DNA from: Achromobacter denitrificans NBRC 15125
GTDB lineage: Bacteria; Pseudomonadota; Gammaproteobacteria; Burkholderiales; Burkholderiaceae_B
Direction: 5' to 3'
Assembly (NCBI RefSeq): GCF_001571365.1
Contig: NZ_BCTQ01000024.1
Location: 1 to 64,000, forward strand
Length of the DNA stretch: 64,000 nucleotides
The translations under genes and the position numbers were made by a program. The number at the start of each line of letters is the position of its first letter. Position 1 is the stretch's first letter. Positions 1 to 64,000 of the stretch are shown here, one piece after another. Under the pieces are notes generated by a model, which saw only the letters and a program-made list of their open reading frames with translations, made no database searches and was not told where the DNA came from.

Positions 1-924
1 GCGGGCAGCCAGCGCGCCCTGGCGCGCTGGCTCGGCTTGGCCGCGGACGCGGCGCCGCGGGTCTGCGGCACCGTCCAGCTCGAACGCGACGCGGGCCGGT
101 CCGCCGCCATGGCCGATACCCTGGAGGCGCTGGCGTTTCCATCCCGCTGGGTGCGCCAGGTGAGCCGGGACGAGGCCAGCGAGCTGGCCGGCCTGCCGTT
201 GGCGCGGGGCGGCGTGTTTTTCTCGCGAGGCATGCTGGTGCGGCCGGGACGCCTGATCGAGGCCTTGCTGACCCTGCCCGGCGTGACGGTGCTGCCGGGC
301 GCGGTGGCGCGGGTCGAACGGACCGGAGCGGCCTGGAGCGTGCGGGACGAGGCGGGCGAGGAGCTTGCGCAGGCGGAAACGGTCATCCTGGCCAACGCGG
401 TCGGCGCGCAGGGCGTCTTGTCGGCCAGCGGCCTGCTGGACCCGCTGCCGCGCGTGGCGCAGATGCACGCGCTGGCCGGGGAGGTGACGCTGGTGCCGGC
501 GGAGGCCCTGGAGGGCGGGCCGCGCTGCATCGTCGGCGGGGAGGGCTATCTGTTGCCGGACACGGGCGAGGGTTGCGTCGCCGGCAGCACCTACGTGCAC
601 GGCGCCAGCGAGGCGCGGATCGGCGCCGAGGGGCAGCGGGTCACCCTGGACAAGGCGGCCGGCCTGCTGGGCCGCCTGCCCGCGGCGTTCGAGGCGCTGG
701 CGCCCGGCAGCCTGCCGGGCTGGGCGGGCTGGCGGGCGGTGCTGCCCGGCCGGCTGCCCGCCGTGGGAGCGTTGCCGCATGCGCCCGGCCTGTGGCTCGC
801 GATCGGGTACGCGTCGCGCGGGCTGTCGTGGTCGGCGCTGATGGGCGACGTGATCGCCGCCCGCTTGGCGGGCGAACCTTCGCCGCTGGAAACGGACTTG
901 GCCAGGCTGGTTTCACCCCGTTGA
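1..924 (+). CDS. mnmC: MnmC C-terminal FAD oxidoreductase domain (5' end outside window)
   Basis: The frame is open from the first base and ends in TGA, so about 307 C-terminal residues are present. They resemble the FAD-dependent oxidoreductase half of the bifunctional tRNA enzyme MnmC, which converts cmnm5s2U34 to nm5s2U before the methyltransferase half makes mnm5s2U at the wobble position. Seen here: the segment [20 protein letters not shown], a VILANAVGA strand, and a C-terminal [13 protein letters not shown] / [11 protein letters not shown] stretch typical of the end of the FAD fold. The dinucleotide-binding GxGxxG and the methyltransferase half must lie left of the window. A TTG at 37 could be mistaken for a start but the frame continues through it. 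A single-domain DAO-family oxidase is the main alternative. Confidence 0.75.
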
Positions 925-1133
925 AAAAAGCCGGGACGGAGAGAGAAAGAGGGTCCCCAGGTGGCGTAGAATGCAGGAATTGCCAGGATTTGGCGCCAAA
1001 TGGGCCTGAATTGGTGCCAGACCCGGCGTTTCGGCGGCCCCTCGGAGCTCTGCGCCCGTGGGCAATGGCCGGGGGCTTTAGACCCCTTTTATGGATGAGT
1101 TGGCCGTCCAAAAGAGGGACCGAGTTTATTTCA

Positions 1134-1178
1134 AAGCCCAAATCCGTCAAAATAGCGTCTTTTGATGGTTTTTGGCTT
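1134..1178. repeat. 45-nt imperfect inverted repeat upstream of GH31 gene
   Basis: Two 20-nt arms match at 16 positions around a short centre, beginning AAGCCCAAATCCGTCAAAA and ending in TTGGCTT. It lies 17 nt before the GTG of the GH31-family gene, where an operator or a 5'-UTR hairpin would sit. The surrounding 925-1195 stretch has no gene and is locally AT-richer than its neighbours, as expected of a promoter region. Confidence 0.4.
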
Positions 1179-1195
1179 AAGCCGGGGGATGCTCT

Positions 1196-3421
1196 GTGCC
1201 GCCCAAGTTCGACTTTGCCCATACTACCCAGCTCGATAACGTCGAGCTGCTGACGTCCCGCCCCAGTCGCATCGATTTCGACGCGGGCGATGGGTTGCAC
1301 CTGGTAGTCGAGGCGCATGCGCCTGGTGTTTTCCGCCTGCGCTGCGGCGCGGCGAATCACCTTACCGATGACAAGCCCGGCGCGCGTGCGCGCGCCGTGG
1401 CGGAAATGCTGCTCGCGCGCCAGGAGGCCGTGGGCGAGGCCGCTATCGCTCCGCGCGATGACGGCGAAGGCTGGCGGATCTCCCAGGGCGACGTCGTCCT
1501 GGAGATCCTCTCCAATCCTGTGCGCGTGGCGCTCTATCGCAACGAAGAACGGGTGTTCGAGTCGGAAGTGTCCGCTCACACGCCCGCCTTCGGGCATAAC
1601 GCGCTGGAACAGGCCGACGACGCGGTCTGGACGGCCGGCTTCACGCTGCAGGCCGACGAACGCGTGTTCGGTCTCGGCGAAACCCCGGGCGATCTGAACC
1701 GCCGCGAAGAGTCCGTGGTCTCGGACGACCCCGAGCACCGGGCGTTGCCGCTGGCCTGGAGTCCGCGCGGCTGGGGCGTCTACGTGAACACCATGCGCCG
1801 CGTCGAGCATTCGGTCGGCGTCGCGCCCGCGGATTCCGCGTACGTGCTGACCGTGGACGATGCCGTCCTGGACCTGTTCCTTTTCGTCGGCGAACCCGGC
1901 GAGATCCTCAATCAGTACACCGCGCTGACCGGCCGCGCGGGCCAGCCGTCGTTGTGGGCGATGGGCGCGTGGCTGCAGCAGGCCGCGGGCCAGATGCCCA
2001 CCGAGACCGTGGCCCTGGTGGCGCGCATGCGCGAAAACCAGATCCCGGTGGATGCCGTGACGCTGGCGCAGCCGGCGGCATGGGGCTTCCAGGCGGACAA
2101 GACGGTATTCGAATGGGACGCCCAGCGCTTCCCGGATGCCAAGCAGATGCTGGCGCTCTTCCACAAGCACAACGTGCATGTCGCGGCGTCCGGCTTCCCT
2201 GGCGTGCTGAAGACCAGCCCGCTGTTCGAGGAACTGGAAGACCGCGGCTGGCTGCTTGCCAAGGACGACGGCTCCGCCCAGGTGTTCGACGGCAACGCCG
2301 CCACCTCCGGCCAACCGTACGGCCTGCTGGACCTGACCTACCGCGACATCTACAACCTGTGGGTGGAGCGCCATCGCCAGCTGGTGGAAGACGGCCTGGA
2401 CGCGCCCGCGTGCGACGCCCAGATCGCCATCCCCGACGGCGTGACGGCCCGCAACGGCGAAACCGGCCCCGCGCTGCGCAGCATGTATCCGCTGCTGGTG
2501 CGCCGCGCGCTGTTCGATGCGGTCGCCGGCCTCAAGGTGCCGCCCGAGGGCGTGGTGCCCAGCGCCGACCTGTTCCCCGCCGCGCAGCGCCTGCCGTGGC
2601 AGGTGGGCCCGCAGGTCGAGAACAGCTGGGAAGGGCTGCGCCATACCCTGCGCACCGCGTTGTCGATCGGCGCCAGCGGCCTGCCCGTGCAGGTGCACGG
2701 CATCGGCTCGGCCTCGCGCGACCGCGCCGGCATGACGCCCGAGCTCTACCTGCGCTGGCTCACCGTCGGCGTGTTTTCGTCGAACTTCTCTTTCCAGGGC
2801 GTGGATGGCCTGATGCCCTGGGACTTCGGCGAAGAAACCCTGGCGCACGCCAAGACCTGGATGCAATGGCGCTATCGCCTCGTGCCCTATGTGCTGGGCG
2901 CCATCGAGGATTCGGCGCGCACCGGCCTGCCGGTGCAGCGTTCCATGGCGATGTCGTTCCCGAACGATCCCCACGCGCACGACTGGGACCTGCAATACCT
3001 GCTGGGACCGGCCCTGCTGGTGGCGCCCGTCACGGAACCCGGCAAGCAGGTGCGCGTCTACCTGCCCAAGGGCGAAGCCTGGTGGGACCTGAACACGGGG
3101 CACCGCTACGAGGGCGGCACCACCTGGACCATCGACTGCGAACTGGGCCAGTTCCCGGTGTTCGGCCGCGAAGGGCACATGCTCTGTCTCGGGCCGGCCG
3201 CGCAGCATACGGGCGAGTTCAACTCGGCCCGCATCCTGGACGAGGTCTGGATGTTCGGCATGCCGGTGCACAACCCGGTCGTCATGCGCAACAAGATCCG
3301 CGTGATGCAGATGCAGGGATCCAGCTACATCAAGGGCCTGGAAGGCTTGCGCATCTCGCCGTCCGAGGGGCTGGAAGTCAAGCGCCGCGGCGCGGAAGTC
3401 CGCATCTCGCGCGCGCGATAA
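1196..3421 (+). CDS. Glycoside hydrolase family 31-like protein with altered active site
   Basis: Member of the alpha-glucosidase/alpha-xylosidase superfamily (GH31), 741 residues, no signal peptide, so cytoplasmic. The GTG start is chosen because GGGGGAT lies 5 nt upstream. An N-terminal beta-sandwich (about 30-230) precedes the TIM barrel (about 250-560), which shows the family landmark FEWDAQRFPD near residue 305. The nucleophile position is kept as Asp407 in ACDAQIAIP. The acid/base motif WxGD of active enzymes is not seen: the aligned segment is WQVGPQVENSWEGL (468-481), and the usual HDIGG is HGIGS (501-505). Fold membership is clear; glycosidase activity is doubtful. It stands alone, between an inverted repeat and a strong terminator, with no sugar transporter nearby. 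Confidence 0.8.
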   Translation: MPPKFDFAHTTQLDNVELLTSRPSRIDFDAGDGLHLVVEAHAPGVFRLRCGAANHLTDDKPGARARAVAEMLLARQEAVGEAAIAPRDDGEGWRISQGDVVLEILSNPVRVALYRNEERVFESEVSAHTPAFGHNALEQADDAVWTAGFTLQADERVFGLGETPGDLNRREESVVSDDPEHRALPLAWSPRGWGVYVNTMRRVEHSVGVAPADSAYVLTVDDAVLDLFLFVGEPGEILNQYTALTGRAGQPSLWAMGAWLQQAAGQMPTETVALVARMRENQIPVDAVTLAQPAAWGFQADKTVFEWDAQRFPDAKQMLALFHKHNVHVAASGFPGVLKTSPLFEELEDRGWLLAKDDGSAQVFDGNAATSGQPYGLLDLTYRDIYNLWVERHRQLVEDGLDAPACDAQIAIPDGVTARNGETGPALRSMYPLLVRRALFDAVAGLKVPPEGVVPSADLFPAAQRLPWQVGPQVENSWEGLRHTLRTALSIGASGLPVQVHGIGSASRDRAGMTPELYLRWLTVGVFSSNFSFQGVDGLMPWDFGEETLAHAKTWMQWRYRLVPYVLGAIEDSARTGLPVQRSMAMSFPNDPHAHDWDLQYLLGPALLVAPVTEPGKQVRVYLPKGEAWWDLNTGHRYEGGTTWTIDCELGQFPVFGREGHMLCLGPAAQHTGEFNSARILDEVWMFGMPVHNPVVMRNKIRVMQMQGSSYIKGLEGLRISPSEGLEVKRRGAEVRISRAR

Positions 3422-3510
3422 GAGCGCGATAAGAAACAGGATCCCCCGGTCCAGGCGCCCGCCGCGCGGGCGCGCAGGCGGTCTTGAGGGGGGCAGCCCG
3501 GAGAAACAGG

Positions 3511-3550
3511 TGGGCAGCGGGGAAGGGCTTTCCTTCCCCGCTGCCCATTT
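3511..3550 (+). terminator. Strong hairpin terminator after GH31 gene
   Basis: A perfect 16-bp stem (3511-3526 with 3532-3547) closes a 5-nt loop GCTTT and is followed by TTT. It sits 90 nt after the GH31 stop and before metN, separating the two transcription units. Confidence 0.75.
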
Positions 3551-3599
3551 CCGCGTTCATGGCTGGCGCCTCGCGGCGAGGCCGGCCGGCGGCAGTTCG

Positions 3600-3681
3600 G
3601 GCTTTTATATTACTTAAAGTTATTAAAAATGGAAAAAACGGTCGTTCTCTTTAGAAGAGAGAAGATACAAAATCGCTTGCC
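3600..3681 (+). promoter_or_regulatory. AT-rich metNIQ leader/promoter region
   Basis: This stretch is far more AT-rich than its surroundings and ends at the metN ATG. It holds a TATATT (3606-3611) usable as a -10 element and a small hairpin (TTCTCT 3645-3650 with AGAGAA 3658-3663). No clear Shine-Dalgarno lies within 12 nt of the ATG. I could not fit a known SAM riboswitch fold; the promoter call is tentative. Confidence 0.35.
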
Positions 3682-4770
3682 ATGATTCACATCGAGAACC
3701 TATCAAAGACCTATGCCACGCCGCATGGCCAATTCCAGGCGCTGCGGGGCATCAACCTGCATATCGAGCAGGGCGAGGTCTTCGGCATCATCGGCCCCAG
3801 CGGGGCCGGTAAAAGCACGCTGGTCCAGTGCATCAACCTGCTGGAACGCCCCAATGAAGGCACGATCGCCATCGGCGGCCAGCCGCTGACGGGCCTGGGC
3901 GAAGCGCAATTGCGCGCCCAGCGCCGCCGCATCGGCATGGTGTTCCAGGGATTCAACCTGCTGTCGCGTCGCACGGTGTACGGCAACGTGGCGCTGCCGC
4001 TGGAAATCGCCGGCGTGGACAAGGCCGAGATCCCGGCCCGCGTCGAGCGCCTGCTGGCGCTGGTGGGCCTGGAACACCTGCGCGATCGCTATCCCAGCCA
4101 GATCAGCGGCGGCCAGAAGCAACGCGTCGGCATCGCCCGCGCCCTGGCCAACAATCCGGACGTGCTGCTCAGCGATGAAGCCACGTCCGCGCTGGACCCG
4201 GAAACCACGCACAACATCCTGGCCCTGCTGCGCGACATCAACCGCAAGACCGGCGTGACCGTGGTCATGATCACGCACCAGATGGAAGTCGTGCGCGAAG
4301 TCTGCGACCGCGTCGCCGTGCTGTCGCAGGGCGAAGTCGTGGAACTGGGCAGCACGCGCGAAGTGTTCGCGCAGCCCCGCCACGAAGTGACCCGCGCCAT
4401 GGTGTCGGCCGCCACCGCGTCCGACCTGACCGACGCCACGCTGGCGGCGGTGAAGCAACGCATCGCCACGCTGGCCGCCGACCGGCCGGGCCAGGCCCTG
4501 CGCCTGCTGCGCCTGTCGCTGACCGGCAACGACGCGTCGGGCTCGTTCCTGTCCGACCTGTACAAGCAGTTCTCGCTGGACGTGGACCTGATCCAGGCCC
4601 GCGTCGAAGACATCCAGGGCGTGGCCGTGGGCACGATGTTCGTGCTGGCCCAGGGCGCGCCCGCCGCCGTCAAGGAAGCGATCGCCGCCTTGACCGCCCG
4701 TGACATTACCGTTGAAGAAATCGCCCATGAGCCCGCAACTGATCGACCTGCTTATTACGTCGCTGCTTGA
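3682..4770 (+). CDS. metN: Methionine ABC importer ATP-binding protein MetN
   Basis: ATPase of the MetNIQ importer that drives uptake of D/L-methionine at the inner membrane. The 362-residue length is usual for MetN. Visible are Walker A GPSGAGKS (38-45), the signature ISGGQKQRVGIARAL (from about 141), Walker B VLLSDEATSALD and the switch histidine in MITHQ. Beyond about residue 265 follows the C-terminal regulatory (NIL) domain found in MetN, which in characterised homologues binds methionine and inhibits transport when the cell is replete. First gene of metN-metI-metQ; its 3' end overlaps metI by 44 nt, indicating translational coupling. The MetN identity is confirmed by the MetI and MetQ genes that follow. 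Confidence 0.93.
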   Translation: MIHIENLSKTYATPHGQFQALRGINLHIEQGEVFGIIGPSGAGKSTLVQCINLLERPNEGTIAIGGQPLTGLGEAQLRAQRRRIGMVFQGFNLLSRRTVYGNVALPLEIAGVDKAEIPARVERLLALVGLEHLRDRYPSQISGGQKQRVGIARALANNPDVLLSDEATSALDPETTHNILALLRDINRKTGVTVVMITHQMEVVREVCDRVAVLSQGEVVELGSTREVFAQPRHEVTRAMVSAATASDLTDATLAAVKQRIATLAADRPGQALRLLRLSLTGNDASGSFLSDLYKQFSLDVDLIQARVEDIQGVAVGTMFVLAQGAPAAVKEAIAALTARDITVEEIAHEPATDRPAYYVAA

Positions 4771-5380
4771 CACCCTCCTGATGGTGGGCGTGGCCAGCGC
4801 CATCGCGGTGGTGGTCGGCATTCCGCTGGGCGTGATCCTGACCGTGACGGCCCGCGGCAACATGCTTGAAAACCAGTCCGTGAACCACGTGCTGGGCGCG
4901 GTCATCAACGCCACCCGCTCGGTGCCCTTCGTCATCCTGATGGTGGCGATCATCCCGTTCACGCGCTTCGTGGCGCAGACCTCGATCGGCACCACCGCCG
5001 CCATCGTGCCCCTGTCGGTCGCCGCCATTCCGTTCATGGCCCGCATCGCCGAGAACGCCATGCGCGAAGTCGATCCGGGGCTGATCACCGCCGCGCGCGC
5101 CATGGGCGCGTCGCCCATGCAGATCATTCTCAAGGTGCTGCTGCCCGAATCGCTGCCCGGCCTGGTGGCGGCCACCGTCGTGACGGTCGTCAGCCTGATC
5201 GGCTATTCGGCGATGGCCGGCGCCATCGGCGGCGGCGGCCTGGGCGACCTGGCCATCCGCTACGGCTACCAGCGCTTCCAGTCCGACGTGATGGCCGCGG
5301 TCGTCATCGTGCTGATCGTGCTGGTCCAGGTCATCCAGAGCCTGGGCGACCGCTACGTGCGCCGCATTTCGCATCGTTGA
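4727..5380 (+). CDS. metI: Methionine ABC importer permease MetI
   Basis: Inner-membrane permease of the MetNIQ importer, 217 residues with about five transmembrane helices (first at roughly residues 15-40). The cytoplasmic coupling loop that docks onto MetN is recognisable as AARAMGASPMQIILKVLLPE. The ATG at 4727 is preferred over an in-frame upstream codon at 4700 because GAAGAAA precedes it at proper distance and the product then begins like other MetI proteins (MSPQLIDLL). It starts inside the last codons of metN, so its translation probably depends on metN translation. Confidence 0.92.
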   Translation: MSPQLIDLLITSLLDTLLMVGVASAIAVVVGIPLGVILTVTARGNMLENQSVNHVLGAVINATRSVPFVILMVAIIPFTRFVAQTSIGTTAAIVPLSVAAIPFMARIAENAMREVDPGLITAARAMGASPMQIILKVLLPESLPGLVAATVVTVVSLIGYSAMAGAIGGGGLGDLAIRYGYQRFQSDVMAAVVIVLIVLVQVIQSLGDRYVRRISHR

Positions 5381-5436
5381 CCGGGCGCGAGCCCCTGCTT
5401 TCTTCCCCCACTTCCGTCATTCGGGATACTTGCAAC

Positions 5437-6234
5437 ATGAGCATCAAGGTTTTGAAGTCGCTGGCCGCGTTTGCCCTCGGCGCCGCCGTAATCGCCCAGC
5501 CCGCGCTGGCCCAGGACAAGCCGCTGAAGATCGGCGTCACCGCCGGCCCGCACGCCCAGATTTTCGACGTGGTGAAGCAGGAAGCCGCCAAGCAGGGCCT
5601 GAAGATCGAGGTCATCGAATTCTCCGACTACGTGCAGCCCAACGTGGCGCTGGCCTCGGGCGACCTCGACGCCAACAGCTACCAGCACCAGCCCTACCTG
5701 GACAACGCCAACGCCGATCGCGGCTACAAGCTGGTCAGCATCGCCAAGACCGTGATCTTCCCCATCGGCATCTACAGCAAGAAGATCAAGTCCCTGTCGG
5801 AACTGAAGGAAGGCGCCCGTTTTGCGCTGCCGAACGACCCGACCAACGGCGGCCGCGCGTTGCTGTTGCTGCAGGCCAACGGCCTGATCAAGCTGCGTCC
5901 CGACACCGGCCTGAAGGCCACCCCGATCGACGTGGTCGAGAATCCCAAGAAGCTGCGCTTCATCGAACTGGACGCCGCCCAGCTGCCGCGTTCGCTGGAC
6001 GACACGGACGCCTCGGCCGTGAACACCAACTTCGCGCTGGAAGCGGGCCTGGATCCGGCCAAGGACGCCATCGCCCAGGAAGCCTCGGATTCGCCGTACG
6101 CCAACGTGCTGGTCGTGCGTGAACAGGACAAGGACCGCCCCGAGTTCGCCAAGCTGGTCAGCATCTACCACAGCCCGGCCGTGAAGCAATTCATCGAGAC
6201 CAAGTACAAGGGCGCCGTGGTGGCCGCCTGGTAA
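5437..6234 (+). CDS. metQ: Methionine-binding protein MetQ
   Basis: Periplasmic substrate-binding protein of the MetNIQ importer (NlpA family), 265 residues. The chosen ATG gives a clean Sec signal peptide of about 22 residues ending PALA before QDKPLKIGV. There is no lipobox cysteine, so unlike many MetQ/NlpA proteins it looks soluble rather than lipid-anchored. Family landmarks include IGVTAGPHAQIFDVVK near the mature N-terminus and YQHQPYLD, which lines the methionine pocket in homologues. It lies 56 nt after metI and ends the operon before a hairpin terminator. Confidence 0.9.
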   Translation: MSIKVLKSLAAFALGAAVIAQPALAQDKPLKIGVTAGPHAQIFDVVKQEAAKQGLKIEVIEFSDYVQPNVALASGDLDANSYQHQPYLDNANADRGYKLVSIAKTVIFPIGIYSKKIKSLSELKEGARFALPNDPTNGGRALLLLQANGLIKLRPDTGLKATPIDVVENPKKLRFIELDAAQLPRSLDDTDASAVNTNFALEAGLDPAKDAIAQEASDSPYANVLVVREQDKDRPEFAKLVSIYHSPAVKQFIETKYKGAVVAAW

Positions 6235-6253
6235 GCGTCCATCGACTACCCGG

Positions 6254-6279
6254 AACGGCCGCCGCTGGCGGCCGTTTTC
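6254..6279 (+). terminator. metNIQ terminator
   Basis: A perfect 10-bp stem (6254-6263 with 6267-6276) has a 3-nt loop and a TTTT run, 20 nt after the metQ stop codon. A typical intrinsic terminator. Confidence 0.8.
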
Positions 6280-6321
6280 ATTGGCGGGGAGGGCGCGGGA
6301 AGGGGTGATGGCATCCTTTTT

Positions 6322-6350
6322 TTGACAAACGCCTTCAAGTGCGCCATAAT
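6322..6350 (+). promoter_or_regulatory. Sigma-70 promoter of tRNA-Lys(UUU)
   Basis: TTGACA at 6322-6327 (perfect -35), a 17-bp spacer and CATAAT at 6345-6350 (5/6 match to -10). The tRNA begins 15 nt after the -10, so the transcript would start only a few bases before the mature 5' end. Confidence 0.8.
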
Positions 6351-6364
6351 TTCTGGCTTCGGTC

Positions 6365-6440
6365 GGGCTGATAGCTCAGTCGGTAGAGCAGCGGACTTTT
6401 AATCCGTTGGTCGCGAGTTCGAGTCTCGCTCAGCCCACCA
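6365..6440 (+). tRNA. tRNA-Lys (anticodon UUU)
   Basis: A complete 76-nt cloverleaf: acceptor GGGCTGA pairs with TCAGCCC, D arm GCTC/GAGC, anticodon arm GCGGA/TCCGT with loop CTTTTAA (anticodon TTT at 6398-6400), T arm GCGAG/CTCGC with TTCGAGT, and an encoded CCA tail. It reads AAA/AAG lysine codons. Its own promoter lies just upstream. Confidence 0.96.
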
Positions 6441-6472
6441 CCTCCGCCTTTTTTGCGAAGGCGGAAAGAGAA

Positions 6473-7408
6473 TCAAGCACCTGCGAGCGATCGCGGTGCT
6501 TTTTTTTCGTCCGTAGGGTCCACGCTTGCGACTTCGCGCAAGGCCTCGGCCAGCAGTTCGGCGGGCCGGGACAGCGAGCGGCCGGCGCGTCGCAGGATGC
6601 CGATGTACCGGTAGAGCGGCGGATCATCGATCGAAATGCGCCGCAGGCGGCTCGTGTCTCCGCCGCGCGCCACCAGCTCCGACAGGATGGCCACCCCGAG
6701 CCCCTGCGCCGCCATCGCCATGATGGTGGAGTTGTACACGGCCTCATACGCCGCCGGCAGCGAAATCTTGTTCTTGTCGGCCGCGGCTTCGATGTGCATG
6801 CGGATGCTGCTTTCCCTTACCGGAAGGATGAGCGGCGGGCCGGCAAGGTCCTTGAGCGTCACCGTGTCTTGCGTCGTCCAGGGATAGTCCGGAGCGACGA
6901 ACGCGCAGAAGCGGTCCGTCATCAGCTTGTCCCACACCAATTCCTGATCGCGCTTGACCGGGCTGCCGACGCCAAAGTCGACTTCGCCGTTCCGGATCAT
7001 GTAGGTCAGGCGCGAAGCCACCGTGTCGCGTATGCGGACGGTGATGCCGGGGTATTCGCGATTCAGCCGGTGTATCGCGTGGGGCAGCAGGCCCGCCGCC
7101 AGCGAGGGCAGGGCGGCGACGGTCACGGTGCCTCGTTCCGGATCGCTGGCCTCCCGAGCGTGCGTGACCAGGTCTTCGATTTCGGTCACCACGCGCTCGA
7201 TTCTCGGAAGCAGTTCCAGGCCTTGCGGCGTCAGGTTCACGCTTCGGCGATTGCGATCGAACAGGTGCGTGCGCAAATGCGTTTCGAGCTGCTGGATCTG
7301 TATGGTGAGCGCCGATTGCGAGATGTTCAGCTCATACGCGGCGCGCGTGAAGTTTCCCAAGCGGGCAATCGCGAGAAACGCGCGGAGTTGCTTCAGATCC
7401 CCCAGCAT
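6473..7408 (-). CDS. LysR-family transcriptional regulator
   Basis: LysR-type regulator, 311 residues from the ATG at 7408, chosen because GGAG precedes it by 9 nt; a TTG at 7426 in frame is less likely. The winged helix-turn-helix occupies about residues 1-60 (LGNFTRAAYELNISQSALT), followed by a linker helix and a two-lobed effector-binding domain. It is divergent from the dehydrogenase/TRAP gene set that starts at 7552 and is its likely regulator; the 7409-7551 gap is AT-rich and carries two near-identical AAACTCNATTC boxes (7414-7424, 7460-7470) that could be binding half-sites. Its last ten residues are encoded in the terminator of the convergent tRNA gene. Effector unknown; a sugar acid is a guess from context. 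Confidence 0.88.
   Translation of the reverse strand: MLGDLKQLRAFLAIARLGNFTRAAYELNISQSALTIQIQQLETHLRTHLFDRNRRSVNLTPQGLELLPRIERVVTEIEDLVTHAREASDPERGTVTVAALPSLAAGLLPHAIHRLNREYPGITVRIRDTVASRLTYMIRNGEVDFGVGSPVKRDQELVWDKLMTDRFCAFVAPDYPWTTQDTVTLKDLAGPPLILPVRESSIRMHIEAAADKNKISLPAAYEAVYNSTIMAMAAQGLGVAILSELVARGGDTSRLRRISIDDPPLYRYIGILRRAGRSLSRPAELLAEALREVASVDPTDEKKAPRSLAGA
6475..6507 (+). terminator. tRNA-Lys(UUU) terminator inside a LysR gene end
   Basis: A 7-bp stem AAGCACC/GGTGCTT (6475-6481 with 6495-6501), with further pairing inside, is followed by seven T on the plus strand (6501-6507). A weaker hairpin CCGCCTT/AAGGCGG precedes it (6444-6464). The main terminator lies entirely within the last codons of the convergent LysR gene. 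Confidence 0.75.
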
Positions 7409-7551
7409 TGCCGAAACTCCATTCAATACTGCGATAGCTTGAGTTATTAATATTCTTGAAAACTCTATTCGTATATTTGAATTTTACCAATCACAGCCAT
7501 CTCTGTACATTGATGCTCAGCACTTAACCTGGCCTTTAAACGGGAAAAATA
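7409..7551. promoter_or_regulatory. Divergent LysR / dehydrogenase promoter region
   Basis: AT-rich 143-bp gap between divergent genes. Two direct repeats AAACTCCATTC and AAACTCTATTC lie 46 bp apart (7414 and 7460), and TTATTAATATTC follows the first. Placement suits a LysR activator that controls both directions; the exact sites are a guess. Confidence 0.35.
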
Positions 7552-8487
7552 ATGAGCAGCGTCAATAAGGTGGTTGTGGTCGGCGGAGGAACAATGGGAT
7601 GCGCGGTCGCCGCCATGTTCCAGGTGGCGGACTGGAGCGTCCATGTCGTTGAAACGGATGCAACGGCGCGGCTTGCGGTGCCGGGGAAAGTGGATGCCGC
7701 GGCGCAGGCGCTCGGCGCCGACGGCGGCGAAGCCCCGCCCGCCGTTCATGGCGCGCTGGCGGACGTCGATTGGGCCGGCGTCGATATCGTCATCGAATGC
7801 GTATTCGAAAATCTTGAACTGAAGCAGGCGGTTTTTGCCGAGCTGGAAACCCTGTGTCCGGCGCCGACGCCGTTGACCAGTAATTCGTCGAGTTTCCCGA
7901 TAAGCCAGATAGGTAAAAACCTGGCGACGCAATGCCGCATGCTCGGCCTGCATTTCTTCATGCCGGCCCACCTGGTGCCTGCCGTCGAAGTGGTTTGCAG
8001 CGCGCAATCGGATGCAGCGACCGCCGACCGGGTCAGCGACATCATGCGCGCGGTCGGGAAAAAGCCGATACGCGTCAAGCGCGATATTCCGGGCTTTCTT
8101 GCCAACCGGATCCAGCATGCCTTGATGCGCGAGGCGATCGCCCTGGTCGAAGAGGATTTCGCCTCTCCGGAAGACGTGGACGCGGCCGTCCGGTATGGGT
8201 TCGGGTTCCGGTATATCGCCGCCGGCCCGCTGCTGCAGAAGGACCTGGCCGGGATCGATATCCACTGCGCCGCCGCGGCGACCATGTATCCCTACCTGCG
8301 CACCGACCAGGAGCCCAGCGCCTATATGCGCGAGCTGGTGGCCAACGGGAATATCGGAGTGAAGTCTCCCTCGTTGCGCGGGTTTTACCAATGGACCCCG
8401 GAACAAGTGGCGCTCGAAAAGAAGCGCTACGAGACGGCGCTGCTCAAGGCGGCGCGCATTCTCGCGGACGAAGAGGCCAACCACTGA
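7552..8487 (+). CDS. 3-hydroxyacyl-CoA dehydrogenase-family NAD-dependent dehydrogenase
   Basis: NAD-dependent 3-hydroxy dehydrogenase of the HCDH superfamily, 311 residues, cytoplasmic. The Rossmann motif is VVVVGGGTMGCAVA (residues 7-20). Catalytic features fit: a serine-rich TSNSSSFPIS segment and the histidine in GLHFFMPAHLVPAVEVV, then PGFLANRIQHAL starting the C-terminal helical domain. A family member of this size may oxidise a 3-hydroxyacyl-CoA or, as in L-gulonate 3-dehydrogenase, a free sugar acid. Its place ahead of a TRAP transporter, a uronate dehydrogenase and an SMP-30 lactonase favours a free sugar or hydroxy acid; that substrate is inferred. Only a weak Shine-Dalgarno (CGGGA) is seen. 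Confidence 0.8.
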   Translation: MSSVNKVVVVGGGTMGCAVAAMFQVADWSVHVVETDATARLAVPGKVDAAAQALGADGGEAPPAVHGALADVDWAGVDIVIECVFENLELKQAVFAELETLCPAPTPLTSNSSSFPISQIGKNLATQCRMLGLHFFMPAHLVPAVEVVCSAQSDAATADRVSDIMRAVGKKPIRVKRDIPGFLANRIQHALMREAIALVEEDFASPEDVDAAVRYGFGFRYIAAGPLLQKDLAGIDIHCAAAATMYPYLRTDQEPSAYMRELVANGNIGVKSPSLRGFYQWTPEQVALEKKRYETALLKAARILADEEANH

Positions 8488-8614
8488 TCTCCGCCGACGC
8501 AAGGCAAACGCAGCATCCATAAAAAAATACCAAAAAGACCAGCCTGCGACGCAGGCTCCTATCTAGCAAAAGGGGTGGGTTGATGAAGCGAGACAAAAAA
8601 ACCGGGGAGGCCAT

Positions 8615-9205
8615 ATGAGCGAACGCTCTGCCTCCCACATGAAATTCATGGCTTTGCAGCGAACCATGAATACCGTAAACAACGTTGCGGAGAAATGCGC
8701 CGGACTGCTGCTGCTAGGCATGATCGTCGCCATTTCGATTTCCGTGCTTGCCCGGCTTCTCTATACCTACACCGGCATTCCGCTGTCCGCGCCGTGGGCG
8801 GAGGAAATCGCGCGCTACATGATGGTCGGCAGCGTCTTCATCGGCGGCGCGGTGGCCGCCTATCACCTGCGGCTGATCGGCGTGGACGTATTCATCAGCA
8901 TGATTCCGGAGCGCACCGCGCGCTGGCTGCGGCTGCTGTCCCATCTCCTGACCCTGGCGCTTGCGCTGCTGCTGGTCTGGAAATCCATCCACTTGATCGA
9001 ACTCGGAATGCGGCAGTGGTCGCCCGCGCTGGAAATGCCGATGGCCTATGTCTATTCGCTGATGGCGATCGGCTGCCTGCTCATGTGCGCGAACACGCTC
9101 ACCAATGCGGTCAAGGAACTGCTGAACGTTGAATTGCCGCAGCGGGAATCGGCGGAAATGGAAGAAGCGATGGAAATAAAAAATAGCGTCGAGGGGGCAA
9201 TATGA
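8615..9205 (+). CDS. TRAP transporter small membrane subunit (DctQ type)
   Basis: Small integral membrane subunit of a tripartite ATP-independent periplasmic transporter, 196 residues, four predicted transmembrane helices. The family motif WAEEIARYMMVGSVFIGGAV (about 57-76) is clear. The ATG at 8615 follows GGGGAGG at ideal spacing. The stop overlaps the large-subunit ATG (ATGA), so the two are translated in a fixed ratio. A GC-rich 7-bp hairpin (8541-8557) in the 127-nt gap before it could be an attenuator or a separate processing site. Confidence 0.9.
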   Translation: MSERSASHMKFMALQRTMNTVNNVAEKCAGLLLLGMIVAISISVLARLLYTYTGIPLSAPWAEEIARYMMVGSVFIGGAVAAYHLRLIGVDVFISMIPERTARWLRLLSHLLTLALALLLVWKSIHLIELGMRQWSPALEMPMAYVYSLMAIGCLLMCANTLTNAVKELLNVELPQRESAEMEEAMEIKNSVEGAI

Positions 9206-10473
9206 TCCTGGTTCTCGGTTTATCGTTTTTCCTGATCATGCTGATAGGCGCGCCGATCATGACGGCGCTGGGCCTGTCCGCGGCCATGGCGCTGCAGTCG
9301 GGCGACCGGTCGTTGCTGATCGTCGCGCAGATGGCATTCCAGTCCCTGGATTCGTTCAGCCTGATGGCCGTGCCGTTCTTCATCCTGGCGGGCCATCTCA
9401 TGCAGTCCGGAGGCGTCGCGCGCAGGCTGGTGCAGCTGGCCAACGCCTTCGTCGGCTGGATCCGGGGAGGGCTGGGCGCCGTCGCCGTGTTGACGTCCCT
9501 GCTGTTCGCCACGGTATCGGGGTCCTCGTCCGCGACCACCGCGGCCATCGGATCCGTGCTGATCCCCGAAATGGAAAAGAAGGGATATCCCAGATCCTTC
9601 GCGGCCTCGATCGCGGCTTCTTCCGGGGAGCTCGGCGCGATCATTCCGCCCTCCATTCCGATGATCGTCTACGCGCTGACGGCCAACGTATCGGTCGGGG
9701 CGCTGTTCATCGCGGGGATCCTTCCCGGACTGCTGATCGCCATTTCGCTGATCCTGACGGTGTGCGTGGTCGCCAGCATCATGGGCTTCGACGAAGTTCG
9801 CCCGGTGAGCCTGAAGGATTGGGCCAAAGGCGTGCTGGTGGCGTTGCGGGACGCGACGCTGGCCCTGATGATGCCCGTGATCATCCTGGGCGGCATATAT
9901 GGCGGCCTGTTCACGCCGACCGAGGCCTCCTGCATCGCGGTCCTCTACGGCCTGGCGCTGGGCATGTTCGTCTACAAGGAAATCACGCTCAAGAACCTGC
10001 TCGGCATTTTTGGCCGGGCGGCGGTGATGTCCGCGATCATTTTGCTGATCGTGGCCTTCGCCGCCGTGTTCGCGTACCTGTTGACGATCAACCAGGTGCC
10101 GCAACGCGTGGCCGCCGCGCTCGGCTCGATGACCACCAGCCCCTTCGTCTTCCTGCTGCTGGTCAACGGCCTGCTGTTCGTGGTCGGCATGTTCATCGAA
10201 GCATTGGCGGCGATCCTCATCATCGTGCCGATCCTGGCGCCGATCAGCGTGAGCTTCGGCATCGATCCCATCCATTTCGGCATGATCGTCATCACCAACC
10301 TGGCCGTGGGCATGGTGACGCCGCCGGTAGGGGTCAATCTGTTCGTGGTGTGCGAGGTGGCCCAGTTGAAGATGCATCAATTGGCCCGCTACCTGGTCAT
10401 CTTCCTCGCGGTGCTGGTCGTGGACATCCTGATCATCTCGTACGTTCCCGCCCTCAGCACGGCCTTTCTGTAG
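9202..10473 (+). CDS. TRAP transporter large permease subunit (DctM type)
   Basis: Transport-channel subunit of the TRAP transporter, 423 residues, about 11-12 transmembrane helices, Na+-coupled in characterised homologues. Family landmarks: FSLMAVPFFILAGHLM near residue 50, ATVSGSSSATTAAIG near 110, the IIPPSIPMIVYA segment and GMVTPPVGVNLFV near the C-terminus. Starts on the ATGA overlap with the small subunit. Solute specificity resides in the binding protein that follows. Confidence 0.93.
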   Translation: MILVLGLSFFLIMLIGAPIMTALGLSAAMALQSGDRSLLIVAQMAFQSLDSFSLMAVPFFILAGHLMQSGGVARRLVQLANAFVGWIRGGLGAVAVLTSLLFATVSGSSSATTAAIGSVLIPEMEKKGYPRSFAASIAASSGELGAIIPPSIPMIVYALTANVSVGALFIAGILPGLLIAISLILTVCVVASIMGFDEVRPVSLKDWAKGVLVALRDATLALMMPVIILGGIYGGLFTPTEASCIAVLYGLALGMFVYKEITLKNLLGIFGRAAVMSAIILLIVAFAAVFAYLLTINQVPQRVAAALGSMTTSPFVFLLLVNGLLFVVGMFIEALAAILIIVPILAPISVSFGIDPIHFGMIVITNLAVGMVTPPVGVNLFVVCEVAQLKMHQLARYLVIFLAVLVVDILIISYVPALSTAFL

Positions 10474-10478
10474 ATAGC

Positions 10479-10502
10479 GGCGCCGGGCGGCAGCCCGGCG
10501 CC
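10479..10502 (+). other. GC-rich intergenic hairpin between TRAP permease and binding protein
   Basis: A perfect 10-bp stem (10479-10488 with 10493-10502) with a GGCA loop and no U-run sits just after the permease stop. This is typical of a processing or 3'-stabilising hairpin, which would let the binding-protein mRNA or the upstream mRNA accumulate separately. Partial termination is the alternative. Confidence 0.5.
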
Positions 10503-10544
10503 AACCGAACAAACATAAATCCAGAAATAATCCAGGAGACAACA

Positions 10545-11537
10545 ATGAAGGCTTTCAAGAAAATGCTGGGCATCGGAGCCCTGAGCGCGCTGATGTTCTC
10601 CGCGCCGACCCATGCGCTGAACATGGACGTGGGGCATACGCTCACCACGGACAGCCCTTTCCACGTCGGCACGCAGAAGTTCGCCGAGATCCTGACAGAG
10701 AAATCGAACGGGAAGATCAACGTCACGGTGTTCCCGCACTCGCAATTGGGCGGGGAACTCACCATGATCCAGGGCGCCGTGGCCGGAGCGACCGACCTGT
10801 TCGTCACCGGCCAGCCGGCGCTGAACAACGTGGTGAAGGAGTTCCTGGTATTCGATACGCCGTTCCTGTTCGACAGCGTGGAGCAGGCCAACGACATCCT
10901 CGCCGGTCCGGTCGGCGACAAGTTCATGGCTATCCTGCCGAAATACGGCATGGTGGGCCTGGGCTGGTTCTCCGCCATCGAGCGCAATGTCTTCGGCAAT
11001 CGGGCCATCAATTCCGCCGGCGATCTGAAAGGCATGAAGATCCGCGTCATCCAGTCGCCGGGATACGTGGAAAGCTACAAGACGCTGGGCGCGCAAGCCA
11101 CGCCGATGGCGTACTCCGAGCTGTACCTGGCGCTGCAGCAGAAGGTCATCGATGGCGGCGAGACCACGCCCGACCAGTTCGTGTCCGACAAGTTCATCGA
11201 AGTGTCCAAGTACTTCAACATGACGCACATCAATATCCATCCCGCGCTGTTGGTCATGTCCAAGACCCGCTGGGATTCCCTCTCCGAAGATCAGCGCAAG
11301 ATCGTCAAGGAATCGGCCGACGAAGCGATGGCCTACGCCCGCGACTATTACAAGAAGGTCTATGACGAGGGCATGGAAACCATGAAGAAAAAGGGCGTCG
11401 AGATCGTCTATCCGAGCGACCTGGACTCCCTGGTGCAGGCAACCCGGCCGGTGACGAAAAAGCTGATCGGCGACGCGCCCAACGGCCAGGCGCTGTATGA
11501 CGCCGTGATCGCCGCCAAGGCCACCGCCAAGAAATAA
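10545..11537 (+). CDS. TRAP transporter solute-binding protein (DctP type)
   Basis: Periplasmic solute receptor of the TRAP transporter, 330 residues. The ATG follows AGGAG and gives a Sec signal peptide (KKMLGIGALSALMFSAPTHA) cut before LNMDVGH. The family carboxylate-binding arginine lies in MKIRVIQSPGYVESYKTLGA, and TPMAYSELYLALQQKVIDGG follows, as in DctP proteins that bind uronates and other organic acids. Placed last in the Q-M-P order; the neighbouring uronate dehydrogenase suggests a hexuronate or related sugar acid as ligand. Confidence 0.92.
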   Translation: MKAFKKMLGIGALSALMFSAPTHALNMDVGHTLTTDSPFHVGTQKFAEILTEKSNGKINVTVFPHSQLGGELTMIQGAVAGATDLFVTGQPALNNVVKEFLVFDTPFLFDSVEQANDILAGPVGDKFMAILPKYGMVGLGWFSAIERNVFGNRAINSAGDLKGMKIRVIQSPGYVESYKTLGAQATPMAYSELYLALQQKVIDGGETTPDQFVSDKFIEVSKYFNMTHINIHPALLVMSKTRWDSLSEDQRKIVKESADEAMAYARDYYKKVYDEGMETMKKKGVEIVYPSDLDSLVQATRPVTKKLIGDAPNGQALYDAVIAAKATAKK

Positions 11538-11574
11538 TCCCTAGCCCGGCTTCGGGACAGACACAGGAAGACCA

Positions 11575-12408
11575 ATGACTTGCTTCACCAAACCTGAAAA
11601 CCTGCGGGTGCTGATCACGGGCGCGGCCGGGAACATCGGAAAATGCCTGCGCGACCAGTTGCGCGGCCGCTATGCCCTGCTGCGCCTGGCCGACATCGCC
11701 GAGCAGGAGCCCGCCCGCGAGGGCGAGGAAATCTGCGCGATCGACGTGCGGGACATGAGCTCCGTCGAGCGCTGCATGGAAGGCATCGATTGCGTGGTTC
11801 ATCTCGCCGGGATTCCCGGCGTGGACACCTGGGAGAAGATCCTCCCGATGAACATCGACGGCTGCTACAACGTATTCGAAGCCGCTCGCCGCCAAAACGT
11901 GCCGCGCGTCATTTTCGCCAGCTCCAACCATGCCGTGGGCTACCACCGGAGGGAAAAGTTCCTGGACAACACCGTGGAACCCAGGCCCGATTCGCTGTAT
12001 GGGGTGTCGAAGGTATTCGGCGAGGCCCTGGGCCGGATGTACGCCGACAAGTACGGCATGTCGGTCGCGTGCCTGCGGATCGGGACGTTCCGCACGCCGG
12101 ACCATCCGAGCGAGGCCCGGCAGTTGCTGACCTGGATCAGCCACAAGGACATGGCGGAGTTGACGCGTTGCTGCATCGAGCACGAGTCGTACCATTTCGC
12201 CGTGGCCTATGGGGTGTCGAACAACCTGCGCAACCGCTGGGACAATTCCAACGTGAAGTTCCTGGGTTACCAGCCGCAGGACGACTCCGAGGTCTTCGCG
12301 GCGGAGATCCTGGCCAGGAACATTCCCGAGGACCCGATCGCCGCGCAGTTCCACGGCGGCTTCTATTGCCCCCTGGAATTCGTCGGCACGACCGACAGGA
12401 TTTCCTGA
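11575..12408 (+). CDS. udh: Uronate dehydrogenase-like NAD-dependent oxidoreductase
   Basis: Short-chain epimerase/dehydratase-type oxidoreductase of 277 residues, very like uronate dehydrogenase, which oxidises D-glucuronate or D-galacturonate with NAD+ to the aldarolactone. Seen: Rossmann motif GAAGNIGK near residue 15, the FASSNHAVGYH segment (Udh enzymes have SSNHTIGxY), the YGVSK catalytic Tyr/Lys, and RIGTFRTPDHPSEARQLLTW. AGGAAG precedes the ATG. It lies between a TRAP uptake system and an SMP-30 lactonase that could open the lactone product, forming a coherent oxidative uronate route. Confidence 0.85.
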   Translation: MTCFTKPENLRVLITGAAGNIGKCLRDQLRGRYALLRLADIAEQEPAREGEEICAIDVRDMSSVERCMEGIDCVVHLAGIPGVDTWEKILPMNIDGCYNVFEAARRQNVPRVIFASSNHAVGYHRREKFLDNTVEPRPDSLYGVSKVFGEALGRMYADKYGMSVACLRIGTFRTPDHPSEARQLLTWISHKDMAELTRCCIEHESYHFAVAYGVSNNLRNRWDNSNVKFLGYQPQDDSEVFAAEILARNIPEDPIAAQFHGGFYCPLEFVGTTDRIS

Positions 12409-12464
12409 GGCTTTCGTGTCACGATCTACGCCATCCATGAATCAGCAGTTGCCACGGGGAAACC

Positions 12465-13379
12465 ATGTACGCCGCTCCGCCAGCCATTGAAGCCCAAGTC
12501 TTTGCCCGCCTGCCCGACGCCTTCAGGAAGCCGGAAGGCACGTCCGAGTGGCATCGCTACCAGCCGGGCAACCAGCCGCCGCATTCCCTGCTGGAGGGGC
12601 CGTCCTTCGATGCCCAGGGGCGTTTGTATTGCGTGGACGTGCCCTGGGGCCGGGTGTTCCGGGTCGACGAACAAGGCCGCTTCGCGCTGATCGCCGACTA
12701 CGACGGGGAGCCCAACGGCCTCAAGATCCATCGGGACGGCCGCATTTTCATCGCGGATTACGCCCGCGGCATCGTCCAGCTCGATCCGGACACGGGCGAG
12801 GTCACGCCCGTCCTGGAGCGCGTCCACCTGGAGCGCCTTAAGGCGGTGAACGACCTGGTGTTCGCGTCCAACGGCGATCTGTATTTCACCGACCAGGGCC
12901 TGACGGGTTGGCACGACCAGACGGGCCGCGTCTTCCGGCGCCGGGCGGACGGCCGCGTCGACTGCCTGCTGGACAACATCCCCAGCCCCAACGGCCTGGT
13001 GCTGGATCCGAGCGAGTCCGTTCTCTACGTGGCGGTAACGCGGGCGAATGCCATTTGGCGCGTTCCGCTGACGCGCGACGGCCACGTGACCAAGGTCGGC
13101 ACCTTCATCCAGATGTCCGGCGGCGGCGGGCCCGATGGCTTGGCCATCGACGAGGAGGGCAACCTGGCGGTCGCGCACGTCGGCCTGGGCGCGGTCTGGC
13201 TGTTCAGCAACCGCGGCGAACCGATGTTGCGCGTCAATTCCCCGCTGGGGGCATTGACCACCAATGTCGCGTTCGGCGGGCCGGACCGCAAGACGCTTTA
13301 CATCACCGAGTCCGAGTCGGGGTCCATCCTGAAGGCGCCGATGCCGGTGCCCGGCCGCGTCATGTATTCGGGCGTCTGA
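12465..13379 (+). CDS. SMP-30/gluconolactonase-family lactonase
   Basis: Six-bladed beta-propeller lactonase of the SMP-30/gluconolaconase/LRE family, 304 residues, no signal peptide, so cytoplasmic. Metal ligands are at expected places: Glu in LLEGPSFD (near 45), Asn in VNDLVFASNGDLYFTD (near 128) and SPNGLVLDP, and Asp in GPDGLAIDEEGN (near 225). Predicted to hydrolyse a sugar lactone; in this neighbourhood the likely substrate is the aldarolactone made by the adjacent uronate dehydrogenase. GGGGA precedes the ATG. Its 3' end overlaps the convergent LysR gene by 20 nt. Confidence 0.87.
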   Translation: MYAAPPAIEAQVFARLPDAFRKPEGTSEWHRYQPGNQPPHSLLEGPSFDAQGRLYCVDVPWGRVFRVDEQGRFALIADYDGEPNGLKIHRDGRIFIADYARGIVQLDPDTGEVTPVLERVHLERLKAVNDLVFASNGDLYFTDQGLTGWHDQTGRVFRRRADGRVDCLLDNIPSPNGLVLDPSESVLYVAVTRANAIWRVPLTRDGHVTKVGTFIQMSGGGGPDGLAIDEEGNLAVAHVGLGAVWLFSNRGEPMLRVNSPLGALTTNVAFGGPDRKTLYITESESGSILKAPMPVPGRVMYSGV

Positions 13380-14337
13380 CCGGCGCCGGCTTCGCCTTGC
13401 GGGCGGCGTTCTTGCCGCCCGCCGGCGCCTCTTGCGGCGCGTGCAGCTGAAGCATCCGCACCAGGTGGTCGATAAAGCCGCGGACCACCTTGGCGGGCAC
13501 GTGCCGGGTGTTCGGGTACAGGGCCGCCATGGTGTAGGGGCGCTGCCGCAGCTCCAGGGGAAGGGCGACGAGCAGCCCCTTGCGTATCGGTTCGTCCACC
13601 AGGAAGGCCGGCAGGGAGGCGATGCCCAGCCCCGCGATGGCCATGTCGCGGATGGCTTCGCCATTGTTGGCCAGGATCCGTGAGCGCATCGCCACGGTGA
13701 CCGGCTCGCCTTGCGGGCCCTCGAATTGCCAGAATCGCCTGGCGTGCACCAGCGCGTAATCGATCGCGTCATGTTCGGCCAGATCGGCCACGCGGGTGGG
13801 CAGGCCGCGGCGCTGCGCGTAATCGGGGCTGCAGCAGATCAGGCGTTCGCATTCGCCCAGCGTGCGCGTCTTCAGGGACGAATCCTCGAAGTGCCCGATC
13901 CGGACGGCCACGTCATAGCCGCCCTGGGCGAGCGAGACGGGGCGGTCGTCGTAGTCGACCGCGATCTCCAGGCCGGGATGCTGCCGGCCGAAATCGGCGA
14001 TGACCGGGCCCAGGTACAGGATGCCGAACGACATGGGCGTGGAGATGCGCAGGCGGCCGCGCAGCGTATCGCCCTTGGTCGGCAGCATGTCTTCCACGGC
14101 TTCGTGGAGTTCGCCCAGCAAGGGGGCGATGCGGTCGTACAGGGCCTCGCCGGCCTCGGTGGGTTCCAGCCTGCCGGGCAGCCGCTGGAACAACTGCAGC
14201 CCCAGGGCCAGTTCGAAATCGCGGATCCGCTTGCTGATCACCGATTTGGTCAGCGTGAGGTGCTTCGCCGCGCCCGTGACCCCTCCGCAGCGAACCACCT
14301 GCACGAAGGTTTCCATGTCGTCGTATCGCCACTGCAT
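13360..14337 (-). CDS. LysR-family transcriptional regulator
   Basis: LysR-type regulator, 325 residues; HTH at about 17-40 (GVTGAAKHLTLTKSVISKRI), effector domain from about residue 95 with STPMSFGILYLGPVIADF. A second Met at residue 8 (MDDM-like ...DMETF) is a possible alternative start. The C-terminal 20 residues are a basic, Ala/Pro-rich tail (KNAARKAKPAPVRRPNT) beyond the usual LysR end. Divergent from the YcaC-type hydrolase across a 208-nt gap with a palindrome, so that gene is its most likely target; it converges with the sugar-acid cluster. Confidence 0.88.
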   Translation of the reverse strand: MQWRYDDMETFVQVVRCGGVTGAAKHLTLTKSVISKRIRDFELALGLQLFQRLPGRLEPTEAGEALYDRIAPLLGELHEAVEDMLPTKGDTLRGRLRISTPMSFGILYLGPVIADFGRQHPGLEIAVDYDDRPVSLAQGGYDVAVRIGHFEDSSLKTRTLGECERLICCSPDYAQRRGLPTRVADLAEHDAIDYALVHARRFWQFEGPQGEPVTVAMRSRILANNGEAIRDMAIAGLGIASLPAFLVDEPIRKGLLVALPLELRQRPYTMAALYPNTRHVPAKVVRGFIDHLVRMLQLHAPQEAPAGGKNAARKAKPAPVRRPNT

Positions 14338-14499
14338 GGTTGTTTCTACGGCTCATCGGCGTTCGTGCGAACAAGGCCGGTAGTGTACTGCCGGGGGGCG
14401 ATGGCCGCAGGGCCCCGCAGGCCGCGTCCCGGGCCGTTCTGTAGGGACGAATCCGGCGTTCGGCCGAAGGAAACCCATATTGCCCCGCGGCGCGGCCGG

Positions 14500-14522
14500 A
14501 CTGCACTACTCTTGGGTGCAGT
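14500..14522 (+). promoter_or_regulatory. Palindrome, candidate LysR site before ycaC-like gene
   Basis: Perfect 7-bp arms ACTGCAC and GTGCAGT flank a 9-bp centre, 23 nt before the hydrolase ATG. The interrupted dyad has the size of a LysR-type binding site and lies between the divergent LysR gene and the hydrolase. Confidence 0.4.
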
Positions 14523-14545
14523 TCAACATTTTCCTGGAGAAACTC

Positions 14546-15172
14546 ATGGCCAAGCCCTACGTGAAACTCGACAAGACCCAGGCCGCGGTGCTGCTGGTCG
14601 ACCATCAGACCGGCCTGCTATCGCTGGTGCGGGACTTCCAGCCCGACCAGTTCAAGAACAATGTCCTGGCCCTGGCCGACCTGGCCGAATACTTCAAGCT
14701 GCCCACCATCCTGACCACCAGTTTCGAAGACGGCCCCAACGGCCCGCTGGTGCAGGAACTGAAAGACAAATTTCCCAAGGCGCCCTACATCGCCCGTCCC
14801 GGCAACATCAATGCCTGGGACAACGAAGACTTCGTCAAGGCCGTCAAGGCCACGGGCAAGAAGCAGCTGATCATCGCGGGCGTGGTCACGGAAGTGTGCG
14901 TGGCCTTCCCGGCGCTGTCGGCGCTGGAGGAAGGCTTCGACGTGTTCGTCGTCACCGACGCATCGGGCACCTTCAACGAAGTGACCCGCGACGCGGCATG
15001 GCGCCGCATGGAGCAGGCCGGCGCGCAACTGATGAGCTGGTTCGGCGTGGCCTGCGAACTGCACCGCGACTGGCGCAACGACATCGAAGGCCTGGGCACG
15101 CTGTTCGCCAACCACATCCCGGACTACCGCAACCTGATGGCCTCGTACTCGACGGTCAAGGCCAGTAAGTAA
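14546..15172 (+). CDS. ycaC: YcaC-type isochorismatase-family hydrolase
   Basis: Cysteine hydrolase of the isochorismatase superfamily, 208 residues. It closely resembles YcaC proteins: VDHQTGLLSLVRD carries the catalytic Asp, VVTEVCVAFPAL the nucleophile Cys, and PYIARPGNINAWDNEDF is a YcaC signature. Substrate of YcaC proteins is unknown; they form octameric rings in structures. The ATG at 14546 follows CTGGAGA; an upstream in-frame codon at 14480 lacks such a site. Monocistronic, likely controlled by the divergent LysR protein. Confidence 0.88.
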   Translation: MAKPYVKLDKTQAAVLLVDHQTGLLSLVRDFQPDQFKNNVLALADLAEYFKLPTILTTSFEDGPNGPLVQELKDKFPKAPYIARPGNINAWDNEDFVKAVKATGKKQLIIAGVVTEVCVAFPALSALEEGFDVFVVTDASGTFNEVTRDAAWRRMEQAGAQLMSWFGVACELHRDWRNDIEGLGTLFANHIPDYRNLMASYSTVKASK

Positions 15173-15202
15173 GGCCGGGGCCGGCGGCGCCGCGCCGGCC
15201 TC

Positions 15203-15493
15203 TCAGGAGGCCAGCCTGCGCGCCGGCAGGGCGGACAGCTCGTGCAGGCTCAGCCCGCAGCTGCGGGCGCGCTCGGACAGGGATTCGCTGTGGGCCAGGG
15301 CGCGCTGGCTTTCTTCCAGCAGCACGTCCAGCTGCTCTTCCAGGGTGGCCGCCATGACCCAGGCGCGTTCGGCGAACAGGGCGGAGAAGTTGTCGACGCA
15401 GCCCTTGCAGATGGCCGCGCCGTTTTTTTCGAGCAGCGGCGCGCCCTGGGCGAGCGTCGATCGGCAGAAGATACAAGCGAGGGCGAGGTTCAT
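15203..15493 (-). CDS. Small ClpX-type C4 zinc-finger protein
   Basis: A 96-residue protein not recognised as a named family. Residues 7-34 read CIFC...CKGC with 20 residues between the pairs, and VDNF after the second pair, closely following the N-terminal zinc finger of ClpX (CSFC...CDECV). The remainder (about 40-96) is a single amphipathic helical segment rich in Glu/Leu, likely coiled coil. No AAA+ domain follows. It could be a stand-alone zinc-binding adaptor or dimerisation module. Lone gene, convergent with the ycaC-like gene; 141 nt separate its start from the next gene. Confidence 0.65.
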   Translation of the reverse strand: MNLALACIFCRSTLAQGAPLLEKNGAAICKGCVDNFSALFAERAWVMAATLEEQLDVLLEESQRALAHSESLSERARSCGLSLHELSALPARRLAS

Positions 15494-15634
15494 GCGTCTG
15501 GCGGCTCATTCACGGGTTGGCGGGAACGCGGACGCCGCGAATGCCGGTGCCCTGTCTAGGACAACGGCGCGGCGCGCGAACTCTTAAGCCGGCCCGGTCG
15601 ACTATGCCGCCCGGCGGGGCGGAACCGCGGTCGT

Positions 15635-16054
15635 TCAATCGACGACGAAGCCGCCCGGCCCGGACTGCCCCAGCAGTTCCCGGGCGCACTGCGTCGCCTG
15701 CCCGGCGGTCGCCACCGCCAGGAACGGCATGCCGAAGGCGCGGGCCATTTTTTCGCCGCGCTTGCGCAGCTTGTCCAGCGCTTCGGCGTCGCTTTCCACG
15801 GCGATGAAGGCCCGGCAGCGGGCTTTCAGGCGCGGCATATTGGCGGTCTGCCACTCGATCATGGCCTTGCGGTCGGCCTGGCCGGCCTCCTGGCGCATGT
15901 CGGGCACCACCATGACGAAGGTCTGGGGGTTATCCACCAGCATTTCCATTTCGCGTATCCAGGTGGCCGAATAGCCGTCGGGCGCGCCGCCGTGCCTGGC
16001 CGTGACGATGGGAAACTGGGATAGGTCGTGGAAGAAAAATTGTTCGCGGTTCAT
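15635..16054 (-). CDS. Hypothetical protein coupled to Fur-like gene
   Basis: A 139-residue soluble protein of unknown function. Its ATG overlaps the stop of the upstream Fur-like gene (ATGA), so the two are co-translated. The sequence alternates strands and helices (FPIVTARHGG ... TFVMVVPDM ... CRAFIAVESDAEALDKLRKR ... FGMPFLAVAT ... ARELL), resembling a small single-domain alpha/beta fold of the SpoIIAA/STAS-like kind, but I do not see a diagnostic motif. Context implies a role in metal or stress response under control of the Fur-like protein. Confidence 0.7.
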   Translation of the reverse strand: MNREQFFFHDLSQFPIVTARHGGAPDGYSATWIREMEMLVDNPQTFVMVVPDMRQEAGQADRKAMIEWQTANMPRLKARCRAFIAVESDAEALDKLRKRGEKMARAFGMPFLAVATAGQATQCARELLGQSGPGGFVVD

Positions 16055-16491
16055 TCGAATTCTCCGTGAGGGGAAGTGGGCGCGTCCAGGTGGCATCCGC
16101 AGCCGCCATAGAGCACCAGGCTGTAGGAGTCCAGCAGGAAGCCGCTCTGTTTCGCGATCTTCCTGACCAATTGCGCCATGGCGGGGTCGCTGGATTCCAG
16201 GATCCGCCCGCAATGCGTGCAGACCAGGTGGTCGTGATGTCCTTTGTCGTTGAGTTCGTACACGTTGGTATGCGTGTCGAGCTGAGTTCGTTTGAGCAGG
16301 CCGACGCCTTCTAGTTGCGTAATGACGCGATAGACGGTGGCCAGGCCGATACTGCTGTGGTCCGAAATGAGGTTGCGGTAAACGTCCGCCGCGCTCATGT
16401 GCAGGCCGGCGTGCTGGTAGAAGATGTCCAGGATCTTCATCCGCGGGAAAGTGGCCTTGATGCCGGCAAGGCGCAGCCGTGAGTGATCCAT
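16051..16491 (-). CDS. Fur-family metalloregulator
   Basis: Fur-superfamily repressor, 146 residues. Winged helix N-terminal half (LRLAGIKATFPRMKILDIF; ATVYRVITQLEGVGLL), then the metal-sensing half with GHHDHLVCTHCG carrying the HHDH and CxxC ligands, and a second Cys pair GGCGC near the end. It looks like a paralogue rather than the main Fur: the dimer domain is shorter in acidic residues and the C-terminus differs. GGAG lies 7 nt before the ATG. A Fur-box-like site lies in the divergent gap to the AraC gene, allowing autoregulation. Confidence 0.88.
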   Translation of the reverse strand: MDHSRLRLAGIKATFPRMKILDIFYQHAGLHMSAADVYRNLISDHSSIGLATVYRVITQLEGVGLLKRTQLDTHTNVYELNDKGHHDHLVCTHCGRILESSDPAMAQLVRKIAKQSGFLLDSYSLVLYGGCGCHLDAPTSPHGEFE

Positions 16492-16563
16492 GAGGTTGCT
16501 CCGTCAGGGGGGCTGATGTCCTGGGGCCCGTGGGGGCGCCCTTCGGTATGAACCGGTCTTGGT

Positions 16564-16582
16564 GAGAATGATGTACATTTTC
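16564..16582. promoter_or_regulatory. Fur-box-like site
   Basis: The 19-nt sequence GAGAATGATGTACATTTTC matches the classical Fur box at 14 of 19 positions and is near-palindromic. It lies 72 nt before the Fur-like gene and 52 nt before the AraC-family gene, so it could act on both. Confidence 0.5.
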
Positions 16583-16634
16583 AAAAAGCCCCGCTCGCCG
16601 GAAACCGTCAACCAGTAGCTCAAACCTGCCAACC

Positions 16635-17414
16635 ATGCTTCACGTGGCCATCGCGCCCGTCCTCCCGGATGTCTTGCTGACCCCCTTCAGTGTCCAGGGG
16701 CGCCGCGAATCCAAAGGCATTGCCGTGCCCTCGCATGTCCATGACGAGGGCATGCTGGTGCTGGTGCACGAGGGCCTGGTGGTGGTGCAGGCGGGCGCCG
16801 AGGTCTGGACCGTGATGCCGGGCAGCCTGGGCTGGATCCCGCCCGGCGTGCAGCACGGCGCCAGATGGTTCGGCGAGGCGCGCGGTTCGTTCCTGTACGT
16901 GCGCCAGGATGCCTGCGGGCGCTTGCCGGATCGCTGCCGGTCCTGGCCGGCCTCCAGGCTGATCGAAGCCCTGGTCGAGCGTTTCACGGGATCGGACGGA
17001 GGGAGGCTGTCGTCCGCCTACCAGGAGCAGTTGTTCGACGTGCTGCTGGAGGAGCTCAAGCACCGGGAACAGGATCCCGTGCTGTTGCCCATGCCTGCCG
17101 ACCCGCGCCTGCAGGAGCTGGCGCACACGCTGCTGGATACGCCGGACGACACCGCCGGCATCGATGAATGGGCGCAGCGGCTCAATATGTCGTCGCGCAC
17201 GCTGATGCGGCGGTTCCGCCAGGAAACCGGCGTGACGCTGGGGCAATGGCGGCAGCAGGCGCGCCTGCTGCGCGCCCTGGAACTGCTGTGCCGCGGCGGT
17301 TCGGTGACCGAGGCCGGGCTGTCCGTCGGGTACGAAAGCACCAGCGCATTCATCGGCAGCTTCCGCGCCGCGTTCGGCGCCACGCCCACCCGCTACCTGG
17401 CGGGGCGGGGATAG
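16635..17414 (+). CDS. AraC-family regulator with cupin sensor domain
   Basis: AraC/XylS-family transcriptional regulator, 259 residues. An N-terminal cupin (residues 1-100: VPSHVHDEGMLVLVHEGLVV, PGSLGWIPPGVQHG) is joined to a double HTH at about 160-257 (WAQRLNMSSRTLMRRFRQE; VTEAGLSVGYESTSAFIGSF), the arrangement of NimR-type proteins. No Shine-Dalgarno is visible before the ATG. Divergent from the Fur-like gene over a Fur-box-like site. No obvious target gene next to it. Confidence 0.87.
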   Translation: MLHVAIAPVLPDVLLTPFSVQGRRESKGIAVPSHVHDEGMLVLVHEGLVVVQAGAEVWTVMPGSLGWIPPGVQHGARWFGEARGSFLYVRQDACGRLPDRCRSWPASRLIEALVERFTGSDGGRLSSAYQEQLFDVLLEELKHREQDPVLLPMPADPRLQELAHTLLDTPDDTAGIDEWAQRLNMSSRTLMRRFRQETGVTLGQWRQQARLLRALELLCRGGSVTEAGLSVGYESTSAFIGSFRAAFGATPTRYLAGRG

Positions 17415-17456
17415 CGGCGCTTGGTCGCCGCGGCGCGCGTCAACTGAGCGGCCGCG

Positions 17457-17918
17457 TCAGGCCGCGGCCGGCTGGTTGGGATGCAGCGGGCCCTGGGGAT
17501 CGTTCTCGGCGTCCGGGCGGGGCGGAACCGGCGGCAACCCCAGGCTCAACCGCAGCCGTTGGCAGTCGGGATTGGGCGAGCCGTCGGGCATCCAGACGTC
17601 GAATTCGCGGCAGGGCGTGGGGCGTTGCTCGTAGATGGCGCAATGGATGCCGGGGCGGCCGAGTTCGCCTCGCAGCGAGATGCAGCGCCCGCCGCCGGTT
17701 TCGGTGCCTTTCATGCAGGCGCGCAGCGGGCTCATCTGGGTGACGAGCTCCACGGGCACGTGGCCGCCGTTTTCGCCCGCCAGCTCGCCGCAATAGAACG
17801 ACACCCTGAAGTGCGAACAGCAGGCCCCGCAGTCCAGGCATGGGTTGGCGGCCGGGTCGTCGCCCGCCAGGACGGAGGGCGAGACGAAGGTGACGAGGGT
17901 AGAGTCGAGCAGGGACAT
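17457..17918 (-). CDS. YkgJ-family cysteine cluster protein
   Basis: Zinc/iron-chelating-domain protein of the YkgJ (UPF0153) family, 153 residues, function unknown. The cluster CLDCGACCSHFRVSFYCGE (residues 27-45) and later cysteines in CMKG, GRCISL, HCAIYEQRPTPCREF fit the family pattern in order and spacing. In other family members the later motif RPxxCRxF is also conserved. Soluble, no signal peptide. The C-terminal 25 residues are Pro/Asp-rich and probably disordered. Monocistronic, convergent with the AraC gene. Confidence 0.85.
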   Translation of the reverse strand: MSLLDSTLVTFVSPSVLAGDDPAANPCLDCGACCSHFRVSFYCGELAGENGGHVPVELVTQMSPLRACMKGTETGGGRCISLRGELGRPGIHCAIYEQRPTPCREFDVWMPDGSPNPDCQRLRLSLGLPPVPPRPDAENDPQGPLHPNQPAAA

Positions 17919-18064
17919 GGGGCGCCGGAGCGCGCGGTCAGGGCCGGCGCGGGATCAGGGTCGCAAATATTAGCTGGATATGAACCGCGGCCGCCACGGT
18001 TTTTTTGGGGCTGGCGCCCCGGCTGCGGTAGCATCGATGGCCCGAACGCGCCCAGGAGCTTGCC

Positions 18065-18670
18065 TTGAACGCCAACACTGAATTTTCCGACGGCCTGGCC
18101 CGTTGCCGCTGGGTGGATACCTCCGCCGAATACATGGCCTACCACGACCGCGAGTGGGGCTATCCCGAGGCCGACGACCGCGCGCTGTTCGAGCAGCTGT
18201 GCCTGGAAGGGTTCCAGTCCGGCCTGAGCTGGCGCACCATCTTGTCCAAGCGCGAGGCGTTCCGGCGCGGCTTCGCCGGGTTCGATCCCGCCAAGGTGGC
18301 GAGATTCGGCGAGAAAGAGGTGCTGGCGCTCCTGGCCGACGCCGGCATCGTGCGCCATCGCGGCAAGATCGAGGCCGTGATCAACAACGCGGCGCGGGCG
18401 CTGGAGATGATCGAGCGCGAGGGCTCGCTGGGCGCCTACTTGTGGCGCTTCGAAGCCCCGCCGGGCGCGCCGTCCACCTACGGCGCGTCCACGTCGGCGC
18501 AATCCGAGGCGCTGTCCAAGGCGCTGAAGAAGCTGGGCTGGAAGTTCGTCGGGCCCACCACGGTCTACGCCTTCATGCAGTCGGTGGGCATGGTGAACGA
18601 CCACAGCCCCGACTGCCATTGCCACGCGGCCAGCGAAAAGGCGCGCAAGGCGTTCAAGCGGTCCGCGTAG
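18065..18670 (+). CDS. tag: DNA-3-methyladenine glycosylase I
   Basis: Base-excision repair enzyme that removes 3-methyladenine from DNA; 201 residues, the normal length. Seen: N-terminal Cys and WVDTSAEYMAYHDREWG (zinc ligand Cys and His), FEQLCLEGFQSGLSWRTIL holding the catalytic Glu region, and the C-terminal HSPDCHCH zinc ligands. TTG is the start: AGGAG lies 6 nt upstream and no ATG fits the conserved N-terminus. Ends 4 nt from the convergent membrane phosphotransferase gene. Confidence 0.93.
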   Translation: MNANTEFSDGLARCRWVDTSAEYMAYHDREWGYPEADDRALFEQLCLEGFQSGLSWRTILSKREAFRRGFAGFDPAKVARFGEKEVLALLADAGIVRHRGKIEAVINNAARALEMIEREGSLGAYLWRFEAPPGAPSTYGASTSAQSEALSKALKKLGWKFVGPTTVYAFMQSVGMVNDHSPDCHCHAASEKARKAFKRSA

Positions 18671-18674
18671 CGGT

Positions 18675-20579
18675 TCAGGCCGCCGCTTCGGGAACCACGG
18701 CGCCCGGCAGGCAGTAGCGTCCTTCCCGGTAGGCCCAGCTGGGCCACAGCGCGTGCGCGAGCGCCTCGGTGGCCAGGGCCGGGTCCAGGTCCACGGGCGC
18801 GTAGTCTTCAGGCGCGGTGTAGCGGTACTGCACCGGCGGCTTGTTGGGTGCCAGCACCAGCAGGTCGTTTTCCTTCAGATATCCATAGGTGTTGTCGTAC
18901 TGCATGATGGCCCGGCCCGGCGTGCTGCGGGTCAGGTCGTGCCCGATCATGGGGTGCTCGGTATCCACGCCGATCAGCGACAGCAGGGTGGGCGGCAGGT
19001 CGATCTGGCTCATCAGGCGGTCGTCGCGGCGCGCCTCGACGCCGGCGCCCAGGATCACGGCGGGGATGTGGAAGTGGCGCACCGGCACCAGGCTGGCGCC
19101 GAAGACCCGCGAATCGTGGTCGGCGGCCACCAGGAACACGGTGTTTTCCCAGTAGGGGGCGGCCTTGGCGCGCTCGAAGTAGCGGCCCAGCGCCCAATCG
19201 GCGTAGCGGACCGTGTTCTCCACGGTGGCCGGATTGCCTTCGGTCTGGATGCGGCCCGCCGGATACTCCCAGGGCGAGTGGTTCGACACGCTGAAGGCGA
19301 GCGTGAAGGTGGGGCGGTCGCCGTCTTCGCGCAGCAGCCGGTCCAGCTGGGTGAACATGTCCTCGTCCGAGGCGCCCCAGGTGCCGACGAAGGCGGGGTC
19401 GACGAAATCGGCGCGGTCCACAATTTCCTTGAAGCCGTTGCCCAGGAAGAAGCCCTTCATATTGTCGAAGTGCGATTCGCCGCCGTAGATGAAGCGCGAA
19501 TGGTAGCCATGGCGGCCGAGCAGGTCGGCCAGCGAGAAAAAGCCCCGTTGCGAGCGCGGCAGCTTCAGCACGGCCTGCGCCGGCGTGGGCAGGAAGCCCG
19601 TGACCACCGCCTCCAGCCCCCGCACCGAGCGGGTGCCCGTGGCATAGCAGCGCGTGAAGGCCCAGGCCTCGCGCGCCAGCGCGTCGAGTTCCGGCGTCAG
19701 GTTGGCGCCGCCCAGGCCGGCGCAGTACTGCGCGCCCAGGCTTTCTTCCAGGATGATCACGAGATTGAGCGGCCGCGCCGTCTTGCGGGTGGCCGGCTGG
19801 TGGTGCAGGCTGGGGAAATCGGGGTTGGCGGGCGGGTCGGGCAGGCCGGCCTGCGCCAGCACCAGCCCTTGCATCCTGGCGTCGTCCATGCCGCCGTAGA
19901 CGGCCGAGGCGGACTTCTCGTTCTTCATGCTGTAGATGGCGTAGAAGACGTTGTAGAGCGAGTTCAGCGCCAGGGTGTTGAGCATGCCGTCCGAGGAATA
20001 GGCTACCGAGGACGGGTTGATCGGGCGGTGTCCGAGGGTGCCGCGGATGGCCAGGATCACGATGGCGAGGATCGCCAGGCTGGCGAGCGGCATTTGCCAC
20101 CACGTGAGTTGCGCGTCCGGCCGGGCGTCGCCGAACAGGCCGTAGGCGCCCCAGCCGATCAGCGCCAGGGCGCCCAGGCCGCCCAGCAGCGCCGTCTTGT
20201 AGCCGCGCCAGAGCATGCCGGAGACTTCGCGGGGGTGTTTCAGGTATTCGACGAACAGGCGGTTGGGACGGGTGTCGTATTCCAGGATGAAGGGCGGGCT
20301 GGCCACTTCCAGGAACGCCAGCAGGATGAACGCGACCAGGTACCAGTAGCCGGCCAGCGTGGCGGCCAGCGGAAAGTGCCCCAGCAGGGGCGACAGCACG
20401 GCCGGCAGCGCCGCCAGCACGGCGATCTGGTGGGCATCGATACGCAGGCCCCCCAGAAGCAGGGGCAGCAGGCCCCCGGCATCGCGCACCCGCTTGAACT
20501 GCCAGGCGGCCAGCGCCAGGCGGCTGAGCGTCAGCAGCGCAAATGCCGCCACCACGAAAATCAAGGTCGAATGCCGCAT
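18675..20579 (-). CDS. LTA synthase-type membrane sulfatase/phosphotransferase
   Basis: Inner-membrane enzyme of the alkaline phosphatase/sulfatase superfamily, 634 residues: about five transmembrane helices in the first 190 residues, then a periplasmic catalytic domain. Seen are the first metal-ligand segment VIILEESLGAQY, the Thr nucleophile in CYATGTRSVRGLE, and the late metal site VAADHDSRVFG. Enzymes of this architecture move phosphoglycerol or phosphoethanolamine to glycans; in a Gram-negative cell the acceptor could be an osmoregulated glucan or surface polysaccharide. The ATG at 20579 is used because GGAGG precedes it; the frame is open further upstream. Unusual detail: many Fe/Mn ligands expected are kept, so it is probably active. 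Confidence 0.82.
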   Translation of the reverse strand: MRHSTLIFVVAAFALLTLSRLALAAWQFKRVRDAGGLLPLLLGGLRIDAHQIAVLAALPAVLSPLLGHFPLAATLAGYWYLVAFILLAFLEVASPPFILEYDTRPNRLFVEYLKHPREVSGMLWRGYKTALLGGLGALALIGWGAYGLFGDARPDAQLTWWQMPLASLAILAIVILAIRGTLGHRPINPSSVAYSSDGMLNTLALNSLYNVFYAIYSMKNEKSASAVYGGMDDARMQGLVLAQAGLPDPPANPDFPSLHHQPATRKTARPLNLVIILEESLGAQYCAGLGGANLTPELDALAREAWAFTRCYATGTRSVRGLEAVVTGFLPTPAQAVLKLPRSQRGFFSLADLLGRHGYHSRFIYGGESHFDNMKGFFLGNGFKEIVDRADFVDPAFVGTWGASDEDMFTQLDRLLREDGDRPTFTLAFSVSNHSPWEYPAGRIQTEGNPATVENTVRYADWALGRYFERAKAAPYWENTVFLVAADHDSRVFGASLVPVRHFHIPAVILGAGVEARRDDRLMSQIDLPPTLLSLIGVDTEHPMIGHDLTRSTPGRAIMQYDNTYGYLKENDLLVLAPNKPPVQYRYTAPEDYAPVDLDPALATEALAHALWPSWAYREGRYCLPGAVVPEAAA

Positions 20580-20824
20580 CGGGCCTCCAGGTTGGTCAGC
20601 GATCCATTTCGCTTTGTAACCGGCCGTAGGGGGGCCGGGCACGCATCATGCTGCGCAAATGCCGGACGAGGCACACCGCGCGGCGCCGCCAAGGCGAATG
20701 GGCTGGAAAGATCCGCATACATTATGGGGCCGGCGAGCCCGGCCGGCGCCGCGGGCCGCGATACCCTTTAAGGGTAGCGATGGCCGGCCGCGGTACGCCG
20801 GCCGCAATGGCAAGGATCATAACC

Positions 20825-22900
20825 ATGACGCGCTCAAGAAAAATAGCGATCGGGATTGTAGGGGGAGCGGCGCTCCTCGTGGCGGTGGCGGTGGCGGGGA
20901 TCGCCACTTTCGACTGGAATCGGGCCCGGCCCATGATCAACGAACGGGTCAGCGCCGCGATCGGGCGGCCCTTCGCCATCAACGGGGACCTGAGGGTGCA
21001 GTGGCAGCGGCAGCCGGACGAGGGCGGCTGGCGCGCCTGGGTGCCGTGGCCGCGCTTCATCGCGAACGATATCTCGGTGGGCAATGCCCCCTGGGCCAAG
21101 GCGCCGCAGTTCGCCACGCTCAAGCGCGGCGAGTTCAGCCTCGCGCCCTTGCCGCTGCTGCGCCAGCGCGTGGTGATCCGCCGCATCCAGCTGACCGAGC
21201 CCGCCGCCGACCTGGAACGCCTGGCCGACGGCCGGGCGAACTGGGAGTTCACGTTGCCCGAGACCGGCGAGCCGTCGCCCTGGGTGCTGGATATCAATGA
21301 GATCGGCTTCGACAAGGGCCGCGTCGGGCTGGTCGACGAGGTCCTCAAGGCGGACCTTACCGTGCAGGTGGATCCCCTGGGCAAGCCGGTGCCCTTCGCG
21401 GACGTGGCGGGCGCGGCCTTCGCGGAGGAGGACGGCGCGAAGACCGCGCCGCGCGACTACGTGTTCGGCTGGAAGGTGGACGGCAAGTACAAGGGGCTGG
21501 CCACCAAGGGTGAAGGCAAGGTAGGCGGCATGCTGGCCCTGCAGGATGACCGGCAGCCCTTCCCGGTGCAGGCGGACGTCACGATCGGCGGCACCCGCGC
21601 GGCGATCGCGGGCACCCTGACCGATCCCGTCAACCTGGGCGCGCTCGACCTGCGGCTTAAGCTGTCGGGCGCCTCGATGGCCCAGCTGTATCCGCTGACC
21701 GGCGTGACCCTGCCGGATACGCCGCCGTACTCCACCGACGGGCATCTGGTCGCCAAGCTGCGCAATCCCGGCGGAGCCGTGTTCGATTACAAGGCGTTCA
21801 ACGGCAAGGTCGGAAACAGCGACCTGCATGGCGACATCTCGTTCGCCCTGGGCGCGCCCCGGCCGAAGCTGACCGGGAAACTGTCGTCCAAGCAACTGCG
21901 CATGGAGGATCTGGGGCCGTTGATCGGCGTTCCTTCGGGCAAGGTGGCAGGGGCCGAAACCGACAAGGCCAAGGACGCGCCCGCCAAGCCCAAGGGCGGC
22001 AAGGTGCTGCCGACCCAGGCATTCCGCACGGATCGCTGGCGCGACATGGACGCCGACGTGGCGCTGGAAGCCGGCCGCATCGTGCACGACAGTAAGCTGC
22101 CGCTGTCCGACCTTTCCGTCCACGTGGTGCTGCAGGACGGCAAGCTGACGCTGGATCCCCTGCGCTTCGGCATGGCCGGCGGGAACATCAATTCCACCGT
22201 CCGCCTGGACGGCTCGGGCGCGCCGCTGACCGGCCGCGTGGAGCTGCACGCGCGCCGCCTGCGGCTCAAGCAGCTTTTCCCGGCGACGCCCGCGATGCAG
22301 AAAACGCTGGGCGAACTGAACGGCGACCTGGCCGTGAGCGGCGCCGGCAACTCGGTGGCCGCGCTCCTGGGCACGTCCACGGGCGACGTGAAAATGCTGG
22401 TCAACGACGGGGTGATCAGCCGCAGCCTGATGGAGATCGCGGGGCTGAACGTGGGCAACTACGTCGTGTCCAAGCTGTTCGGCGACGACGAGGTCAAGAT
22501 CAATTGCGGCGCCGCCGACCTGGAGATGAAGAACGGCGTCATGACGCCGCGCGTCTTTGTCTTCGACACGGAGAACGCGCTCATCAGCATCACCGGCACG
22601 GCCGACTTCAAGAACGAGACGGTCGACATGGACATCACGCCGGACAGCAAGGGCTTCCGCATCTTTTCGCTGCGTTCGCCGCTGTATGTGCGGGGCACGT
22701 TCGGCTCGCCCGACGTGGGCGTGCATGCGCTGCCGCTGGCCGCGCGCGGCGCGGGCATGGTGGCGCTGGGCGTGCTGCTGACGCCGGCCGCCGGCCTGCT
22801 GGCCCTGATCGCGCCCAGCACCACCGACGAGAACGCCTGCGGTCCGCTGCTGGAGCAAATGCGCAAGCCGCCGAAAGCGCCGGCTTCTCCGAAGAAATAA
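20825..22900 (+). CDS. AsmA-family protein
   Basis: AsmA-like protein, 691 residues. One N-terminal membrane anchor (about residues 8-28), then a long periplasmic region. N-terminal AsmA features include RARPMINERVSAAIGRPFAI and FTLPETGEPSPW; the C-terminal conserved part has GELNGDLAVSGAGNSVAALL and MDITPDSKGFRIFSLRSPLY. Family members form bridge-like grooves between inner and outer membrane and are linked to phospholipid transport; which member this is cannot be told. AAGGA precedes the ATG at 20825; the upstream open frame lacks a better start. Confidence 0.88.
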   Translation: MTRSRKIAIGIVGGAALLVAVAVAGIATFDWNRARPMINERVSAAIGRPFAINGDLRVQWQRQPDEGGWRAWVPWPRFIANDISVGNAPWAKAPQFATLKRGEFSLAPLPLLRQRVVIRRIQLTEPAADLERLADGRANWEFTLPETGEPSPWVLDINEIGFDKGRVGLVDEVLKADLTVQVDPLGKPVPFADVAGAAFAEEDGAKTAPRDYVFGWKVDGKYKGLATKGEGKVGGMLALQDDRQPFPVQADVTIGGTRAAIAGTLTDPVNLGALDLRLKLSGASMAQLYPLTGVTLPDTPPYSTDGHLVAKLRNPGGAVFDYKAFNGKVGNSDLHGDISFALGAPRPKLTGKLSSKQLRMEDLGPLIGVPSGKVAGAETDKAKDAPAKPKGGKVLPTQAFRTDRWRDMDADVALEAGRIVHDSKLPLSDLSVHVVLQDGKLTLDPLRFGMAGGNINSTVRLDGSGAPLTGRVELHARRLRLKQLFPATPAMQKTLGELNGDLAVSGAGNSVAALLGTSTGDVKMLVNDGVISRSLMEIAGLNVGNYVVSKLFGDDEVKINCGAADLEMKNGVMTPRVFVFDTENALISITGTADFKNETVDMDITPDSKGFRIFSLRSPLYVRGTFGSPDVGVHALPLAARGAGMVALGVLLTPAAGLLALIAPSTTDENACGPLLEQMRKPPKAPASPKK

Positions 22901-22922
22901 GCGGGCAGGGCGGCGCCTGGCC

Positions 22923-24512
22923 CTAGGCCGGCGGCGCGCTCCGCGAGCCGGCCTGGGTGTTGTCGTCCGCCACGCAGACGGCATTGCGGCCGTGGTTCTT
23001 GGCGTAGTAGAGCGCCTGGTCCGCGCGCTGGTAGACCGCGTCCAGCGTCGTGCCGTGTTCGGGGTAGGCCGCCACGCCCGCCGAAATGGTAATGGGGGCG
23101 GGCACCGCTCCATGCTGCGCCGCCATCCGCTGGCGCAGGCGGTCCACGATGGCGATCGCGGCCGCCATGGGCGCGCCGGGCAGCAGCATCACGAACTCCT
23201 CGCCGCCGGCGCGCGCCAGCGTATCGCCGCTGCGGGAACCCTCGCTCATCAACCGGGCCAGCGCCTGCAGCGCGCGGTCGCCGGCGGCGTGCCCGTAGCG
23301 GTCATTGATGTTCTTGAAGTGATCGATGTCGATGGCCACGATCGCCACCGGCTCGTCCTCGGCCTGCAGCAGCGCCAGCGCTTCGTCCAGGCCGCGTCGG
23401 TTCAACAGCCCGGTCAGGGTGTCCGTGGTGGTTTCGCGGCGCAGGTCGCGGATCTTGTGATGCAGCGACGCCAGCCCCATGAGCAGCGCGCGCTTGAGCT
23501 GCGCCGCCTCGAAATACCAGGAGCGCACCTTGCGGATGCGGTCCGCGGAATCCGGATTCTGCATGTGCTTGGCGATGCCGGCCAGTTCGCCCAGCGGGCG
23601 GGCGATCCAGCGCGACAGCAGCCAGATCGACGCCACGGACAGCAGCAGCAGCGGCAGGGTATTACTGGCCGTGGCCATGAGCAGGTCGCTCAGGGGCTGC
23701 AGGGTATTGTCGACGGGGCGCTGCGCGACGATGCTCCAGCCCGTGCTCGGCACCGGCGCATAGCCTGCCAGCATCTCGCGGCCCCGGTCGTCGGTGTAGC
23801 GCATCTCGCCGGTCTCTCCGCGGCGGGCGGCGGCGAGGGCCTCATTGTCGGGGCTGCGCTGCCCCAGGCGGCTGCGGTCGGGGTGATAGATCAGCGTGCC
23901 GTTGCGGTCCACGACGAGCAGCGAGGAATCGTCGCGGTAGAAATGCTGGCCCAGCAACCGGTCCAGCACATTGTCCTCGTGCAGGTACAGCGTGCCCGCG
24001 ATGTAGCCGAGATAGCGGTAGTCGGGCGAGACGATGGGATGGGTATAGAGAATCACCCAGCGGCCGCTGCGGGTCTGGAAAGGCTCGCTGATGGTCGGGC
24101 GCCTGGCGGACAGCGCCTGGGTGAAGGCTTCGCTGACCAGGTTCTGGCCCAGCAGTTGCGGGGACGAGGTCGACACCGCCAGCACCTTGCCCTGCGGCGA
24201 CACGACGAAGCTGGAATTGAAATGACCCAGCTGCTGTTCCTGGCGCCGGGTCTCCGCGCCCATGTCCTGCGGGCGCGTCTCCATGTCGCTCAGCATGTCC
24301 GCGCTGTATGCCAAGTAGCGCTGCAGGTCGGTCAGGAAGGTGTCGGTCGCGCTGGCCAGCTTCGAGGCATAGGCCTGGTTGACATCCAGCGCGTTGCGCA
24401 GCAGCAGGTCACGCTGCACCAGATAGCTGGCATGCAGGCCGCCCGCCAGCACCAGGATCACCGAGAGCAGGCTGATCCACAGGATGAGGCGCCGCAAATC
24501 GATGCGGAACAT
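22923..24512 (-). CDS. Membrane diguanylate cyclase with Cache sensor
   Basis: Makes cyclic di-GMP. 529 residues: membrane helix near 10-30, a periplasmic double-Cache-like sensor (about 35-270), a second helix (about 285-305), a HAMP-like linker with IARPLGELAGIAKHMQNPD, and a GGDEF domain (about 370-520). The active motif is GGEEF, with substrate-binding DIDHFKNINDRYGH upstream. The product-inhibition I-site RxxD is intact as RSGD five residues before GGEEF, so feedback control is expected. It begins 11 nt after the TetR gene and is probably co-transcribed with it. Sensor ligand unknown. Confidence 0.88.
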   Translation of the reverse strand: MFRIDLRRLILWISLLSVILVLAGGLHASYLVQRDLLLRNALDVNQAYASKLASATDTFLTDLQRYLAYSADMLSDMETRPQDMGAETRRQEQQLGHFNSSFVVSPQGKVLAVSTSSPQLLGQNLVSEAFTQALSARRPTISEPFQTRSGRWVILYTHPIVSPDYRYLGYIAGTLYLHEDNVLDRLLGQHFYRDDSSLLVVDRNGTLIYHPDRSRLGQRSPDNEALAAARRGETGEMRYTDDRGREMLAGYAPVPSTGWSIVAQRPVDNTLQPLSDLLMATASNTLPLLLLSVASIWLLSRWIARPLGELAGIAKHMQNPDSADRIRKVRSWYFEAAQLKRALLMGLASLHHKIRDLRRETTTDTLTGLLNRRGLDEALALLQAEDEPVAIVAIDIDHFKNINDRYGHAAGDRALQALARLMSEGSRSGDTLARAGGEEFVMLLPGAPMAAAIAIVDRLRQRMAAQHGAVPAPITISAGVAAYPEHGTTLDAVYQRADQALYYAKNHGRNAVCVADDNTQAGSRSAPPA

Positions 24513-24523
24513 GACGCGATCCG

Positions 24524-25150
24524 TCAGAGGCTGGCGCGGTCCGGCGGGTGTCCGGCCAACGCGTCCCAGGCGCACATCGCCTGCCTGGCGACGGCCTGCA
24601 AGGTCTTGCGGGTCGCGCCGTCGCGCGCCTGGATCGACATGCCGTGCAGCACGGTGGCGTAGAACGCGGCCAGGCTCTTGAGATCCGCGCCGGCGGGCAG
24701 CTCGCCGCCGGCGGCGCCCGCATGCAGCCGGGCCAGGATGCGGCCCTGCATCTCGCGGCGGTTGTCGCCCAGGAAGTCGCCCACGCTGGCGTGGTTCACG
24801 CAGCCCGATGGCGCGCCCAGCACGATCATGCAGCCGGGAGGATGGCCGGGCGCGGTGAAGCGTTCGGCGGAGGCCAGCAGCATGGACTGGACGGCTTCGC
24901 GGGCGGTGGGCGCATCCTGCAGCGCGCGCCTGCCCGAGCTGCCTTCGGTGTCGCGGTAGAGCTCGACCGCTTCGCGGAACAGGCTTTCCTTGGAGCCGAA
25001 GGCGCCATAGAGGCTGGGCGAATTGATCCCCATCGCTTCCGTCAGATCGGTCAGCGATGCTCCTTCATATCCCTTCGACCAGAACACATCCATGGCCTTG
25101 CGCAAGGCCTGGGCTCGGTCGAAGTTCCGGGGACGCCCACGTTCTGCCAT
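24524..25150 (-). CDS. TetR-family repressor
   Basis: TetR-type regulator, 208 residues. The HTH is in NFDRAQALRKAMDVFWSKGY ... TDLTEAMGINSPSLYGAFGS (about 7-55); the rest is the helical ligand-binding and dimer domain. It is divergent from the SDR gene, with a long palindrome close to that gene's start, the classical arrangement for a repressor of the neighbouring enzyme. In the same direction it is followed after 11 nt by the diguanylate cyclase. Confidence 0.9.
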   Translation of the reverse strand: MAERGRPRNFDRAQALRKAMDVFWSKGYEGASLTDLTEAMGINSPSLYGAFGSKESLFREAVELYRDTEGSSGRRALQDAPTAREAVQSMLLASAERFTAPGHPPGCMIVLGAPSGCVNHASVGDFLGDNRREMQGRILARLHAGAAGGELPAGADLKSLAAFYATVLHGMSIQARDGATRKTLQAVARQAMCAWDALAGHPPDRASL

Positions 25151-25230
25151 AGGCTCGATTTTACCTGTCGCGCGAATTTTGTGTTGATCGATAAAAAAAT
25201 GGTTGACGGGCCGGCGTCGGGTCGGCGAAT

Positions 25231-25256
25231 ATATTTGTACTGACCACTACAAATAT
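25231..25256. promoter_or_regulatory. 26-bp TetR-type operator
   Basis: Arms ATATTTGTA and TACAAATAT are perfect 9-bp inverted repeats around CTGACCAC, and the dyad continues inside (GTANTG..CANTAC). It ends 11 nt before the SDR ATG, after a TTGACG (25203-25208) that could be the -35, so bound repressor would block the SDR promoter. Confidence 0.7.
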
Positions 25257-25267
25257 GGATTCCGACC

Positions 25268-26014
25268 ATGCCTGAATTGACTGGAAAAATCGCTTTCGTG
25301 ACCGGCGGCAGCCGGGGCATCGGCGCGGCCATCGTGCGCCGCCTGGCGGCCGATGGCGCCAACGTGGCGTTCACCTACGTGAGCCCATCCTCCGCCGAAG
25401 GCGCTCAGGCGCTGGCGCGCGAACTCTCCACGGATGGGCGCCGCGCCCTCGCCATCCAGGCCGACGCCTCGGACGCCGACGCCGTCAGGCAGGCGATCGA
25501 GCAAGCCATCGCCGAACTCGGTCCGGTGGACGTGCTGGTCAATAACGCGGGCGTGTTCATTACCGGCCCCATCGGCGAAGCCCGCCTGGACGACTACGAA
25601 CGGACGATGGATATCAACGTGCGCGCGCCCTTCGTCGCGATCCAGGCTGCCCAGGCCGTCATGCCCGACGGCGGCCGCATCATCAACATCGGCAGTTGCC
25701 TCGCCGCGCGCGCCGGCCGCCCGGGCGTGGCGCTGTACTCCGCGAGCAAGGCGGCGTTGGTCGGCCTGACGCAAGGCCTGGCCCGCGACCTGGGCCCGCG
25801 CGGCATCACCGTCAACGTGGTGCACCCCGGCCCGATCGACACCGACATGAATCCCGCCGACGGCGCGCACGCGGGCGACCTGGTCGCGGTGCTGGCCCTG
25901 CCGCACTACGGCGAAACCCGCGACATCGCCGGCATGGTCGCCTTCCTGGCCGGCCCGGAAGGGCGCTACATCACGGGCGCGAGCCTGGCGGTAGACGGGG
26001 GCTTCGCGGCCTGA
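25268..26014 (+). CDS. SDR-family oxidoreductase
   Basis: Classical short-chain dehydrogenase/reductase of 248 residues, annotated in relatives as 3-oxoacyl-ACP reductase-like. Cofactor motif VTGGSRGIGAAIV near residue 10, NNAG in the core, catalytic Ser in INIGS and YSASKAA (Tyr/Lys), and a C-terminal ITGASLAVDGGFAA. NADP(H) preference is plausible from the Arg after the glycine motif. Substrate not determinable; the TetR pairing suggests detoxification of a reactive carbonyl or quinone. Confidence 0.88.
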   Translation: MPELTGKIAFVTGGSRGIGAAIVRRLAADGANVAFTYVSPSSAEGAQALARELSTDGRRALAIQADASDADAVRQAIEQAIAELGPVDVLVNNAGVFITGPIGEARLDDYERTMDINVRAPFVAIQAAQAVMPDGGRIINIGSCLAARAGRPGVALYSASKAALVGLTQGLARDLGPRGITVNVVHPGPIDTDMNPADGAHAGDLVAVLALPHYGETRDIAGMVAFLAGPEGRYITGASLAVDGGFAA

Positions 26015-26048
26015 CGCAGGGCCCGCCAAAAATTTTTCCGCACCCAAC

Positions 26049-26077
26049 TTGCACAAACCAAAAAAGCTGCATATAAT
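26049..26077 (+). promoter_or_regulatory. Promoter of tRNA-Lys(CUU)
   Basis: A consensus -10 TATAAT (26072-26077) lies 17 bp after TTGCAC (26049-26054), which matches the -35 only in its first three bases. The tRNA starts about 90 nt downstream, so a leader must be trimmed. Confidence 0.6.
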
Positions 26078-26166
26078 CTTGCTTCTTCGCAGTACACACA
26101 TAACGAAACGCAGCGGCGCCGGCAGTAAAAGCGCAGCAAGGCGGATCAGGACTGAGTGAATTGCAA

Positions 26167-26242
26167 GGGCTGTTAGCTCAGTTGGTAGAGCAGCGGACTC
26201 TTAATCCGTAGGTCGAGTGTTCGAGCCACTCACAGCCCACCA
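26167..26242 (+). tRNA. tRNA-Lys (anticodon CUU)
   Basis: Complete 76-nt cloverleaf: acceptor GGGCTGT/ACAGCCC, D arm GCTC/GAGC, anticodon arm GCGGA/TCCGT with loop CTCTTAA (anticodon CTT), T arm GAGTG/CACTC with TTCGAGC, and encoded CCA. Reads AAG codons. It differs from the tRNA-Lys(UUU) copy at 6365 mainly in the anticodon and T arm. Confidence 0.96.
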
Positions 26243-26262
26243 GAATTCCTGGAAGCCCCAGA

Positions 26263-26300
26263 AAAAAGCCCACCGAATCTCGGTGGGCTTTTTGTTTTTC
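26263..26300 (+). terminator. tRNA-Lys(CUU) terminator
   Basis: A 13-bp perfect stem (26263-26275 with 26281-26293) closes a 5-nt loop and is followed by a T-rich tract. From here to the GntR gene end at 26541 I see no gene and no recognisable element. Confidence 0.85.
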
Positions 26301-26540
26301 CGGGGATTTTGACTGCGCATGATTCATGGGATGCGCATTTCGCGTATGAAAGTTCCGGCGGTATGCGTGACACAGCGGCGCCTATGTGCCCCAGCTGAGC
26401 GACGTTCGCATGGCTGCGATGGGCATCCGCATATCGGAGATGTGTTTCGGCGATGTCTCGGGCTCGTCCCACTTGACGCAGCGCGGGGCAGTCCATCGTG
26501 CGCAGCTTGCGGCGGGCTCCGCCGCAAGCCCGCAAGCCGA

Positions 26541-27329
26541 CTAACGCGCCTGCCTTGTCGCCGCAGCTGCGCCGCCGCCGGTTTCGGCAGCCTGCGCGGA
26601 ACGCTTCTTCAGTTCCAGGATGACCTGGCCGCCCGACAGGATGTCAGTCTGGACGGCGATCCGGGCCGCCTGGCTGTCGCGGTTGCGCATGGCGGTGAGC
26701 AGCGAGTAGTGGCCGTCGATCATGTCGCGGCCTCCCTCTGAATAGCACTGGGCGATCAGCGGGCCCATCTTCAGCCAGAGGCGCTCCAGGATGCTCAGGA
26801 GCACCGGCATATTGGCGATGCGACAGTATTCGAAATGGAAGTGCTGGTTCAGGCTGATGGCGGCGAGGACTTCGCCGGCGGCCAGCGCCTGTTCGTTCTG
26901 TTCGATCAGCGCTTCCATGCGCGCGATGTCTTCGGCGGAGGCGACCTCGGCGGCCCGGGCGGCGGCCATGCCTTCCAGTTCCAGCCGGATGTCGCGGATT
27001 TCCAGGTATTCGGGGAGGGTGACTTCGGCTACCCGGATGTCGCGCGCGCTGCGCATGACGAGCGCGCCGTCCTGCACGAGGCGCAGCACGCCGTCGCGCA
27101 CGGGGGTAATGCTGGTGCCCAGTTCCGCCGCCAGTTCCCGGATGCGCAGCCGGTCTCCGGGCCGGAGCTGGCCTTCCATCAGGGCGCTGCAGATCTTGGT
27201 GTAGACCCGGTTGCCCATGCTTTCGTACTGCATGGCCGAAAAACGGGCCTCGGCCTGCGGGGGCAGTTGAGTGGGCGCGAGAGGCTCGGCGGAGGGCGGG
27301 ATAGGAGGGCTTGCGCTCGGATGATGCAT
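26541..27329 (-). CDS. GntR/FCD-family regulator
   Basis: GntR-family regulator with an FCD ligand domain, 262 residues from the ATG at 27329 (a TTG directly precedes it). A Pro-rich N-terminal tail (about 35 residues) precedes the winged helix (QLRPGDRLRIRELAAELGTS; TPVRDGVLRLVQDGALV). The FCD domain follows, with metal/carboxylate-site histidines in NQHFHFEYCRI and DGHYSLLTAM. It is divergent from the kinase-transporter-deacetylase run and is its likely regulator. The palindrome TGATGCATCA overlaps its start codon, matching a longer copy before the kinase gene. Confidence 0.9.
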   Translation of the reverse strand: MHHPSASPPIPPSAEPLAPTQLPPQAEARFSAMQYESMGNRVYTKICSALMEGQLRPGDRLRIRELAAELGTSITPVRDGVLRLVQDGALVMRSARDIRVAEVTLPEYLEIRDIRLELEGMAAARAAEVASAEDIARMEALIEQNEQALAAGEVLAAISLNQHFHFEYCRIANMPVLLSILERLWLKMGPLIAQCYSEGGRDMIDGHYSLLTAMRNRDSQAARIAVQTDILSGGQVILELKKRSAQAAETGGGAAAATRQAR

Positions 27330-27331
27330 CA
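27322..27331. promoter_or_regulatory. GntR operator candidate over the gntR start
   Basis: The perfect palindrome TGATGCATCA spans the start codon of the GntR gene. The same core occurs in the longer dyad at 27506-27524, suggesting one protein recognises both and represses its own gene. Confidence 0.5.
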
Positions 27332-27505
27332 AGGTAGGTGCCTGAAGTCATAAGTCCGCCACGGGAAACGCTGTCCGGGCGGGCGGAGGGCGCGCTTTCG
27401 GCCCAGCTCCTACTTTATCAGTCTTATAGGAAAAACAAGCGCTTGAGAGCGGCTTTGCCGGGATTTCCATCTCCGGGATTACACCGATGTCGTAATTCCG
27501 CGATA

Positions 27506-27524
27506 TTGATGCATGATGCATCAA
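27506..27524. promoter_or_regulatory. GntR operator candidate before the kinase gene
   Basis: TTGATGCATGATGCATCAA: perfect 8-bp arms around a TGA centre, 24 nt before the kinase ATG, in an AT-rich patch. It contains the TGATGCAT/GATGCATCA core shared with the site at the gntR start. Size and form fit FCD-type GntR operators. Confidence 0.6.
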
Positions 27525-27548
27525 ATATTTTAATTGGGATGCCTAGTG

Positions 27549-28652
27549 ATGCTGTCCGACGCCGCCGCCGGCATGGAAGAACCGGTGGACGCCCTGCTGG
27601 TCAATTCGCCTCCGCCGATCCGGCAGGAGGATGCCGAACGCGTGGCCGGGGCCTGCTACCCCGGTTATGCGCAGTGCGTTCCGCTCTCGGGGGAGCGCGA
27701 CATGAACTTCCGGATCAGCCGCAAGGACGGCGCATCCTTGACGCTGAAGTTCATCAACGGCGCGGAAAGCCCGGACGAAACGCGGATGCAGATCGCGGTG
27801 CTGAAGCACCTGGAAGCGCGCCAGACGGGCCTGGGCACGCTGCGGGCGCCGCATCACCAGCCCGCGGACGCGGCCGGCCTGTCGGCGGATCCGGATATCC
27901 GGCCGGGCAGCGACGATGGCGCGGCCCTGCAGGATTGGCTGGACTTCCGCGTTCCGGACCTCGCGGGCGCGGTGCGGGTGCGGGCCTATGGCTTCCTGCC
28001 GGGCCGCCCCGGCGCGGCCATGGCGGCCGGGCCGCAATCCTGGCAGGCGGTGGGCAGGGCGGCGGGGCGGCTGGACGCGCAGCTTGTCGATTTCGAGCAT
28101 CCGGCGGCGCATCGGCAGTTCCTGTGGGACGCCTGTCAGGTGGCGCGGGTGCGGCCGATGCTGGACGCGGTGGAGTCGCCCGACGAGCGGGCGCGCATCG
28201 CCGCCTACCTGGACGTCTTCGAGCGGGACGTGGTGCCGGCGCTGGCGGCGCTGCCCAGCCAGATCATCCATAACGACCTGTCTCCCAGCAACATCCTGGT
28301 GAACGAGGCGGGCACGGACCTGGCGGGCATTCTGGATTTCGGCGACATGGTCCACGCGCCGCGCATCGCCGAGGTCGCGATCGCCGCGTCCTATCAGATG
28401 ACGGCGCCCGGCCGTCCCCTGGACGTGCTGTCCGCCGTGGTGGCGGGCTACGAGTCGGTGCTGCCGCTGACGCCGGACGAACGGCGCCACGTGCTGGACC
28501 TGGTGCTGGCCCGCCTTGTGCAGCGCATGGCGATCCCGTCCTGGCGCGCCCTGCGCTTTCCCGGCAACGGCGCCTACATCCTGCGCAGCCGCGCGGCGGC
28601 GACGGCGCTGTTCAACGAGCTGTACGACGAATGGAGCCGGGGCGCGCGCTGA
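27549..28652 (+). CDS. APH-fold small-molecule kinase (hydroxylysine-kinase-like)
   Basis: Aminoglycoside-phosphotransferase-fold kinase, 367 residues. Catalytic loop IIHNDLSPSNILV (HxDxxxxN) and metal site GILDFGDMVHAP are intact. The next gene encodes a PLP enzyme of the phospho-lyase subgroup; in animals and some bacteria this pairing (HYKK with PHYKPL, or fused proteins) handles hydroxylysine or related amino-alcohols. I therefore infer ATP- or GTP-dependent phosphorylation of a hydroxyl next to an amine. ATG 27549 is chosen over TTG 27534 because GGGA sits 10 nt before it. A homoserine-kinase-like role is the alternative. Confidence 0.75.
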   Translation: MLSDAAAGMEEPVDALLVNSPPPIRQEDAERVAGACYPGYAQCVPLSGERDMNFRISRKDGASLTLKFINGAESPDETRMQIAVLKHLEARQTGLGTLRAPHHQPADAAGLSADPDIRPGSDDGAALQDWLDFRVPDLAGAVRVRAYGFLPGRPGAAMAAGPQSWQAVGRAAGRLDAQLVDFEHPAAHRQFLWDACQVARVRPMLDAVESPDERARIAAYLDVFERDVVPALAALPSQIIHNDLSPSNILVNEAGTDLAGILDFGDMVHAPRIAEVAIAASYQMTAPGRPLDVLSAVVAGYESVLPLTPDERRHVLDLVLARLVQRMAIPSWRALRFPGNGAYILRSRAAATALFNELYDEWSRGAR

Positions 28653-28708
28653 GCGCGTCCCGCATGGAGTTGCGCGATGCCGCGCAAGAAACGAGCGAAG
28701 GACATGCG

Positions 28709-29989
28709 ATGACGGTGAACGGCAGCAATACGCAGCAGGACCTGCTGGCGCGGCGCAAGGCGCTGGGGCCGGCCTACCGGTTGTTCTATGAAGAGCCGGT
28801 GGAACTGGTGCGCGGCGAGGGCGTGTGGCTGTACGACGCGTCTGGGCGCCGCTATCTGGATGCCTACAACAACGTGCCGGTGGTCGGTCATGCCAATCCC
28901 GCCGTGGTAGAGGCGCTGACGCGCCAGGCGTCGGTGCTCAACACGCACACGCGCTATCTGCACGACGGCGTGGTGCGCTACGCCGAGCGCCTGCTGGCGC
29001 TGTTCCCGAGCGCGCTCGACACCGCCATGTTCACCTGCACGGGCAGCGAGGCCAACGATCTGGCGCTGCGCATCGCTTTCGAGGCGACGGGGCGGCGCGG
29101 CGTGATCGTGACCGGCAACGCCTATCACGGCGTGACGATGGCGCTGGCCGACGTGTCGCCGTCGCTGCGTCCGGTCGGCGCGCACGTCCGCACCATTCCG
29201 GCGCCCTGCCTGCTGGAAGGCACGCCGCAGGAAGTCGCGGCCAGGTTCGCCGCCAGCGTGGACGCGGCGGCCGACGAGCTGGAAGCCGCCGGCACGCCGG
29301 TGGCCGCGCTCATGGTCGACACGGTGTTCGCCAGCGATGGCCTGTACGCCGATCCCGGCGAGGCGCTGACCCTGGCGGCCGAACGCGTGCGCGCCCGGGG
29401 CGGGCTGTTCATCGCCGACGAAGTGCAGGGTGGCTTTGCCCGCATGGGCGTCAACTGGTGGGCATTCCAGCGCGACAGCGTGATCCCGGACATGGTGTCC
29501 ATGGGCAAGCCCATGGGCAACGGACATCCGATAGGCGGCCTGGTGGCGCAGTCGCGCCTGGTCGAGGCCTTCGGCCGCGAATGCCGTTATTTCAACACCT
29601 TCGGCGGCAATACCGTGTCGTCGGCCGTGGGCCTGGCCGTGCTGGACGAGTTGGCGCGCATGGACGCGCCGGCCCACGTCGAGCGCGCCGGCCAGGCCAT
29701 GGGGCAGGCGCTGGCCGATCTGGCGCGGCGTCACGAATGCCTGGGCGCGGTGCGCGGACACGGCCTGTACTGGGGGGTCGACATCGTGTCGCCCGACGGC
29801 GATGCGGCGCATGCCGCCCGCCTGACCCAGCGCATCGTCAACGGCTTGCGCCAGTCCGGCGTGCTGCTGGGCACCGCGGGCCGCAATGCTTCCACGCTCA
29901 AGATCCGCCCGCCGCTGGTGTTCCGGCCCGAGCATGCCGCCATCCTGGCCGCGGCCTTGGACGAGCAGTGCCGGGCCGCGCTGCGCTGA
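28709..29989 (+). CDS. Class III PLP enzyme, phospho-lyase subgroup
   Basis: Fold-type I PLP enzyme of aminotransferase class III, 426 residues. The PLP lysine is in SMGKPMGNGHPIGG; the cofactor-binding Asp is in LFIADEVQGGFAR. The segments VGHANPAVVEAL and VLNTHTRYLHDGVVRYAERL closely follow ethanolamine-phosphate phospho-lyase and 5-phosphohydroxylysine phospho-lyase, which eliminate phosphate and ammonia rather than transaminate. Coupled with the kinase just upstream, this predicts conversion of a phosphorylated amino-alcohol to an aldehyde. ATG 28709 follows GAAGGA; an upstream ATG at 28664 lacks a ribosome site. Ordinary transamination is not excluded. Confidence 0.8.
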   Translation: MTVNGSNTQQDLLARRKALGPAYRLFYEEPVELVRGEGVWLYDASGRRYLDAYNNVPVVGHANPAVVEALTRQASVLNTHTRYLHDGVVRYAERLLALFPSALDTAMFTCTGSEANDLALRIAFEATGRRGVIVTGNAYHGVTMALADVSPSLRPVGAHVRTIPAPCLLEGTPQEVAARFAASVDAAADELEAAGTPVAALMVDTVFASDGLYADPGEALTLAAERVRARGGLFIADEVQGGFARMGVNWWAFQRDSVIPDMVSMGKPMGNGHPIGGLVAQSRLVEAFGRECRYFNTFGGNTVSSAVGLAVLDELARMDAPAHVERAGQAMGQALADLARRHECLGAVRGHGLYWGVDIVSPDGDAAHAARLTQRIVNGLRQSGVLLGTAGRNASTLKIRPPLVFRPEHAAILAAALDEQCRAALR

Positions 29990-30081
29990 GCCGCGCCAAC
30001 ACGCCGATACCACAACACAACAACAAGACGTTTCACAAGATCCGTCCCACTCCACCACGTCGAATACGCAAGGGAATCATC

Positions 30082-31674
30082 ATGCGCAACACTAAGTTCT
30101 TCAGGAAAACCGCACTGAATGTCCTGCTGGCCGGCGCCGCCGTCCTGGGGGCAGGCACGGCCGCCATGGCGCAGACGCACGGCGGCACGCTCAATGTGAT
30201 CCTGAATCCCGAGCCGCCCATCCTGATGCTGGGCCTGAACCAGCAGACGCCCACGCAGATCGTCGGCGGCAAGATCTACGAGAGCCTGCTGACCTACGAT
30301 TTCAAACTGAATCCCCAGGCCAGCCTGGCCAAGTCGTGGAACGTGTCGGCCGACGGCCTGACCTACACCTTCGAGTTGCAGGAAGGCGTGACCTGGCACG
30401 ACGGCAAGCCGTTCACGGCTGACGACGTGCTGTTTTCGCTCAAGGAATACCTGCCCGAGGTGCATGCGCGCGCCCGCAACAACCTGAGCCATGTGGCGAG
30501 CATCGAGAAGACCGGTCCGCTGACCATCGTCATCACGCTGAAGGAGCCGTATTCGCCCTTCATCAACGCCTTCGAGGTGTCGTCCGCGCCCATCGTGCCG
30601 GCCCACATCTACAAGGGCACGGATTTCCGCAACAACCCGGCCAACCAGACGCCGATCGGCACCGGACCGTTCAAGTTCAAGGAATGGCAGCGCGGCCGCT
30701 TCGTGCTGCTGGAGCGCAACGACAAGTACTGGCGCCCCAATCTGCCTTACCTCGACAAGATCTACTTCCAGGTGATCCCGGACGCCAATTCGCGCCTGGT
30801 GGCGCTGGAAAGCGGTTCGGTGCAGGTGGCCAGCTTCGGCGATATCGACTTCGCCTTCCTGCCGCAGATCAAGGCCAACCCCCAGCTGGAAGTCACGACC
30901 CAGGGCTATGAGTTCACCGGCTCGCACGCCGCGATCGAGCTCAACCATCGCGCCAAGCCGCTGGACGACGCGCGCTTCCGCCAGGCCATCCAGTACGCCA
31001 TCGACCGCAAGTTCCTCGCCGACCGCATTTTCTTCGGCGCCGCGCGTCCGGCCACGGGCCCGGTGTCGTCGGTGACGCGTTTCTACGACGACAAGCTGCC
31101 GCGCTACGACTACGACCCGAAGAAGGCCATCGCGCTGCTCGACGAAATGGGCCTGAAGCCCGACGCCAGCGGCAAGCGCGCCAGCATCAAGCTGCTGGGC
31201 CTGCCGTATGGCGACACCTGGACCAAGGTGTCGGAGTACGTGAAGAACTCGCTGTCCAAGGTGGGCGTGGAAGTGGTGCTGGAAAGCACCGATGCCGGCA
31301 GCTGGGCCCGGCGCTACTCCAACTGGGAATTCGATACGGTGGTCGAGTACCTGTACCAGTACTCGGACCCGGCGCTGGGCGTGGATCGCACCTATCGTTC
31401 GGACAACATCCACAAGGGCGGCTACGGCACCAACACCTCGGGCTACGTGAACAAGGACGTGGACGCCGCGCTGATCGCCGCCGCGAAGGAAGTGGACCCG
31501 GTCAAGCGCCAGCAGCTGTATTCGCAGGCCTACGGCCAGGTCGCCAAGGATGCGCCGACCGCGTGGCTGGTCGAACTGGCCTTCCCCACGATCACCAACA
31601 AGAAGGTCAAGAACGTGACGACGTCCGCCATCGGCGTGGCGGAAAGCTTCGCGACGACCTACATCGAGAAGTAA
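30082..31674 (+). CDS. Peptide-type ABC importer substrate-binding protein
   Basis: Periplasmic binding protein of the oligopeptide/nickel/opine class (SBP family 5), 530 residues. Sec signal peptide of about 30 residues ending AAMA before QTHGGTLNV. Family signature SWNVSADGLTYTFELQEGV and DDARFRQAIQYAIDRKFLAD are clear. No lipobox, so soluble. It leads a complete importer with two permeases and a fused ATPase. Such receptors bind peptides, opines or modified amino acids; the neighbouring enzymes favour an amino-alcohol or acetylated amine. Confidence 0.9.
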   Translation: MRNTKFFRKTALNVLLAGAAVLGAGTAAMAQTHGGTLNVILNPEPPILMLGLNQQTPTQIVGGKIYESLLTYDFKLNPQASLAKSWNVSADGLTYTFELQEGVTWHDGKPFTADDVLFSLKEYLPEVHARARNNLSHVASIEKTGPLTIVITLKEPYSPFINAFEVSSAPIVPAHIYKGTDFRNNPANQTPIGTGPFKFKEWQRGRFVLLERNDKYWRPNLPYLDKIYFQVIPDANSRLVALESGSVQVASFGDIDFAFLPQIKANPQLEVTTQGYEFTGSHAAIELNHRAKPLDDARFRQAIQYAIDRKFLADRIFFGAARPATGPVSSVTRFYDDKLPRYDYDPKKAIALLDEMGLKPDASGKRASIKLLGLPYGDTWTKVSEYVKNSLSKVGVEVVLESTDAGSWARRYSNWEFDTVVEYLYQYSDPALGVDRTYRSDNIHKGGYGTNTSGYVNKDVDAALIAAAKEVDPVKRQQLYSQAYGQVAKDAPTAWLVELAFPTITNKKVKNVTTSAIGVAESFATTYIEK

Positions 31675-31686
31675 GCGGGAGAACGC

Positions 31687-32667
31687 ATGATGAGGTGGCT
31701 GCGGCCCTTACTTTCGGTGCTGGGTAAATCGGTCACGGTGCTGATCGCAGTCGCCGTCATCAACTTTGCCCTGGTCCACATGGCGCCCGGCGACCCGGTC
31801 AGCGTGCTGGCCGGCGAAGCCGGATCGTCCGACGCGAAGTTCCTGGAGCAGTTGCGCCGGGAGTTCAAACTCGACCAACCGCTCGTGGTGCAGCTGGGAA
31901 GCTATCTGCAATCCATCGCCACGCTGGACCTGGGTTACAGCTATCGGCAGCAGCGTCCCGTCTGGGACATGATCGCCGACCGCTTGCCGGCCACGCTGGT
32001 GCTGGCGATTCCGGCGTTCCTGATCGCCCTGCTGGGCGGGATACTGCTGGGCGCGCTGGCCAGCCGATACCGGGGATCATGGCTGGACTCCGCCATCACG
32101 GCGGCGTCGCTGGCGTTCTACGCCACGCCCATCTTCTGGGTCGGCCTGCTGCTGGTGCTGGGGTTCTCGGTCAGCCTGGGCTGGCTGCCGGCCTTCGGCT
32201 ACGAAACCATGGGTTCGTCGCTGACCGGCATATCGCGAATGCTGGACATCGCCAAGCACGCCTTATTGCCGGTCGTCACGCTGGCGGGCTTCAACCTGGC
32301 GGTCTACACGCGCCTGGCGCGGGCCTCCATGAACGAGATCCAGGGGGCCGATTTCGTCAAGACGGCCTGGGCCAAGGGCCTGTCGTCCGGTCGGGTGGTC
32401 TGGGTGCACCAGTTGCGCAACGCGGTCCTGCCGGTCATCACCCTGGCGGGCATGCAGGCCGGGCAGCTGATCGGCGGGTCGGTGCTGGTGGAAACCGTGT
32501 TCGCGTGGCCGGGCATCGGCCGGCTGGCCTTCGATGCCTTGCAGCAGCGCGACTATCCCGTCCTGTTGGGGGTGTTTTTCTGCACGTCGGTGGTGGTGGT
32601 CGCGTTCAACCTGCTGACCGACCTGATCTACCGCCTCGTCGATCCCCGCATGCAGAGTCAATCATGA
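31687..32667 (+). CDS. ABC importer permease, DppB type
   Basis: Inner-membrane permease of the peptide-type importer, 326 residues, six transmembrane helices. N-terminal VIAVAVINFALVHMAPGDPV is the DppB/OppB landmark (HMAPGDP); the coupling loop is FVKTAWAKGLSSGRVVWVHQ. Begins 12 nt after the binding-protein gene; two adjacent ATGs (31687, 31690) are possible starts. Its stop overlaps the next permease start (ATGA). Confidence 0.9.
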   Translation: MMRWLRPLLSVLGKSVTVLIAVAVINFALVHMAPGDPVSVLAGEAGSSDAKFLEQLRREFKLDQPLVVQLGSYLQSIATLDLGYSYRQQRPVWDMIADRLPATLVLAIPAFLIALLGGILLGALASRYRGSWLDSAITAASLAFYATPIFWVGLLLVLGFSVSLGWLPAFGYETMGSSLTGISRMLDIAKHALLPVVTLAGFNLAVYTRLARASMNEIQGADFVKTAWAKGLSSGRVVWVHQLRNAVLPVITLAGMQAGQLIGGSVLVETVFAWPGIGRLAFDALQQRDYPVLLGVFFCTSVVVVAFNLLTDLIYRLVDPRMQSQS

Positions 32668-33500
32668 AGTCATTGATCAAGCGATATTTCACCAATGCCG
32701 GCGCCGTGGTCGGGCTGGTCTGCCTGAGCGCCATCGTGCTGATGGCCCTGGGCGCCCACTGGCTCTATCCCCTCAATCCCTGGGATACCACCGAAGCGCC
32801 GTTCCTGCGTCCGTTTGAAGAAGCCGGCGCCTGGCTGGGAGCCGACTCCATGGGCCGCAACATCGCGGCGGGCATCGTGCACGGCGCGCAGGCCTCGCTG
32901 CTGGTGGGCGTGGTGGCGACGGTGGTGGCGGTGTTCATCGGCATGCTGATCGGCGTGCCGGCCGGGTATCTCGGCGGCCGCTGGGACGAGCTGCTGATGC
33001 GCGTGACGGAAATCTTCCAGACCATCCCCAGCTTTCTGTTCGCCATCGTGCTGGTGGCGATCTTCCAGCCGTCCTTCGGATCGGTCATCACCGCCGTGGC
33101 GCTGGTGAGCTGGCCGCCGATCGCGCGGCTGGTGCGCGCCGAATTCATGCGGGTCAAGGCCAGCGAGTTCGTGGAGGCCGCCACGGTGCAGGGCTATTCG
33201 CGCGCCCGCATCGTGTTCACCGAAATCCTGCCCAACTGCGTGTCGCCGCTGATCGTGATGGCCTCGCTGATGGTGGCCAACGCCATCCTGCTGGAAAGCG
33301 CCATCAGCTTCCTGGGCCTGGGCGATCCCAACCTGATGACCTGGGGCTATATGGTGGGCGCGTCGCGCACGTTCCTGCGGCTGGCCTGGTGGATGTGCCT
33401 GTTTCCGGGCGTCGCGATCTTCGTCACCGTGCTGGCGGTCAACCTGATGGGAGAGGGGCTCAACGATGCGCTCAATCCCCGTCTCCATCGCAAGGGGTGA
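32664..33500 (+). CDS. ABC importer permease, DppC type
   Basis: Second permease of the importer, 278 residues, six transmembrane helices. Landmarks: LGADSMGRNIAAGIVHGAQA near residue 55, the coupling loop FVEAATVQGYSRARIVFTEI, and SAISFLGLGDPN. Overlaps the first permease by 4 nt and is followed 3 nt later by the ATPase. Confidence 0.9.
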   Translation: MKSLIKRYFTNAGAVVGLVCLSAIVLMALGAHWLYPLNPWDTTEAPFLRPFEEAGAWLGADSMGRNIAAGIVHGAQASLLVGVVATVVAVFIGMLIGVPAGYLGGRWDELLMRVTEIFQTIPSFLFAIVLVAIFQPSFGSVITAVALVSWPPIARLVRAEFMRVKASEFVEAATVQGYSRARIVFTEILPNCVSPLIVMASLMVANAILLESAISFLGLGDPNLMTWGYMVGASRTFLRLAWWMCLFPGVAIFVTVLAVNLMGEGLNDALNPRLHRKG

Positions 33501-33503
33501 ACC

Positions 33504-35102
33504 GTGACGCCGTTGCTTCAGATTGAAAACCTGTCGATTTCGCTGCCGGCGGGCGGCGACCGCAAGTTGGCGGTGGACGACGTCAGCCTGACCTTGAACC
33601 CGCATGAAATCGTGTGCGTGGTGGGCGAGTCGGGATCGGGCAAGTCCACGTTGGCGCATGCCGTGCTGGGCCTGCTGCCGCGCGGCCTGCGGATCGCCGG
33701 CGGGGCGATCCGCCTGGGCGAACTGCAACTGGCCGGCATGTCGCTGGGCGAGTTGCGCAAGGTGCGCGGCAAGCGCATCGCCATGGTGTTCCAGGAGCCG
33801 CTCAGCGCGCTCAATCCGCTGATGCGCTGTGGCCGCCAGATCGGCGAGATGTTGCGCACGCACGGCATGCGCGATGCGGCCAAGGTGGAGGCGCGCGTCG
33901 CCGAGCTGCTGACGTCGGTGGGGCTGCCGGACCATGCCCGCATCGCCGATTCCTACCCTTATCAATTGTCGGGCGGGCAACGCCAGCGCGTCATGATCGC
34001 GATGGCCCTGGCGTTGGAACCCGATATCCTGATCGCGGACGAGCCGACCACGGCGCTGGACGTGACCACCCAGGCGCAGATCCTGGCGCTGATCAAGGAG
34101 ATCCAGCAGCGCAAGGGCCTGGCCGTGCTGTTCATCACGCACGACTTCGGCGTGGTGTCCGAAATCGCCGACCGCATCGTCGTGATGCAGGGCGGCAAGG
34201 TGGTCGAGTCCGGCGCGGCGCGGCAGGTGCTGCACGAGCCGCAGGCGGCCTACACGCAGTCGCTCCTGGCCGCGGTGCCGTCGTTCCGGCCGCCGCCCGC
34301 GATCGCGAGCCAGCCCGATCCCCTGCTGACGATCAAGGATCTGCGCAAGACCTATCTGCGCAAGGGCAAGTGGTTCGGCCCGGCCCAGCGCTTCCCGGCG
34401 GTCAAGGGCGTGTCGTTCGATATCCGGCGCGGCGAGACGGTGGGGCTGGTGGGCGAATCGGGCTCGGGCAAGTCGACCATCGGCCGCATGCTGGCCGGCC
34501 TGGTGTCGGCCGACGGCGGCGAGATGCGCCTGCGCGGGGCCGACCTGCTGGCTGAAGGCGCGTTCGCCGATCCGGCGCGGCGCCGTTCGGTGCAGATGAT
34601 CTTCCAGGACCCCTACGGTTCGCTCAACCCGCGCCATACCGTGGCGCGCATCCTGACGGGCGGCATGCGCCGCCATGGCATGTCGGCGGCCGCGGCCATG
34701 GACCGGGCGCGCGAACTGATGCGGCTGGTCAAGCTGGATCCGTCGGCGCTGGACCGCTATCCGCACGAATTCTCCGGCGGGCAACGCCAGCGGCTGGGCT
34801 TTGCCCGCGCCATCGCCGTGACGCCGGAGCTGATCGTGGCGGACGAGCCGGTGTCGGCGCTGGACGTTTCGGTGCAGGACCAGGTGCTGGCCATGCTGCG
34901 GCAATTGAAGCAGGAGCTGCGGCTGTCCATGCTCTTCATCACGCACGATCTGCGCGTGGCGTCGCAGTTGTGCGATCGCGTCATCGTGCTCAAGCATGGC
35001 GAGATCGTCGAGCAGGGCCCGACCGCCCAGGTCCTGGAGAATCCCCGGCACGAGTACACGCGCGAGCTGATCGCCGCGGTGCCCGGACGAAGCTGGAAAT
35101 AA
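33504..35102 (+). CDS. ABC importer ATPase, fused double nucleotide-binding domain
   Basis: Fused DppD-DppF-type ATPase, 532 residues. Domain 1 (about 1-260): [35 protein letters not shown]. Domain 2 (about 275-530): [35 protein letters not shown]. Both halves keep all catalytic motifs, so a single chain powers the two permeases. GTG start with AAGGGG upstream. Fused forms are common for glutathione- and opine-type importers. Confidence 0.92.
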
Positions 35103-35132
35103 ACACACCCACACGCTTTATAGGATCGCGCA

Positions 35133-36176
35133 GTGAAAGCCTTCATCTCCCCGACCCATGACGTGCCCTGGCCCGGCAATGCCATGATCCGTGGCTTGCT
35201 CAAGCAGCACCACGACCGCGCCGAGCGCAGCATCGAAATCCTGGCCGCGCTGCGCGACGACCTGCGCCTGGACTGCCGGTTCGTGCAGCGCGCCGCCGAG
35301 CGTCCCGTCGAATTGTTCGAAGTCCATGCGCCCGACTACCTGCACTACCTGGAAACCGCCTGGGATGAATGGTCCAAGGCGCCGGATGCCTCGTTCGAGG
35401 TGCGGCCGTACATCAACACCAACCGCTACTTTCCCACGCTGCGCACGCGCATCCCGGTGACGCTGGCCGGCCAGTACCTGGGCGACGGCGGCTCGCCGCT
35501 GGTCCAGGACGCCTGGGTCAATATGAACGGCAGCGTGGATACCGCGGTGGCGGCGGCCGACGCGATCATCGCGGGCGAGCGCAGCGCGTATGCGCTGCTG
35601 CGCCCGGCCGGCCACCACGCCATGCGCGACCTGGCGATGGGCGGCTGCCACATCGCCAACACCGCGATTGCCGCGCAGCGCCTGGCCAAGCGCTTTGGCC
35701 GCGTGGCCGTGCTGGACATCGACGTGCACCACGGCAACGGCACGCAGCAGATCTTCTACGACCGCGACGACGTGCTGACGGTGTCGCTGCACGGCAAGCC
35801 GGAAACGCTGTTCCCGTTCATCTGCGGCTATGCCGACGAGATCGGCACTGGCGCGGGCGAGGGCTACAACTGCAACCTGCCCATGGAAGGCGGCACGGCG
35901 ATCGACGGCTACCTCGGCCACTTCGACCGGGCGCTCCAGCGGATCAAGGATTTCGCGCCAGGCGCGCTGGTGGTGGCGGCGGGCTACGACACGTTCCGCC
36001 ACGATCCTTTCGGCAACCTCGATATCGACACGGCCGATTACGCGGTGCTGGGCGACCGCATCGCCCAGCTGGGCGTGCCCACCCTGTTCGTGCAGGAAGG
36101 GGGCTACAAGGTCGATACGCTGCGCGCCAACGTCAATTCGCTGGTGGAAGGCTATCTGACGCGCCAGGGGGCCTGA
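35133..36176 (+). CDS. Acetylpolyamine amidohydrolase-type deacetylase
   Basis: Zn-dependent deacetylase of the histone-deacetylase superfamily, 347 residues, cytoplasmic. Closest to acetylpolyamine amidohydrolases: HAPDYLHYLETAWDEW, RPAGHHA (general base His pair), DIDVHHGNGTQ (zinc Asp/His), VSLHGKPETLFPFICGYADE and AAGYDTFRHDP (second zinc Asp); QEGGY supplies the catalytic Tyr. Removes acetyl groups from amines such as acetylpolyamines or acetyl-lysine analogues. Sits after a peptide-type importer, so its substrate is probably imported. GTG start with AGGA upstream. Confidence 0.87.
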   Translation: MKAFISPTHDVPWPGNAMIRGLLKQHHDRAERSIEILAALRDDLRLDCRFVQRAAERPVELFEVHAPDYLHYLETAWDEWSKAPDASFEVRPYINTNRYFPTLRTRIPVTLAGQYLGDGGSPLVQDAWVNMNGSVDTAVAAADAIIAGERSAYALLRPAGHHAMRDLAMGGCHIANTAIAAQRLAKRFGRVAVLDIDVHHGNGTQQIFYDRDDVLTVSLHGKPETLFPFICGYADEIGTGAGEGYNCNLPMEGGTAIDGYLGHFDRALQRIKDFAPGALVVAAGYDTFRHDPFGNLDIDTADYAVLGDRIAQLGVPTLFVQEGGYKVDTLRANVNSLVEGYLTRQGA

Positions 36177-36177
36177 C

Positions 36178-36900
36178 ATGAGGACTGCCGAATCCGGGGC
36201 AGGCGCGGGCCGCGTCGTGCTGATCAGCGGCGCGAGCCGAGGCATCGGGCTGGCGCTGGCGCGCGAGTTGCTGGCGCACGGCTGGCGGGTATCCGCGGGA
36301 ACGCGCCAGCCCGTGGCGGCGCTGGCGGAATTTGGGGCCGACCGGTGCCATTGGTCGCCGTTCGACGCGCGCGATCCCGCAAGCGAGGCCGCCTGGGTGG
36401 CGGCTGCGCACGGCCATTTCGGCCGCATCGACGCCATCGTGCACAACGCCGGCATCCTGAGCGACAAGTCGGTGGTCGAGGCCAGCGACGAGGACTTCGA
36501 CGATATCTTCGCCGTCAACGTCAAATCGCCCATGCGCCTGACGCGGCTGGCATGGCCGCATTTGCGGGCCGCGCCGGAAGGCAAGGTGCTGGTCATCGCC
36601 TCGCTGGCCGGCAAGCGCGTGCGCGCGGCCGAAGGCGGGCTGTATTCCATGAGCAAGGCGGCCGCGCTGATGCTGGCCCATGGCATCCGCCATGCCGGCG
36701 AGCCGGACCGCATCCGTTGCACCGCGATCTGCCCGGGCTTCGTCGCCACCGATATGGCCGATGGCGTGGACGACTCCATCAAGGCGCAACTGACCCAGCC
36801 TCAGGAAGTGGCCCGCATCGCCCGGATGGCGCTGGAGCTTTCCGCCACGGCCAGTGTGGCGGAAATCCCGATCAGCTGGCGGGTGGAAACGGCGTTCTGA
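36178..36900 (+). CDS. SDR-family oxidoreductase
   Basis: Short-chain dehydrogenase/reductase, 240 residues: ISGASRGIGLALA near residue 15, HNAG, active-site SLAGKRVRAAEGGLYSMSKAA. It begins one base after the deacetylase stop, so it is the last gene of the same operon. Within the proposed amino-alcohol pathway it could reduce or oxidise the aldehyde released by the phospho-lyase; substrate is otherwise unknown. Confidence 0.87.
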   Translation: MRTAESGAGAGRVVLISGASRGIGLALARELLAHGWRVSAGTRQPVAALAEFGADRCHWSPFDARDPASEAAWVAAAHGHFGRIDAIVHNAGILSDKSVVEASDEDFDDIFAVNVKSPMRLTRLAWPHLRAAPEGKVLVIASLAGKRVRAAEGGLYSMSKAAALMLAHGIRHAGEPDRIRCTAICPGFVATDMADGVDDSIKAQLTQPQEVARIARMALELSATASVAEIPISWRVETAF

Positions 36901-36901
36901 G

Positions 36902-36920
36902 CCGGGCATTCATTGCCCGG
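36902..36920. terminator. Hairpin between convergent SDR and MFS genes
   Basis: A perfect 7-bp stem CCGGGCA/TGCCCGG with a 5-nt loop lies in the 37-nt gap between convergent genes. No U-run follows on either strand, so it is at best a weak bidirectional terminator. Confidence 0.4.
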
Positions 36921-36937
36921 GCCGATTCCGCCGACCG

Positions 36938-38167
36938 TCAGCTCAGTACCTTGCCCTTCGTTTCGGGCAGCAATAGCGCCGTGACGATGACGATGGCGTA
37001 GGCGCCCGTGGCGAATGCGCCGATGGCCCATCCCAGGCCATGCGTCTGCGAAAGAAACCCCACCAGACTGGGGAACAGCGCTCCGATGCCCCGGCCGAAG
37101 TTGTACGCGAAACCTTGCCCGTTTGCGCGCACGTCCGTCGGGAACAGCTCGGTCAGGTAGGCACCGATACCGCTGAATATCCCGGATGCCGCGAAACCCA
37201 GCGGAAAGCCAAGGACCAGCATCGCGTCGTTGCTCAGCGGCACGAGCGTGTACACATAAACTGTCAGCGCCGACAGAACGGAGAAAATCAGCAGGTTGGC
37301 CCGGCGCCCGAGCTTGTCGGCGGAATACGCGCCGGCGATGTAGCCGCAGAACGAGCCCACGATGATGACCATCAGATAGCCGCCGGTGCCCAGAACGGAC
37401 AACTGGCGCTCCGTCTTGAGGAAGGTGGGCAGCCAAGTGGTAATGGCGTAATAGCCGCCCTGGACGCCGGTGCACAGTAATGCGGTGACCATCGTGGTTT
37501 TCAGCAGGGAAGGGGAGAAGATCTTCCAGAAGGAGGGCCGTTCCGCCGAGCTCTGCGCCTGGGCGCGCGCGCGCTGGAAGACTTCGGGTTCCGGGACGTG
37601 CTTGCGGATGTAGATGACGAGGAACGCGGGGGCGACGCCGATCCAGAACAGCGTGCGCCACGCCCATTCGGGAGGCAGCACCGAGAACGCGATGGTGTAG
37701 AGAATCGCGGCAGCGCCCCAGCCTACCGCCCAGCCGCTTTGCACCGTGCCGACCGCCTTGCCGCGGTGCTGCGCGCGAACGATTTCCCCCATCAGCACCG
37801 AACCGACGGCCCATTCTCCGCCGAAGCCCAGCCCTTGCAGCGCCCGCAGGATCAGGAGTTGTTCGAAATTCTGCGCGAAACCGATGGCCACCGTGCAGGC
37901 GGAGAACCAGAGAATGGTGATTTGCAGGATGCGCACGCGGCCGTAGCGGTCCGCCAGGATGCCCGCCAGCCAGCCGCCGATCGCCGAGAACAGTAGCGTT
38001 ACGGTGCCAAGCATGCCGGCCTGGCCCTTTTCGATGCCCCACAGGCTGATGAGTGTGGAGATCACGAAGGTGAACACCATGAAATCCAGCGCGTCTATCG
38101 CCCAGCCGCCGAAGGCGCCGATGAACGTCCGGCGCTCGGTCTTGTTCATTTCCCTGTACCACTGCAT
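36938..38167 (-). CDS. MFS transporter, aromatic-acid/sialic-acid type
   Basis: Major facilitator carrier of 409 residues, 12 transmembrane helices. The loop 2-3 motif DRYGRVR and loop 8-9 SADKLGRR are present. The N-terminal half (FMVFTFVISTLISLWGI; LGFGGEWAVGSVLMGE) is that of the metabolite:H+ symporter group that includes aromatic-acid carriers. ATG 38167 is preferred: AGGAG lies upstream at good spacing, and nine extra residues from 38194 add nothing conserved. It follows, in the same direction, a pyrone-dicarboxylate-hydrolase-like gene, suggesting uptake of its substrate. Confidence 0.87.
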   Translation of the reverse strand: MQWYREMNKTERRTFIGAFGGWAIDALDFMVFTFVISTLISLWGIEKGQAGMLGTVTLLFSAIGGWLAGILADRYGRVRILQITILWFSACTVAIGFAQNFEQLLILRALQGLGFGGEWAVGSVLMGEIVRAQHRGKAVGTVQSGWAVGWGAAAILYTIAFSVLPPEWAWRTLFWIGVAPAFLVIYIRKHVPEPEVFQRARAQAQSSAERPSFWKIFSPSLLKTTMVTALLCTGVQGGYYAITTWLPTFLKTERQLSVLGTGGYLMVIIVGSFCGYIAGAYSADKLGRRANLLIFSVLSALTVYVYTLVPLSNDAMLVLGFPLGFAASGIFSGIGAYLTELFPTDVRANGQGFAYNFGRGIGALFPSLVGFLSQTHGLGWAIGAFATGAYAIVIVTALLLPETKGKVLS

Positions 38168-38234
38168 GTGTCGACTCCTGATTCTTCTTGCCAAGACGCG
38201 CCGCGGCGGGCGCGCGGGTGAAGGTGAATGGGCC

Positions 38235-39140
38235 CTAGACGGCGGGGAAATCGTAGAGCCGCTGCGGGTTGCTCACCAGTATGCGTCGCCGCAATTCGGG
38301 CTCGGGCGCCCAGGCGGCCAGCTGGTTGCGGAGCCGGCCGGTGTCGACCATGGGCGATATGTGCACATGCGGCCAGTCGCTGCCCCACACGACGCGATCT
38401 GGCGCGGCTTCGATCAATGCCCGCGCCCAGGGCGTGACGTCCTCGTATGCATCGAATCGGGTGCTGATGCGGTAGGCGCCGGAGAGCTTGGCCCACCAGC
38501 CATGGTCGACCAGCATATGGCGCAGGGCCTGGAAGCCTGCGCTTTGCAGGCCTTCGGCCACGGGCATGTGGCCCATGTGGTCGACGACGCCGGGCACGGG
38601 AAGCTTGCGCATCCTGGGCAGCAGTTCGGGCAACTGGCGCGCGTCCATCAGGAACTGCATGTGCCATCCCATGTCCTTGGTCCGGTGCGCCAGGGTTTCC
38701 ATGGCGTCGAAACCGATGCCGCCGCCAAACAGTACGTTCAGGCGCAGGCCGCGCACGCCGGCGGCATGCATGTTCTGGAGCTCACGGTCGGTGACATCCG
38801 GGCCGACGACGCCGATGCCGCGCAACTGGTCGGGGTGCCTGCGCAGCACCTCCAGCATGTAGCGATTGTCGGTGCCATAGACGCTGATCTGCACCAGCAC
38901 GCCGCGCGACATGCCCTGGCTGCGGAGCATGTCCAGGTACATCTGCTCGGTCGCGGGCGGGGGCGTGTAGGTGCGCTCCGGCACCATGGGGTATATGCCG
39001 GCGTCCCCGGCCACGACGTGGGCGTGGGTGTCGACGGCGCCGGCGGGGATATCGAATGCCGGGGGCTCATGCTCGCCCAGGGGCAGCGGGGCAAGGCAAT
39101 GAGGGATGTCCGCGTCCGGGCGCGGTTCGAAGCTGGTCAT
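38235..39140 (-). CDS. Amidohydrolase, 2-pyrone-4,6-dicarboxylate hydrolase-like
   Basis: TIM-barrel metal-dependent hydrolase of amidohydrolase family 2, 301 residues. N-terminal VDTHAHV metal site, HMGH in the barrel and the late GSDWPHV aspartate are as in LigI-type lactonases, which hydrolyse 2-pyrone-4,6-dicarboxylate in lignin-aromatic catabolism. Related family members act on other lactones, so the substrate is only suggested. Start at 39140 is used because GGAG precedes it by 6 nt. A carrier gene follows in the same direction; a decayed GntR gene lies upstream. Confidence 0.8.
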   Translation of the reverse strand: MTSFEPRPDADIPHCLAPLPLGEHEPPAFDIPAGAVDTHAHVVAGDAGIYPMVPERTYTPPPATEQMYLDMLRSQGMSRGVLVQISVYGTDNRYMLEVLRRHPDQLRGIGVVGPDVTDRELQNMHAAGVRGLRLNVLFGGGIGFDAMETLAHRTKDMGWHMQFLMDARQLPELLPRMRKLPVPGVVDHMGHMPVAEGLQSAGFQALRHMLVDHGWWAKLSGAYRISTRFDAYEDVTPWARALIEAAPDRVVWGSDWPHVHISPMVDTGRLRNQLAAWAPEPELRRRILVSNPQRLYDFPAV

Positions 39141-39170
39141 GCTCGTCTCCAATGGCAAGGTGCCGATGGT

Positions 39171-39477
39171 TCAACGCCCATTCTTGTGAACGGCCGGCAA
39201 TTGACGGAAAGTCGACGATGCGATGGCCTCGAAGATCGCAACGTGCTCGCGATGCACTTGTTCGGGTAGTCCTTCTTCGCGTTGCGTGTGTTCGCGCGCG
39301 GTGAGCAGCACAGGGCTGCCTCCAGGCGCCGCAGGATGTGTTCCATGACGTCCACGTCTTCCTGGGTGCGGCGTTCAGCGGCCAAGGCGGCCACCGCGCT
39401 TTCGAGGTCCAGCCGCAATTCATAGATGGCCGTCAATTCCGCCGCATCCAATTCCGGGCACGAGGTTCCGGCGCGCC
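39171..39477 (-). pseudogene. Decayed GntR/FCD regulator fragment
   Basis: Two frames carry pieces of an FCD ligand domain. The first, from 39477, reads ELDAAELTAIYELRLDLESA and then VMEHILRRLEAAL; after a frame change it continues REHVAIFEAIASSTFRQLPA and ends at TGA 39171-39173. The DNA-binding half and about 60 residues of the middle FCD domain are missing. The remaining N-terminal edge coincides exactly with the stop codon of the neighbouring FKBP-like gene. It probably once regulated the amidohydrolase/MFS genes that follow in the same direction. Confidence 0.7.
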
Positions 39478-40599
39478 TTACTTGATTCCGACGATCTTGA
39501 TCGTCATGATCAAGCTCGCTCCGGGTGGAATGTCTTCGCTGCCCGAATCGCCCTCAATCAGCTTCGCGGGAACGTGGATTTTCGCGGAGCCGCCCAGCCC
39601 CAACTGAGTGACGGCCGCCTTGAATGCCGGCGGCAGATCCGTGACCTTGCTGGTGACTCCTTCCTTGGTGGAAAGCACTTCGCCGGAGCTCAGCTTTTCT
39701 TCCAGCTCGAAGAGGATTTCGTTTTGGGCGGTCACCATGGGCGGCGTGCCCTTCTTCAGGATGCGATACACGGCGCCGTCCGGCATCTTGACGGCGCCTT
39801 TTTCTTTTGCGGCCTCCGCCAGCAGGACCTTGCTCTGCTTTTCATTCTTGGACAGCATGGCGGCATCCAACTGCTGGTCCACGCTGGCAAGATCGGCGGA
39901 AATCGTGTTCTGGGGCAATTGCATGCTGTTGGCGACCCGGTCGTTGAACCCCTGCGCGAACGCGGGCAGGTCCAGCTTTCGGCCGATGGATTGCAGCTTT
40001 TGTGTTTCCTGCGGCGCGCTGTCTCCGTACCAGGCGCCCAGCGCGTAGCTGATGCGGACATCCTTCGGGGCGGTGCTGTCGATGGCGACACGCCTTGCCG
40101 GGCCCGGGATTTCTCCCTTTGCGTCGCCGGCCTGTTGCGAGGCCGGCTTGTTGCCCGCCTGCTGGTTGGCCTTGCGCAAGTCCGCCAGCGCCCGTTCCTG
40201 TTCCTCCCGCTGCCGCGCCAGGATCTGGTTTTGCGCGAGAAGCTCGGCGACCTGCTGGTTCAGGCCGATGATTTCCTTCCCGGCCGCATCGGATCCGGCT
40301 TCGGATGCGTCATGGGCGGGGCGGCTGGCAGCCGCCGCCTGCAGGGCGGCAAGTTCGTTCTCTAGCGCCTGCTTTTGCGCCAGCGCGTCGTTCAGTTGCC
40401 GGGTCAGTTCGCCGATCTGCCCGGCCGCCTGCTGTGGCGCGGGCGCGGGAACAGGCGCAGGGATCGAGCGGCGATGCGAATCGCTGCCGATGATGTTCTC
40501 TTCTGCCAACCTATCCAGCAGGCTGGTTTCGGAGGCGGGCGCCTTGGCAACGGAAAACATGAGCGCGCAGCACAGCGCGGTGCCGATGGGTTTTTTCAT
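39478..40599 (-). CDS. Secreted FKBP-like protein with coiled coil
   Basis: Exported protein of 373 residues: signal peptide about 1-23 (ALCCALMFSVAKAPAS), a Pro/Ala stretch, a long coiled coil (about 60-150), then a domain like the N-terminal dimer domain of Mip/FkpA-type isomerases (ISYALGAWYGD ... FAQGFNDRVAN) and a C-terminal FKBP-like domain (about 270-373). That last domain has the FKBP strand ends (LSSGEVLSTKE, IPPGASLIMTIKIVGIK) but lacks several aromatic active-site residues of working isomerases. May act as a periplasmic chaperone rather than isomerase. Its ATG overlaps the upstream lipoprotein stop (ATGA). Confidence 0.75.
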   Translation of the reverse strand: MKKPIGTALCCALMFSVAKAPASETSLLDRLAEENIIGSDSHRRSIPAPVPAPAPQQAAGQIGELTRQLNDALAQKQALENELAALQAAAASRPAHDASEAGSDAAGKEIIGLNQQVAELLAQNQILARQREEQERALADLRKANQQAGNKPASQQAGDAKGEIPGPARRVAIDSTAPKDVRISYALGAWYGDSAPQETQKLQSIGRKLDLPAFAQGFNDRVANSMQLPQNTISADLASVDQQLDAAMLSKNEKQSKVLLAEAAKEKGAVKMPDGAVYRILKKGTPPMVTAQNEILFELEEKLSSGEVLSTKEGVTSKVTDLPPAFKAAVTQLGLGGSAKIHVPAKLIEGDSGSEDIPPGASLIMTIKIVGIK

Positions 40600-40964
40600 A
40601 GCTGGCTGTGCAGGCCCTGCGCACGCTGCAGCATGTTGGAATAGATGGCGTTATTGATGCGGAAGCACACCAGCGAAAGCACCCTGTCGATTTCGGTCTG
40701 CATGACTTCGGCCGCCTTGCCGTCGATTGCCGAAGCATTGGATTTGTAGAGAACGTAGTTTTCGTTGATGGCGGCGAGCTGGGCCCTGTAGGTTTCGTAG
40801 GCGTCCGGGTTCAACTGCTTCAGCGCGGAGAATTCCTGGTAGCACTGCTGGTTCTTGTCGATGGCATCGTCTTTCGTGGCGACGAGGGCGGTGGGGCGGG
40901 CGCTGCAGCCTGCCAGGGCTAACGCGGCAGACAGAATGGCTGCGCTGGCTGGGAGAAATTTCAT
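40596..40964 (-). CDS. Small hypothetical lipoprotein
   Basis: A 122-residue lipoprotein: signal peptide with lipobox LAGC (Cys at about residue 20), then a helical mature part rich in Gln/Asn/Glu (KNQQCYQEFSALKQLNPDAY; TEIDRVLSLVCFRINNAIYS) with two further cysteines. No family recognised. Start at 40964 is chosen for the lipoprotein signal; the frame is open further upstream and the Shine-Dalgarno is weak. Co-translated with the FKBP-like gene, so the pair probably works together in the periplasm or at a membrane. Confidence 0.7.
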   Translation of the reverse strand: MKFLPASAAILSAALALAGCSARPTALVATKDDAIDKNQQCYQEFSALKQLNPDAYETYRAQLAAINENYVLYKSNASAIDGKAAEVMQTEIDRVLSLVCFRINNAIYSNMLQRAQGLHSQL

Positions 40965-41315
40965 GAATGCTGGTCCACGGATGAGTGCGAAACCGCCTGC
41001 CGAACGGGCGGGCAGCCGATCGCGCCGCGTCGGCGATGGCGATCGCATCGATTCGGGGGGATCGAGGTTTTGACCAGCAATAGACCACAGATGGCTGCGC
41101 GAAGAATATAGGGCCTGTCTGATTTGGTGGGCGCGATTTCCGCAGGTGCGCCTGGATGCAACTCGGTCCATTCGAGGCGCTTGCGGCCTGGGAACGCCGG
41201 GTGCGCCGAGCGTGGCGCATTAAGGACTGGCTTAAGTGTGGGTAAACGGGCCGTGAATCACGGCGAGCGCCGGACTATTTATAGTGGGCCCATCATCATT
41301 CCGAGAGAGCGCCGC
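40965..41315. other. 351-nt intergenic region
   Basis: No gene is supported here. Divergent promoters for the lipoprotein (minus) and HAD (plus) genes must lie in it. I see a small hairpin CCGTG/CACGG (41251-41263) and a TATAGT at 41280-41285 without a good -35. Confidence 0.4.
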
Positions 41316-41972
41316 ATGCCCAGTCCCGCCGTTACGTCTTCCTATCCCCGCGCCGTGCTGTTCGATCTGCTGACCGCCCTGCTCGATTCCTGGACGGTCT
41401 GGAACCGCGCGGCAGGCGCCGAGTCCGCCGGCCGGGCCTGGCGCGCGGAGTACCTGCGCCGGACCTACGGCTGCGGCGCCTATCAACCCTATGAGCGCCT
41501 GGTGGAGGAGGCGGCGCAGGCGGTGGGCCTGCCCGCCGCGGCGCCGCGGGCGCTGGAAGCCCACTGGGACGAGCTGCCCGTCTGGGACGGCGCGCGCGAA
41601 CTGTTGCAGGCGCTGCGTCCGCATTGCCGGCTGGGGGTAGTTACCAACTGTTCCGAGCGCCTGGGTCACCGGGCGGCCGCCCTGCTGGGCGTGGAATGGG
41701 ACGTGGTGGTGACGTCCGAGGAGGCCGGCTATTACAAGCCCGACCCGCGCCCCTACGCGCTGGCCCTCGCGCGCCTGGAGGTCGAGCCGCCGCAGGCGGC
41801 GTTCATCGCGGGATCCGGCTACGACATGTTCGGCACCAGCAAGGTGGGGCTGCGCACCTACTGGCACAACCGCGTGGGATTGACCCTGCCCGACGGCGCG
41901 GCGCGCCCCGAGCGGGAGTCGCCGGGGCTGGATGCGGCGCTGCCGTGGCTGGCCGGGTTCCACGCCGGCTGA
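41316..41972 (+). CDS. HAD-family hydrolase, 2-haloacid dehalogenase-like
   Basis: Haloacid-dehalogenase superfamily hydrolase, 218 residues, cytoplasmic. The nucleophile segment is VLFDLLTALLD: the first Asp is kept and the second position is Leu, as in dehalogenase-type rather than phosphatase-type members. VVTNCSE (motif II), YYKPDPRPY (motif III Lys) and GSGYDMFGTSKVG (motif IV, one Asp) follow. The missing second Asp argues against phosphatase activity and for a dehalogenase-like role, substrate unknown. ATG 41316 follows GAGAG. Confidence 0.82.
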   Translation: MPSPAVTSSYPRAVLFDLLTALLDSWTVWNRAAGAESAGRAWRAEYLRRTYGCGAYQPYERLVEEAAQAVGLPAAAPRALEAHWDELPVWDGARELLQALRPHCRLGVVTNCSERLGHRAAALLGVEWDVVVTSEEAGYYKPDPRPYALALARLEVEPPQAAFIAGSGYDMFGTSKVGLRTYWHNRVGLTLPDGAARPERESPGLDAALPWLAGFHAG

Positions 41973-42098
41973 GCGCGCCGGATAGGCCTCCAGGCCGCCG
42001 CTTGGGCAATACAAAATGTTGCCCGTGGCGGCCCTTCCGCTTGCTAGCATGGGCAAGCCGGAATGATCCGGCATACCGACGGGATAGTGGAGGTTGCC

Positions 42099-42746
42099 AT
42101 GCGTTCAAGAACAATATTCAACCGTATCGCAATTGTCGCGGCATCGGGGGCCTTGCTGGCCGGGTGCGCCACGCAACAGCAGACCAATACCGCCGTGGGC
42201 ACCGGCGCGGGCGCCGCGCTCGGCGCGGGCATCGGCGCCTTGATCGGCCACGGCACGGGCGCGGCCATCGGCGCGGGTATCGGCGCGGTGGCGGGCGGGC
42301 TGGTCGGCTACAACTGGAAGGTCGTCAAGGAAGACGTGCAGAATTCGGGCGCGTCCTCGCTCGGGATCGACGTGGTGGAAATGCCCGACGGCAGCCTCAA
42401 GGTCAACATCCCCAGCGGCGTGTCGTTCGACACGGACAAGACGCAACTCAAGCCCGCCTTGCTGCCCGTCCTGGACAGCGTGGCGCGTTCGCTCAACCAG
42501 CATCCCGAGTTGCGGGCGAAGGTCGTCGGCCACACCGACAGCACGGGCGCGCTCGCGCACAACCAGACGCTCTCGGTCAACCGCGCGAAGAGCGTGACGG
42601 ACTACCTGAGCAAGCAGGGCGTGGCCGCCGGCCGCCTGTCCGTGGAAGGGCGCGGCCCGAACGATCCGATCGGAGATAATGCGACCGCAGAAGGCCGCGC
42701 GCTGAATCGGCGCGTGGAGATCTACCTGTACGCCGTGAAGCAGTAA
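42099..42746 (+). CDS. OmpA-family lipoprotein (YiaD-like)
   Basis: Outer-membrane lipoprotein of 215 residues. Signal peptide with lipobox LLAGC; a glycine-zipper membrane-like segment (about 35-75, repeats of GAGIGA); then an OmpA-like peptidoglycan-binding domain (about 105-215) with [20 protein letters not shown] (ligand Asp) and NRRVEIYL (ligand Arg). It anchors the outer membrane to the cell wall. GTGGAGG precedes ATG 42099. Confidence 0.9.
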
Positions 42747-42840
42747 TTCCCGGCCCGTGCCCCTGTTCCTGCGCCTCTGGCGGCCGGCGCGTTGCGCGGC
42801 CGCCGGCTCCGGCGACAGGGGCACTTTTCCGGAGTCCGCC

Positions 42841-43167
42841 ATGTCCATGTTTCCTCCCGCCCGCATAGGCACCGATACCGCGGTGGCCGCCCTGTCCGGT
42901 TGGCAGGCGGTGGCGATGCGCGACGCCATCGAGAAGCGCTTCCGCTTCGCCAGCTTCAATGCCGCGTTCGGTTTCATGACGCGCGTGGCGATGTTCGCGG
43001 AAAAGCTGAACCATCATCCCGAATGGACCAACGTCTACAACCGCGTGGACGTGACCCTGACCACCCATGACGCGGGCGGCGTGACCGAGCTGGACGTGCG
43101 CATGGCGCAGTTCATGGACGAGGCGGCCGCGCAGTTGGGCGGGACCGCGCCGAAGGCCGGCGCCTGA
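42841..43167 (+). CDS. phhB: Pterin-4a-carbinolamine dehydratase
   Basis: Dehydrates 4a-hydroxytetrahydropterin to regenerate the pterin cofactor of aromatic-amino-acid hydroxylases; 108 residues. The family active site appears as [20 protein letters not shown] with the three-part HHP..W motif, and the helix [20 protein letters not shown] precedes it. No phenylalanine hydroxylase gene is adjacent. GGAG lies 7 nt before the ATG. Confidence 0.9.
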
Positions 43168-43171
43168 GGGT

Positions 43172-43627
43172 TCAGTCGTCCGCGGCGTCGTCGCGGGCCT
43201 GCAGGTGGTCGATCAGGCGGTCGAGCATGCCGCCCAGGAGGCGCTGTTCGTCCGCGCTCAGGCAGGCGAAGATTTCGTCGTTGCGCCGGGCGATCAGGTC
43301 GATGACGCGCCGGTACTGCGCCACGCCGGCCGCGGTCGGCGCCAGCACCACGCCACGCCCGTCGGACTCGGAATTCGTTTTCTCGACCAGGCCGCGCTCC
43401 ACCAGCGCCTGCGCCGAGCGGCTGGCCTGACCCTTGTTCAGGTTGGCCGCGCGCGCCAGGTCGTTGACGGACAGGGGCGCATAGCGGCCGATGGCCGCCA
43501 GGCAGCGCGCCTCGCCCAGGGGAATGCCGCAATCCGCCAGATAGACGCGATTCGTGTCCCGGTCCGTGATCTTGTTGAGCACGTGCAGGCGATAGGTCAG
43601 GAATCGTTCGAGGGCGGGCTGGGTCAC
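43172..43627 (-). CDS. MarR-family regulator of the monooxygenase operon
   Basis: MarR-type regulator of 151 residues: winged helix PLSVNDLARAANLNKGQASR ... LVERGLVEKTNSESDGRGVV (wing) in the middle, dimer helices at both ends. Its start overlaps the stop of the small DUF gene (ATGA), making it the third gene of an operon headed by a flavin monooxygenase. Two tandem repeats over that operon's promoter are its likely operators, giving autoregulation relieved by an aromatic substrate. Confidence 0.88.
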   Translation of the reverse strand: MTQPALERFLTYRLHVLNKITDRDTNRVYLADCGIPLGEARCLAAIGRYAPLSVNDLARAANLNKGQASRSAQALVERGLVEKTNSESDGRGVVLAPTAAGVAQYRRVIDLIARRNDEIFACLSADEQRLLGGMLDRLIDHLQARDDAADD

Positions 43628-43851
43628 GTCGGGGCGGCGGCGGTGGGGGCGGGATAGTTTGCCACAGGGCCGTCGGGCTGGCAGGCGGCCTCGGCCTGCG
43701 CCAGCAGCGCCGCAGCCTGGTTGGCGTCGGTCAGCAGGGTCAGCAGCGACAGGCTCAGGATGGACAGGAAGAGCGGCGCCTGCGCTTCGCCGACGCGCGT
43801 GAGCGCCTGCGCCATCCCGGTGTAGGTCTGGTCCAGTTCGTCGTTGGTCAT
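43624..43851 (-). CDS. Small DUF2783-like protein
   Basis: A 75-residue acidic helical protein: ELDQTYTGMAQALTRVGEAQ and LFLSILSLSLLTLLTDANQA form two amphipathic helices, followed by a Pro/Ala tail. This resembles the DUF2783 proteins often encoded next to FAD monooxygenases of aromatic catabolism; the family call is from memory of pattern only. Overlaps both neighbours by 4 nt, so it is co-translated with monooxygenase and regulator and may be an accessory subunit. Confidence 0.65.
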   Translation of the reverse strand: MTNDELDQTYTGMAQALTRVGEAQAPLFLSILSLSLLTLLTDANQAAALLAQAEAACQPDGPVANYPAPTAAAPT

Positions 43852-45476
43852 GCTTGGCCTTCCTTGTTCGGGGTCAGGTCGATCGAGGGGTAGTAGGGCT
43901 GGAGCGCCGCGAGCAGGGCGCTGGCCGCGGGCGCCGCCCAGCGGCCCAGCACGTAGCCGTCCGGCCGCATGAGGTAGACGGTGCCGGCGTCGCCGCCGAA
44001 CCGCTGGCGCAGTTGCCCATGGGTGTCGCGCAGGCTGCCGGCGTCCGTGCCGATGCGCAGCACGCGCAAGGGTTGGGGCGCGCCGCGGGACGAGGCGGCC
44101 AGGGCCTCCAGGTCCGCCGTCAGCGCCGGGCCGGGGGAGAACGCCAGCGCCACGAAGCCGGCGCCGAAGTATTCGCTCAGATGGCGGGATGTGTCGCCGT
44201 CGTGCAGCAGCGCCTCGGGCGCGGGCTGGCCGGGCGCCGCGGCGCCGGCATGCGGCGCCCGGTCAGCCAGGTTCAGCGGCGAGGTGTCGTACGAGATGGG
44301 CGCGGACTGACGCGGGTTGATCAGCGGCCGCACCGCGTCGTTCACCAGTGCCAGGCGCAGCGCCGCTTCGCGCATCAGGCGAAAGCCATAGTCCGGCGGC
44401 GCCATGAATTCCGTGCTCTTGGCCCCGTAGGCCAGGTTCTGCCGGGTGGCGTGGACGCGCTCGACGCTGTAGCTGTCCAGCAGCGAATCGGGCGCCTGGC
44501 CTTTCAGCACCCAGGCCAGTTTCCAGGCGAGGTTGCCGGCGTCGTCCAGCCCGGAGTTCAGGCCGCGCACGCCGAAGATGGGCACCAGGTGGCCGGCGTC
44601 GCCGGCGAACAGGACCCGGCCGTGGCGATAGCTGTCCAGGGTCAGGCACTTGGCGTTGTAGATGGAGATCCAGAGCGGCTTCCAGGGCGCGGTCTCGCCG
44701 ATCATGTCCAGGTGGCTCTGCACGCGCGGCAGCACGTTTTCGGGCTTGACGGCCTCTTCGGGATCCTCGTCGTCGCGGATCTGGTAGTCCACGCGCCAGA
44801 CGTTGCCGGGCTGGCGGTGCATGAGCAGGGTGGACCCGGGATTGGACGGCGGGTCGAACCAGGCCAGGCGCTCGACCGGGCGCCGGGATTCCTGTTCGAT
44901 GTCGACGATGACGTACCGCCCTTCGTACTGCATGCCTTCCAGCTTCAGGCCCATCGCTTCGCGCACGGTGCTGCGGCCGCCGTCGCAGGCGATCAGCCAG
45001 TCGGCGCGAACGCTGTGACGCTGGCCGCCGCTGTCTACCTCGACGGTCACGCCGCTGTCGTCGGCCTGCAGGCCGGCGACGCGGGCCGACCATTGCAGCG
45101 CGGCCAGTTCCGGATGGCGCTGCATGGCCTGGTGGGCATATTCCTCCACCGCGTACTGCTGGATGTTGACCATGGGCGCATAGCGCTGCAGCGGCTCGTG
45201 CGGCATTTCGAAATGCAGGACCTCGCGGTCGCGGTAGTAGCTGCGTCCGCCGGTCCAGGCCAGGCCCGTGGCCGCGAGCGGGCGGTCCGCGCCGACCCAG
45301 CCCATGATTTCCTGGGAGCGCCGGGAAATGCAGATGGCGCGGCTGCCGCTGCAGTAGTCGTCGTCCGCTTCCACGGTAAGGGAGGCGATGCCGTATTCGG
45401 CGAGCAGGGCGCCCAGCATCAGACCGACGGGGCCGCCGCCGGCGATGAGGACGGGAACGTGAGAGGGGAGCGTCAT
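43848..45476 (-). CDS. FAD-dependent aromatic monooxygenase (MhpA-like)
   Basis: Class A flavoprotein hydroxylase of 542 residues. FAD motif LIAGGGPVGLMLGALL at the N-terminus, the DG motif CDGGRSTVREAMG near 160, and the GD motif LFAGDAGHLVPIFGVRGLNS near 285 are all present; the C-terminal thioredoxin-like domain (about 420-542) is also typical. Relatives hydroxylate 3-(3-hydroxyphenyl)propionate and similar phenols with NADH. No ring-cleavage enzyme is adjacent, so the substrate is open. Start at 45476 follows GGAG. Heads a three-gene operon with its MarR regulator. Confidence 0.9.
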   Translation of the reverse strand: MTLPSHVPVLIAGGGPVGLMLGALLAEYGIASLTVEADDDYCSGSRAICISRRSQEIMGWVGADRPLAATGLAWTGGRSYYRDREVLHFEMPHEPLQRYAPMVNIQQYAVEEYAHQAMQRHPELAALQWSARVAGLQADDSGVTVEVDSGGQRHSVRADWLIACDGGRSTVREAMGLKLEGMQYEGRYVIVDIEQESRRPVERLAWFDPPSNPGSTLLMHRQPGNVWRVDYQIRDDEDPEEAVKPENVLPRVQSHLDMIGETAPWKPLWISIYNAKCLTLDSYRHGRVLFAGDAGHLVPIFGVRGLNSGLDDAGNLAWKLAWVLKGQAPDSLLDSYSVERVHATRQNLAYGAKSTEFMAPPDYGFRLMREAALRLALVNDAVRPLINPRQSAPISYDTSPLNLADRAPHAGAAAPGQPAPEALLHDGDTSRHLSEYFGAGFVALAFSPGPALTADLEALAASSRGAPQPLRVLRIGTDAGSLRDTHGQLRQRFGGDAGTVYLMRPDGYVLGRWAAPAASALLAALQPYYPSIDLTPNKEGQA

Positions 45477-45492
45477 GGTGTCTCCGCAGTTT

Positions 45493-45537
45493 GGTTGTTT
45501 GCGCAACTATATGCTGGGGTGGTTGTGTGCGCAACTA
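45493..45537. repeat. Tandem operator repeats at the monooxygenase promoter
   Basis: Two 17-nt copies, GGTTGTTTGCGCAACTA (45493-45509) and GGTTGTGTGCGCAACTA (45521-45537), differ at one base and are 28 bp apart. Each is a partial dyad around TGCGCA with GTTG/CAAC ends. One covers the -10, the other the -35. Confidence 0.65.
45506..45534 (-). promoter_or_regulatory. Promoter of the monooxygenase operon
   Basis: Read on the minus strand: TTGCGC (45529-45534), a 17-bp spacer and TATAGT (45506-45511). Spacing is ideal and the -10 is 5/6. Both boxes are embedded in the two operator repeats described next to it. Confidence 0.6.
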
Positions 45538-45549
45538 CTTTTTGAAGAC

Positions 45550-45576
45550 AAAAAAAACCCGCCGGATCAGGGCGGG
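45550..45576 (-). terminator. Terminator of the DUF6776-like gene
   Basis: On the minus strand a CCCGCC/GGCGGG stem (45571-45576 with 45558-45563) is followed by an eight-base U run (the A run at 45550-45557). It lies 20 nt after the stop codon of the coiled-coil protein gene. Confidence 0.75.
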
Positions 45577-45596
45577 CTTCGGGTCGGGGCGGCGGT

Positions 45597-46301
45597 TCAG
45601 TTGCGCACGTAGTAGATGCGCATCGCGTGTTGCTTCTGCCCGCCGTCCATGACGCGCAGCACCACGACCTTGGGCGTGAAGCCGTCGGGCAGCTTCAACT
45701 GGCCGATCGCGTAGTCGTAGCGGTCCACGTTCAGGGTGGGGCCTTCGGGCGTGACCGTGGCGGCGCGGCCGTTGGGGTAGGTGCCGTCGATGGAGAAGGT
45801 GAGCGTGCCCTTGAACGGCGCGCCCTGGCGTTCTTCGCGCATGACCAGGACCTGGAAGTCGAGCTGGCCCGGCGCGCGCTTGAAGGTGGCCGAGCGGATG
45901 CCCAGGTTGCCGCCGCGCGGGTCTGCGGGCATGGCGTCCTGGAACAGGACCAGTTCCTTGTTCAGCGTGTCGATCTTGCTGCGGGCCTCGGCCAGGTCGC
46001 TGGTCAGCTTTTCGTGGCCGGACTTGTTGGCGTCGCGCTGCTGCGTGGCTTCTTCGAGCTGGCTTTGCAGGCGCTGGCGTTCGAGGTTGGACGCGCTGAG
46101 TTCGGTATGCAGCTGTTCGGATTGCTCGACGGTCAGCCGTTGCGGACCGTAGTTGGTCTGGAGGAAGAGCACGCCGCCCGCGCCCAGGGCAATGCCCACC
46201 AGCAGCAGGACGAGCCAGCGCGGCATGCGGCGCGTGCGTTGCCCCGGTTGGTATACGGAGGGCTTGAACACGGCCCGTTGCGATCTTCCGAACATCCCCA
46301 T
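45597..46301 (-). CDS. Membrane-anchored coiled-coil protein (DUF6776-like)
   Basis: A 234-residue protein: basic N-terminus, one transmembrane helix (about 28-48: WLVLLLVGIALGAGGVLFL), a coiled coil (about 55-120), and a C-terminal beta-rich domain (about 130-234) ending MRIYYVRN. The layout matches a conserved proteobacterial family of unknown function (DUF6776). The second ATG at 46295 is an equally good start since AGGAA lies better placed for it. Monocistronic, with its own terminator. Confidence 0.75.
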   Translation of the reverse strand: MGMFGRSQRAVFKPSVYQPGQRTRRMPRWLVLLLVGIALGAGGVLFLQTNYGPQRLTVEQSEQLHTELSASNLERQRLQSQLEEATQQRDANKSGHEKLTSDLAEARSKIDTLNKELVLFQDAMPADPRGGNLGIRSATFKRAPGQLDFQVLVMREERQGAPFKGTLTFSIDGTYPNGRAATVTPEGPTLNVDRYDYAIGQLKLPDGFTPKVVVLRVMDGGQKQHAMRIYYVRN

Positions 46302-46440
46302 TCCTAGAAAACTTCCTGTAATTTAGGCTCATCCGCGGGCTGCGCGCGGGTCAAAGCGTCAGAGAATACCCCGTTAGCCGGGGCGTTGGGTGCGCGGACA
46401 AGCCTGGTTGCGCACCTTGATATTGTGAAATATGTGGACA

Positions 46441-47127
46441 TCAACGGGCCAGGGCGTCGAGCTCGGCGTCCAGGTCGGCCAGCCGTTGAGGCGTGCCCAC
46501 GTCCGTCCATCGGCCCTCGTGGCGCGCGCCGCGCGCCAGGCCGCGGGCCATGGCTTGCCTGAGCAGGGGCGCCAGGGGCGCCGCCGTGCCCCGGACGACG
46601 TCCGCGAACAACGAAGGATGGTAGACGCCGATACCGGCGAAGGTCAAACGGGGTTCGCCCTGGGCATGGACGAGGCCGTCCGCCGCCAGGTGGAAATCGC
46701 CCGCCGGATGCTGGACGGGGTTGTCCACCAGCAACAGCCAGGCTCCGCCCGGGGGCAGCGTCCGGCCGAGCCCGGGCGCCTGGCCCGGATCCCAATCGCA
46801 CCAGACGTCGCCGTTGACCACCAGGAAGGGGGCGTCGCCCAGCAGGGGCAGCGCCTGGGCGATGCCGCCCGCGGTTTCCAGCGCGGACGCTTCGGCCGAA
46901 TACCGGATGCGCACGCCGTATTCGCCGCCGTCTCCCAGCGCCCGCTCGATCTCGTGGCCGAGCCAGGCGTGGTTGATGACGATGTCGCGGATGCCGGCGG
47001 CGGCCAGCCGTTGCAGATGCCAGACGATCAGCGGCTTGCCGCCCACGGACAGCAGCGGCTTGGGCAGGCGGTCCGTCAGCGGGCGCATGCGCTCGCCGCG
47101 GCCCGCCGCGAGTATCATGGCCCGCAT
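46441..47127 (-). CDS. murU: N-acetylmuramate-1-phosphate uridylyltransferase MurU
   Basis: Makes UDP-MurNAc from MurNAc-1-phosphate in the recycling route that bypasses de novo MurA/MurB. 228 residues with the nucleotidyltransferase motif ILAAGRGERMRPLTDRLPKP at the N-terminus, VVNGDVWCDWD (metal Asp) and FAGIGVYHPSLF. The start codon shares one base with the amgK stop (TGATG), so the two are translated together. Together with AmgK it confers the fosfomycin-tolerant recycling known from Pseudomonas. Confidence 0.92.
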   Translation of the reverse strand: MRAMILAAGRGERMRPLTDRLPKPLLSVGGKPLIVWHLQRLAAAGIRDIVINHAWLGHEIERALGDGGEYGVRIRYSAEASALETAGGIAQALPLLGDAPFLVVNGDVWCDWDPGQAPGLGRTLPPGGAWLLLVDNPVQHPAGDFHLAADGLVHAQGEPRLTFAGIGVYHPSLFADVVRGTAAPLAPLLRQAMARGLARGARHEGRWTDVGTPQRLADLDAELDALAR

Positions 47128-48167
47128 CAGAACGTGTACCCGACGGAGACTTCGCGGTTGTCCAGCTTGTCCAGCAGGCGCAGGAGCGGGGTGAAGACGC
47201 CGTAGCGCTGGGCCACCTGGCGGACGTAGGCGTTCATGCGCGGCAGGTGGGCCAGGTAGTGGGCCTTGCCGTCGCGATGGTTGAGCCGGGCGAACACGCC
47301 CAGGATGCGCAGGTTGCGCTGCAGCCCCATCCATTCGTAGGCGCGATGGAATTCGGCGAAATCGGCGTCCACCGGCAGTCCGGCCGCGCGCGCCATTTCC
47401 CAATAGCGGATGGCCCAGTCCAGCTGCTGGGGTTCTTCCCAGGTGGTGCGGGCGTCGGTGACGAGCGAGGCCAGGTCGTAGGTGATGGGGCCGGCCAGCG
47501 CATCCTGGAAATCGATGACGCCGGGATTGGGGCCATATTGCGGCTGGTCGCAGACCATCAGGTTGGGCGAGTGGTAGTCGCGATGCACCAGCACCCGCGC
47601 CTGGCTGCCGTTGGTGGCCGACAGCAGGGCGAAGATCTTGTCCAGGGCGTTCGCGGTCTTGTCGTCCAGCGTGACGCCGTGGTGTTTCCCCACGTACCAT
47701 TCGGGAAACAGCTTCAGTTCGTCGGCCAGACGGGCCGAATCGTAGATGCCCAGGCCGGCCGTGGACGCCTGCTGCAGCTGGACCAGCGCGCGGAGGGCGT
47801 CGCGGTACAGCGCCTGGAGCTGGCTGTCGGTCAGCCCCGACTGGATGCGCTGGTAATAGGTTTGCTCGCCCAGGTCGGACAGCAGCAGCAGGCCCAGGTC
47901 CTGGTTCTTTTCCAGCACGGCCGGCACGTTCAGGCCTGCATCCGCCAGCAGTTGGCCCACCTGCAGGAACGGGCGGGTGTCTTCATGCGCCGGCGGGGCG
48001 TCCATGACAATCAGGGTGCGTTCGCCGGCGTCCAGCCTGAAGTAGCGGCGGAAGCTGGCGTCCGAGGAAGCCGGGCGCAGCGTCTCGACAGCCAGATTCA
48101 GGGCGGCGGGCAGGCCGCCCAGCCAGTTGCGGATCTGCTCAAGGCGGGGGTCGTGATCGTTTTTCAA
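47127..48167 (-). CDS. amgK: N-acetylmuramate/N-acetylglucosamine kinase AmgK
   Basis: Anomeric sugar kinase feeding MurU in peptidoglycan recycling, 346 residues, APH fold. Catalytic loop VLVHRDYHSPNLM (HxDxxxxN) and metal motif GVIDFQDALAGPITYDLASL are intact, and N-terminal SDASFRRYFRL is an AmgK feature. The start is TTG: an in-frame TGA lies five codons upstream and no ATG fits. Divergent from lptD across 190 nt; this arrangement links wall recycling with outer-membrane assembly. Confidence 0.92.
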   Translation of the reverse strand: MKNDHDPRLEQIRNWLGGLPAALNLAVETLRPASSDASFRRYFRLDAGERTLIVMDAPPAHEDTRPFLQVGQLLADAGLNVPAVLEKNQDLGLLLLSDLGEQTYYQRIQSGLTDSQLQALYRDALRALVQLQQASTAGLGIYDSARLADELKLFPEWYVGKHHGVTLDDKTANALDKIFALLSATNGSQARVLVHRDYHSPNLMVCDQPQYGPNPGVIDFQDALAGPITYDLASLVTDARTTWEEPQQLDWAIRYWEMARAAGLPVDADFAEFHRAYEWMGLQRNLRILGVFARLNHRDGKAHYLAHLPRMNAYVRQVAQRYGVFTPLLRLLDKLDNREVSVGYTF

Positions 48168-48269
48168 GGAAGATCCGTGTCAGAAAGGCAATATTGCGGA
48201 AAATTGTGCCGCGCGGGGGCGAGAGGCCGGCCGTGAGCACTTAGGGCTGGGCCTATGGCGCGGCTTCTC

Positions 48270-48275
48270 TATAAT
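48270..48275 (+). promoter_or_regulatory. Candidate lptD -10 element
   Basis: A consensus TATAAT lies 82 nt before the lptD start in the amgK/lptD divergent gap. No good -35 is seen 17 bp upstream, so the call is weak. Confidence 0.3.
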
Positions 48276-48357
48276 ACCGGCTCGTTTCCGTTAGCATTGG
48301 CCCTTCGTGGGTGCCGGTGTCGGGTTTCCCCATCGTCAAAAAGGGCTGTTTTCACTC

Positions 48358-50754
48358 GTGCGCAAGGTTCGGTGGTTGATCCTCTCTGCTGTCAGCGTGG
48401 CCGCCGGAGCCGTCCAGGCTCAAGGCAGCCAGGGCACCGCTCCCGCCGCGCCGTCAGCCACGCAGACGCCCGCGCTGCGCAGCTCGCCGGGCTTGCGTCT
48501 GCATCGCTTGCCCGACGACGCCATTCCCGCCTTCATGGAAGCGGACTCGATCGAGGGCGACCCCGATTCCGACCTGACCCTGACCGGCAACGCCCAGGTG
48601 CGCCGCATCGACGGCGTGATCAAGGGCGACCGGATCAATTACCGCAAGGACACGGGCGAGGTCGACGTCCAGGGCAGCGCCCGCATGATGCGCGACGGCA
48701 CCCTGGTGACGGGGCCGAACGCCAAGTTCAACGTGGACAAGTACTCGGGCGAGGTCGAGAAGCCCAATTTCTGGATGGGCGCCACGGGCGGCTTCGCGGT
48801 CGCCGAGCACGCGGACATCTTCAGCAAGTCGCAGATGCGGCTGCATACGGTGACCTATAGCGGCTGCGCCTGCGAGACGCCATCCTGGTACATCAAGGCC
48901 AATACCGTCGACATCGATTTCGACGAGAACGAAGGCGTGGCGCGCAATGGCGTGCTGTACTTCAAGGACGTCCCGATCCTGGCTTCGCCCTACATGACCT
49001 TCCCGGTCAAGAAGGAACGCAAGTCGGGCTTCCTGATGCCGACCTACGGCACCACCAGCCAGGGCGGCTTCGATCTGTCGGTGCCGTACTACCTGAATCT
49101 GGCGCCCAATTACGACATGACCATCCAGCCGCGCTATTTCTCCAAGCGCGGCCTGCAGCTCGGCGGCGAATTCCGCTACCTGGGGCCCAGCTACGCCGGC
49201 ACGCTGAACGGCACCTACCTGGCCGACGACCACGTCACCGGCGAGGACCGCTGGATGTACTGGTGGCGCCACCAGCAGCAGTTCTCCCACGGCTTCTATG
49301 CCGACTGGGACGTGGCGAAGGTCTCGGACGACGACTATTTCCGCGACATCTCCCAGCTGGGCCTGAACCAGGCCTCCACGACCTACCTGCCGCAGCGCGC
49401 GCGGGTGGGCTGGGGCTCCCAGTACTGGAGCGCGTACGCCCAGGTCTACAAGTACCAGACGCTGCAGGATCCGGAAGCGCCGCTGGTGCCGCCGTACGAC
49501 AAGGTTCCCGAGCTGTACCTGCGCGGCGCGCGCTACGACTGGGGCGGTTTCGACGTCGACTGGACCTCCACCGCCGTGCGCTTCAGCATTCCCACGGTGG
49601 GCGGGGTGCGCCAGGGTCCCCAGGGCGACCGCCTCCAGAGCTACCCGACGGTCTCCTACCCGATCGTGAAGCCGGGCTGGTTCATCGTGCCGAAGGCGGG
49701 CGTGAACTACACCCAGTACCAGACCGACTGGTACGGCCGCGACTGGCTGCGCCTGAATTCCGGGACCTCGGCCGCGGGCACCTCGGCGGGCTATCCCCGC
49801 TCCCAATCGCGCACCGTGCCCATCATGTCGCTGGACACCGGCCTGATCTTCGAACGCGACACGTCGCTGTTCGGCAAGGCTTCCACGCAGACCCTGGAAC
49901 CGCGCCTGTACTACCTGTACGTGCCGTACCGCGACCAGTCCAAGCTGCCGGTCTACGACACGTCGCTGGCGGACTTCAGCTTTTCGCAGGCCTTCGAGGA
50001 AAACATCTACACCGGCGGCTGGGACCGCATCGCGAACGCGAACCAGCTCACGGCGGCGCTGACCACGCGCTGGCTGGATGCCAATACCGGTTTCGAGCGC
50101 CTGTCGCTGTCCGTGGCGCAGCGGCTGTATTTCGCCGACCAGAAGGTGACGCTGCCCGGCGAGACGCCGCGCGAGAACGTGCGTTCCGATTTCCTGGTGG
50201 GCGCCAGCGCGGCGCTGACCGACACGCTCACCACGGAAGTGGCGGGCCAGTACAACCCGTATGACAACAATTGGTCGCGCGGCCTGGTGAGCGCCCGCTG
50301 GACCCCGCAGCGCCTGACCACGGTGGCGGTGTCGTACCGCTACCAGCGCGATCCGCAGCCGGGCGTCGCCTACCAGCCGCAAGGCCAGAACCAGGTCAGC
50401 CTGGCGCTCCAGTGGCCGTTCAGCAAGCGCTGGTACGGCGTGGGCCGGGTCGACTATTCCCTGCGTTCGGGCCCCTCCAGCACGATCGCCAACACGACGG
50501 ACTCCCCGCGCGTGACCCAGGCCATCGCCGGCCTGGAGTACAAAGGGGATTGCTGCTGGGTGGGCCGCGTGGTCTACCAGCGCTATGCCGTTTCGGCCAC
50601 GGACGCCAACTCCGCGGTGTTCCTGCAGCTGGAGCTGACCGGCCTGGGTTCCCTGGGGACCGACCCGATGAACCTGCTGAACAGAAGTATCCCCGGCTAC
50701 TCGCGCATTACGCCGCCTGTGCCTGCCGGGACCACATTTGAAAGGTATGAATGA
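48358..50754 (+). CDS. lptD: LPS assembly protein LptD
   Basis: Outer-membrane beta-barrel that inserts lipopolysaccharide into the outer leaflet with LptE. 798 residues. GTG 48358 gives a proper Sec signal (ILSAVSVAAGAVQA cut before QGSQG); the frame upstream is open but adds no signal. The OstA/LptA-like periplasmic domain spans about 60-190 (MEADSIEGDPDSDLTLTGNA), then the barrel. Cysteines needed for the inter-domain disulfides are in SGCACETPSWYI and GDCCWVGR, matching the four conserved cysteines of E. coli LptD. Stop overlaps surA start. Confidence 0.94.
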   Translation: MRKVRWLILSAVSVAAGAVQAQGSQGTAPAAPSATQTPALRSSPGLRLHRLPDDAIPAFMEADSIEGDPDSDLTLTGNAQVRRIDGVIKGDRINYRKDTGEVDVQGSARMMRDGTLVTGPNAKFNVDKYSGEVEKPNFWMGATGGFAVAEHADIFSKSQMRLHTVTYSGCACETPSWYIKANTVDIDFDENEGVARNGVLYFKDVPILASPYMTFPVKKERKSGFLMPTYGTTSQGGFDLSVPYYLNLAPNYDMTIQPRYFSKRGLQLGGEFRYLGPSYAGTLNGTYLADDHVTGEDRWMYWWRHQQQFSHGFYADWDVAKVSDDDYFRDISQLGLNQASTTYLPQRARVGWGSQYWSAYAQVYKYQTLQDPEAPLVPPYDKVPELYLRGARYDWGGFDVDWTSTAVRFSIPTVGGVRQGPQGDRLQSYPTVSYPIVKPGWFIVPKAGVNYTQYQTDWYGRDWLRLNSGTSAAGTSAGYPRSQSRTVPIMSLDTGLIFERDTSLFGKASTQTLEPRLYYLYVPYRDQSKLPVYDTSLADFSFSQAFEENIYTGGWDRIANANQLTAALTTRWLDANTGFERLSLSVAQRLYFADQKVTLPGETPRENVRSDFLVGASAALTDTLTTEVAGQYNPYDNNWSRGLVSARWTPQRLTTVAVSYRYQRDPQPGVAYQPQGQNQVSLALQWPFSKRWYGVGRVDYSLRSGPSSTIANTTDSPRVTQAIAGLEYKGDCCWVGRVVYQRYAVSATDANSAVFLQLELTGLGSLGTDPMNLLNRSIPGYSRITPPVPAGTTFERYE

Positions 50755-52370
50755 TGCGTAGGTTGCACTCTTTGCGCCGCCTCTCCCGCAATGCGTTGCT
50801 GCTGGCCGTGTGCGCCGGCGTGCCTGCCGCGTACGCGGCCGAGCAGAACGGCAAGGGCTCGAACAACGGCGCCAAGGCCGCTTCCGCGCAGAACGGCGCG
50901 AAAGCCTCGTCCGCGCAGAAGAGCGCCGCTCCGGCTCCGCAGGGCGAACAATTCGTCGACGGGATCGCCGCGGTGGTCGACAAGGACGTGATCACGCTGC
51001 GCGAACTGCGCGACGCGTCCCTGCGCATCGCGGGGGAACTGAAGTCCCGCGGCATCCAGGTGCCCGACGACCAGACCCTGCAGCACCAGGTGCTGCAACG
51101 CCTGATCACGGAGCGCGTGCAGCGCCACGAAGCGGATCGCATGGGCATCCGCGTGGACGACGCGCAGGTCGACATGGCCATCCAGACCATCGCCGGCCGC
51201 AACAAGATCACCGTGCCGCAGCTGCGCCAGGAAATCGAGAAATCGGGCACCAGCTGGGACGCCTATCGCAAGTCGCTGCGCGATGAGATCCGCATGGACC
51301 GCCTGCGCCAGCGCGCGGTGGATTCCACCATCGTCATTTCCGACGCCGAAGTCGACGCCTTCCTGAAGGACCAGCGCCGCAATCCGGCGTTCGCCGCGGC
51401 GCCGGAAGCGCAGCAGCAGCCTCAGGCCCAGCCGCAGGCCCAGCAGCAACCGGCGCCCGAGCAGGCCGCCGCGCCGGCGGGCCCGATGCTCTACGCGCTG
51501 GCCCAGATCCTGGTGCGCGTGCCCGAAGGGTCGTCGCCCGAGCAACTGGCGGCGCTGCGCAAGAAGGCCGAAGGCCTGCTGGCCCAGGCCAAGCGCGGCG
51601 ACGATTTCGCCAGCCTGGCCGCGGCCGCCTCGGACGGCCCCGAAGCGCTGCAGGGCGGCGTCATGGGCGTGCGCCCGCTGGACGGCTGGCCCGACCTGTT
51701 CGTGAAGGCCATCAGCGGCCTGCAGAAAGGGCAGGTCAGCAGCCTGATCCAGAGCGGCAACGGCTTCCACATCATCAAGGTGATGGATCGCGGATCGGCG
51801 CAGCCCGCGCCCAGCCGCACGGCCCGCGCCCCGGCTCCGGCGCCCGCGCCGCAACCCGCCGCGCCGCGTCCCCAACAGGCGCAGCAGGGGCCGGTCGAGG
51901 TCGTGCAGACCCGCGCGCGCCACATCCTGATCAAAACCTCCACCGTCATGAGCGACGAGCTGGCGCGCCAGCGCCTGGAGCAGGTCCGCCAGCGCCTGGT
52001 GAGCGGCGGCGCCAAGTTCGAGGACATGGCTCGCCAGTACTCGCAGGACGCGACGGCGCCGCAAGGCGGCGAACTGGGCTGGCTGAACCCGGGCGAAACG
52101 GTCCCGCCGTTCGAGGCCGCCATGAATGCCTTGCAGCCGGGCGAAATCAGCCAGCCGGTCCAATCGCCTTTCGGCTGGCACCTGATCCAGGTCGAAGAGC
52201 GCCGGCAGCATGACGCGTCGGACGACATGGCCCGCATGAAGGCCCGCCAGCTGCTGTTCGAGCGCCGCGCGCAGCCCGCGTTCGAAGACTGGCTGGAGCA
52301 GCTGCGCGCGCAGGCGTATGTCGACAACCGCCTGGAAAAGCAGCAGAAGATCCAACAGAACAACCGCTAA
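50751..52370 (+). CDS. surA: Periplasmic chaperone SurA
   Basis: Chaperone/prolyl isomerase that escorts outer-membrane proteins including LptD. 539 residues, about 110 longer than E. coli SurA. Signal peptide ends AYA; N-domain to about 195; two parvulin domains at about 240-350 (ILVRVPEGSSPEQLAALRKK) and 385-490 (HILIKTSTVMSDELARQRLE). The extra length is in Gln/Ala/Pro linkers before each parvulin domain (about 217-242 and 345-382). ATG 50751 overlaps lptD stop; ATG 50754 is an alternative. AAAGG precedes both. Confidence 0.93.
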   Translation: MMRRLHSLRRLSRNALLLAVCAGVPAAYAAEQNGKGSNNGAKAASAQNGAKASSAQKSAAPAPQGEQFVDGIAAVVDKDVITLRELRDASLRIAGELKSRGIQVPDDQTLQHQVLQRLITERVQRHEADRMGIRVDDAQVDMAIQTIAGRNKITVPQLRQEIEKSGTSWDAYRKSLRDEIRMDRLRQRAVDSTIVISDAEVDAFLKDQRRNPAFAAAPEAQQQPQAQPQAQQQPAPEQAAAPAGPMLYALAQILVRVPEGSSPEQLAALRKKAEGLLAQAKRGDDFASLAAAASDGPEALQGGVMGVRPLDGWPDLFVKAISGLQKGQVSSLIQSGNGFHIIKVMDRGSAQPAPSRTARAPAPAPAPQPAAPRPQQAQQGPVEVVQTRARHILIKTSTVMSDELARQRLEQVRQRLVSGGAKFEDMARQYSQDATAPQGGELGWLNPGETVPPFEAAMNALQPGEISQPVQSPFGWHLIQVEERRQHDASDDMARMKARQLLFERRAQPAFEDWLEQLRAQAYVDNRLEKQQKIQQNNR

Positions 52371-52388
52371 ACGCATTACGGGCTTTAC

Positions 52389-53180
52389 ATGTCTCAACAC
52401 CAGGCGCGCAAGCGCTTCGGCCAGAACTTCCTGACCGACGAAAGCGTCGTCGAGTCCATCGTCAGGGCGGTATCGCCCGCCCGCGACGATACCGTGGTCG
52501 AGATCGGGCCGGGCCTGTCGGCGCTGACCCGGCCGCTGCTCGAACGCCTGGATCACCTCACCGCGGTGGAGATCGACCGCGATCTGGCGGCGCGCCTGCG
52601 CAAGCAGTTCGAGGAAGGCCGCCTGACCGTGGTCGAGGCGGATGCGCTGACGGTGGATTTTTCCCAATTCGGCAGCGGGCTGCGGATCGTGGGCAACCTG
52701 CCCTACAACATCTCCAGCCCCTTGTTGTTCCACCTGATGACCTGGGCCGACCACGTTCGCGACCAGCACTTCATGCTGCAGCGGGAAGTGATCGACCGCA
52801 TGGTGGCGCAGCCCGGTTCGGGCGATTTCAGCCGCCTCTCCGTGATGCTGCAATCGCGCTACCGCATGCACAAGCTGTTCGACGTGCCGCCGGAGGCTTT
52901 CGATCCGCCGCCCAAGGTGGTGTCGGCGATCGTGCGCATGGTGCCCCTGCCGGCCGAGCGCCTGCGCCCGGTCAGCGCGCGCGCCTTCGAAACGGTGGTG
53001 GCGCGCGCCTTCTCGCAGCGCCGCAAGATGCTGCGCCGCGTGCTGGCCGACTGGGCCGCGCAAGTGCCCTGGGAAGCCCTGGACATCGCGCCCACGGCCC
53101 GCGCCGAGGATATCTCGGTGGACCGCTACATCCGCCTGTCGGATGCGCTGGTCGAGGCTGGCGTGCTGCAAGGCGGCTGA
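52389..53180 (+). CDS. ksgA: 16S rRNA dimethyltransferase KsgA/RsmA
   Basis: Dimethylates A1518 and A1519 of 16S rRNA late in 30S assembly. 263 residues. N-terminal [13 protein letters not shown] motif [15 protein letters not shown], catalytic [13 protein letters not shown] and VQREV-like [15 protein letters not shown] are as in the family. Third gene after lptD and surA; the pdxA gene that often sits between surA and ksgA in enterobacteria is absent here. Followed by a bidirectional terminator. Confidence 0.95.
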
Positions 53181-53203
53181 GCCCTTCGGCGCCGGCAAAC
53201 AAA

Positions 53204-53230
53204 AAAGCCCGCTCGGCGGGCTTTCTCGTT
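53204..53230. terminator. Bidirectional terminator between ksgA and glycerate kinase
   Basis: A 9-bp stem AAAGCCCGC/GCGGGCTTT (53204-53212 with 53216-53224) has a 3-nt loop, T-rich sequence on one side and an A-run (53201-53206) on the other, so it serves both convergent genes. Confidence 0.8.
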
Positions 53231-53246
53231 TGCGGGCGGGGCGGCC

Positions 53247-54389
53247 CTACAGCATGCGTTTTTGCGCCGCCATCCACAGTTGCATGACGTCGCGGGCGCG
53301 GTCGCTCAGCAGTTTCTCCGCGTCCGTCAGCGCCTGTTGCAGCGTGATGGGGCCCGGCGCCAGGCTGAACGCGGCGCTGATCCCGACCGCGTGCAGCGCT
53401 TCATAGCCTTCGCCCAGCGAGCCGGCCAGCGCCACGACCGGCACGCCCGCGCGCTGCGCGATCCGGGCGACGCCGGCGGGCGTCTTGCCGCGCAGGGTCT
53501 GCGCGTCCATGCGGCCTTCGCCGGTGAACACCAGGGTGGCGCCCACGACGGCCTCGGCCAGGCCGCCCAGTTCCGCCACGATCTCCACGCCGGGCCGGAA
53601 GCTGGCGTCCAGGAACGCCTTGGCCGCGAAGCCCAGCCCGCCGGCCGCGCCGGCGCCGGGTTCGTGGCGGTGATCCGCCGCCAGGTGCCGCGCGCAGACG
53701 TCGGCGAAATTCTCCAGCATCTGGTCCAGGACCAGCACCTGTTCCGGCGTGGCGCCTTTCTGCGGGCCGAATATGTGCGAGGCGCCCTGCGGGCCGCACA
53801 GCGGATTGTCCACGTCCGACGCGATATCGATGCGGATGCCCGCCAGGCGCGGATCCAGGCCGCGGGTATCGATGCTGGCCAGCTTGCCGAGCGCGCCGCC
53901 GCCGGGCGGCAGGCTGCGGCCTTCGGCGTCGAGCAGGCGCACGCCCAGCGCCGTCAGCATGCCGGCGCCGCCGTCGTTGGTGGCGGACCCGCCCAGCCCG
54001 AGGATGATGCGCGTGGCGCCCGCGTTCACGGCGGCCAGCATCAGTTCGCCCACGCCATGGCTGCTGGCGCGCATCGGGTCGCGCTTGGAGGGGGGGATCA
54101 GTTCCAGGCCCGCCGCCGCGGCCATTTCGATCACGGCCGTGCCGTCTTCCAGCAGCCCCCAGGTTGCGTCGACCTTGTAGCCCAGCGCATCGTTCACCGT
54201 CAGTTGCCGCGCCTTGCCGCCGGTGGCCGCCAGCACGGCCTCGACCGTGCCCTCGCCGCCGTCGGCCATGGGGATGCACACCGTATGGGCGCCGGGGAAG
54301 GCGGCCTTGACGCCGCGCGCGATGGCCGCGGCCGCGTCGGGCGCGGAAACGCTTTCTTTGAAAGAGTCGGGAGCGATGACGATTTTCAC
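53247..54389 (-). CDS. Glycerate kinase (GarK family)
   Basis: Phosphorylates D-glycerate, giving 2- or 3-phosphoglycerate depending on the subgroup. 380 residues from GTG 54389, which matches the family N-terminus KIVIAPDSFKESVSA; an ATG at 54428 would add 13 unconserved residues. Other landmarks: PMADGGEGTVEA, GLGGSATNDGGAGML and FTGEGRMDAQTLRGK. Divergent from pyruvate kinase; 2-phosphoglycerate would enter lower glycolysis towards that enzyme. Confidence 0.9.
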   Translation of the reverse strand: MKIVIAPDSFKESVSAPDAAAAIARGVKAAFPGAHTVCIPMADGGEGTVEAVLAATGGKARQLTVNDALGYKVDATWGLLEDGTAVIEMAAAAGLELIPPSKRDPMRASSHGVGELMLAAVNAGATRIILGLGGSATNDGGAGMLTALGVRLLDAEGRSLPPGGGALGKLASIDTRGLDPRLAGIRIDIASDVDNPLCGPQGASHIFGPQKGATPEQVLVLDQMLENFADVCARHLAADHRHEPGAGAAGGLGFAAKAFLDASFRPGVEIVAELGGLAEAVVGATLVFTGEGRMDAQTLRGKTPAGVARIAQRAGVPVVALAGSLGEGYEALHAVGISAAFSLAPGPITLQQALTDAEKLLSDRARDVMQLWMAAQKRML

Positions 54390-54493
54390 GGATTCGAACG
54401 GGCCGGTAGGGGTTGGAGTGATGCCCATGATACCCGGCTGTACGCAGCCGGCGTACCATAACGCTTCCGTTGTTTTAGCGAGAGTGGACCGTC

Positions 54494-55936
54494 ATGCCCG
54501 TATTGCGCCGCACCAAAATTGTCGCCACCCTGGGGCCCTCGACCTCGACGCCCGAACGCATCGACGCGATGATCCGCGCGGGCCTGGACGTCGCCCGCCT
54601 GAACTTCTCGCACGGCAGCGCGGACGACCATCGCGAGCGCGCGCGGATGGTGCGCGAGATCGCCGCGAAGCAGGGCCGTTTCGTGGCCATCATGGGCGAC
54701 CTGCAAGGGCCCAAGATCCGCATCGCCCGCTTCACCGACAAGCTGGTCCAACTGCAGGTCGGCCAACCCTTCACCTTGTCGCGCGCGCATCCGAAGGAGG
54801 CCGGCACGGCCAGCATCGTCGGCATCGATTACCCCGAGCTGGTGCAGGACTGCCGCGTCGGCGACGAGCTGCTGCTCGACGACGGCCGCGTCGTGCTGGT
54901 GGTGGATCGCGTCGAGGGAGACGAGGTCCACACCACCGTGACCGTGGGCGGCCCGCTGTCGAACAACAAGGGCATCAACCGCCGCGGCGGCGGCCTGTCC
55001 GCGCCCAGCCTCACCGACAAGGACCGCGTCGATATCAAGCTGGCGGCCGAAATGGAGCTGGACTACGTGGCCGTGTCGTTCCCGCGCTACGGCAGCGATA
55101 TCGACGAGGCGCGCACGCTGCTGGCCGCGGCCGGCAGCCAGGCATGGATCATCGCGAAGATCGAGCGCGCCGAGGCCGTGGCGGACGACGAGGCGCTGGA
55201 CGCCCTGATCCGCGCGAGCGACGGCGTGATGGTCGCGCGCGGCGACCTGGGCGTGGAAGTGGGCGACGCCGAGCTGGTGGGCATCCAGAAGCGCATCATC
55301 CAGCACGCGCGCACCCTGAACAAGGTGGTCATCACCGCGACGCAGATGATGGAGTCGATGATCTCCAGCCCCATGCCGACCCGGGCCGAGGTGTCCGACG
55401 TCGCCAACGCGGTGCTGGACTACACCGATGCCGTCATGCTGTCGGCCGAGAGCGCCTCGGGGCAGTATCCGGTGGAAACGGTGCAAGCCATGGCGCGCGT
55501 CTGCCTGGGAGCGGAAAAGCATCCCACCTCGACCAAGTCGCACCATCGCCTGGGCGAGACGTTCTCGCGCTGCGATGAAACCATCGCGCTGGCCGCCATG
55601 TACGCCGCCAACCATTTCCCCGGCGTGAAGGCCATCATCTCGCTGACGGAAAGCGGGCACACGCCGCTCATCATGTCGCGCATCCGCTCCGGCGTGCCGA
55701 TCTATTGCTATAGCCCGCACAGCATCACGCAGAACCGCGTGGCGATGTTCCGGGGCGTGTACACCATCCCGTTCGCGCCCTCGGACTACGAGCCGGCCGA
55801 CCTGAGCAATGCCGCCATCGACGAACTGCGCCGCCGCAACCTGGTGCAGGCCGGCGACTGGGTGATCCTCACCAAGGGCGATTTCTACCGCGACAGCGGC
55901 GGCACCAACGGCATGAAGATCCTGCTGGTGGATTGA
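54494..55936 (+). CDS. pyk: Pyruvate kinase
   Basis: Converts phosphoenolpyruvate and ADP to pyruvate and ATP, the last glycolytic step. 480 residues, normal length. Landmarks: ARLNFSHG, catalytic Lys in WIIAKIERAEAV, MVARGDLGVEVG (metal/substrate Glu-Asp), ITATQMMESMI, and the allosteric C-domain (about 350-480). Sequence type is the bacterial PykA/PykF family; which isoform cannot be said. Confidence 0.95.
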   Translation: MPVLRRTKIVATLGPSTSTPERIDAMIRAGLDVARLNFSHGSADDHRERARMVREIAAKQGRFVAIMGDLQGPKIRIARFTDKLVQLQVGQPFTLSRAHPKEAGTASIVGIDYPELVQDCRVGDELLLDDGRVVLVVDRVEGDEVHTTVTVGGPLSNNKGINRRGGGLSAPSLTDKDRVDIKLAAEMELDYVAVSFPRYGSDIDEARTLLAAAGSQAWIIAKIERAEAVADDEALDALIRASDGVMVARGDLGVEVGDAELVGIQKRIIQHARTLNKVVITATQMMESMISSPMPTRAEVSDVANAVLDYTDAVMLSAESASGQYPVETVQAMARVCLGAEKHPTSTKSHHRLGETFSRCDETIALAAMYAANHFPGVKAIISLTESGHTPLIMSRIRSGVPIYCYSPHSITQNRVAMFRGVYTIPFAPSDYEPADLSNAAIDELRRRNLVQAGDWVILTKGDFYRDSGGTNGMKILLVD

Positions 55937-55944
55937 CGCGCGCC

Positions 55945-55966
55945 GGCCGGGAGGAGGCTCCCGGCC
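55945..55966. terminator. Hairpin between convergent pyk and spmAB-type genes
   Basis: A perfect 9-bp stem GGCCGGGAG/CTCCCGGCC with a GAGG loop fills the 39-nt gap between two convergent genes. No U-run, so weak on its own. Confidence 0.5.
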
Positions 55967-55975
55967 GCGCCGGCC

Positions 55976-57205
55976 TCAACCGAAGAACCAGTAGCACACG
56001 CCGATGGCCGCCAGCACGCCGGCCAGGTCGGCGATCAGCGCGCAGCCCACGGCGTGGCGGGCCCGCAGTATCCCCACCGATCCGAAGTACACCGCCAGCA
56101 CGTAGAACGTGGTCTCGGTGCTGCCCTGGACGACCGCCGAGAGCAGCGCCGGGAAACTGTCCACGCCGAAGTGCGTCATCGTCTCCAGCATCATGGCGCG
56201 GGCCGCGCTGCCCGAAAACGGCTTGACCAGCGCGGTGGGCAGGGCGTCCACGAAACGCGTGTCCCAGCCCGCGTGCTCGGCCATCCAGCGGATGCCGTCG
56301 AGCAGGAAGTCCAGCGCGCCCGAGGCGCGCAGCACGCCGACCGCGCACAGCATGGCCACCAGATAGGGCAACAGGCTCTTGGCGATGTCGAAGCCTTCCT
56401 TGGCGCCTTCGATGAAGGCCTCGTAGACCGGCACCTTCTTCCAGGCGCCGGCGATCAGGAATGCGATCAGGATGCCGAAGAGGGTCAGGTTGCCCAGCAG
56501 CGACGACAGCGAGGCGATGGCGGCGGCAGACATGCTTGCCAGGAGCGCCATGAATCCGCCCATGATGAGCGCCGCGCCGCCCAGCCACAGCATGACGACG
56601 GGGTCCGCCAGGCGCAGGCGCTGGCAGGCCGCCACCGCCAGGAAACCCGCCAGGGTGGACGCGCTGGTGGCCAGCAGGATGGGCAGGAACACCAGGGTCG
56701 GATCCGGCGCGCCCTGCTGCGCCCGGAACATGAACAGCGTGACCGGCAGCAAGGTCAGCGATGAGGCGTTCAGCACCAGGAAGAGGATCTGCGCGTTGGT
56801 GGCGGTCTCGGGCGTGGGATTCAGGGATTGCAGCTCGCGCATGGCGCGCAGCCCGATCGGCGTGGCGGCGTTGTCCAGCCCGAGGCCGTTGGCCGCGAAG
56901 TTCAGCGTGATCAGGCCGATGGCGGGATGGTTGCGCGGCACCTCGGGCATCAGGCGCGCGAACAGGGGGCCCAGCACCCGCGCCAGCTTTTCCACCAGCC
57001 CGGCGCCTTCGGCGATGCGCAGGAAGCCCAGCCACAGGGTCAGCGTGCCGAACAGCAGCACCATCACTTCCACGGAGACGCGCGCCATGTCGAACAGGCT
57101 GGCCACCATCAGGCGGAAGACCTCGGGATCGCCGATGGCCAGCCAGCGGTACAGCGCGGCCGCCGCCGCGGTAAGGAAGAAGGCCAGCCAGAGTTTGTTC
57201 AGCAT
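55976..57205 (-). CDS. SpmA-SpmB-type fused membrane protein (nucleoside recognition domains)
   Basis: Integral membrane protein of 409 residues with about ten helices. The N-terminal half has NFAANGLGLDNAATPIGLRA, the SpmA signature; the C-terminal half has VKPFSGSAARAMMLE and QGSTETTFYVLAVYFGSVGI, the SpmB signature. In Bacillus these are separate spore-maturation proteins; in non-sporing proteobacteria the fused form is of unknown function, perhaps transport. The start at 57205 fits the family N-terminus; the reading frame stays open far beyond it only because of high GC. Confidence 0.85.
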   Translation of the reverse strand: MLNKLWLAFFLTAAAAALYRWLAIGDPEVFRLMVASLFDMARVSVEVMVLLFGTLTLWLGFLRIAEGAGLVEKLARVLGPLFARLMPEVPRNHPAIGLITLNFAANGLGLDNAATPIGLRAMRELQSLNPTPETATNAQILFLVLNASSLTLLPVTLFMFRAQQGAPDPTLVFLPILLATSASTLAGFLAVAACQRLRLADPVVMLWLGGAALIMGGFMALLASMSAAAIASLSSLLGNLTLFGILIAFLIAGAWKKVPVYEAFIEGAKEGFDIAKSLLPYLVAMLCAVGVLRASGALDFLLDGIRWMAEHAGWDTRFVDALPTALVKPFSGSAARAMMLETMTHFGVDSFPALLSAVVQGSTETTFYVLAVYFGSVGILRARHAVGCALIADLAGVLAAIGVCYWFFG

Positions 57206-57337
57206 GCGGAAAGTGCCCGGATAGCGATTCGTCGCGCCGCCCATTGTCGCATCCCGGCAAGCCGCAGCTTGGCCCGCCGTCGCCAATTCTGGTACTTTGG
57301 CCCCAGGGGCGACAACACATAACAGTGAGAGACACTC

Positions 57338-59614
57338 ATGGATTTCAATGCCTGGCGCCGGCGCCGCATCTCGGAACCCGCGTACCGCTGGGCGCGCAAT
57401 GCGTTGCCGGCCATGTCGGCGACCGAGCGCGAAGCCATCGAGGCGGGCGACACCTGGTGGGACGCGGACCTCTTCACCGGCAACCCCGACTGGCGCAAGC
57501 TCCTGGACGTGCCCGCCGCCGCGCTGACCCCTGAAGAGCAGCGCTTCATCGACGGCCCGGTGGCCCGGCTGTGCGCCATGCTGGACGAATGGGACATCAC
57601 CTGGAACCGGCGCGACCTGCCGCCGGAAGTCTGGGCCTTCCTGAAGGCGGAGCGCTTCTTCGGCATGATCATCCCGCGGCGCTACGGCGGCCTGGGGTTC
57701 TCGCCGTACGCGCACTCCGAAGTCGTGCGGCGCATCTCCGCCTATTCGATCACCGCGGGCGTCACGGTCATGGTGCCCAACTCGCTGGGCCCGGGCGAAC
57801 TGCTGATGCAGTTCGGCACCCCCGCCCAGCGCGATTACTGGCTGCCGCGCCTGGCCGACGGCAGCGAAGTGCCGTGCTTCGGCCTCACCAGCCCCGAGGC
57901 GGGCTCCGACGCGGCCTCCATGGTGGATACGGGCGTCGTGTGCCGGCAAGTGGTGGACGGCCGCGAGCTGATCGGCATCCGGCTGAACTGGCACAAGCGC
58001 TACATCACGCTGGGCCCCGTGGCGACGGTGCTGGGGCTGGCGTTCAAGATGTCGGACCCCGACGGCATCCTGGGCGGCCCCAAGGACATCGGCATTTCCG
58101 TCGCGCTGGTGCCCACCGAGGCCCCGGGCGTCGAGATCGGCCGCCGCCACCTCCCGGCCATGCAGGTCTTCCAGAACGGCCCCAACCGCGGGCGCGACGT
58201 GTTCGTGCCGCTGGATGCGCTGATCGGCGGCGCCGAGCGCGCCGGGCATGGCTGGCAGATGCTGATGAGCGCGCTGGCGGCGGGCCGGGGCATTTCCCTG
58301 CCCTCGCTGTCGGCCGCCGCCGCCGTGATGTGCGCGCACACCACGGGCATGTACGCGCGCGTGCGCGAGCAGTTCGGCATTCCGGTGGGCAAGTTCGAAG
58401 GCGTCCAGGAACGGCTGGCCAGCCTGGCGGGCAATGCCTACCTGGTGGAAGCCGCCAGGCGCCTGACCTGCGCCGCGCTGAACCAGGGCGTGAAGCCGGC
58501 GGTGGTCTCGGGCATCATGAAGTACCACGCCACCGAACGCATGCGCGGCTCGGTCAACGACGCGATGGACATCCACGCGGGCCGCGCCGTCATCGACGGC
58601 CCCAGCAATTACCTGGGCGCGCTGTACCGCGCCGTGCCCATCGCCATCACGGTCGAAGGCGCCAATATCCTGACGCGCAACCTCATCATCTTCGGCCAGG
58701 GCGCGATCCGCGCCCACCCGTACCTGATGCCGGAAATGCTGGCGCTGGGCAACCCCGACGAAGAGCGCGGCATCGCCGTGTTCCACGACGTGTTCTGGCG
58801 CCACCTGCGGCACGCGGGGATCAACGCCCTGCGCGCCATCGGCCGGGCCTGGACCGGCGGGGTGCTGGCGCCCGCGCCGGCCTCCGGCCCCACCGCCGGG
58901 CACTACCGGCGGCTGAGCCGCTACGCCTCGGGCTTCGCCCTGCTGGCCGACGCGACGCTGGCCCAGCTGGGCGGCGGCCTGAAGCGCCGCGAAATGATTT
59001 CCGCGCGGCTCGGCGACATTCTGTCGGAGCTGTACCTGCAGTCCGCGGTGCTCAAGCGCTGGGAGGACGAGGGCCGCAAGCACGATGACCTGCCGCTGGT
59101 GCATTGGTGCCTGGAGCAGGGCTACGCCAGCATCGAGAAAAGCATGGACCAGGTGCTGCGCAACCTTCCCGGGCGCGTGCTGTCGTGGGGATTGCGCGCG
59201 GCCATCCTGCCCTTGCGCCTGGCCAAGGGCCCGAGCGACGCGCTGACGCGCGAATGCGCGGAATTGCTGCTGAAGCCGTCGCCCACCCATGTTCGGCTGG
59301 CCGCCGATCTGCACCGGGAACCGGCCGATCCCCAGGCCGGCGGCGACCCGGTGGGCCTGCTGACCCGCGCTTTCGCCCTGGCGGACGCGGTGCAGCCGCT
59401 GCGCGACCGGCTGCGCCAATCGGGCGTGCGCGATTGGCGCGAGGCGCACCGGCGCGGCGCCATCACGGATACGCAGGCCGCGCAGTTCGAGGAGGCCGAG
59501 GCGACGGTGTCGCGGGTCTTGCAGGTGGACGATTTCGCGCCCGAAGAGCTGTCGCCGTCCGCCGCGCAAGCGGGCGCGGCGCGTGCCGGAGAGAGGCCGG
59601 CCGAGGGCGCCTGA
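57338..59614 (+). CDS. fadE: Acyl-CoA dehydrogenase FadE
   Basis: First beta-oxidation step, FAD-dependent dehydrogenation of acyl-CoA. 758 residues, the long FadE class. The dehydrogenase core spans about 80-500 (FFGMIIPRRYGGLGFSPYAH; CFGLTSPEAGSDAASM; catalytic-region ITVEGANILTRNLIIFGQGA), followed by the FadE-specific C-terminal domain (DUF1974, about 530-720). Monocistronic; no other fatty-acid gene is adjacent. E. coli FadE is membrane-associated; this one lacks a clear N-terminal anchor. Confidence 0.93.
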   Translation: MDFNAWRRRRISEPAYRWARNALPAMSATEREAIEAGDTWWDADLFTGNPDWRKLLDVPAAALTPEEQRFIDGPVARLCAMLDEWDITWNRRDLPPEVWAFLKAERFFGMIIPRRYGGLGFSPYAHSEVVRRISAYSITAGVTVMVPNSLGPGELLMQFGTPAQRDYWLPRLADGSEVPCFGLTSPEAGSDAASMVDTGVVCRQVVDGRELIGIRLNWHKRYITLGPVATVLGLAFKMSDPDGILGGPKDIGISVALVPTEAPGVEIGRRHLPAMQVFQNGPNRGRDVFVPLDALIGGAERAGHGWQMLMSALAAGRGISLPSLSAAAAVMCAHTTGMYARVREQFGIPVGKFEGVQERLASLAGNAYLVEAARRLTCAALNQGVKPAVVSGIMKYHATERMRGSVNDAMDIHAGRAVIDGPSNYLGALYRAVPIAITVEGANILTRNLIIFGQGAIRAHPYLMPEMLALGNPDEERGIAVFHDVFWRHLRHAGINALRAIGRAWTGGVLAPAPASGPTAGHYRRLSRYASGFALLADATLAQLGGGLKRREMISARLGDILSELYLQSAVLKRWEDEGRKHDDLPLVHWCLEQGYASIEKSMDQVLRNLPGRVLSWGLRAAILPLRLAKGPSDALTRECAELLLKPSPTHVRLAADLHREPADPQAGGDPVGLLTRAFALADAVQPLRDRLRQSGVRDWREAHRRGAITDTQAAQFEEAEATVSRVLQVDDFAPEELSPSAAQAGAARAGERPAEGA

Positions 59615-59640
59615 GGCGGCGCCCGGCCGGCCGCCGACGC

Positions 59641-60174
59641 TCAGTCGTCCTGGTTGGGATCCATGCCCGGAAACAGGATTTCGGTGAAGCCGAACTTCGA
59701 GAAATCCTGGATGCGGGACGGATAGAGGCGGCCGATCAGGTGGTCGCACTCATGCTGGACCACGCGCGCGTGGAATCCCTCGGCTTCCCGTTCGATGGGC
59801 TGGCCAAAGGGGTCGAATCCGCTATAGCGGATATGGCGGTAGCGCGGCACCAGGCCGCGCAGGCCCGGCACCGACAGACAGCCTTCCCAGCCGTCCTCCA
59901 TCTCGTCGGACAGCGGCGTGATGACCGGATTGCACAGGACGGTCTGCGGCACGGCGGGCGCGTCGGGATAGCGCTCGTTGCGGTCGAAGCCGAAGATCAC
60001 CAGCTGCAGGTCCATGCCGATCTGCGGCGCGGCCAGGCCCACCCCCTGGGCGGCGGCCATCGTTTCGAACATGTCCTCGATCAGCGCGTGCAGCTCGCGC
60101 GTGTCGTAGCGGTCCACGGGCGTGGCCACGCGCAGCAGCCGGGGGTCGCCCATTTTGAGGATGGGATGGATCAT
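59641..60174 (-). CDS. def: Peptide deformylase
   Basis: Removes the formyl group from nascent proteins. 177 residues with all three metal-site motifs: [18 protein letters not shown] (Cys ligand) and QHECDHLIG (two His and catalytic Glu). Last gene of the minus-strand run gmhB-plsC-ygjP-phnW-gloA-def, 41 nt after gloA. It is not beside fmt, so is possibly a second deformylase rather than the main one. Confidence 0.94.
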
Positions 60175-60215
60175 GGAGTCCCTTTTTCGGTTTCCGGGAG
60201 CCGGACGCCGGAAGC

Positions 60216-60611
60216 TCAGTCTTCCCGGCCCTTTTTCTCGATGAACTCGATCTTGTAGCCATCGGGGTCTTCGACGAAGGCGATGACGGTTTTGCCATGC
60301 TTCATCGGGCCGGCTTCGCGCGTGACCTTGCCGCCCTTGGCCTTGACCTTGTCACAGGCTTCGTAGGCGTTGTCTACTTCCAGGGCGATGTGGCCGTAGC
60401 CGGTGCCCAGGTCGTACTTGTCCGTATCCCAGTTGTGGGTGAGTTCGATGACGGCGCCCTCGGACTCGTCCTGGTAACCCACGAAGGCCAGCGTGAACTT
60501 GCCGTCGGGGTAGTCCTTGCGGCGCAGGACGCGCATGCCGAGCACGTTGGTGTAGAAGTCGATGGACTTGTCGAGGTTGCCGACTCGCAGCATGGTGTGG
60601 AGCATACGCAT
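60216..60611 (-). CDS. gloA: Lactoylglutathione lyase (glyoxalase I)
   Basis: Converts the methylglyoxal-glutathione hemithioacetal to S-lactoylglutathione. 131 residues. The four Ni ligands of the E. coli enzyme are all recognisable: His5 in [11 protein letters not shown], Glu in [10 protein letters not shown], His in GYGHIALEV, Glu in YKIEFIE. AGGAAG precedes the ATG. 11 nt after phnW. Confidence 0.95.
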
Positions 60612-60622
60612 GGAGGTCTTCC

Positions 60623-61768
60623 TTAAGCGGTTAGGGGAAGCGGGAAGAACCCGCCGCTGGCGGCGGGTTCCCGGCGGGTGATTCCGATGTCGCCCAGCGC
60701 GGCGCCCATGGCGTCGACCGCCTGGCGCATCTGGTCCGGGCCGAAGGCGCCGATGCAGCCGACCCGGAATGTGGGTTGTTCGGTGTTGTAGAAGTTGCTG
60801 AGCACGTAGCCGCGGCGCTTGAGCGCATCGACGAACAGCTGCAGGTTCCAGGTCGGCGCGTCCGGGGCCCGGACGTTGACGACGATGGGGCCTTGCAGGG
60901 CGGGCGGCAGGTACGGCGTCAGCCCCAGCGCGCCGATGCCGTCGTACAGGGCGCGCATGTTGGCCGTGTAGCGCGCCAGGCGGGCGACGCGGCCTTCCTC
61001 ATGATACAGGTCCAGCGCCACGGCCAGCGCGGCCAGCGTGGGCGCGGGCGGGGTGAAGCGCGGGCCGGCATTGGGCTGCAGCGTGTGCTGGTAGATGTCG
61101 GCCAGGTCCAGCGACCAGCTGCCCGCGTTGCCGCGGGCGGCCTCCAGGCGGTCGCGCCGGGCCACGACGAAGGCGGCGCCGGGCAGGCCTTCCAGGCACT
61201 TGTTGGCCGTCAGCACCACGGCGTCCACGGCGGGCAGGCTGCCCAGGTCCAGGGGCAGAGCGCCGAAGGCGGATACCGCGTCGACGATGACGCGGCGGCC
61301 CAGCGCGTGCGCGATGCGCGCCAGCTCCGGCACGTCGTGGCAGATGCCGCTGCCGGTTTCGCTGTAGACGAGCGCCAGGTGCGTCAGCGAGGGATCGCGT
61401 TCCAGCGCGGCGGCGACCGCTTGCGGATCCACGCGTTCGGTCGCGCCCACGGGCAGGGGCACGGCGATCCGGCCGGCATCGCCGGCCAGCCTTTGCAAGC
61501 GGGCGGCGTAGGCGCCGGTGGAAGGGGCCAGCAGCCTGCCGCCCGGGGGCACGAAGGTGCGGATCGCGGCTTCCACGGCGAAGTGGCCGCAGCCCGGCAA
61601 GGCCAGCGCGGCGTGCTCGTCGGGCGCGCCCTGCGCCGCGCGCAGCACGCCGTCGCAGACCTGCCGGTAGGTATGGCGGAAATCGTTGTCCCAGGGCGCG
61701 TAGTCCTGCGCCATGGCGGCCTTCACCCGCGCGTCGGTCGTGACCGGGCCCGGAATCAGCAGCAGCAT
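60623..61768 (-). CDS. phnW: 2-aminoethylphosphonate-pyruvate aminotransferase-like (PhnW)
   Basis: Class V PLP aminotransferase of 381 residues. The start [18 protein letters not shown] and YAPWDNDF follow PhnW, which transfers the amine of 2-aminoethylphosphonate to pyruvate to give phosphonoacetaldehyde. PLP Lys is in [12 protein letters not shown]. No phosphonatase (phnX) or phosphonate transporter is nearby, so a related alanine-glyoxylate-type role remains possible. AAGGAG precedes the ATG. Embedded in a housekeeping run, 45 nt after the ygjP-like gene. Confidence 0.8.
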
Positions 61769-61813
61769 TTCAAGGCTCCTTTAGTGGGAACAGGCACTCA
61801 TCTTCAAGCCGCC

Positions 61814-62791
61814 TCAGAACTGGGGCAGGGAAGCGGGGTCGTGACGCCGCAGGATGTTCTTCGCGTCTTCGAAGTCGGGCAGTATCTGCCCCACCTCGCG
61901 CCAGAAGTCCTGACTGTGGTTCATTTCGCGCAGATGGGCAAGCTCGTGCGCGATCACGTAGTCGATGATGGCGGGCGCGAAATGGATCAGGCGCCAGTTC
62001 AGCATGATGTTGCCGTCGCTGGTGCAGGAGCCCCAGCGCGTGGCGGCCGACGACAGGCGCCAGCGGCGGATCTTCAGCCCGCTGATCTGCAGGAAATGGG
62101 CAAGGCGGGCGCCGAACCAGGCGCCGGCGCGCTGCTGCAGCCAGGCCTGGGCCGAATCGCGGATGCGGCCCTGGTCCGCCGAGGAAGGCAGCGCCAGCCA
62201 CAGCGTGTCGCCGTCCTGGGGGGCTTCGGCGTCGCCGGACAGATAGGCCTGGCGGCTGTCTCCGCCCACGCCGATCACGATGCGCTTGCCGAGGTAGGGC
62301 AGCTCGCCGCCCGGCTGCCAGCGCGTGTGCGCCATGGCCAGCTGCTGCTTGCGGGCATGCCATTCGCGCAGCTTGGTGAGGATCCAGCGGGATTTTTCCC
62401 GCACGGCGTCGTCGATCTGCGTCAGGGTGACCCAGTTGGGGGCGGTGACGCGCAGGCCGTCGTCGGTGACCACGAAGCCGATGCTGCGGCGGCGCGAGCG
62501 CAGCAGGACGAAGCCGATGGGCTGGTGCTCGGTGGGCACCTCGCGCCAGCGCGCGCCGGGCGGCAGTGGGTCGGGGCAAGGCGTGGGAACGCGCGACGAG
62601 GCGTTGGGAGAGAGCGTCAGCAGCGGCTCGCCCGCGGCAGCGGGCGCCGGCGGCGCGTCGGGAAAGAGAGGCTTGGGAGGCGTGGGCTGAAGCGCGGCCG
62701 GCCCGGGCGCGGCAGTTCGCGGCGGCGCGCCCTCGGGCGCGCCGTGTGGCTGCATGTCGAACAGGAGTTCGAGCTGATCAGGGCTGGACAT
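61814..62791 (-). CDS. YgjP-type M48-like metallopeptidase
   Basis: 325 residues. The C-terminal domain (about 120-320) carries the zinc-protease motif VIAHELAHLREMNHSQDFW, with HExxH and a downstream His; upstream are WGSCTSDGNIMLNWRLIHF, the YgjP (DUF45) signature. The N-terminal 100 residues are Pro/Ala-rich and likely disordered. Function unknown; family members are linked to restriction systems or metal-dependent peptidases. Its start lies within the end of plsC (14-nt overlap). AAAGG precedes the ATG. Confidence 0.85.
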   Translation of the reverse strand: MSSPDQLELLFDMQPHGAPEGAPPRTAAPGPAALQPTPPKPLFPDAPPAPAAAGEPLLTLSPNASSRVPTPCPDPLPPGARWREVPTEHQPIGFVLLRSRRRSIGFVVTDDGLRVTAPNWVTLTQIDDAVREKSRWILTKLREWHARKQQLAMAHTRWQPGGELPYLGKRIVIGVGGDSRQAYLSGDAEAPQDGDTLWLALPSSADQGRIRDSAQAWLQQRAGAWFGARLAHFLQISGLKIRRWRLSSAATRWGSCTSDGNIMLNWRLIHFAPAIIDYVIAHELAHLREMNHSQDFWREVGQILPDFEDAKNILRRHDPASLPQF

Positions 62792-63506
62792 ACCTTTCAG
62801 GATTGAGACGCCGCATTTCCCCTTCGATCCAGTCCTGAACCTTCTGGTTCAGTTCGTCGGGGGAGAGTCCCTTGGATTCTATCGCGGGACCGATGGACAG
62901 GGTGATCAGGCCCGGGTATTTCACGAAAGCGTTGCGCCGCCAGCATTCGCCGGCGTTATGCGCCACGGGAATGACGAGGGCGCCGGTGCGCGACGCCAGC
63001 AGCGCGCCGCCCATTTTGTAGCGCGCGACCTTGCCCGGCGCGACGCGGGTGCCTTCCGGAAACAGCAGGGGCCAGCGGCCTTCGTCCAGGCGGGTCTGGC
63101 CTTGCTTGACGACCTGCTCGAAGGCGTCGCGCCCCTTGGCGCGGTCGATCGCGATCATGCGCAGCAGCGCCAGGCCCCAGCCGAAGAACGGCACCATGTG
63201 CAGTTCCTTCTTGTAGACGAAGCAGACTTCGCGCGGCATGTGGGCCGGGAAGAACAGCGTTTCCCAGGCCGATTGGTGCTTGGACAGGATCACGGCGGGG
63301 CCGTCGGGCAGGTTTTCCCAGCCCTTGACCTGCCAGCGGATGCCGCAGAAGACCTTGGCGCCCCAGATGGCCAGGCGCGGCCAGCCCACAGTCAGCTTGT
63401 AGCGCCAGTGCAGCGGCAGCGGCGCCCACAGGATGCAGGCGAAGGCGTAGGGAATGACCGTGACGGCCAGGAACAGGAAATACAGCAGCGAGCGTAGCCG
63501 GGCCAT
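62778..63506 (-). CDS. plsC: 1-acyl-sn-glycerol-3-phosphate acyltransferase PlsC
   Basis: Makes phosphatidic acid from lysophosphatidate at the inner membrane. 242 residues; membrane segment about 5-30. Acyltransferase blocks: SKHQSAWETLFF (block I), IAIDRAKG (block II region) and LFPEGTR (block III). Block I is HX4E, His-Gln-Ser-Ala-Trp-Glu, rather than the usual HX4D. ATG 63506 lies 4 nt after the gmhB stop, so they are coupled; an upstream in-frame codon at 63554 would overlap gmhB. Confidence 0.9.
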   Translation of the reverse strand: MARLRSLLYFLFLAVTVIPYAFACILWAPLPLHWRYKLTVGWPRLAIWGAKVFCGIRWQVKGWENLPDGPAVILSKHQSAWETLFFPAHMPREVCFVYKKELHMVPFFGWGLALLRMIAIDRAKGRDAFEQVVKQGQTRLDEGRWPLLFPEGTRVAPGKVARYKMGGALLASRTGALVIPVAHNAGECWRRNAFVKYPGLITLSIGPAIESKGLSPDELNQKVQDWIEGEMRRLNPERYVQP

Positions 63507-63510
63507 CGGG

Positions 63511-64000
63511 TCAACTGTCCTGGAGCAGGGCGTCGGCGACGGCCGACAGGTCATCGCACACGCGCGTGTTCTCCGGCAGGCCGCCCTTGGCCAGCGTCTT
63601 GCCGCCGTTGCCGGTCAGCACCAGCCAGGGCGAGCAGCCGACCGACGACGAGGCCTGCAGGTCGCGCAGCGAATCGCCGACCGCCGGCACGCCGGCGAGG
63701 TCCACGTCGTAGCGGTGGCCGATCTGCTCGAACATGCCGGGCCGGGGCTTGCGGCAGGTGCAGTTGTCGTCCGGGCCGTGCGGGCACATGAAGACGGCGT
63801 CGATGCTGCCGCCGGCCGCGGCCAGCTCGCGCCGCATCTTGGCGTGGATGGCGGTCAGCGTATCCATGTCGAACAGGCCGCGCGCCAGGCCCGATTGGTT
63901 GGTGGCGACCACCACCCTCCAGCCGGCCTGGGTCAGCCGGGCGATGGCTTGCAGGCTGCCCGGCAGCGCGATCCATTCGTCGGGATTCTTGACGAAGGCA
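63511..64000 (-). CDS. gmhB: D-glycero-beta-D-manno-heptose 1,7-bisphosphate 7-phosphatase GmhB (5' end outside window)
   Basis: HAD-family phosphatase in ADP-heptose synthesis for lipopolysaccharide inner core. The frame is open to the window edge, so the N-terminus with the catalytic DxD is missing. Present: VVATNQSGLARGLFD (motif II), CPHGPDDNCTCRKPRPGM with the four-ligand zinc finger plus motif III Lys, and AVGDSLRDLQAS (motif IV). Together with PlsC and nearby LptD it fits an envelope-biogenesis cluster. A valine GTG at 63915 could be mistaken for the start. Confidence 0.93.
   Translation of the reverse strand, partial: AFVKNPDEWIALPGSLQAIARLTQAGWRVVVATNQSGLARGLFDMDTLTAIHAKMRRELAAAGGSIDAVFMCPHGPDDNCTCRKPRPGMFEQIGHRYDVDLAGVPAVGDSLRDLQASSSVGCSPWLVLTGNGGKTLAKGGLPENTRVCDDLSAVADALLQDS

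Follow-up and report, generated by a model that had tools for sequence, protein, structure and literature searches.

Does a small-molecule kinase encoded directly upstream of a class III PLP enzyme act with it on an amino alcohol, and if so, on which one? The window analysed here, a 64,000-nucleotide stretch of the Achromobacter denitrificans NBRC 15125 genome, raises this question at a pair of genes that a sequence-only reading had described as an adjacent APH-fold kinase and class III enzyme of the phospho-lyase type. Only a few special cases of kinase-phospholyase pairs are known, concerning hydroxylysine in animals, phosphoethanolamine in the brain and an actinobacterial compartment; the hydroxylysine kinase HYKK and its phospho-lyase PHYKPL form the first of these.

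The operon around the kinase-lyase pair

Both open reading frames and both Pfam families were confirmed, and the two genes adjoin on the + strand with 56 bp between them (Table 1). For the kinase, ATG 27549 is a likelier start than the alternative TTG 27534, with the stop at 28652. The full unit exceeds the coordinates first flagged, running from 27549 to 36900 in the order kinase, lyase, substrate-binding protein, two permeases, ATPase, acetylpolyamine amidohydrolase (APAH) and short-chain dehydrogenase/reductase (SDR), neighboring genes lying 1 to 92 bp apart except where two overlap by 4 bp. Its portion downstream of the pair (30082-36900) combines a dipeptide-type ABC importer, an APAH-like deacetylase and the SDR, a 64% relative of which was found in a Comamonas module (L077). 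The position of the divergent GntR/FCD regulator is conserved in loci L015-L019 and L125-L132.

Table 1. Coordinates and family matches of the kinase-lyase operon and its divergent regulator
Feature	Position	Strand	Family evidence
GntR/FCD-type regulator, divergent from operon	26541..27332	-	PF07729 FCD 78.4 bits; PF00392 GntR 46.1 bits
APH-fold small-molecule kinase (proposed amino-alcohol kinase)	27549..28652	+	PF01636 APH 73 bits, cut-off 23.2
Class III PLP enzyme, phospho-lyase clade	28709..29989 (ATG 28709)	+	PF00202 209.5 bits, cut-off 30.5
ABC substrate-binding protein, Dpp/Gsi/Nik type	30082..31674	+	NCBIfam below cut-off; best GsiB-like 193 vs 594 bits
ABC permease, Opp/Dpp/Nik type	31687..32667	+	NF045470 296.8 bits, below cut-off 350
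Second ABC permease, Opp/Dpp type	32664..33500	+	NF045476 255.3 bits, below cut-off 350
ABC ATPase, two ATP-binding halves, DppDF-like	33504..35102	+	NF008453 475 bits, above cut-off 408
HDAC-fold deacetylase, APAH type (predicted)	35133..36176	+	PF00850 230 bits
SDR	36178..36900	+	PF00106 145 bits; starts 1 bp past deacetylase gene

Family placement of the PLP enzyme and its link to the kinase

The PLP enzyme gave its best PDB matches to the A1RDF1 phospholyase (5g4i, E 2.2e-115) and human ethanolamine-phosphate phospho-lyase (6tor, 7e-89); the next match falls to 2.9e-43, a gap that places the phospholyase likeness far from chance. The same two structures rank first against its predicted structure, and over the fold alignment 5g4i is 47% identical to it. 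Placing the enzyme in a tree beside ETNPPL, PHYKPL and omega-transaminases had been proposed as a check, and it fell inside the phospholyase clade. Of two trees, both of a quick type with SH-aLRT support (no bootstrap) and without AGXT2 among the rows, each recovered one clade with support of 100 that holds the PLP enzyme, ETNPPL and A1RDF1, joined in the second tree alone by PHYKPL; the class III paralogs of the host that were included (13 in the first tree, 7 in the second) and dialkylglycine decarboxylase fall outside it. The first tree kept a minority of the Pseudomonas rows and omitted twelve named rows, chiefly from Variovorax, as well as four short ones; in the second, most groups were thinned and six host paralogs were left out.

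The catalytic residues Lys267 (the PLP lysine) and Asp237 are intact, and the clade-specific residues N54, N55, R82, W251, N296 and K398, which may bind phosphate, are all present. All 82 phospholyase rows have Arg82, against no more than 20% of the 14 other class III rows; K398 is found in 81 of the 82, and one PHYKPL record out of five has a different residue at position 54. The two segments originally quoted as characteristic of phospho-lyases are both there, and N-T-H-T-R-Y-L, which contains Arg82, is diagnostic, whereas 'VGHANP' is only partly so, its G-H being shared by 8/8 other class III rows.

In the kinase, the motifs HND....N and DFGD are intact, and HND....N and D.GD occur in 17/17 aligned kinases (L040 and L070 were dropped from an initial 19 rows). 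The kinase sequence alone found no PDB match at the default cut-off; at E up to 10, the best 60 of 185 matches were all protein kinases, at E 0.0039 and worse. A profile search identified 6ef6, titled microcompartment-associated aminopropanol kinase, as the closest solved relative. In the fold search 6ef6 stood at rank 6; the best matches there were a homoserine kinase and amicoumacin kinases, which decide nothing on kinase function.

Genomic linkage ties the two genes together. Two of the 147 loci entered in our census dropped out, L074 as a duplicate and L079 because none of its matches was kept, which left 145, L133 having been excluded earlier as a copy of L020; an APH-fold kinase lies within 2.5 kb of the lyase in 127 of the 133 related loci with enough flank. 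Both proteins also match a family of fused enzymes (NF004799/PRK06148, kinase...aminotransferase), the kinase over positions 9-324 of 1015 in the N-terminal part and the lyase in the C-terminal part; encoded separately here, they score 204.7 and 433.3 bits respectively, below a cut-off of 1128 that is set for the fused length (about 1015 residues).

These observations bear on a rival account, in which the PLP enzyme would be an omega-transaminase of the ordinary kind and the kinase an unrelated neighbor, such as an aminoglycoside-resistance kinase. PF00202 is common to transaminases, public names read 'aspartate aminotransferase family', and APH(2'') structures appear among the weak profile and fold matches of the kinase. 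However, tree position, diagnostic residues and the PDB score gap led us to reject an ordinary transaminase, and the linkage and the fused family a resistance kinase beside an unrelated gene; we consider this account highly improbable. The original interpretation of a phospho-lyase-type enzyme rather than a transaminase is supported by the clade, the linkage and the fused family.

Recurrence with an importer and a deacetylase

By sequence the deacetylase is predicted to have the HDAC fold with APAHs as its closest solved relatives: its best PDB matches (6phr, 9gkz and 3men) are all named acetylpolyamine amido/aminohydrolase, and it had no NCBIfam match. The 6.7-Mb host genome contains 4 PF00850 matches, which puts a chance match in a 20-kb interval at about 1%. 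HDAC-fold enzymes can act on other amides, and Dpp-type importers carry many solutes.

The search for phospholyase relatives gave 49 matches in 41 of 268 genomes of the family (E up to 1e-90) and matches in 42 of 398 genomes sampled across the phylum (E up to 1e-85); both counts include the host. The phylum survey yielded 58 phospholyase matches besides the window, and we examined 40 stretches covering 41 of them. Within the family, 26 of the 49 matches have an APAH as well as a Dpp importer for neighbors, in arrangements comprising the window type, an importer-first type, one with the importer on the opposite strand (nine loci) and an Alcaligenes type; five matches (G039, G002, G022, G030 C16 and G013 C7) were equated with L015-L019 from coordinates. 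Importer, deacetylase, kinase and lyase recur together in Burkholderiales in differing arrangements. The APAHs of the window type and the APAH1 and APAH2 of other types form separate tree branches, and their orthology is not established.

Other loci depart from this pattern. Under the type labels (A1, A2, A3 and B) that we assigned from locus contexts, an ArgE/DapE deacylase takes the place of the APAH in 15 of 16 type-B loci. The close relative L131 has the pair with neither APAH nor importer, and L164 and L172 have it with a Dpp-type importer and no APAH match. At L182 the pair is accompanied by Pot-like permeases (below cut-off), an ATPase that is MetN-like, not PotA-like, and a succinate-semialdehyde dehydrogenase (TIGR01780, 690 over 646 bits). 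Modules of some relatives hold an omega-aminotransferase (PRK06105, 715 over 517 bits) or a PuuC-like aldehyde dehydrogenase (636 bits, below cut-off 850); the window operon has neither gene, and no host protein matched the relatives' omega-aminotransferase at better than 40% identity. An ethanolamine-permease-like protein lies beside the pair in all 24 Pseudomonas loci of a 68-locus set, which is biased to close relatives by its peptide patterns and in which L080-L082 are not phospholyases; the one such permease scanned scored 332.9 bits to TIGR00908, below the cut-off of 381.8. Its homologue occurs in 0 of the 13 window-type loci tabulated.

The relatives occupy at least four distinct settings that differ in importers and deacylases. 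Eight family genomes carry two phospholyase copies, six of them one type A and one type B. None of the 41 genomes holds both type A1 and type A3, which carries no weight given that 1.6 overlaps were expected in the genus (P for none 0.13), and the weak A3/B sister grouping (84) and A1/A2 grouping (94) of the first tree were not recovered in the second. Together, the many carrier genomes, the variety of settings and the two-copy genomes point to a general amino-alcohol route with several substrates.

A proposed pathway, candidate substrates and known systems

We consider it probable that the operon serves the catabolism of an N-acylated amino alcohol. The Dpp-type importer would take up the compound, the APAH-like deacetylase would free its amine, and the APH-fold kinase would phosphorylate the hydroxyl neighboring that amine. 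The PLP enzyme would then form an aldimine with the amine and eliminate phosphate, the resulting imine hydrolyzing to an aldehyde and ammonia; dehydrogenases, whether the operon's own SDR or aldehyde dehydrogenases encoded at other sites in the genome, would complete the route. We infer the reactions and their order from family membership, catalytic residues, and the linkage of kinase to lyase and of both to importer and deacetylase.

Orthology does not reveal the substrate, since ETNPPL and PHYKPL are sister groups; the bacterial row nearest to both is L211, a long-frame apparent fusion, not the window enzyme. Residues Y23, R24, D210, R293 and V142 are common to the window type and type B and correspond to S, P, E, M and N in the Pseudomonas type and A1RDF1, but as the animal enzymes differ from both types at most of these positions, they assign no substrate and offer hints only. 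The importer and deacetylase bear most on the question. Our leading guess is a hydroxylated diamine such as 2-hydroxyputrescine (giving 4-aminobutanal), or its oxidized product 4-amino-3-hydroxybutyrate (giving succinic semialdehyde). A fuller version, which we regard as possible but doubtful, is that Burkholderiales may take up N-acetyl-2-hydroxyputrescine or a closely related compound, remove its acetyl group with the APAH, and by phosphorylation and elimination of phosphate and ammonia produce 4-aminobutanal, or reach succinic semialdehyde via 4-amino-3-hydroxybutyrate. Portions of PMC10385936 and PMC7857480 report 2-hydroxyputrescine from Burkholderia, Cupriavidus and Ralstonia. In the portions of the open-licence literature covered, including these two and PMC11998418, we found no degradation route for it, which is no proof of absence. 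If correct, the proposal would supply a catabolic counterpart to the 2-hydroxyputrescine found in betaproteobacteria. The host genome has no IucA/IucC siderophore synthetase and so shows no sign of alcaligin-type use of the compound. Six Ring_hydroxyl_A proteins were counted in the host.

The same kinase-lyase chemistry could instead act on one of the simple amino alcohols ethanolamine and 1-amino-2-propanol, whether free or amide-bound, yielding acetaldehyde or propanal. The profile match to 6ef6, the permease at every Pseudomonas locus and the absence of EutB from the host are consistent with this, as are RMM loci, read as amino-alcohol degradation in the portion of PMC4207490 covered, with their phosphotransferase, aminotransferase, SDR and GntR regulator. 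An APAH and a peptide-type importer would, however, be unexpected for free ethanolamine, and the window type differs from the Pseudomonas type and A1RDF1 at residues 23, 24, 142, 210 and 293; we regard a simple amino alcohol as possible, though doubtful. The window enzyme also stands apart from ethanolamine-type phospholyases in grouping away from A1RDF1 and in having no ethanolamine-permease linkage.

5-Hydroxylysine or a derivative (N6-acetyl or peptide-bound), converted to 2-aminoadipate semialdehyde as in animals, has in its favor the HYKK/PHYKPL precedent, which PMC8154272 cites; a Dpp-type importer would suit collagen peptides, and ArgE/DapE deacylases and the APAH would suit N-acyl amino acids. 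Yet PHYKPL is no nearer the window enzyme in the tree than ETNPPL, and Pseudomonas fluorescens uses hydroxylysine through lysine routes, according to the part of PMC12930750 covered, making this substrate unlikely.

The kinase-lyase principle is not new, as the animal HYKK/PHYKPL pair and the bacterial aminopropanol kinase are already known. In the wider group to which the host belongs, the pair comes up again and again alongside an importer and a deacetylase of the polyamine type, a hint at a further food molecule, and the APAH setting offers a concrete, inexpensive way to ask whether hydroxylated polyamines have a dedicated route. An ammonia-releasing class III PLP lyase described in part of PMC8154272 is of the same lyase type but has no kinase step, and the window enzyme's match to it is much weaker (NF049939, 152.6 bits, cut-off 525). 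The fused models NF004799/PRK06148 and NF004800/PRK06149 both align with the kinase in their N-terminal part and with the lyase in their C-terminal part, whereas here the genes are separate, the stretch between the matched parts is missing and scores lie below the fused-length cut-offs. The aminopropanol kinase 6ef6, closest to ours by profile, presumably belongs to an RMM microcompartment locus. RMM loci likewise encode an aminotransferase, an SDR and a GntR regulator (PMC4207490, in part); no microcompartment shell gene occurred among the neighboring proteins run against Pfam, and the window operon has a Dpp-type importer and an APAH instead. Arthrobacter A1RDF1 (5g4i/5g4j), the best PDB match by both sequence and fold, clusters with the permease-linked Pseudomonas type, at support of 99 in the first tree and 98 in the second, while the window enzyme occupies a separate branch. 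Animal HYKK and PHYKPL/ETNPPL likewise pair a kinase with class III PLP phospho-lyase chemistry, which is predicted here, and the lyases share one clade; relative to that pair, the window operon adds an importer, an APAH and an SDR.

The PLP enzyme and its linked kinase

The sequence-only reading took the class III PLP enzyme for a phospho-lyase and not an omega-transaminase. Against solved structures, its top match was the Arthrobacter phospholyase A1RDF1 (5g4i, E = 2.2e-115), followed by human ethanolamine-phosphate phospho-lyase (ETNPPL; 6tor, 7e-89), with the next, dialkylglycine decarboxylase, far behind (2.9e-43); the same two enzymes again ranked first for the predicted model of the lyase (mean pLDDT 73.8). 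A 93-row tree that took in 13 further class III proteins detected in the host placed ETNPPL and A1RDF1 with the phospholyases in a single clade (SH-aLRT 100), and a 98-row tree with four ETNPPL and five 5-phosphohydroxylysine phospho-lyase (PHYKPL) records recovered this phospholyase clade at the same support, PHYKPL included; AGXT2 was in neither tree. Thirty-four positions were conserved in 95% or more of 82 phospholyase rows yet seen in no more than 20% of 14 other class III rows; N54, N55, R82, W251 and N296 were present in all 82. PHYKPL lay outside this residue set, and one of its five records differs at position 54. Clade placement, structure ranking and clade-specific residues thus leave the earlier assignment standing; judged from sequence and predicted fold, the enzyme belongs with the phospholyases.

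The nearest named relative found was Achromobacter veterisilvae (96% across the lyase). A 2.5-kb contig recorded as the fungus Rhizopus arrhizus encodes a protein (P0010) 90% identical to the window lyase; it looks like Achromobacter contamination.

The kinase and PLP enzyme had also been read as a pair, which wider sampling bore out. Their genes are 56 bp apart. Among 145 distinct phospholyase loci, 133 had at least 2.5 kb on each side, and an APH-fold kinase lay within 2.5 kb of the lyase in 127 of these. No kinase was found within that distance in the other six (L064, L165, L167, L178, L186 and L206), three of which (L165, L178 and L186) had a more distant kinase match. The fused NCBIfam model NF004799 (1015 positions, cut-off 1128 bits) is matched by the window kinase towards one end (9-324, 204.7 bits) and by the lyase towards the other (583-1011, 433.3 bits), and NF004800 shows the same pattern. 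With its kinase motifs intact, the window kinase is, by linkage and profile, the phospholyase's predicted partner. Its closest solved relative by profile is 6ef6 (E = 3.4e-9), titled a microcompartment-associated aminopropanol kinase, which ranked sixth by fold comparison, after homoserine kinase and amicoumacin kinases.

Deacylases and importers beside the pair

Downstream of the lyase the genes are closely spaced: 1 to 92 bp separate neighbours, apart from a single 4-bp overlap. The nearest solved relatives of the HDAC-fold protein are acetylpolyamine amidohydrolases (APAHs): 6phr (8.6e-75), 9gkz and 3men.

Genes of the window operon and its borders
Feature	Position	Strand
TetR regulator and SDR, divergent pair	24524-26014	
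GntR/FCD regulator	26541-27332	divergent from operon
APH-fold kinase	27549-28652	+
Class III PLP enzyme	28709-29989	+
Dpp/Gsi-type binding protein	30082-31674	+
First permease	31687-32667	+
Second permease	32664-33500	+
Two-halved ATPase	33504-35102	+
HDAC-fold protein (APAH-like)	35133-36176	+
SDR	36178-36900	+
MFS transporter (aromatic-acid/sialate-like kind) and amidohydrolase_2	36938-39158	-

The MFS transporter and amidohydrolase_2 genes abutting the operon end had no match within the stretches of five relatives with the GntR/FCD regulator in the same place (L015-L019). The TetR/SDR pair is also upstream in L015-L017; it is absent from the L018 and L019 stretches and therefore probably lies outside the module.

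The combination of importer, APAH, kinase and lyase recurs among relatives. Variovorax, Curvibacter, Cupriavidus, Comamonas and Polaromonas have an importer-first arrangement: importer, usually a 2-hydroxyacid dehydrogenase and an omega-aminotransferase (the one scanned scored 715 over 517 bits for PRK06105), often a first APAH, then an EamA transporter, a GntR regulator, a second APAH, kinase and lyase. The Alcaligenes order (L074) is importer, TPP enzyme, APAH, PuuC-like aldehyde dehydrogenase, SDR, kinase and lyase, and nine family loci carry the importer on the opposite strand (L140, L143, L148, L151, L153, L155, L158, L159 and L162). Where both flanks reached at least 8 kb (86 loci, a sample biased toward close relatives), 44 loci had an APAH, and 43 had an APAH together with an importer permease. 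A less biased family search gave 49 phospholyase matches in 41 of 268 genomes; by our own labels, 26 have an APAH and Dpp importer alongside, 16 are type B, and seven are other or incomplete at their ends (L131, L133 and L163-L167).

Neither APAH nor Dpp importer was found in any of the 16 type B loci, 15 of which (L135, L137, L139, L141, L142, L144-L147, L149, L150, L152, L157, L160 and L161) carry an ArgE/DapE-type deacylase. It adjoins the kinase in the four loci read (L135, L139, L142 and L161), and the one scanned exceeded the PRK06837 cut-off (677 over 376 bits). Six genomes hold an A and a B copy together. With APAH in the A-type loci and ArgE/DapE in type B, a deacylase accompanying kinase and lyase is a repeated theme of these gene neighbourhoods, involving two unrelated folds; L131, L164 and L172 are exceptions.

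In three of the four type B loci read, a MocR-like regulator and MFS transporter come next (families scanned in L142 only), and in other families of the phylum (L192 and L193) the type B deacylase (73-74%) sits beside the pair. L131, a close relative of the window pair without APAH or Dpp importer, is flanked by two genes nitrilase-like by eye, perhaps another amide hydrolase feeding the pair.

Other settings were also seen. An ethanolamine-permease-like protein accompanies the pair in all 24 Pseudomonas loci retrieved by peptide patterns, and the sampled Pseudomonas lyases branch with A1RDF1 in both trees. L182, from the host's class, combines the pair with a succinate-semialdehyde dehydrogenase above its cut-off (690 over 646 bits), two permeases that score below theirs (PotH-like, 172 bits; PotC-like, 185 bits), a MetN-like ATPase, an SDR and a periplasmic binding protein of the SBP_bac_8 family. 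One genus, with lyases on a separate branch (100, 98-row tree), has a binding-protein gene 5' of the kinase in two of three loci (L174, where it was scanned as SBP_bac_8, and L181); none was seen there in L175. A HAD-type hydrolase gene, by eye from the gene start, lies near the pair in several lineages (L166, L185, L187, L191, L198 and L201).

Proposed pathway and candidate substrates

We propose that an N-acylated amino alcohol would be taken up and deacylated by the APAH; the kinase would phosphorylate the hydroxyl adjacent to the amine, the PLP enzyme would then eliminate phosphate with release of ammonia, and the resulting aldehyde would pass to dehydrogenases. PuuC-like dehydrogenases are encoded elsewhere in the host genome, one 68% identical to the Alcaligenes enzyme; for the relatives' omega-aminotransferase, the best host match reached only 40%.

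A second host island (L218; contig C11, 136001-156000, at 2209-18963) holds parts that the window operon lacks: an APAH, GntR-like regulator, Dpp-type importer, TPP enzyme (62% to its Alcaligenes counterpart), AllC-like hydrolase and the PuuC-like aldehyde dehydrogenase (68%), with TRAP-like transporter genes by eye. Another host APAH lies near a class III aminotransferase gene (L219; contig C17, 6000-18000, at 4191-7583).

For the substrate, 2-hydroxyputrescine is one candidate. The operon's APAH and the relatives' omega-aminotransferase, PuuC-like dehydrogenase, Pot-like permeases and succinate-semialdehyde dehydrogenase point to it, and published work reports this diamine from Burkholderia, Cupriavidus and Ralstonia. 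Against it stand the lack of a direct link, the failure of the host genome to yield an IucA/IucC-kind siderophore synthetase, and the limited specificity of Dpp-type importers. Ethanolamine is a possible substrate because EutB was not found in the host genome, aminopropanol because of 6ef6, and hydroxylysine by analogy with animals. ETNPPL and PHYKPL are sister groups in the 98-row tree, so orthology cannot decide among substrates. Residues 23, 24, 142, 210 and 293 set the window type and type B against the Pseudomonas type and A1RDF1; the animal enzymes are mostly unlike either group there, with R24 common to most PHYKPL records.

Relation to known kinase-phospholyase systems

Bacterial fusions reportedly led to the discovery of the animal kinase-phospholyase pair. 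As far as the literature searched reaches, the pair's recurrent association with an APAH and a Dpp-type importer, seen in Burkholderiales, appears from gene content to be new, as does its combination with ArgE/DapE deacylases among a related group. The principle itself is already known: in animals (Veiga-da-Cunha 2012, as cited in PMC8154272 and PMC13149127) and in bacteria, where the precedents are the RMM loci (PMC4207490) and the aminopropanol kinase named in the structure title of 6ef6.
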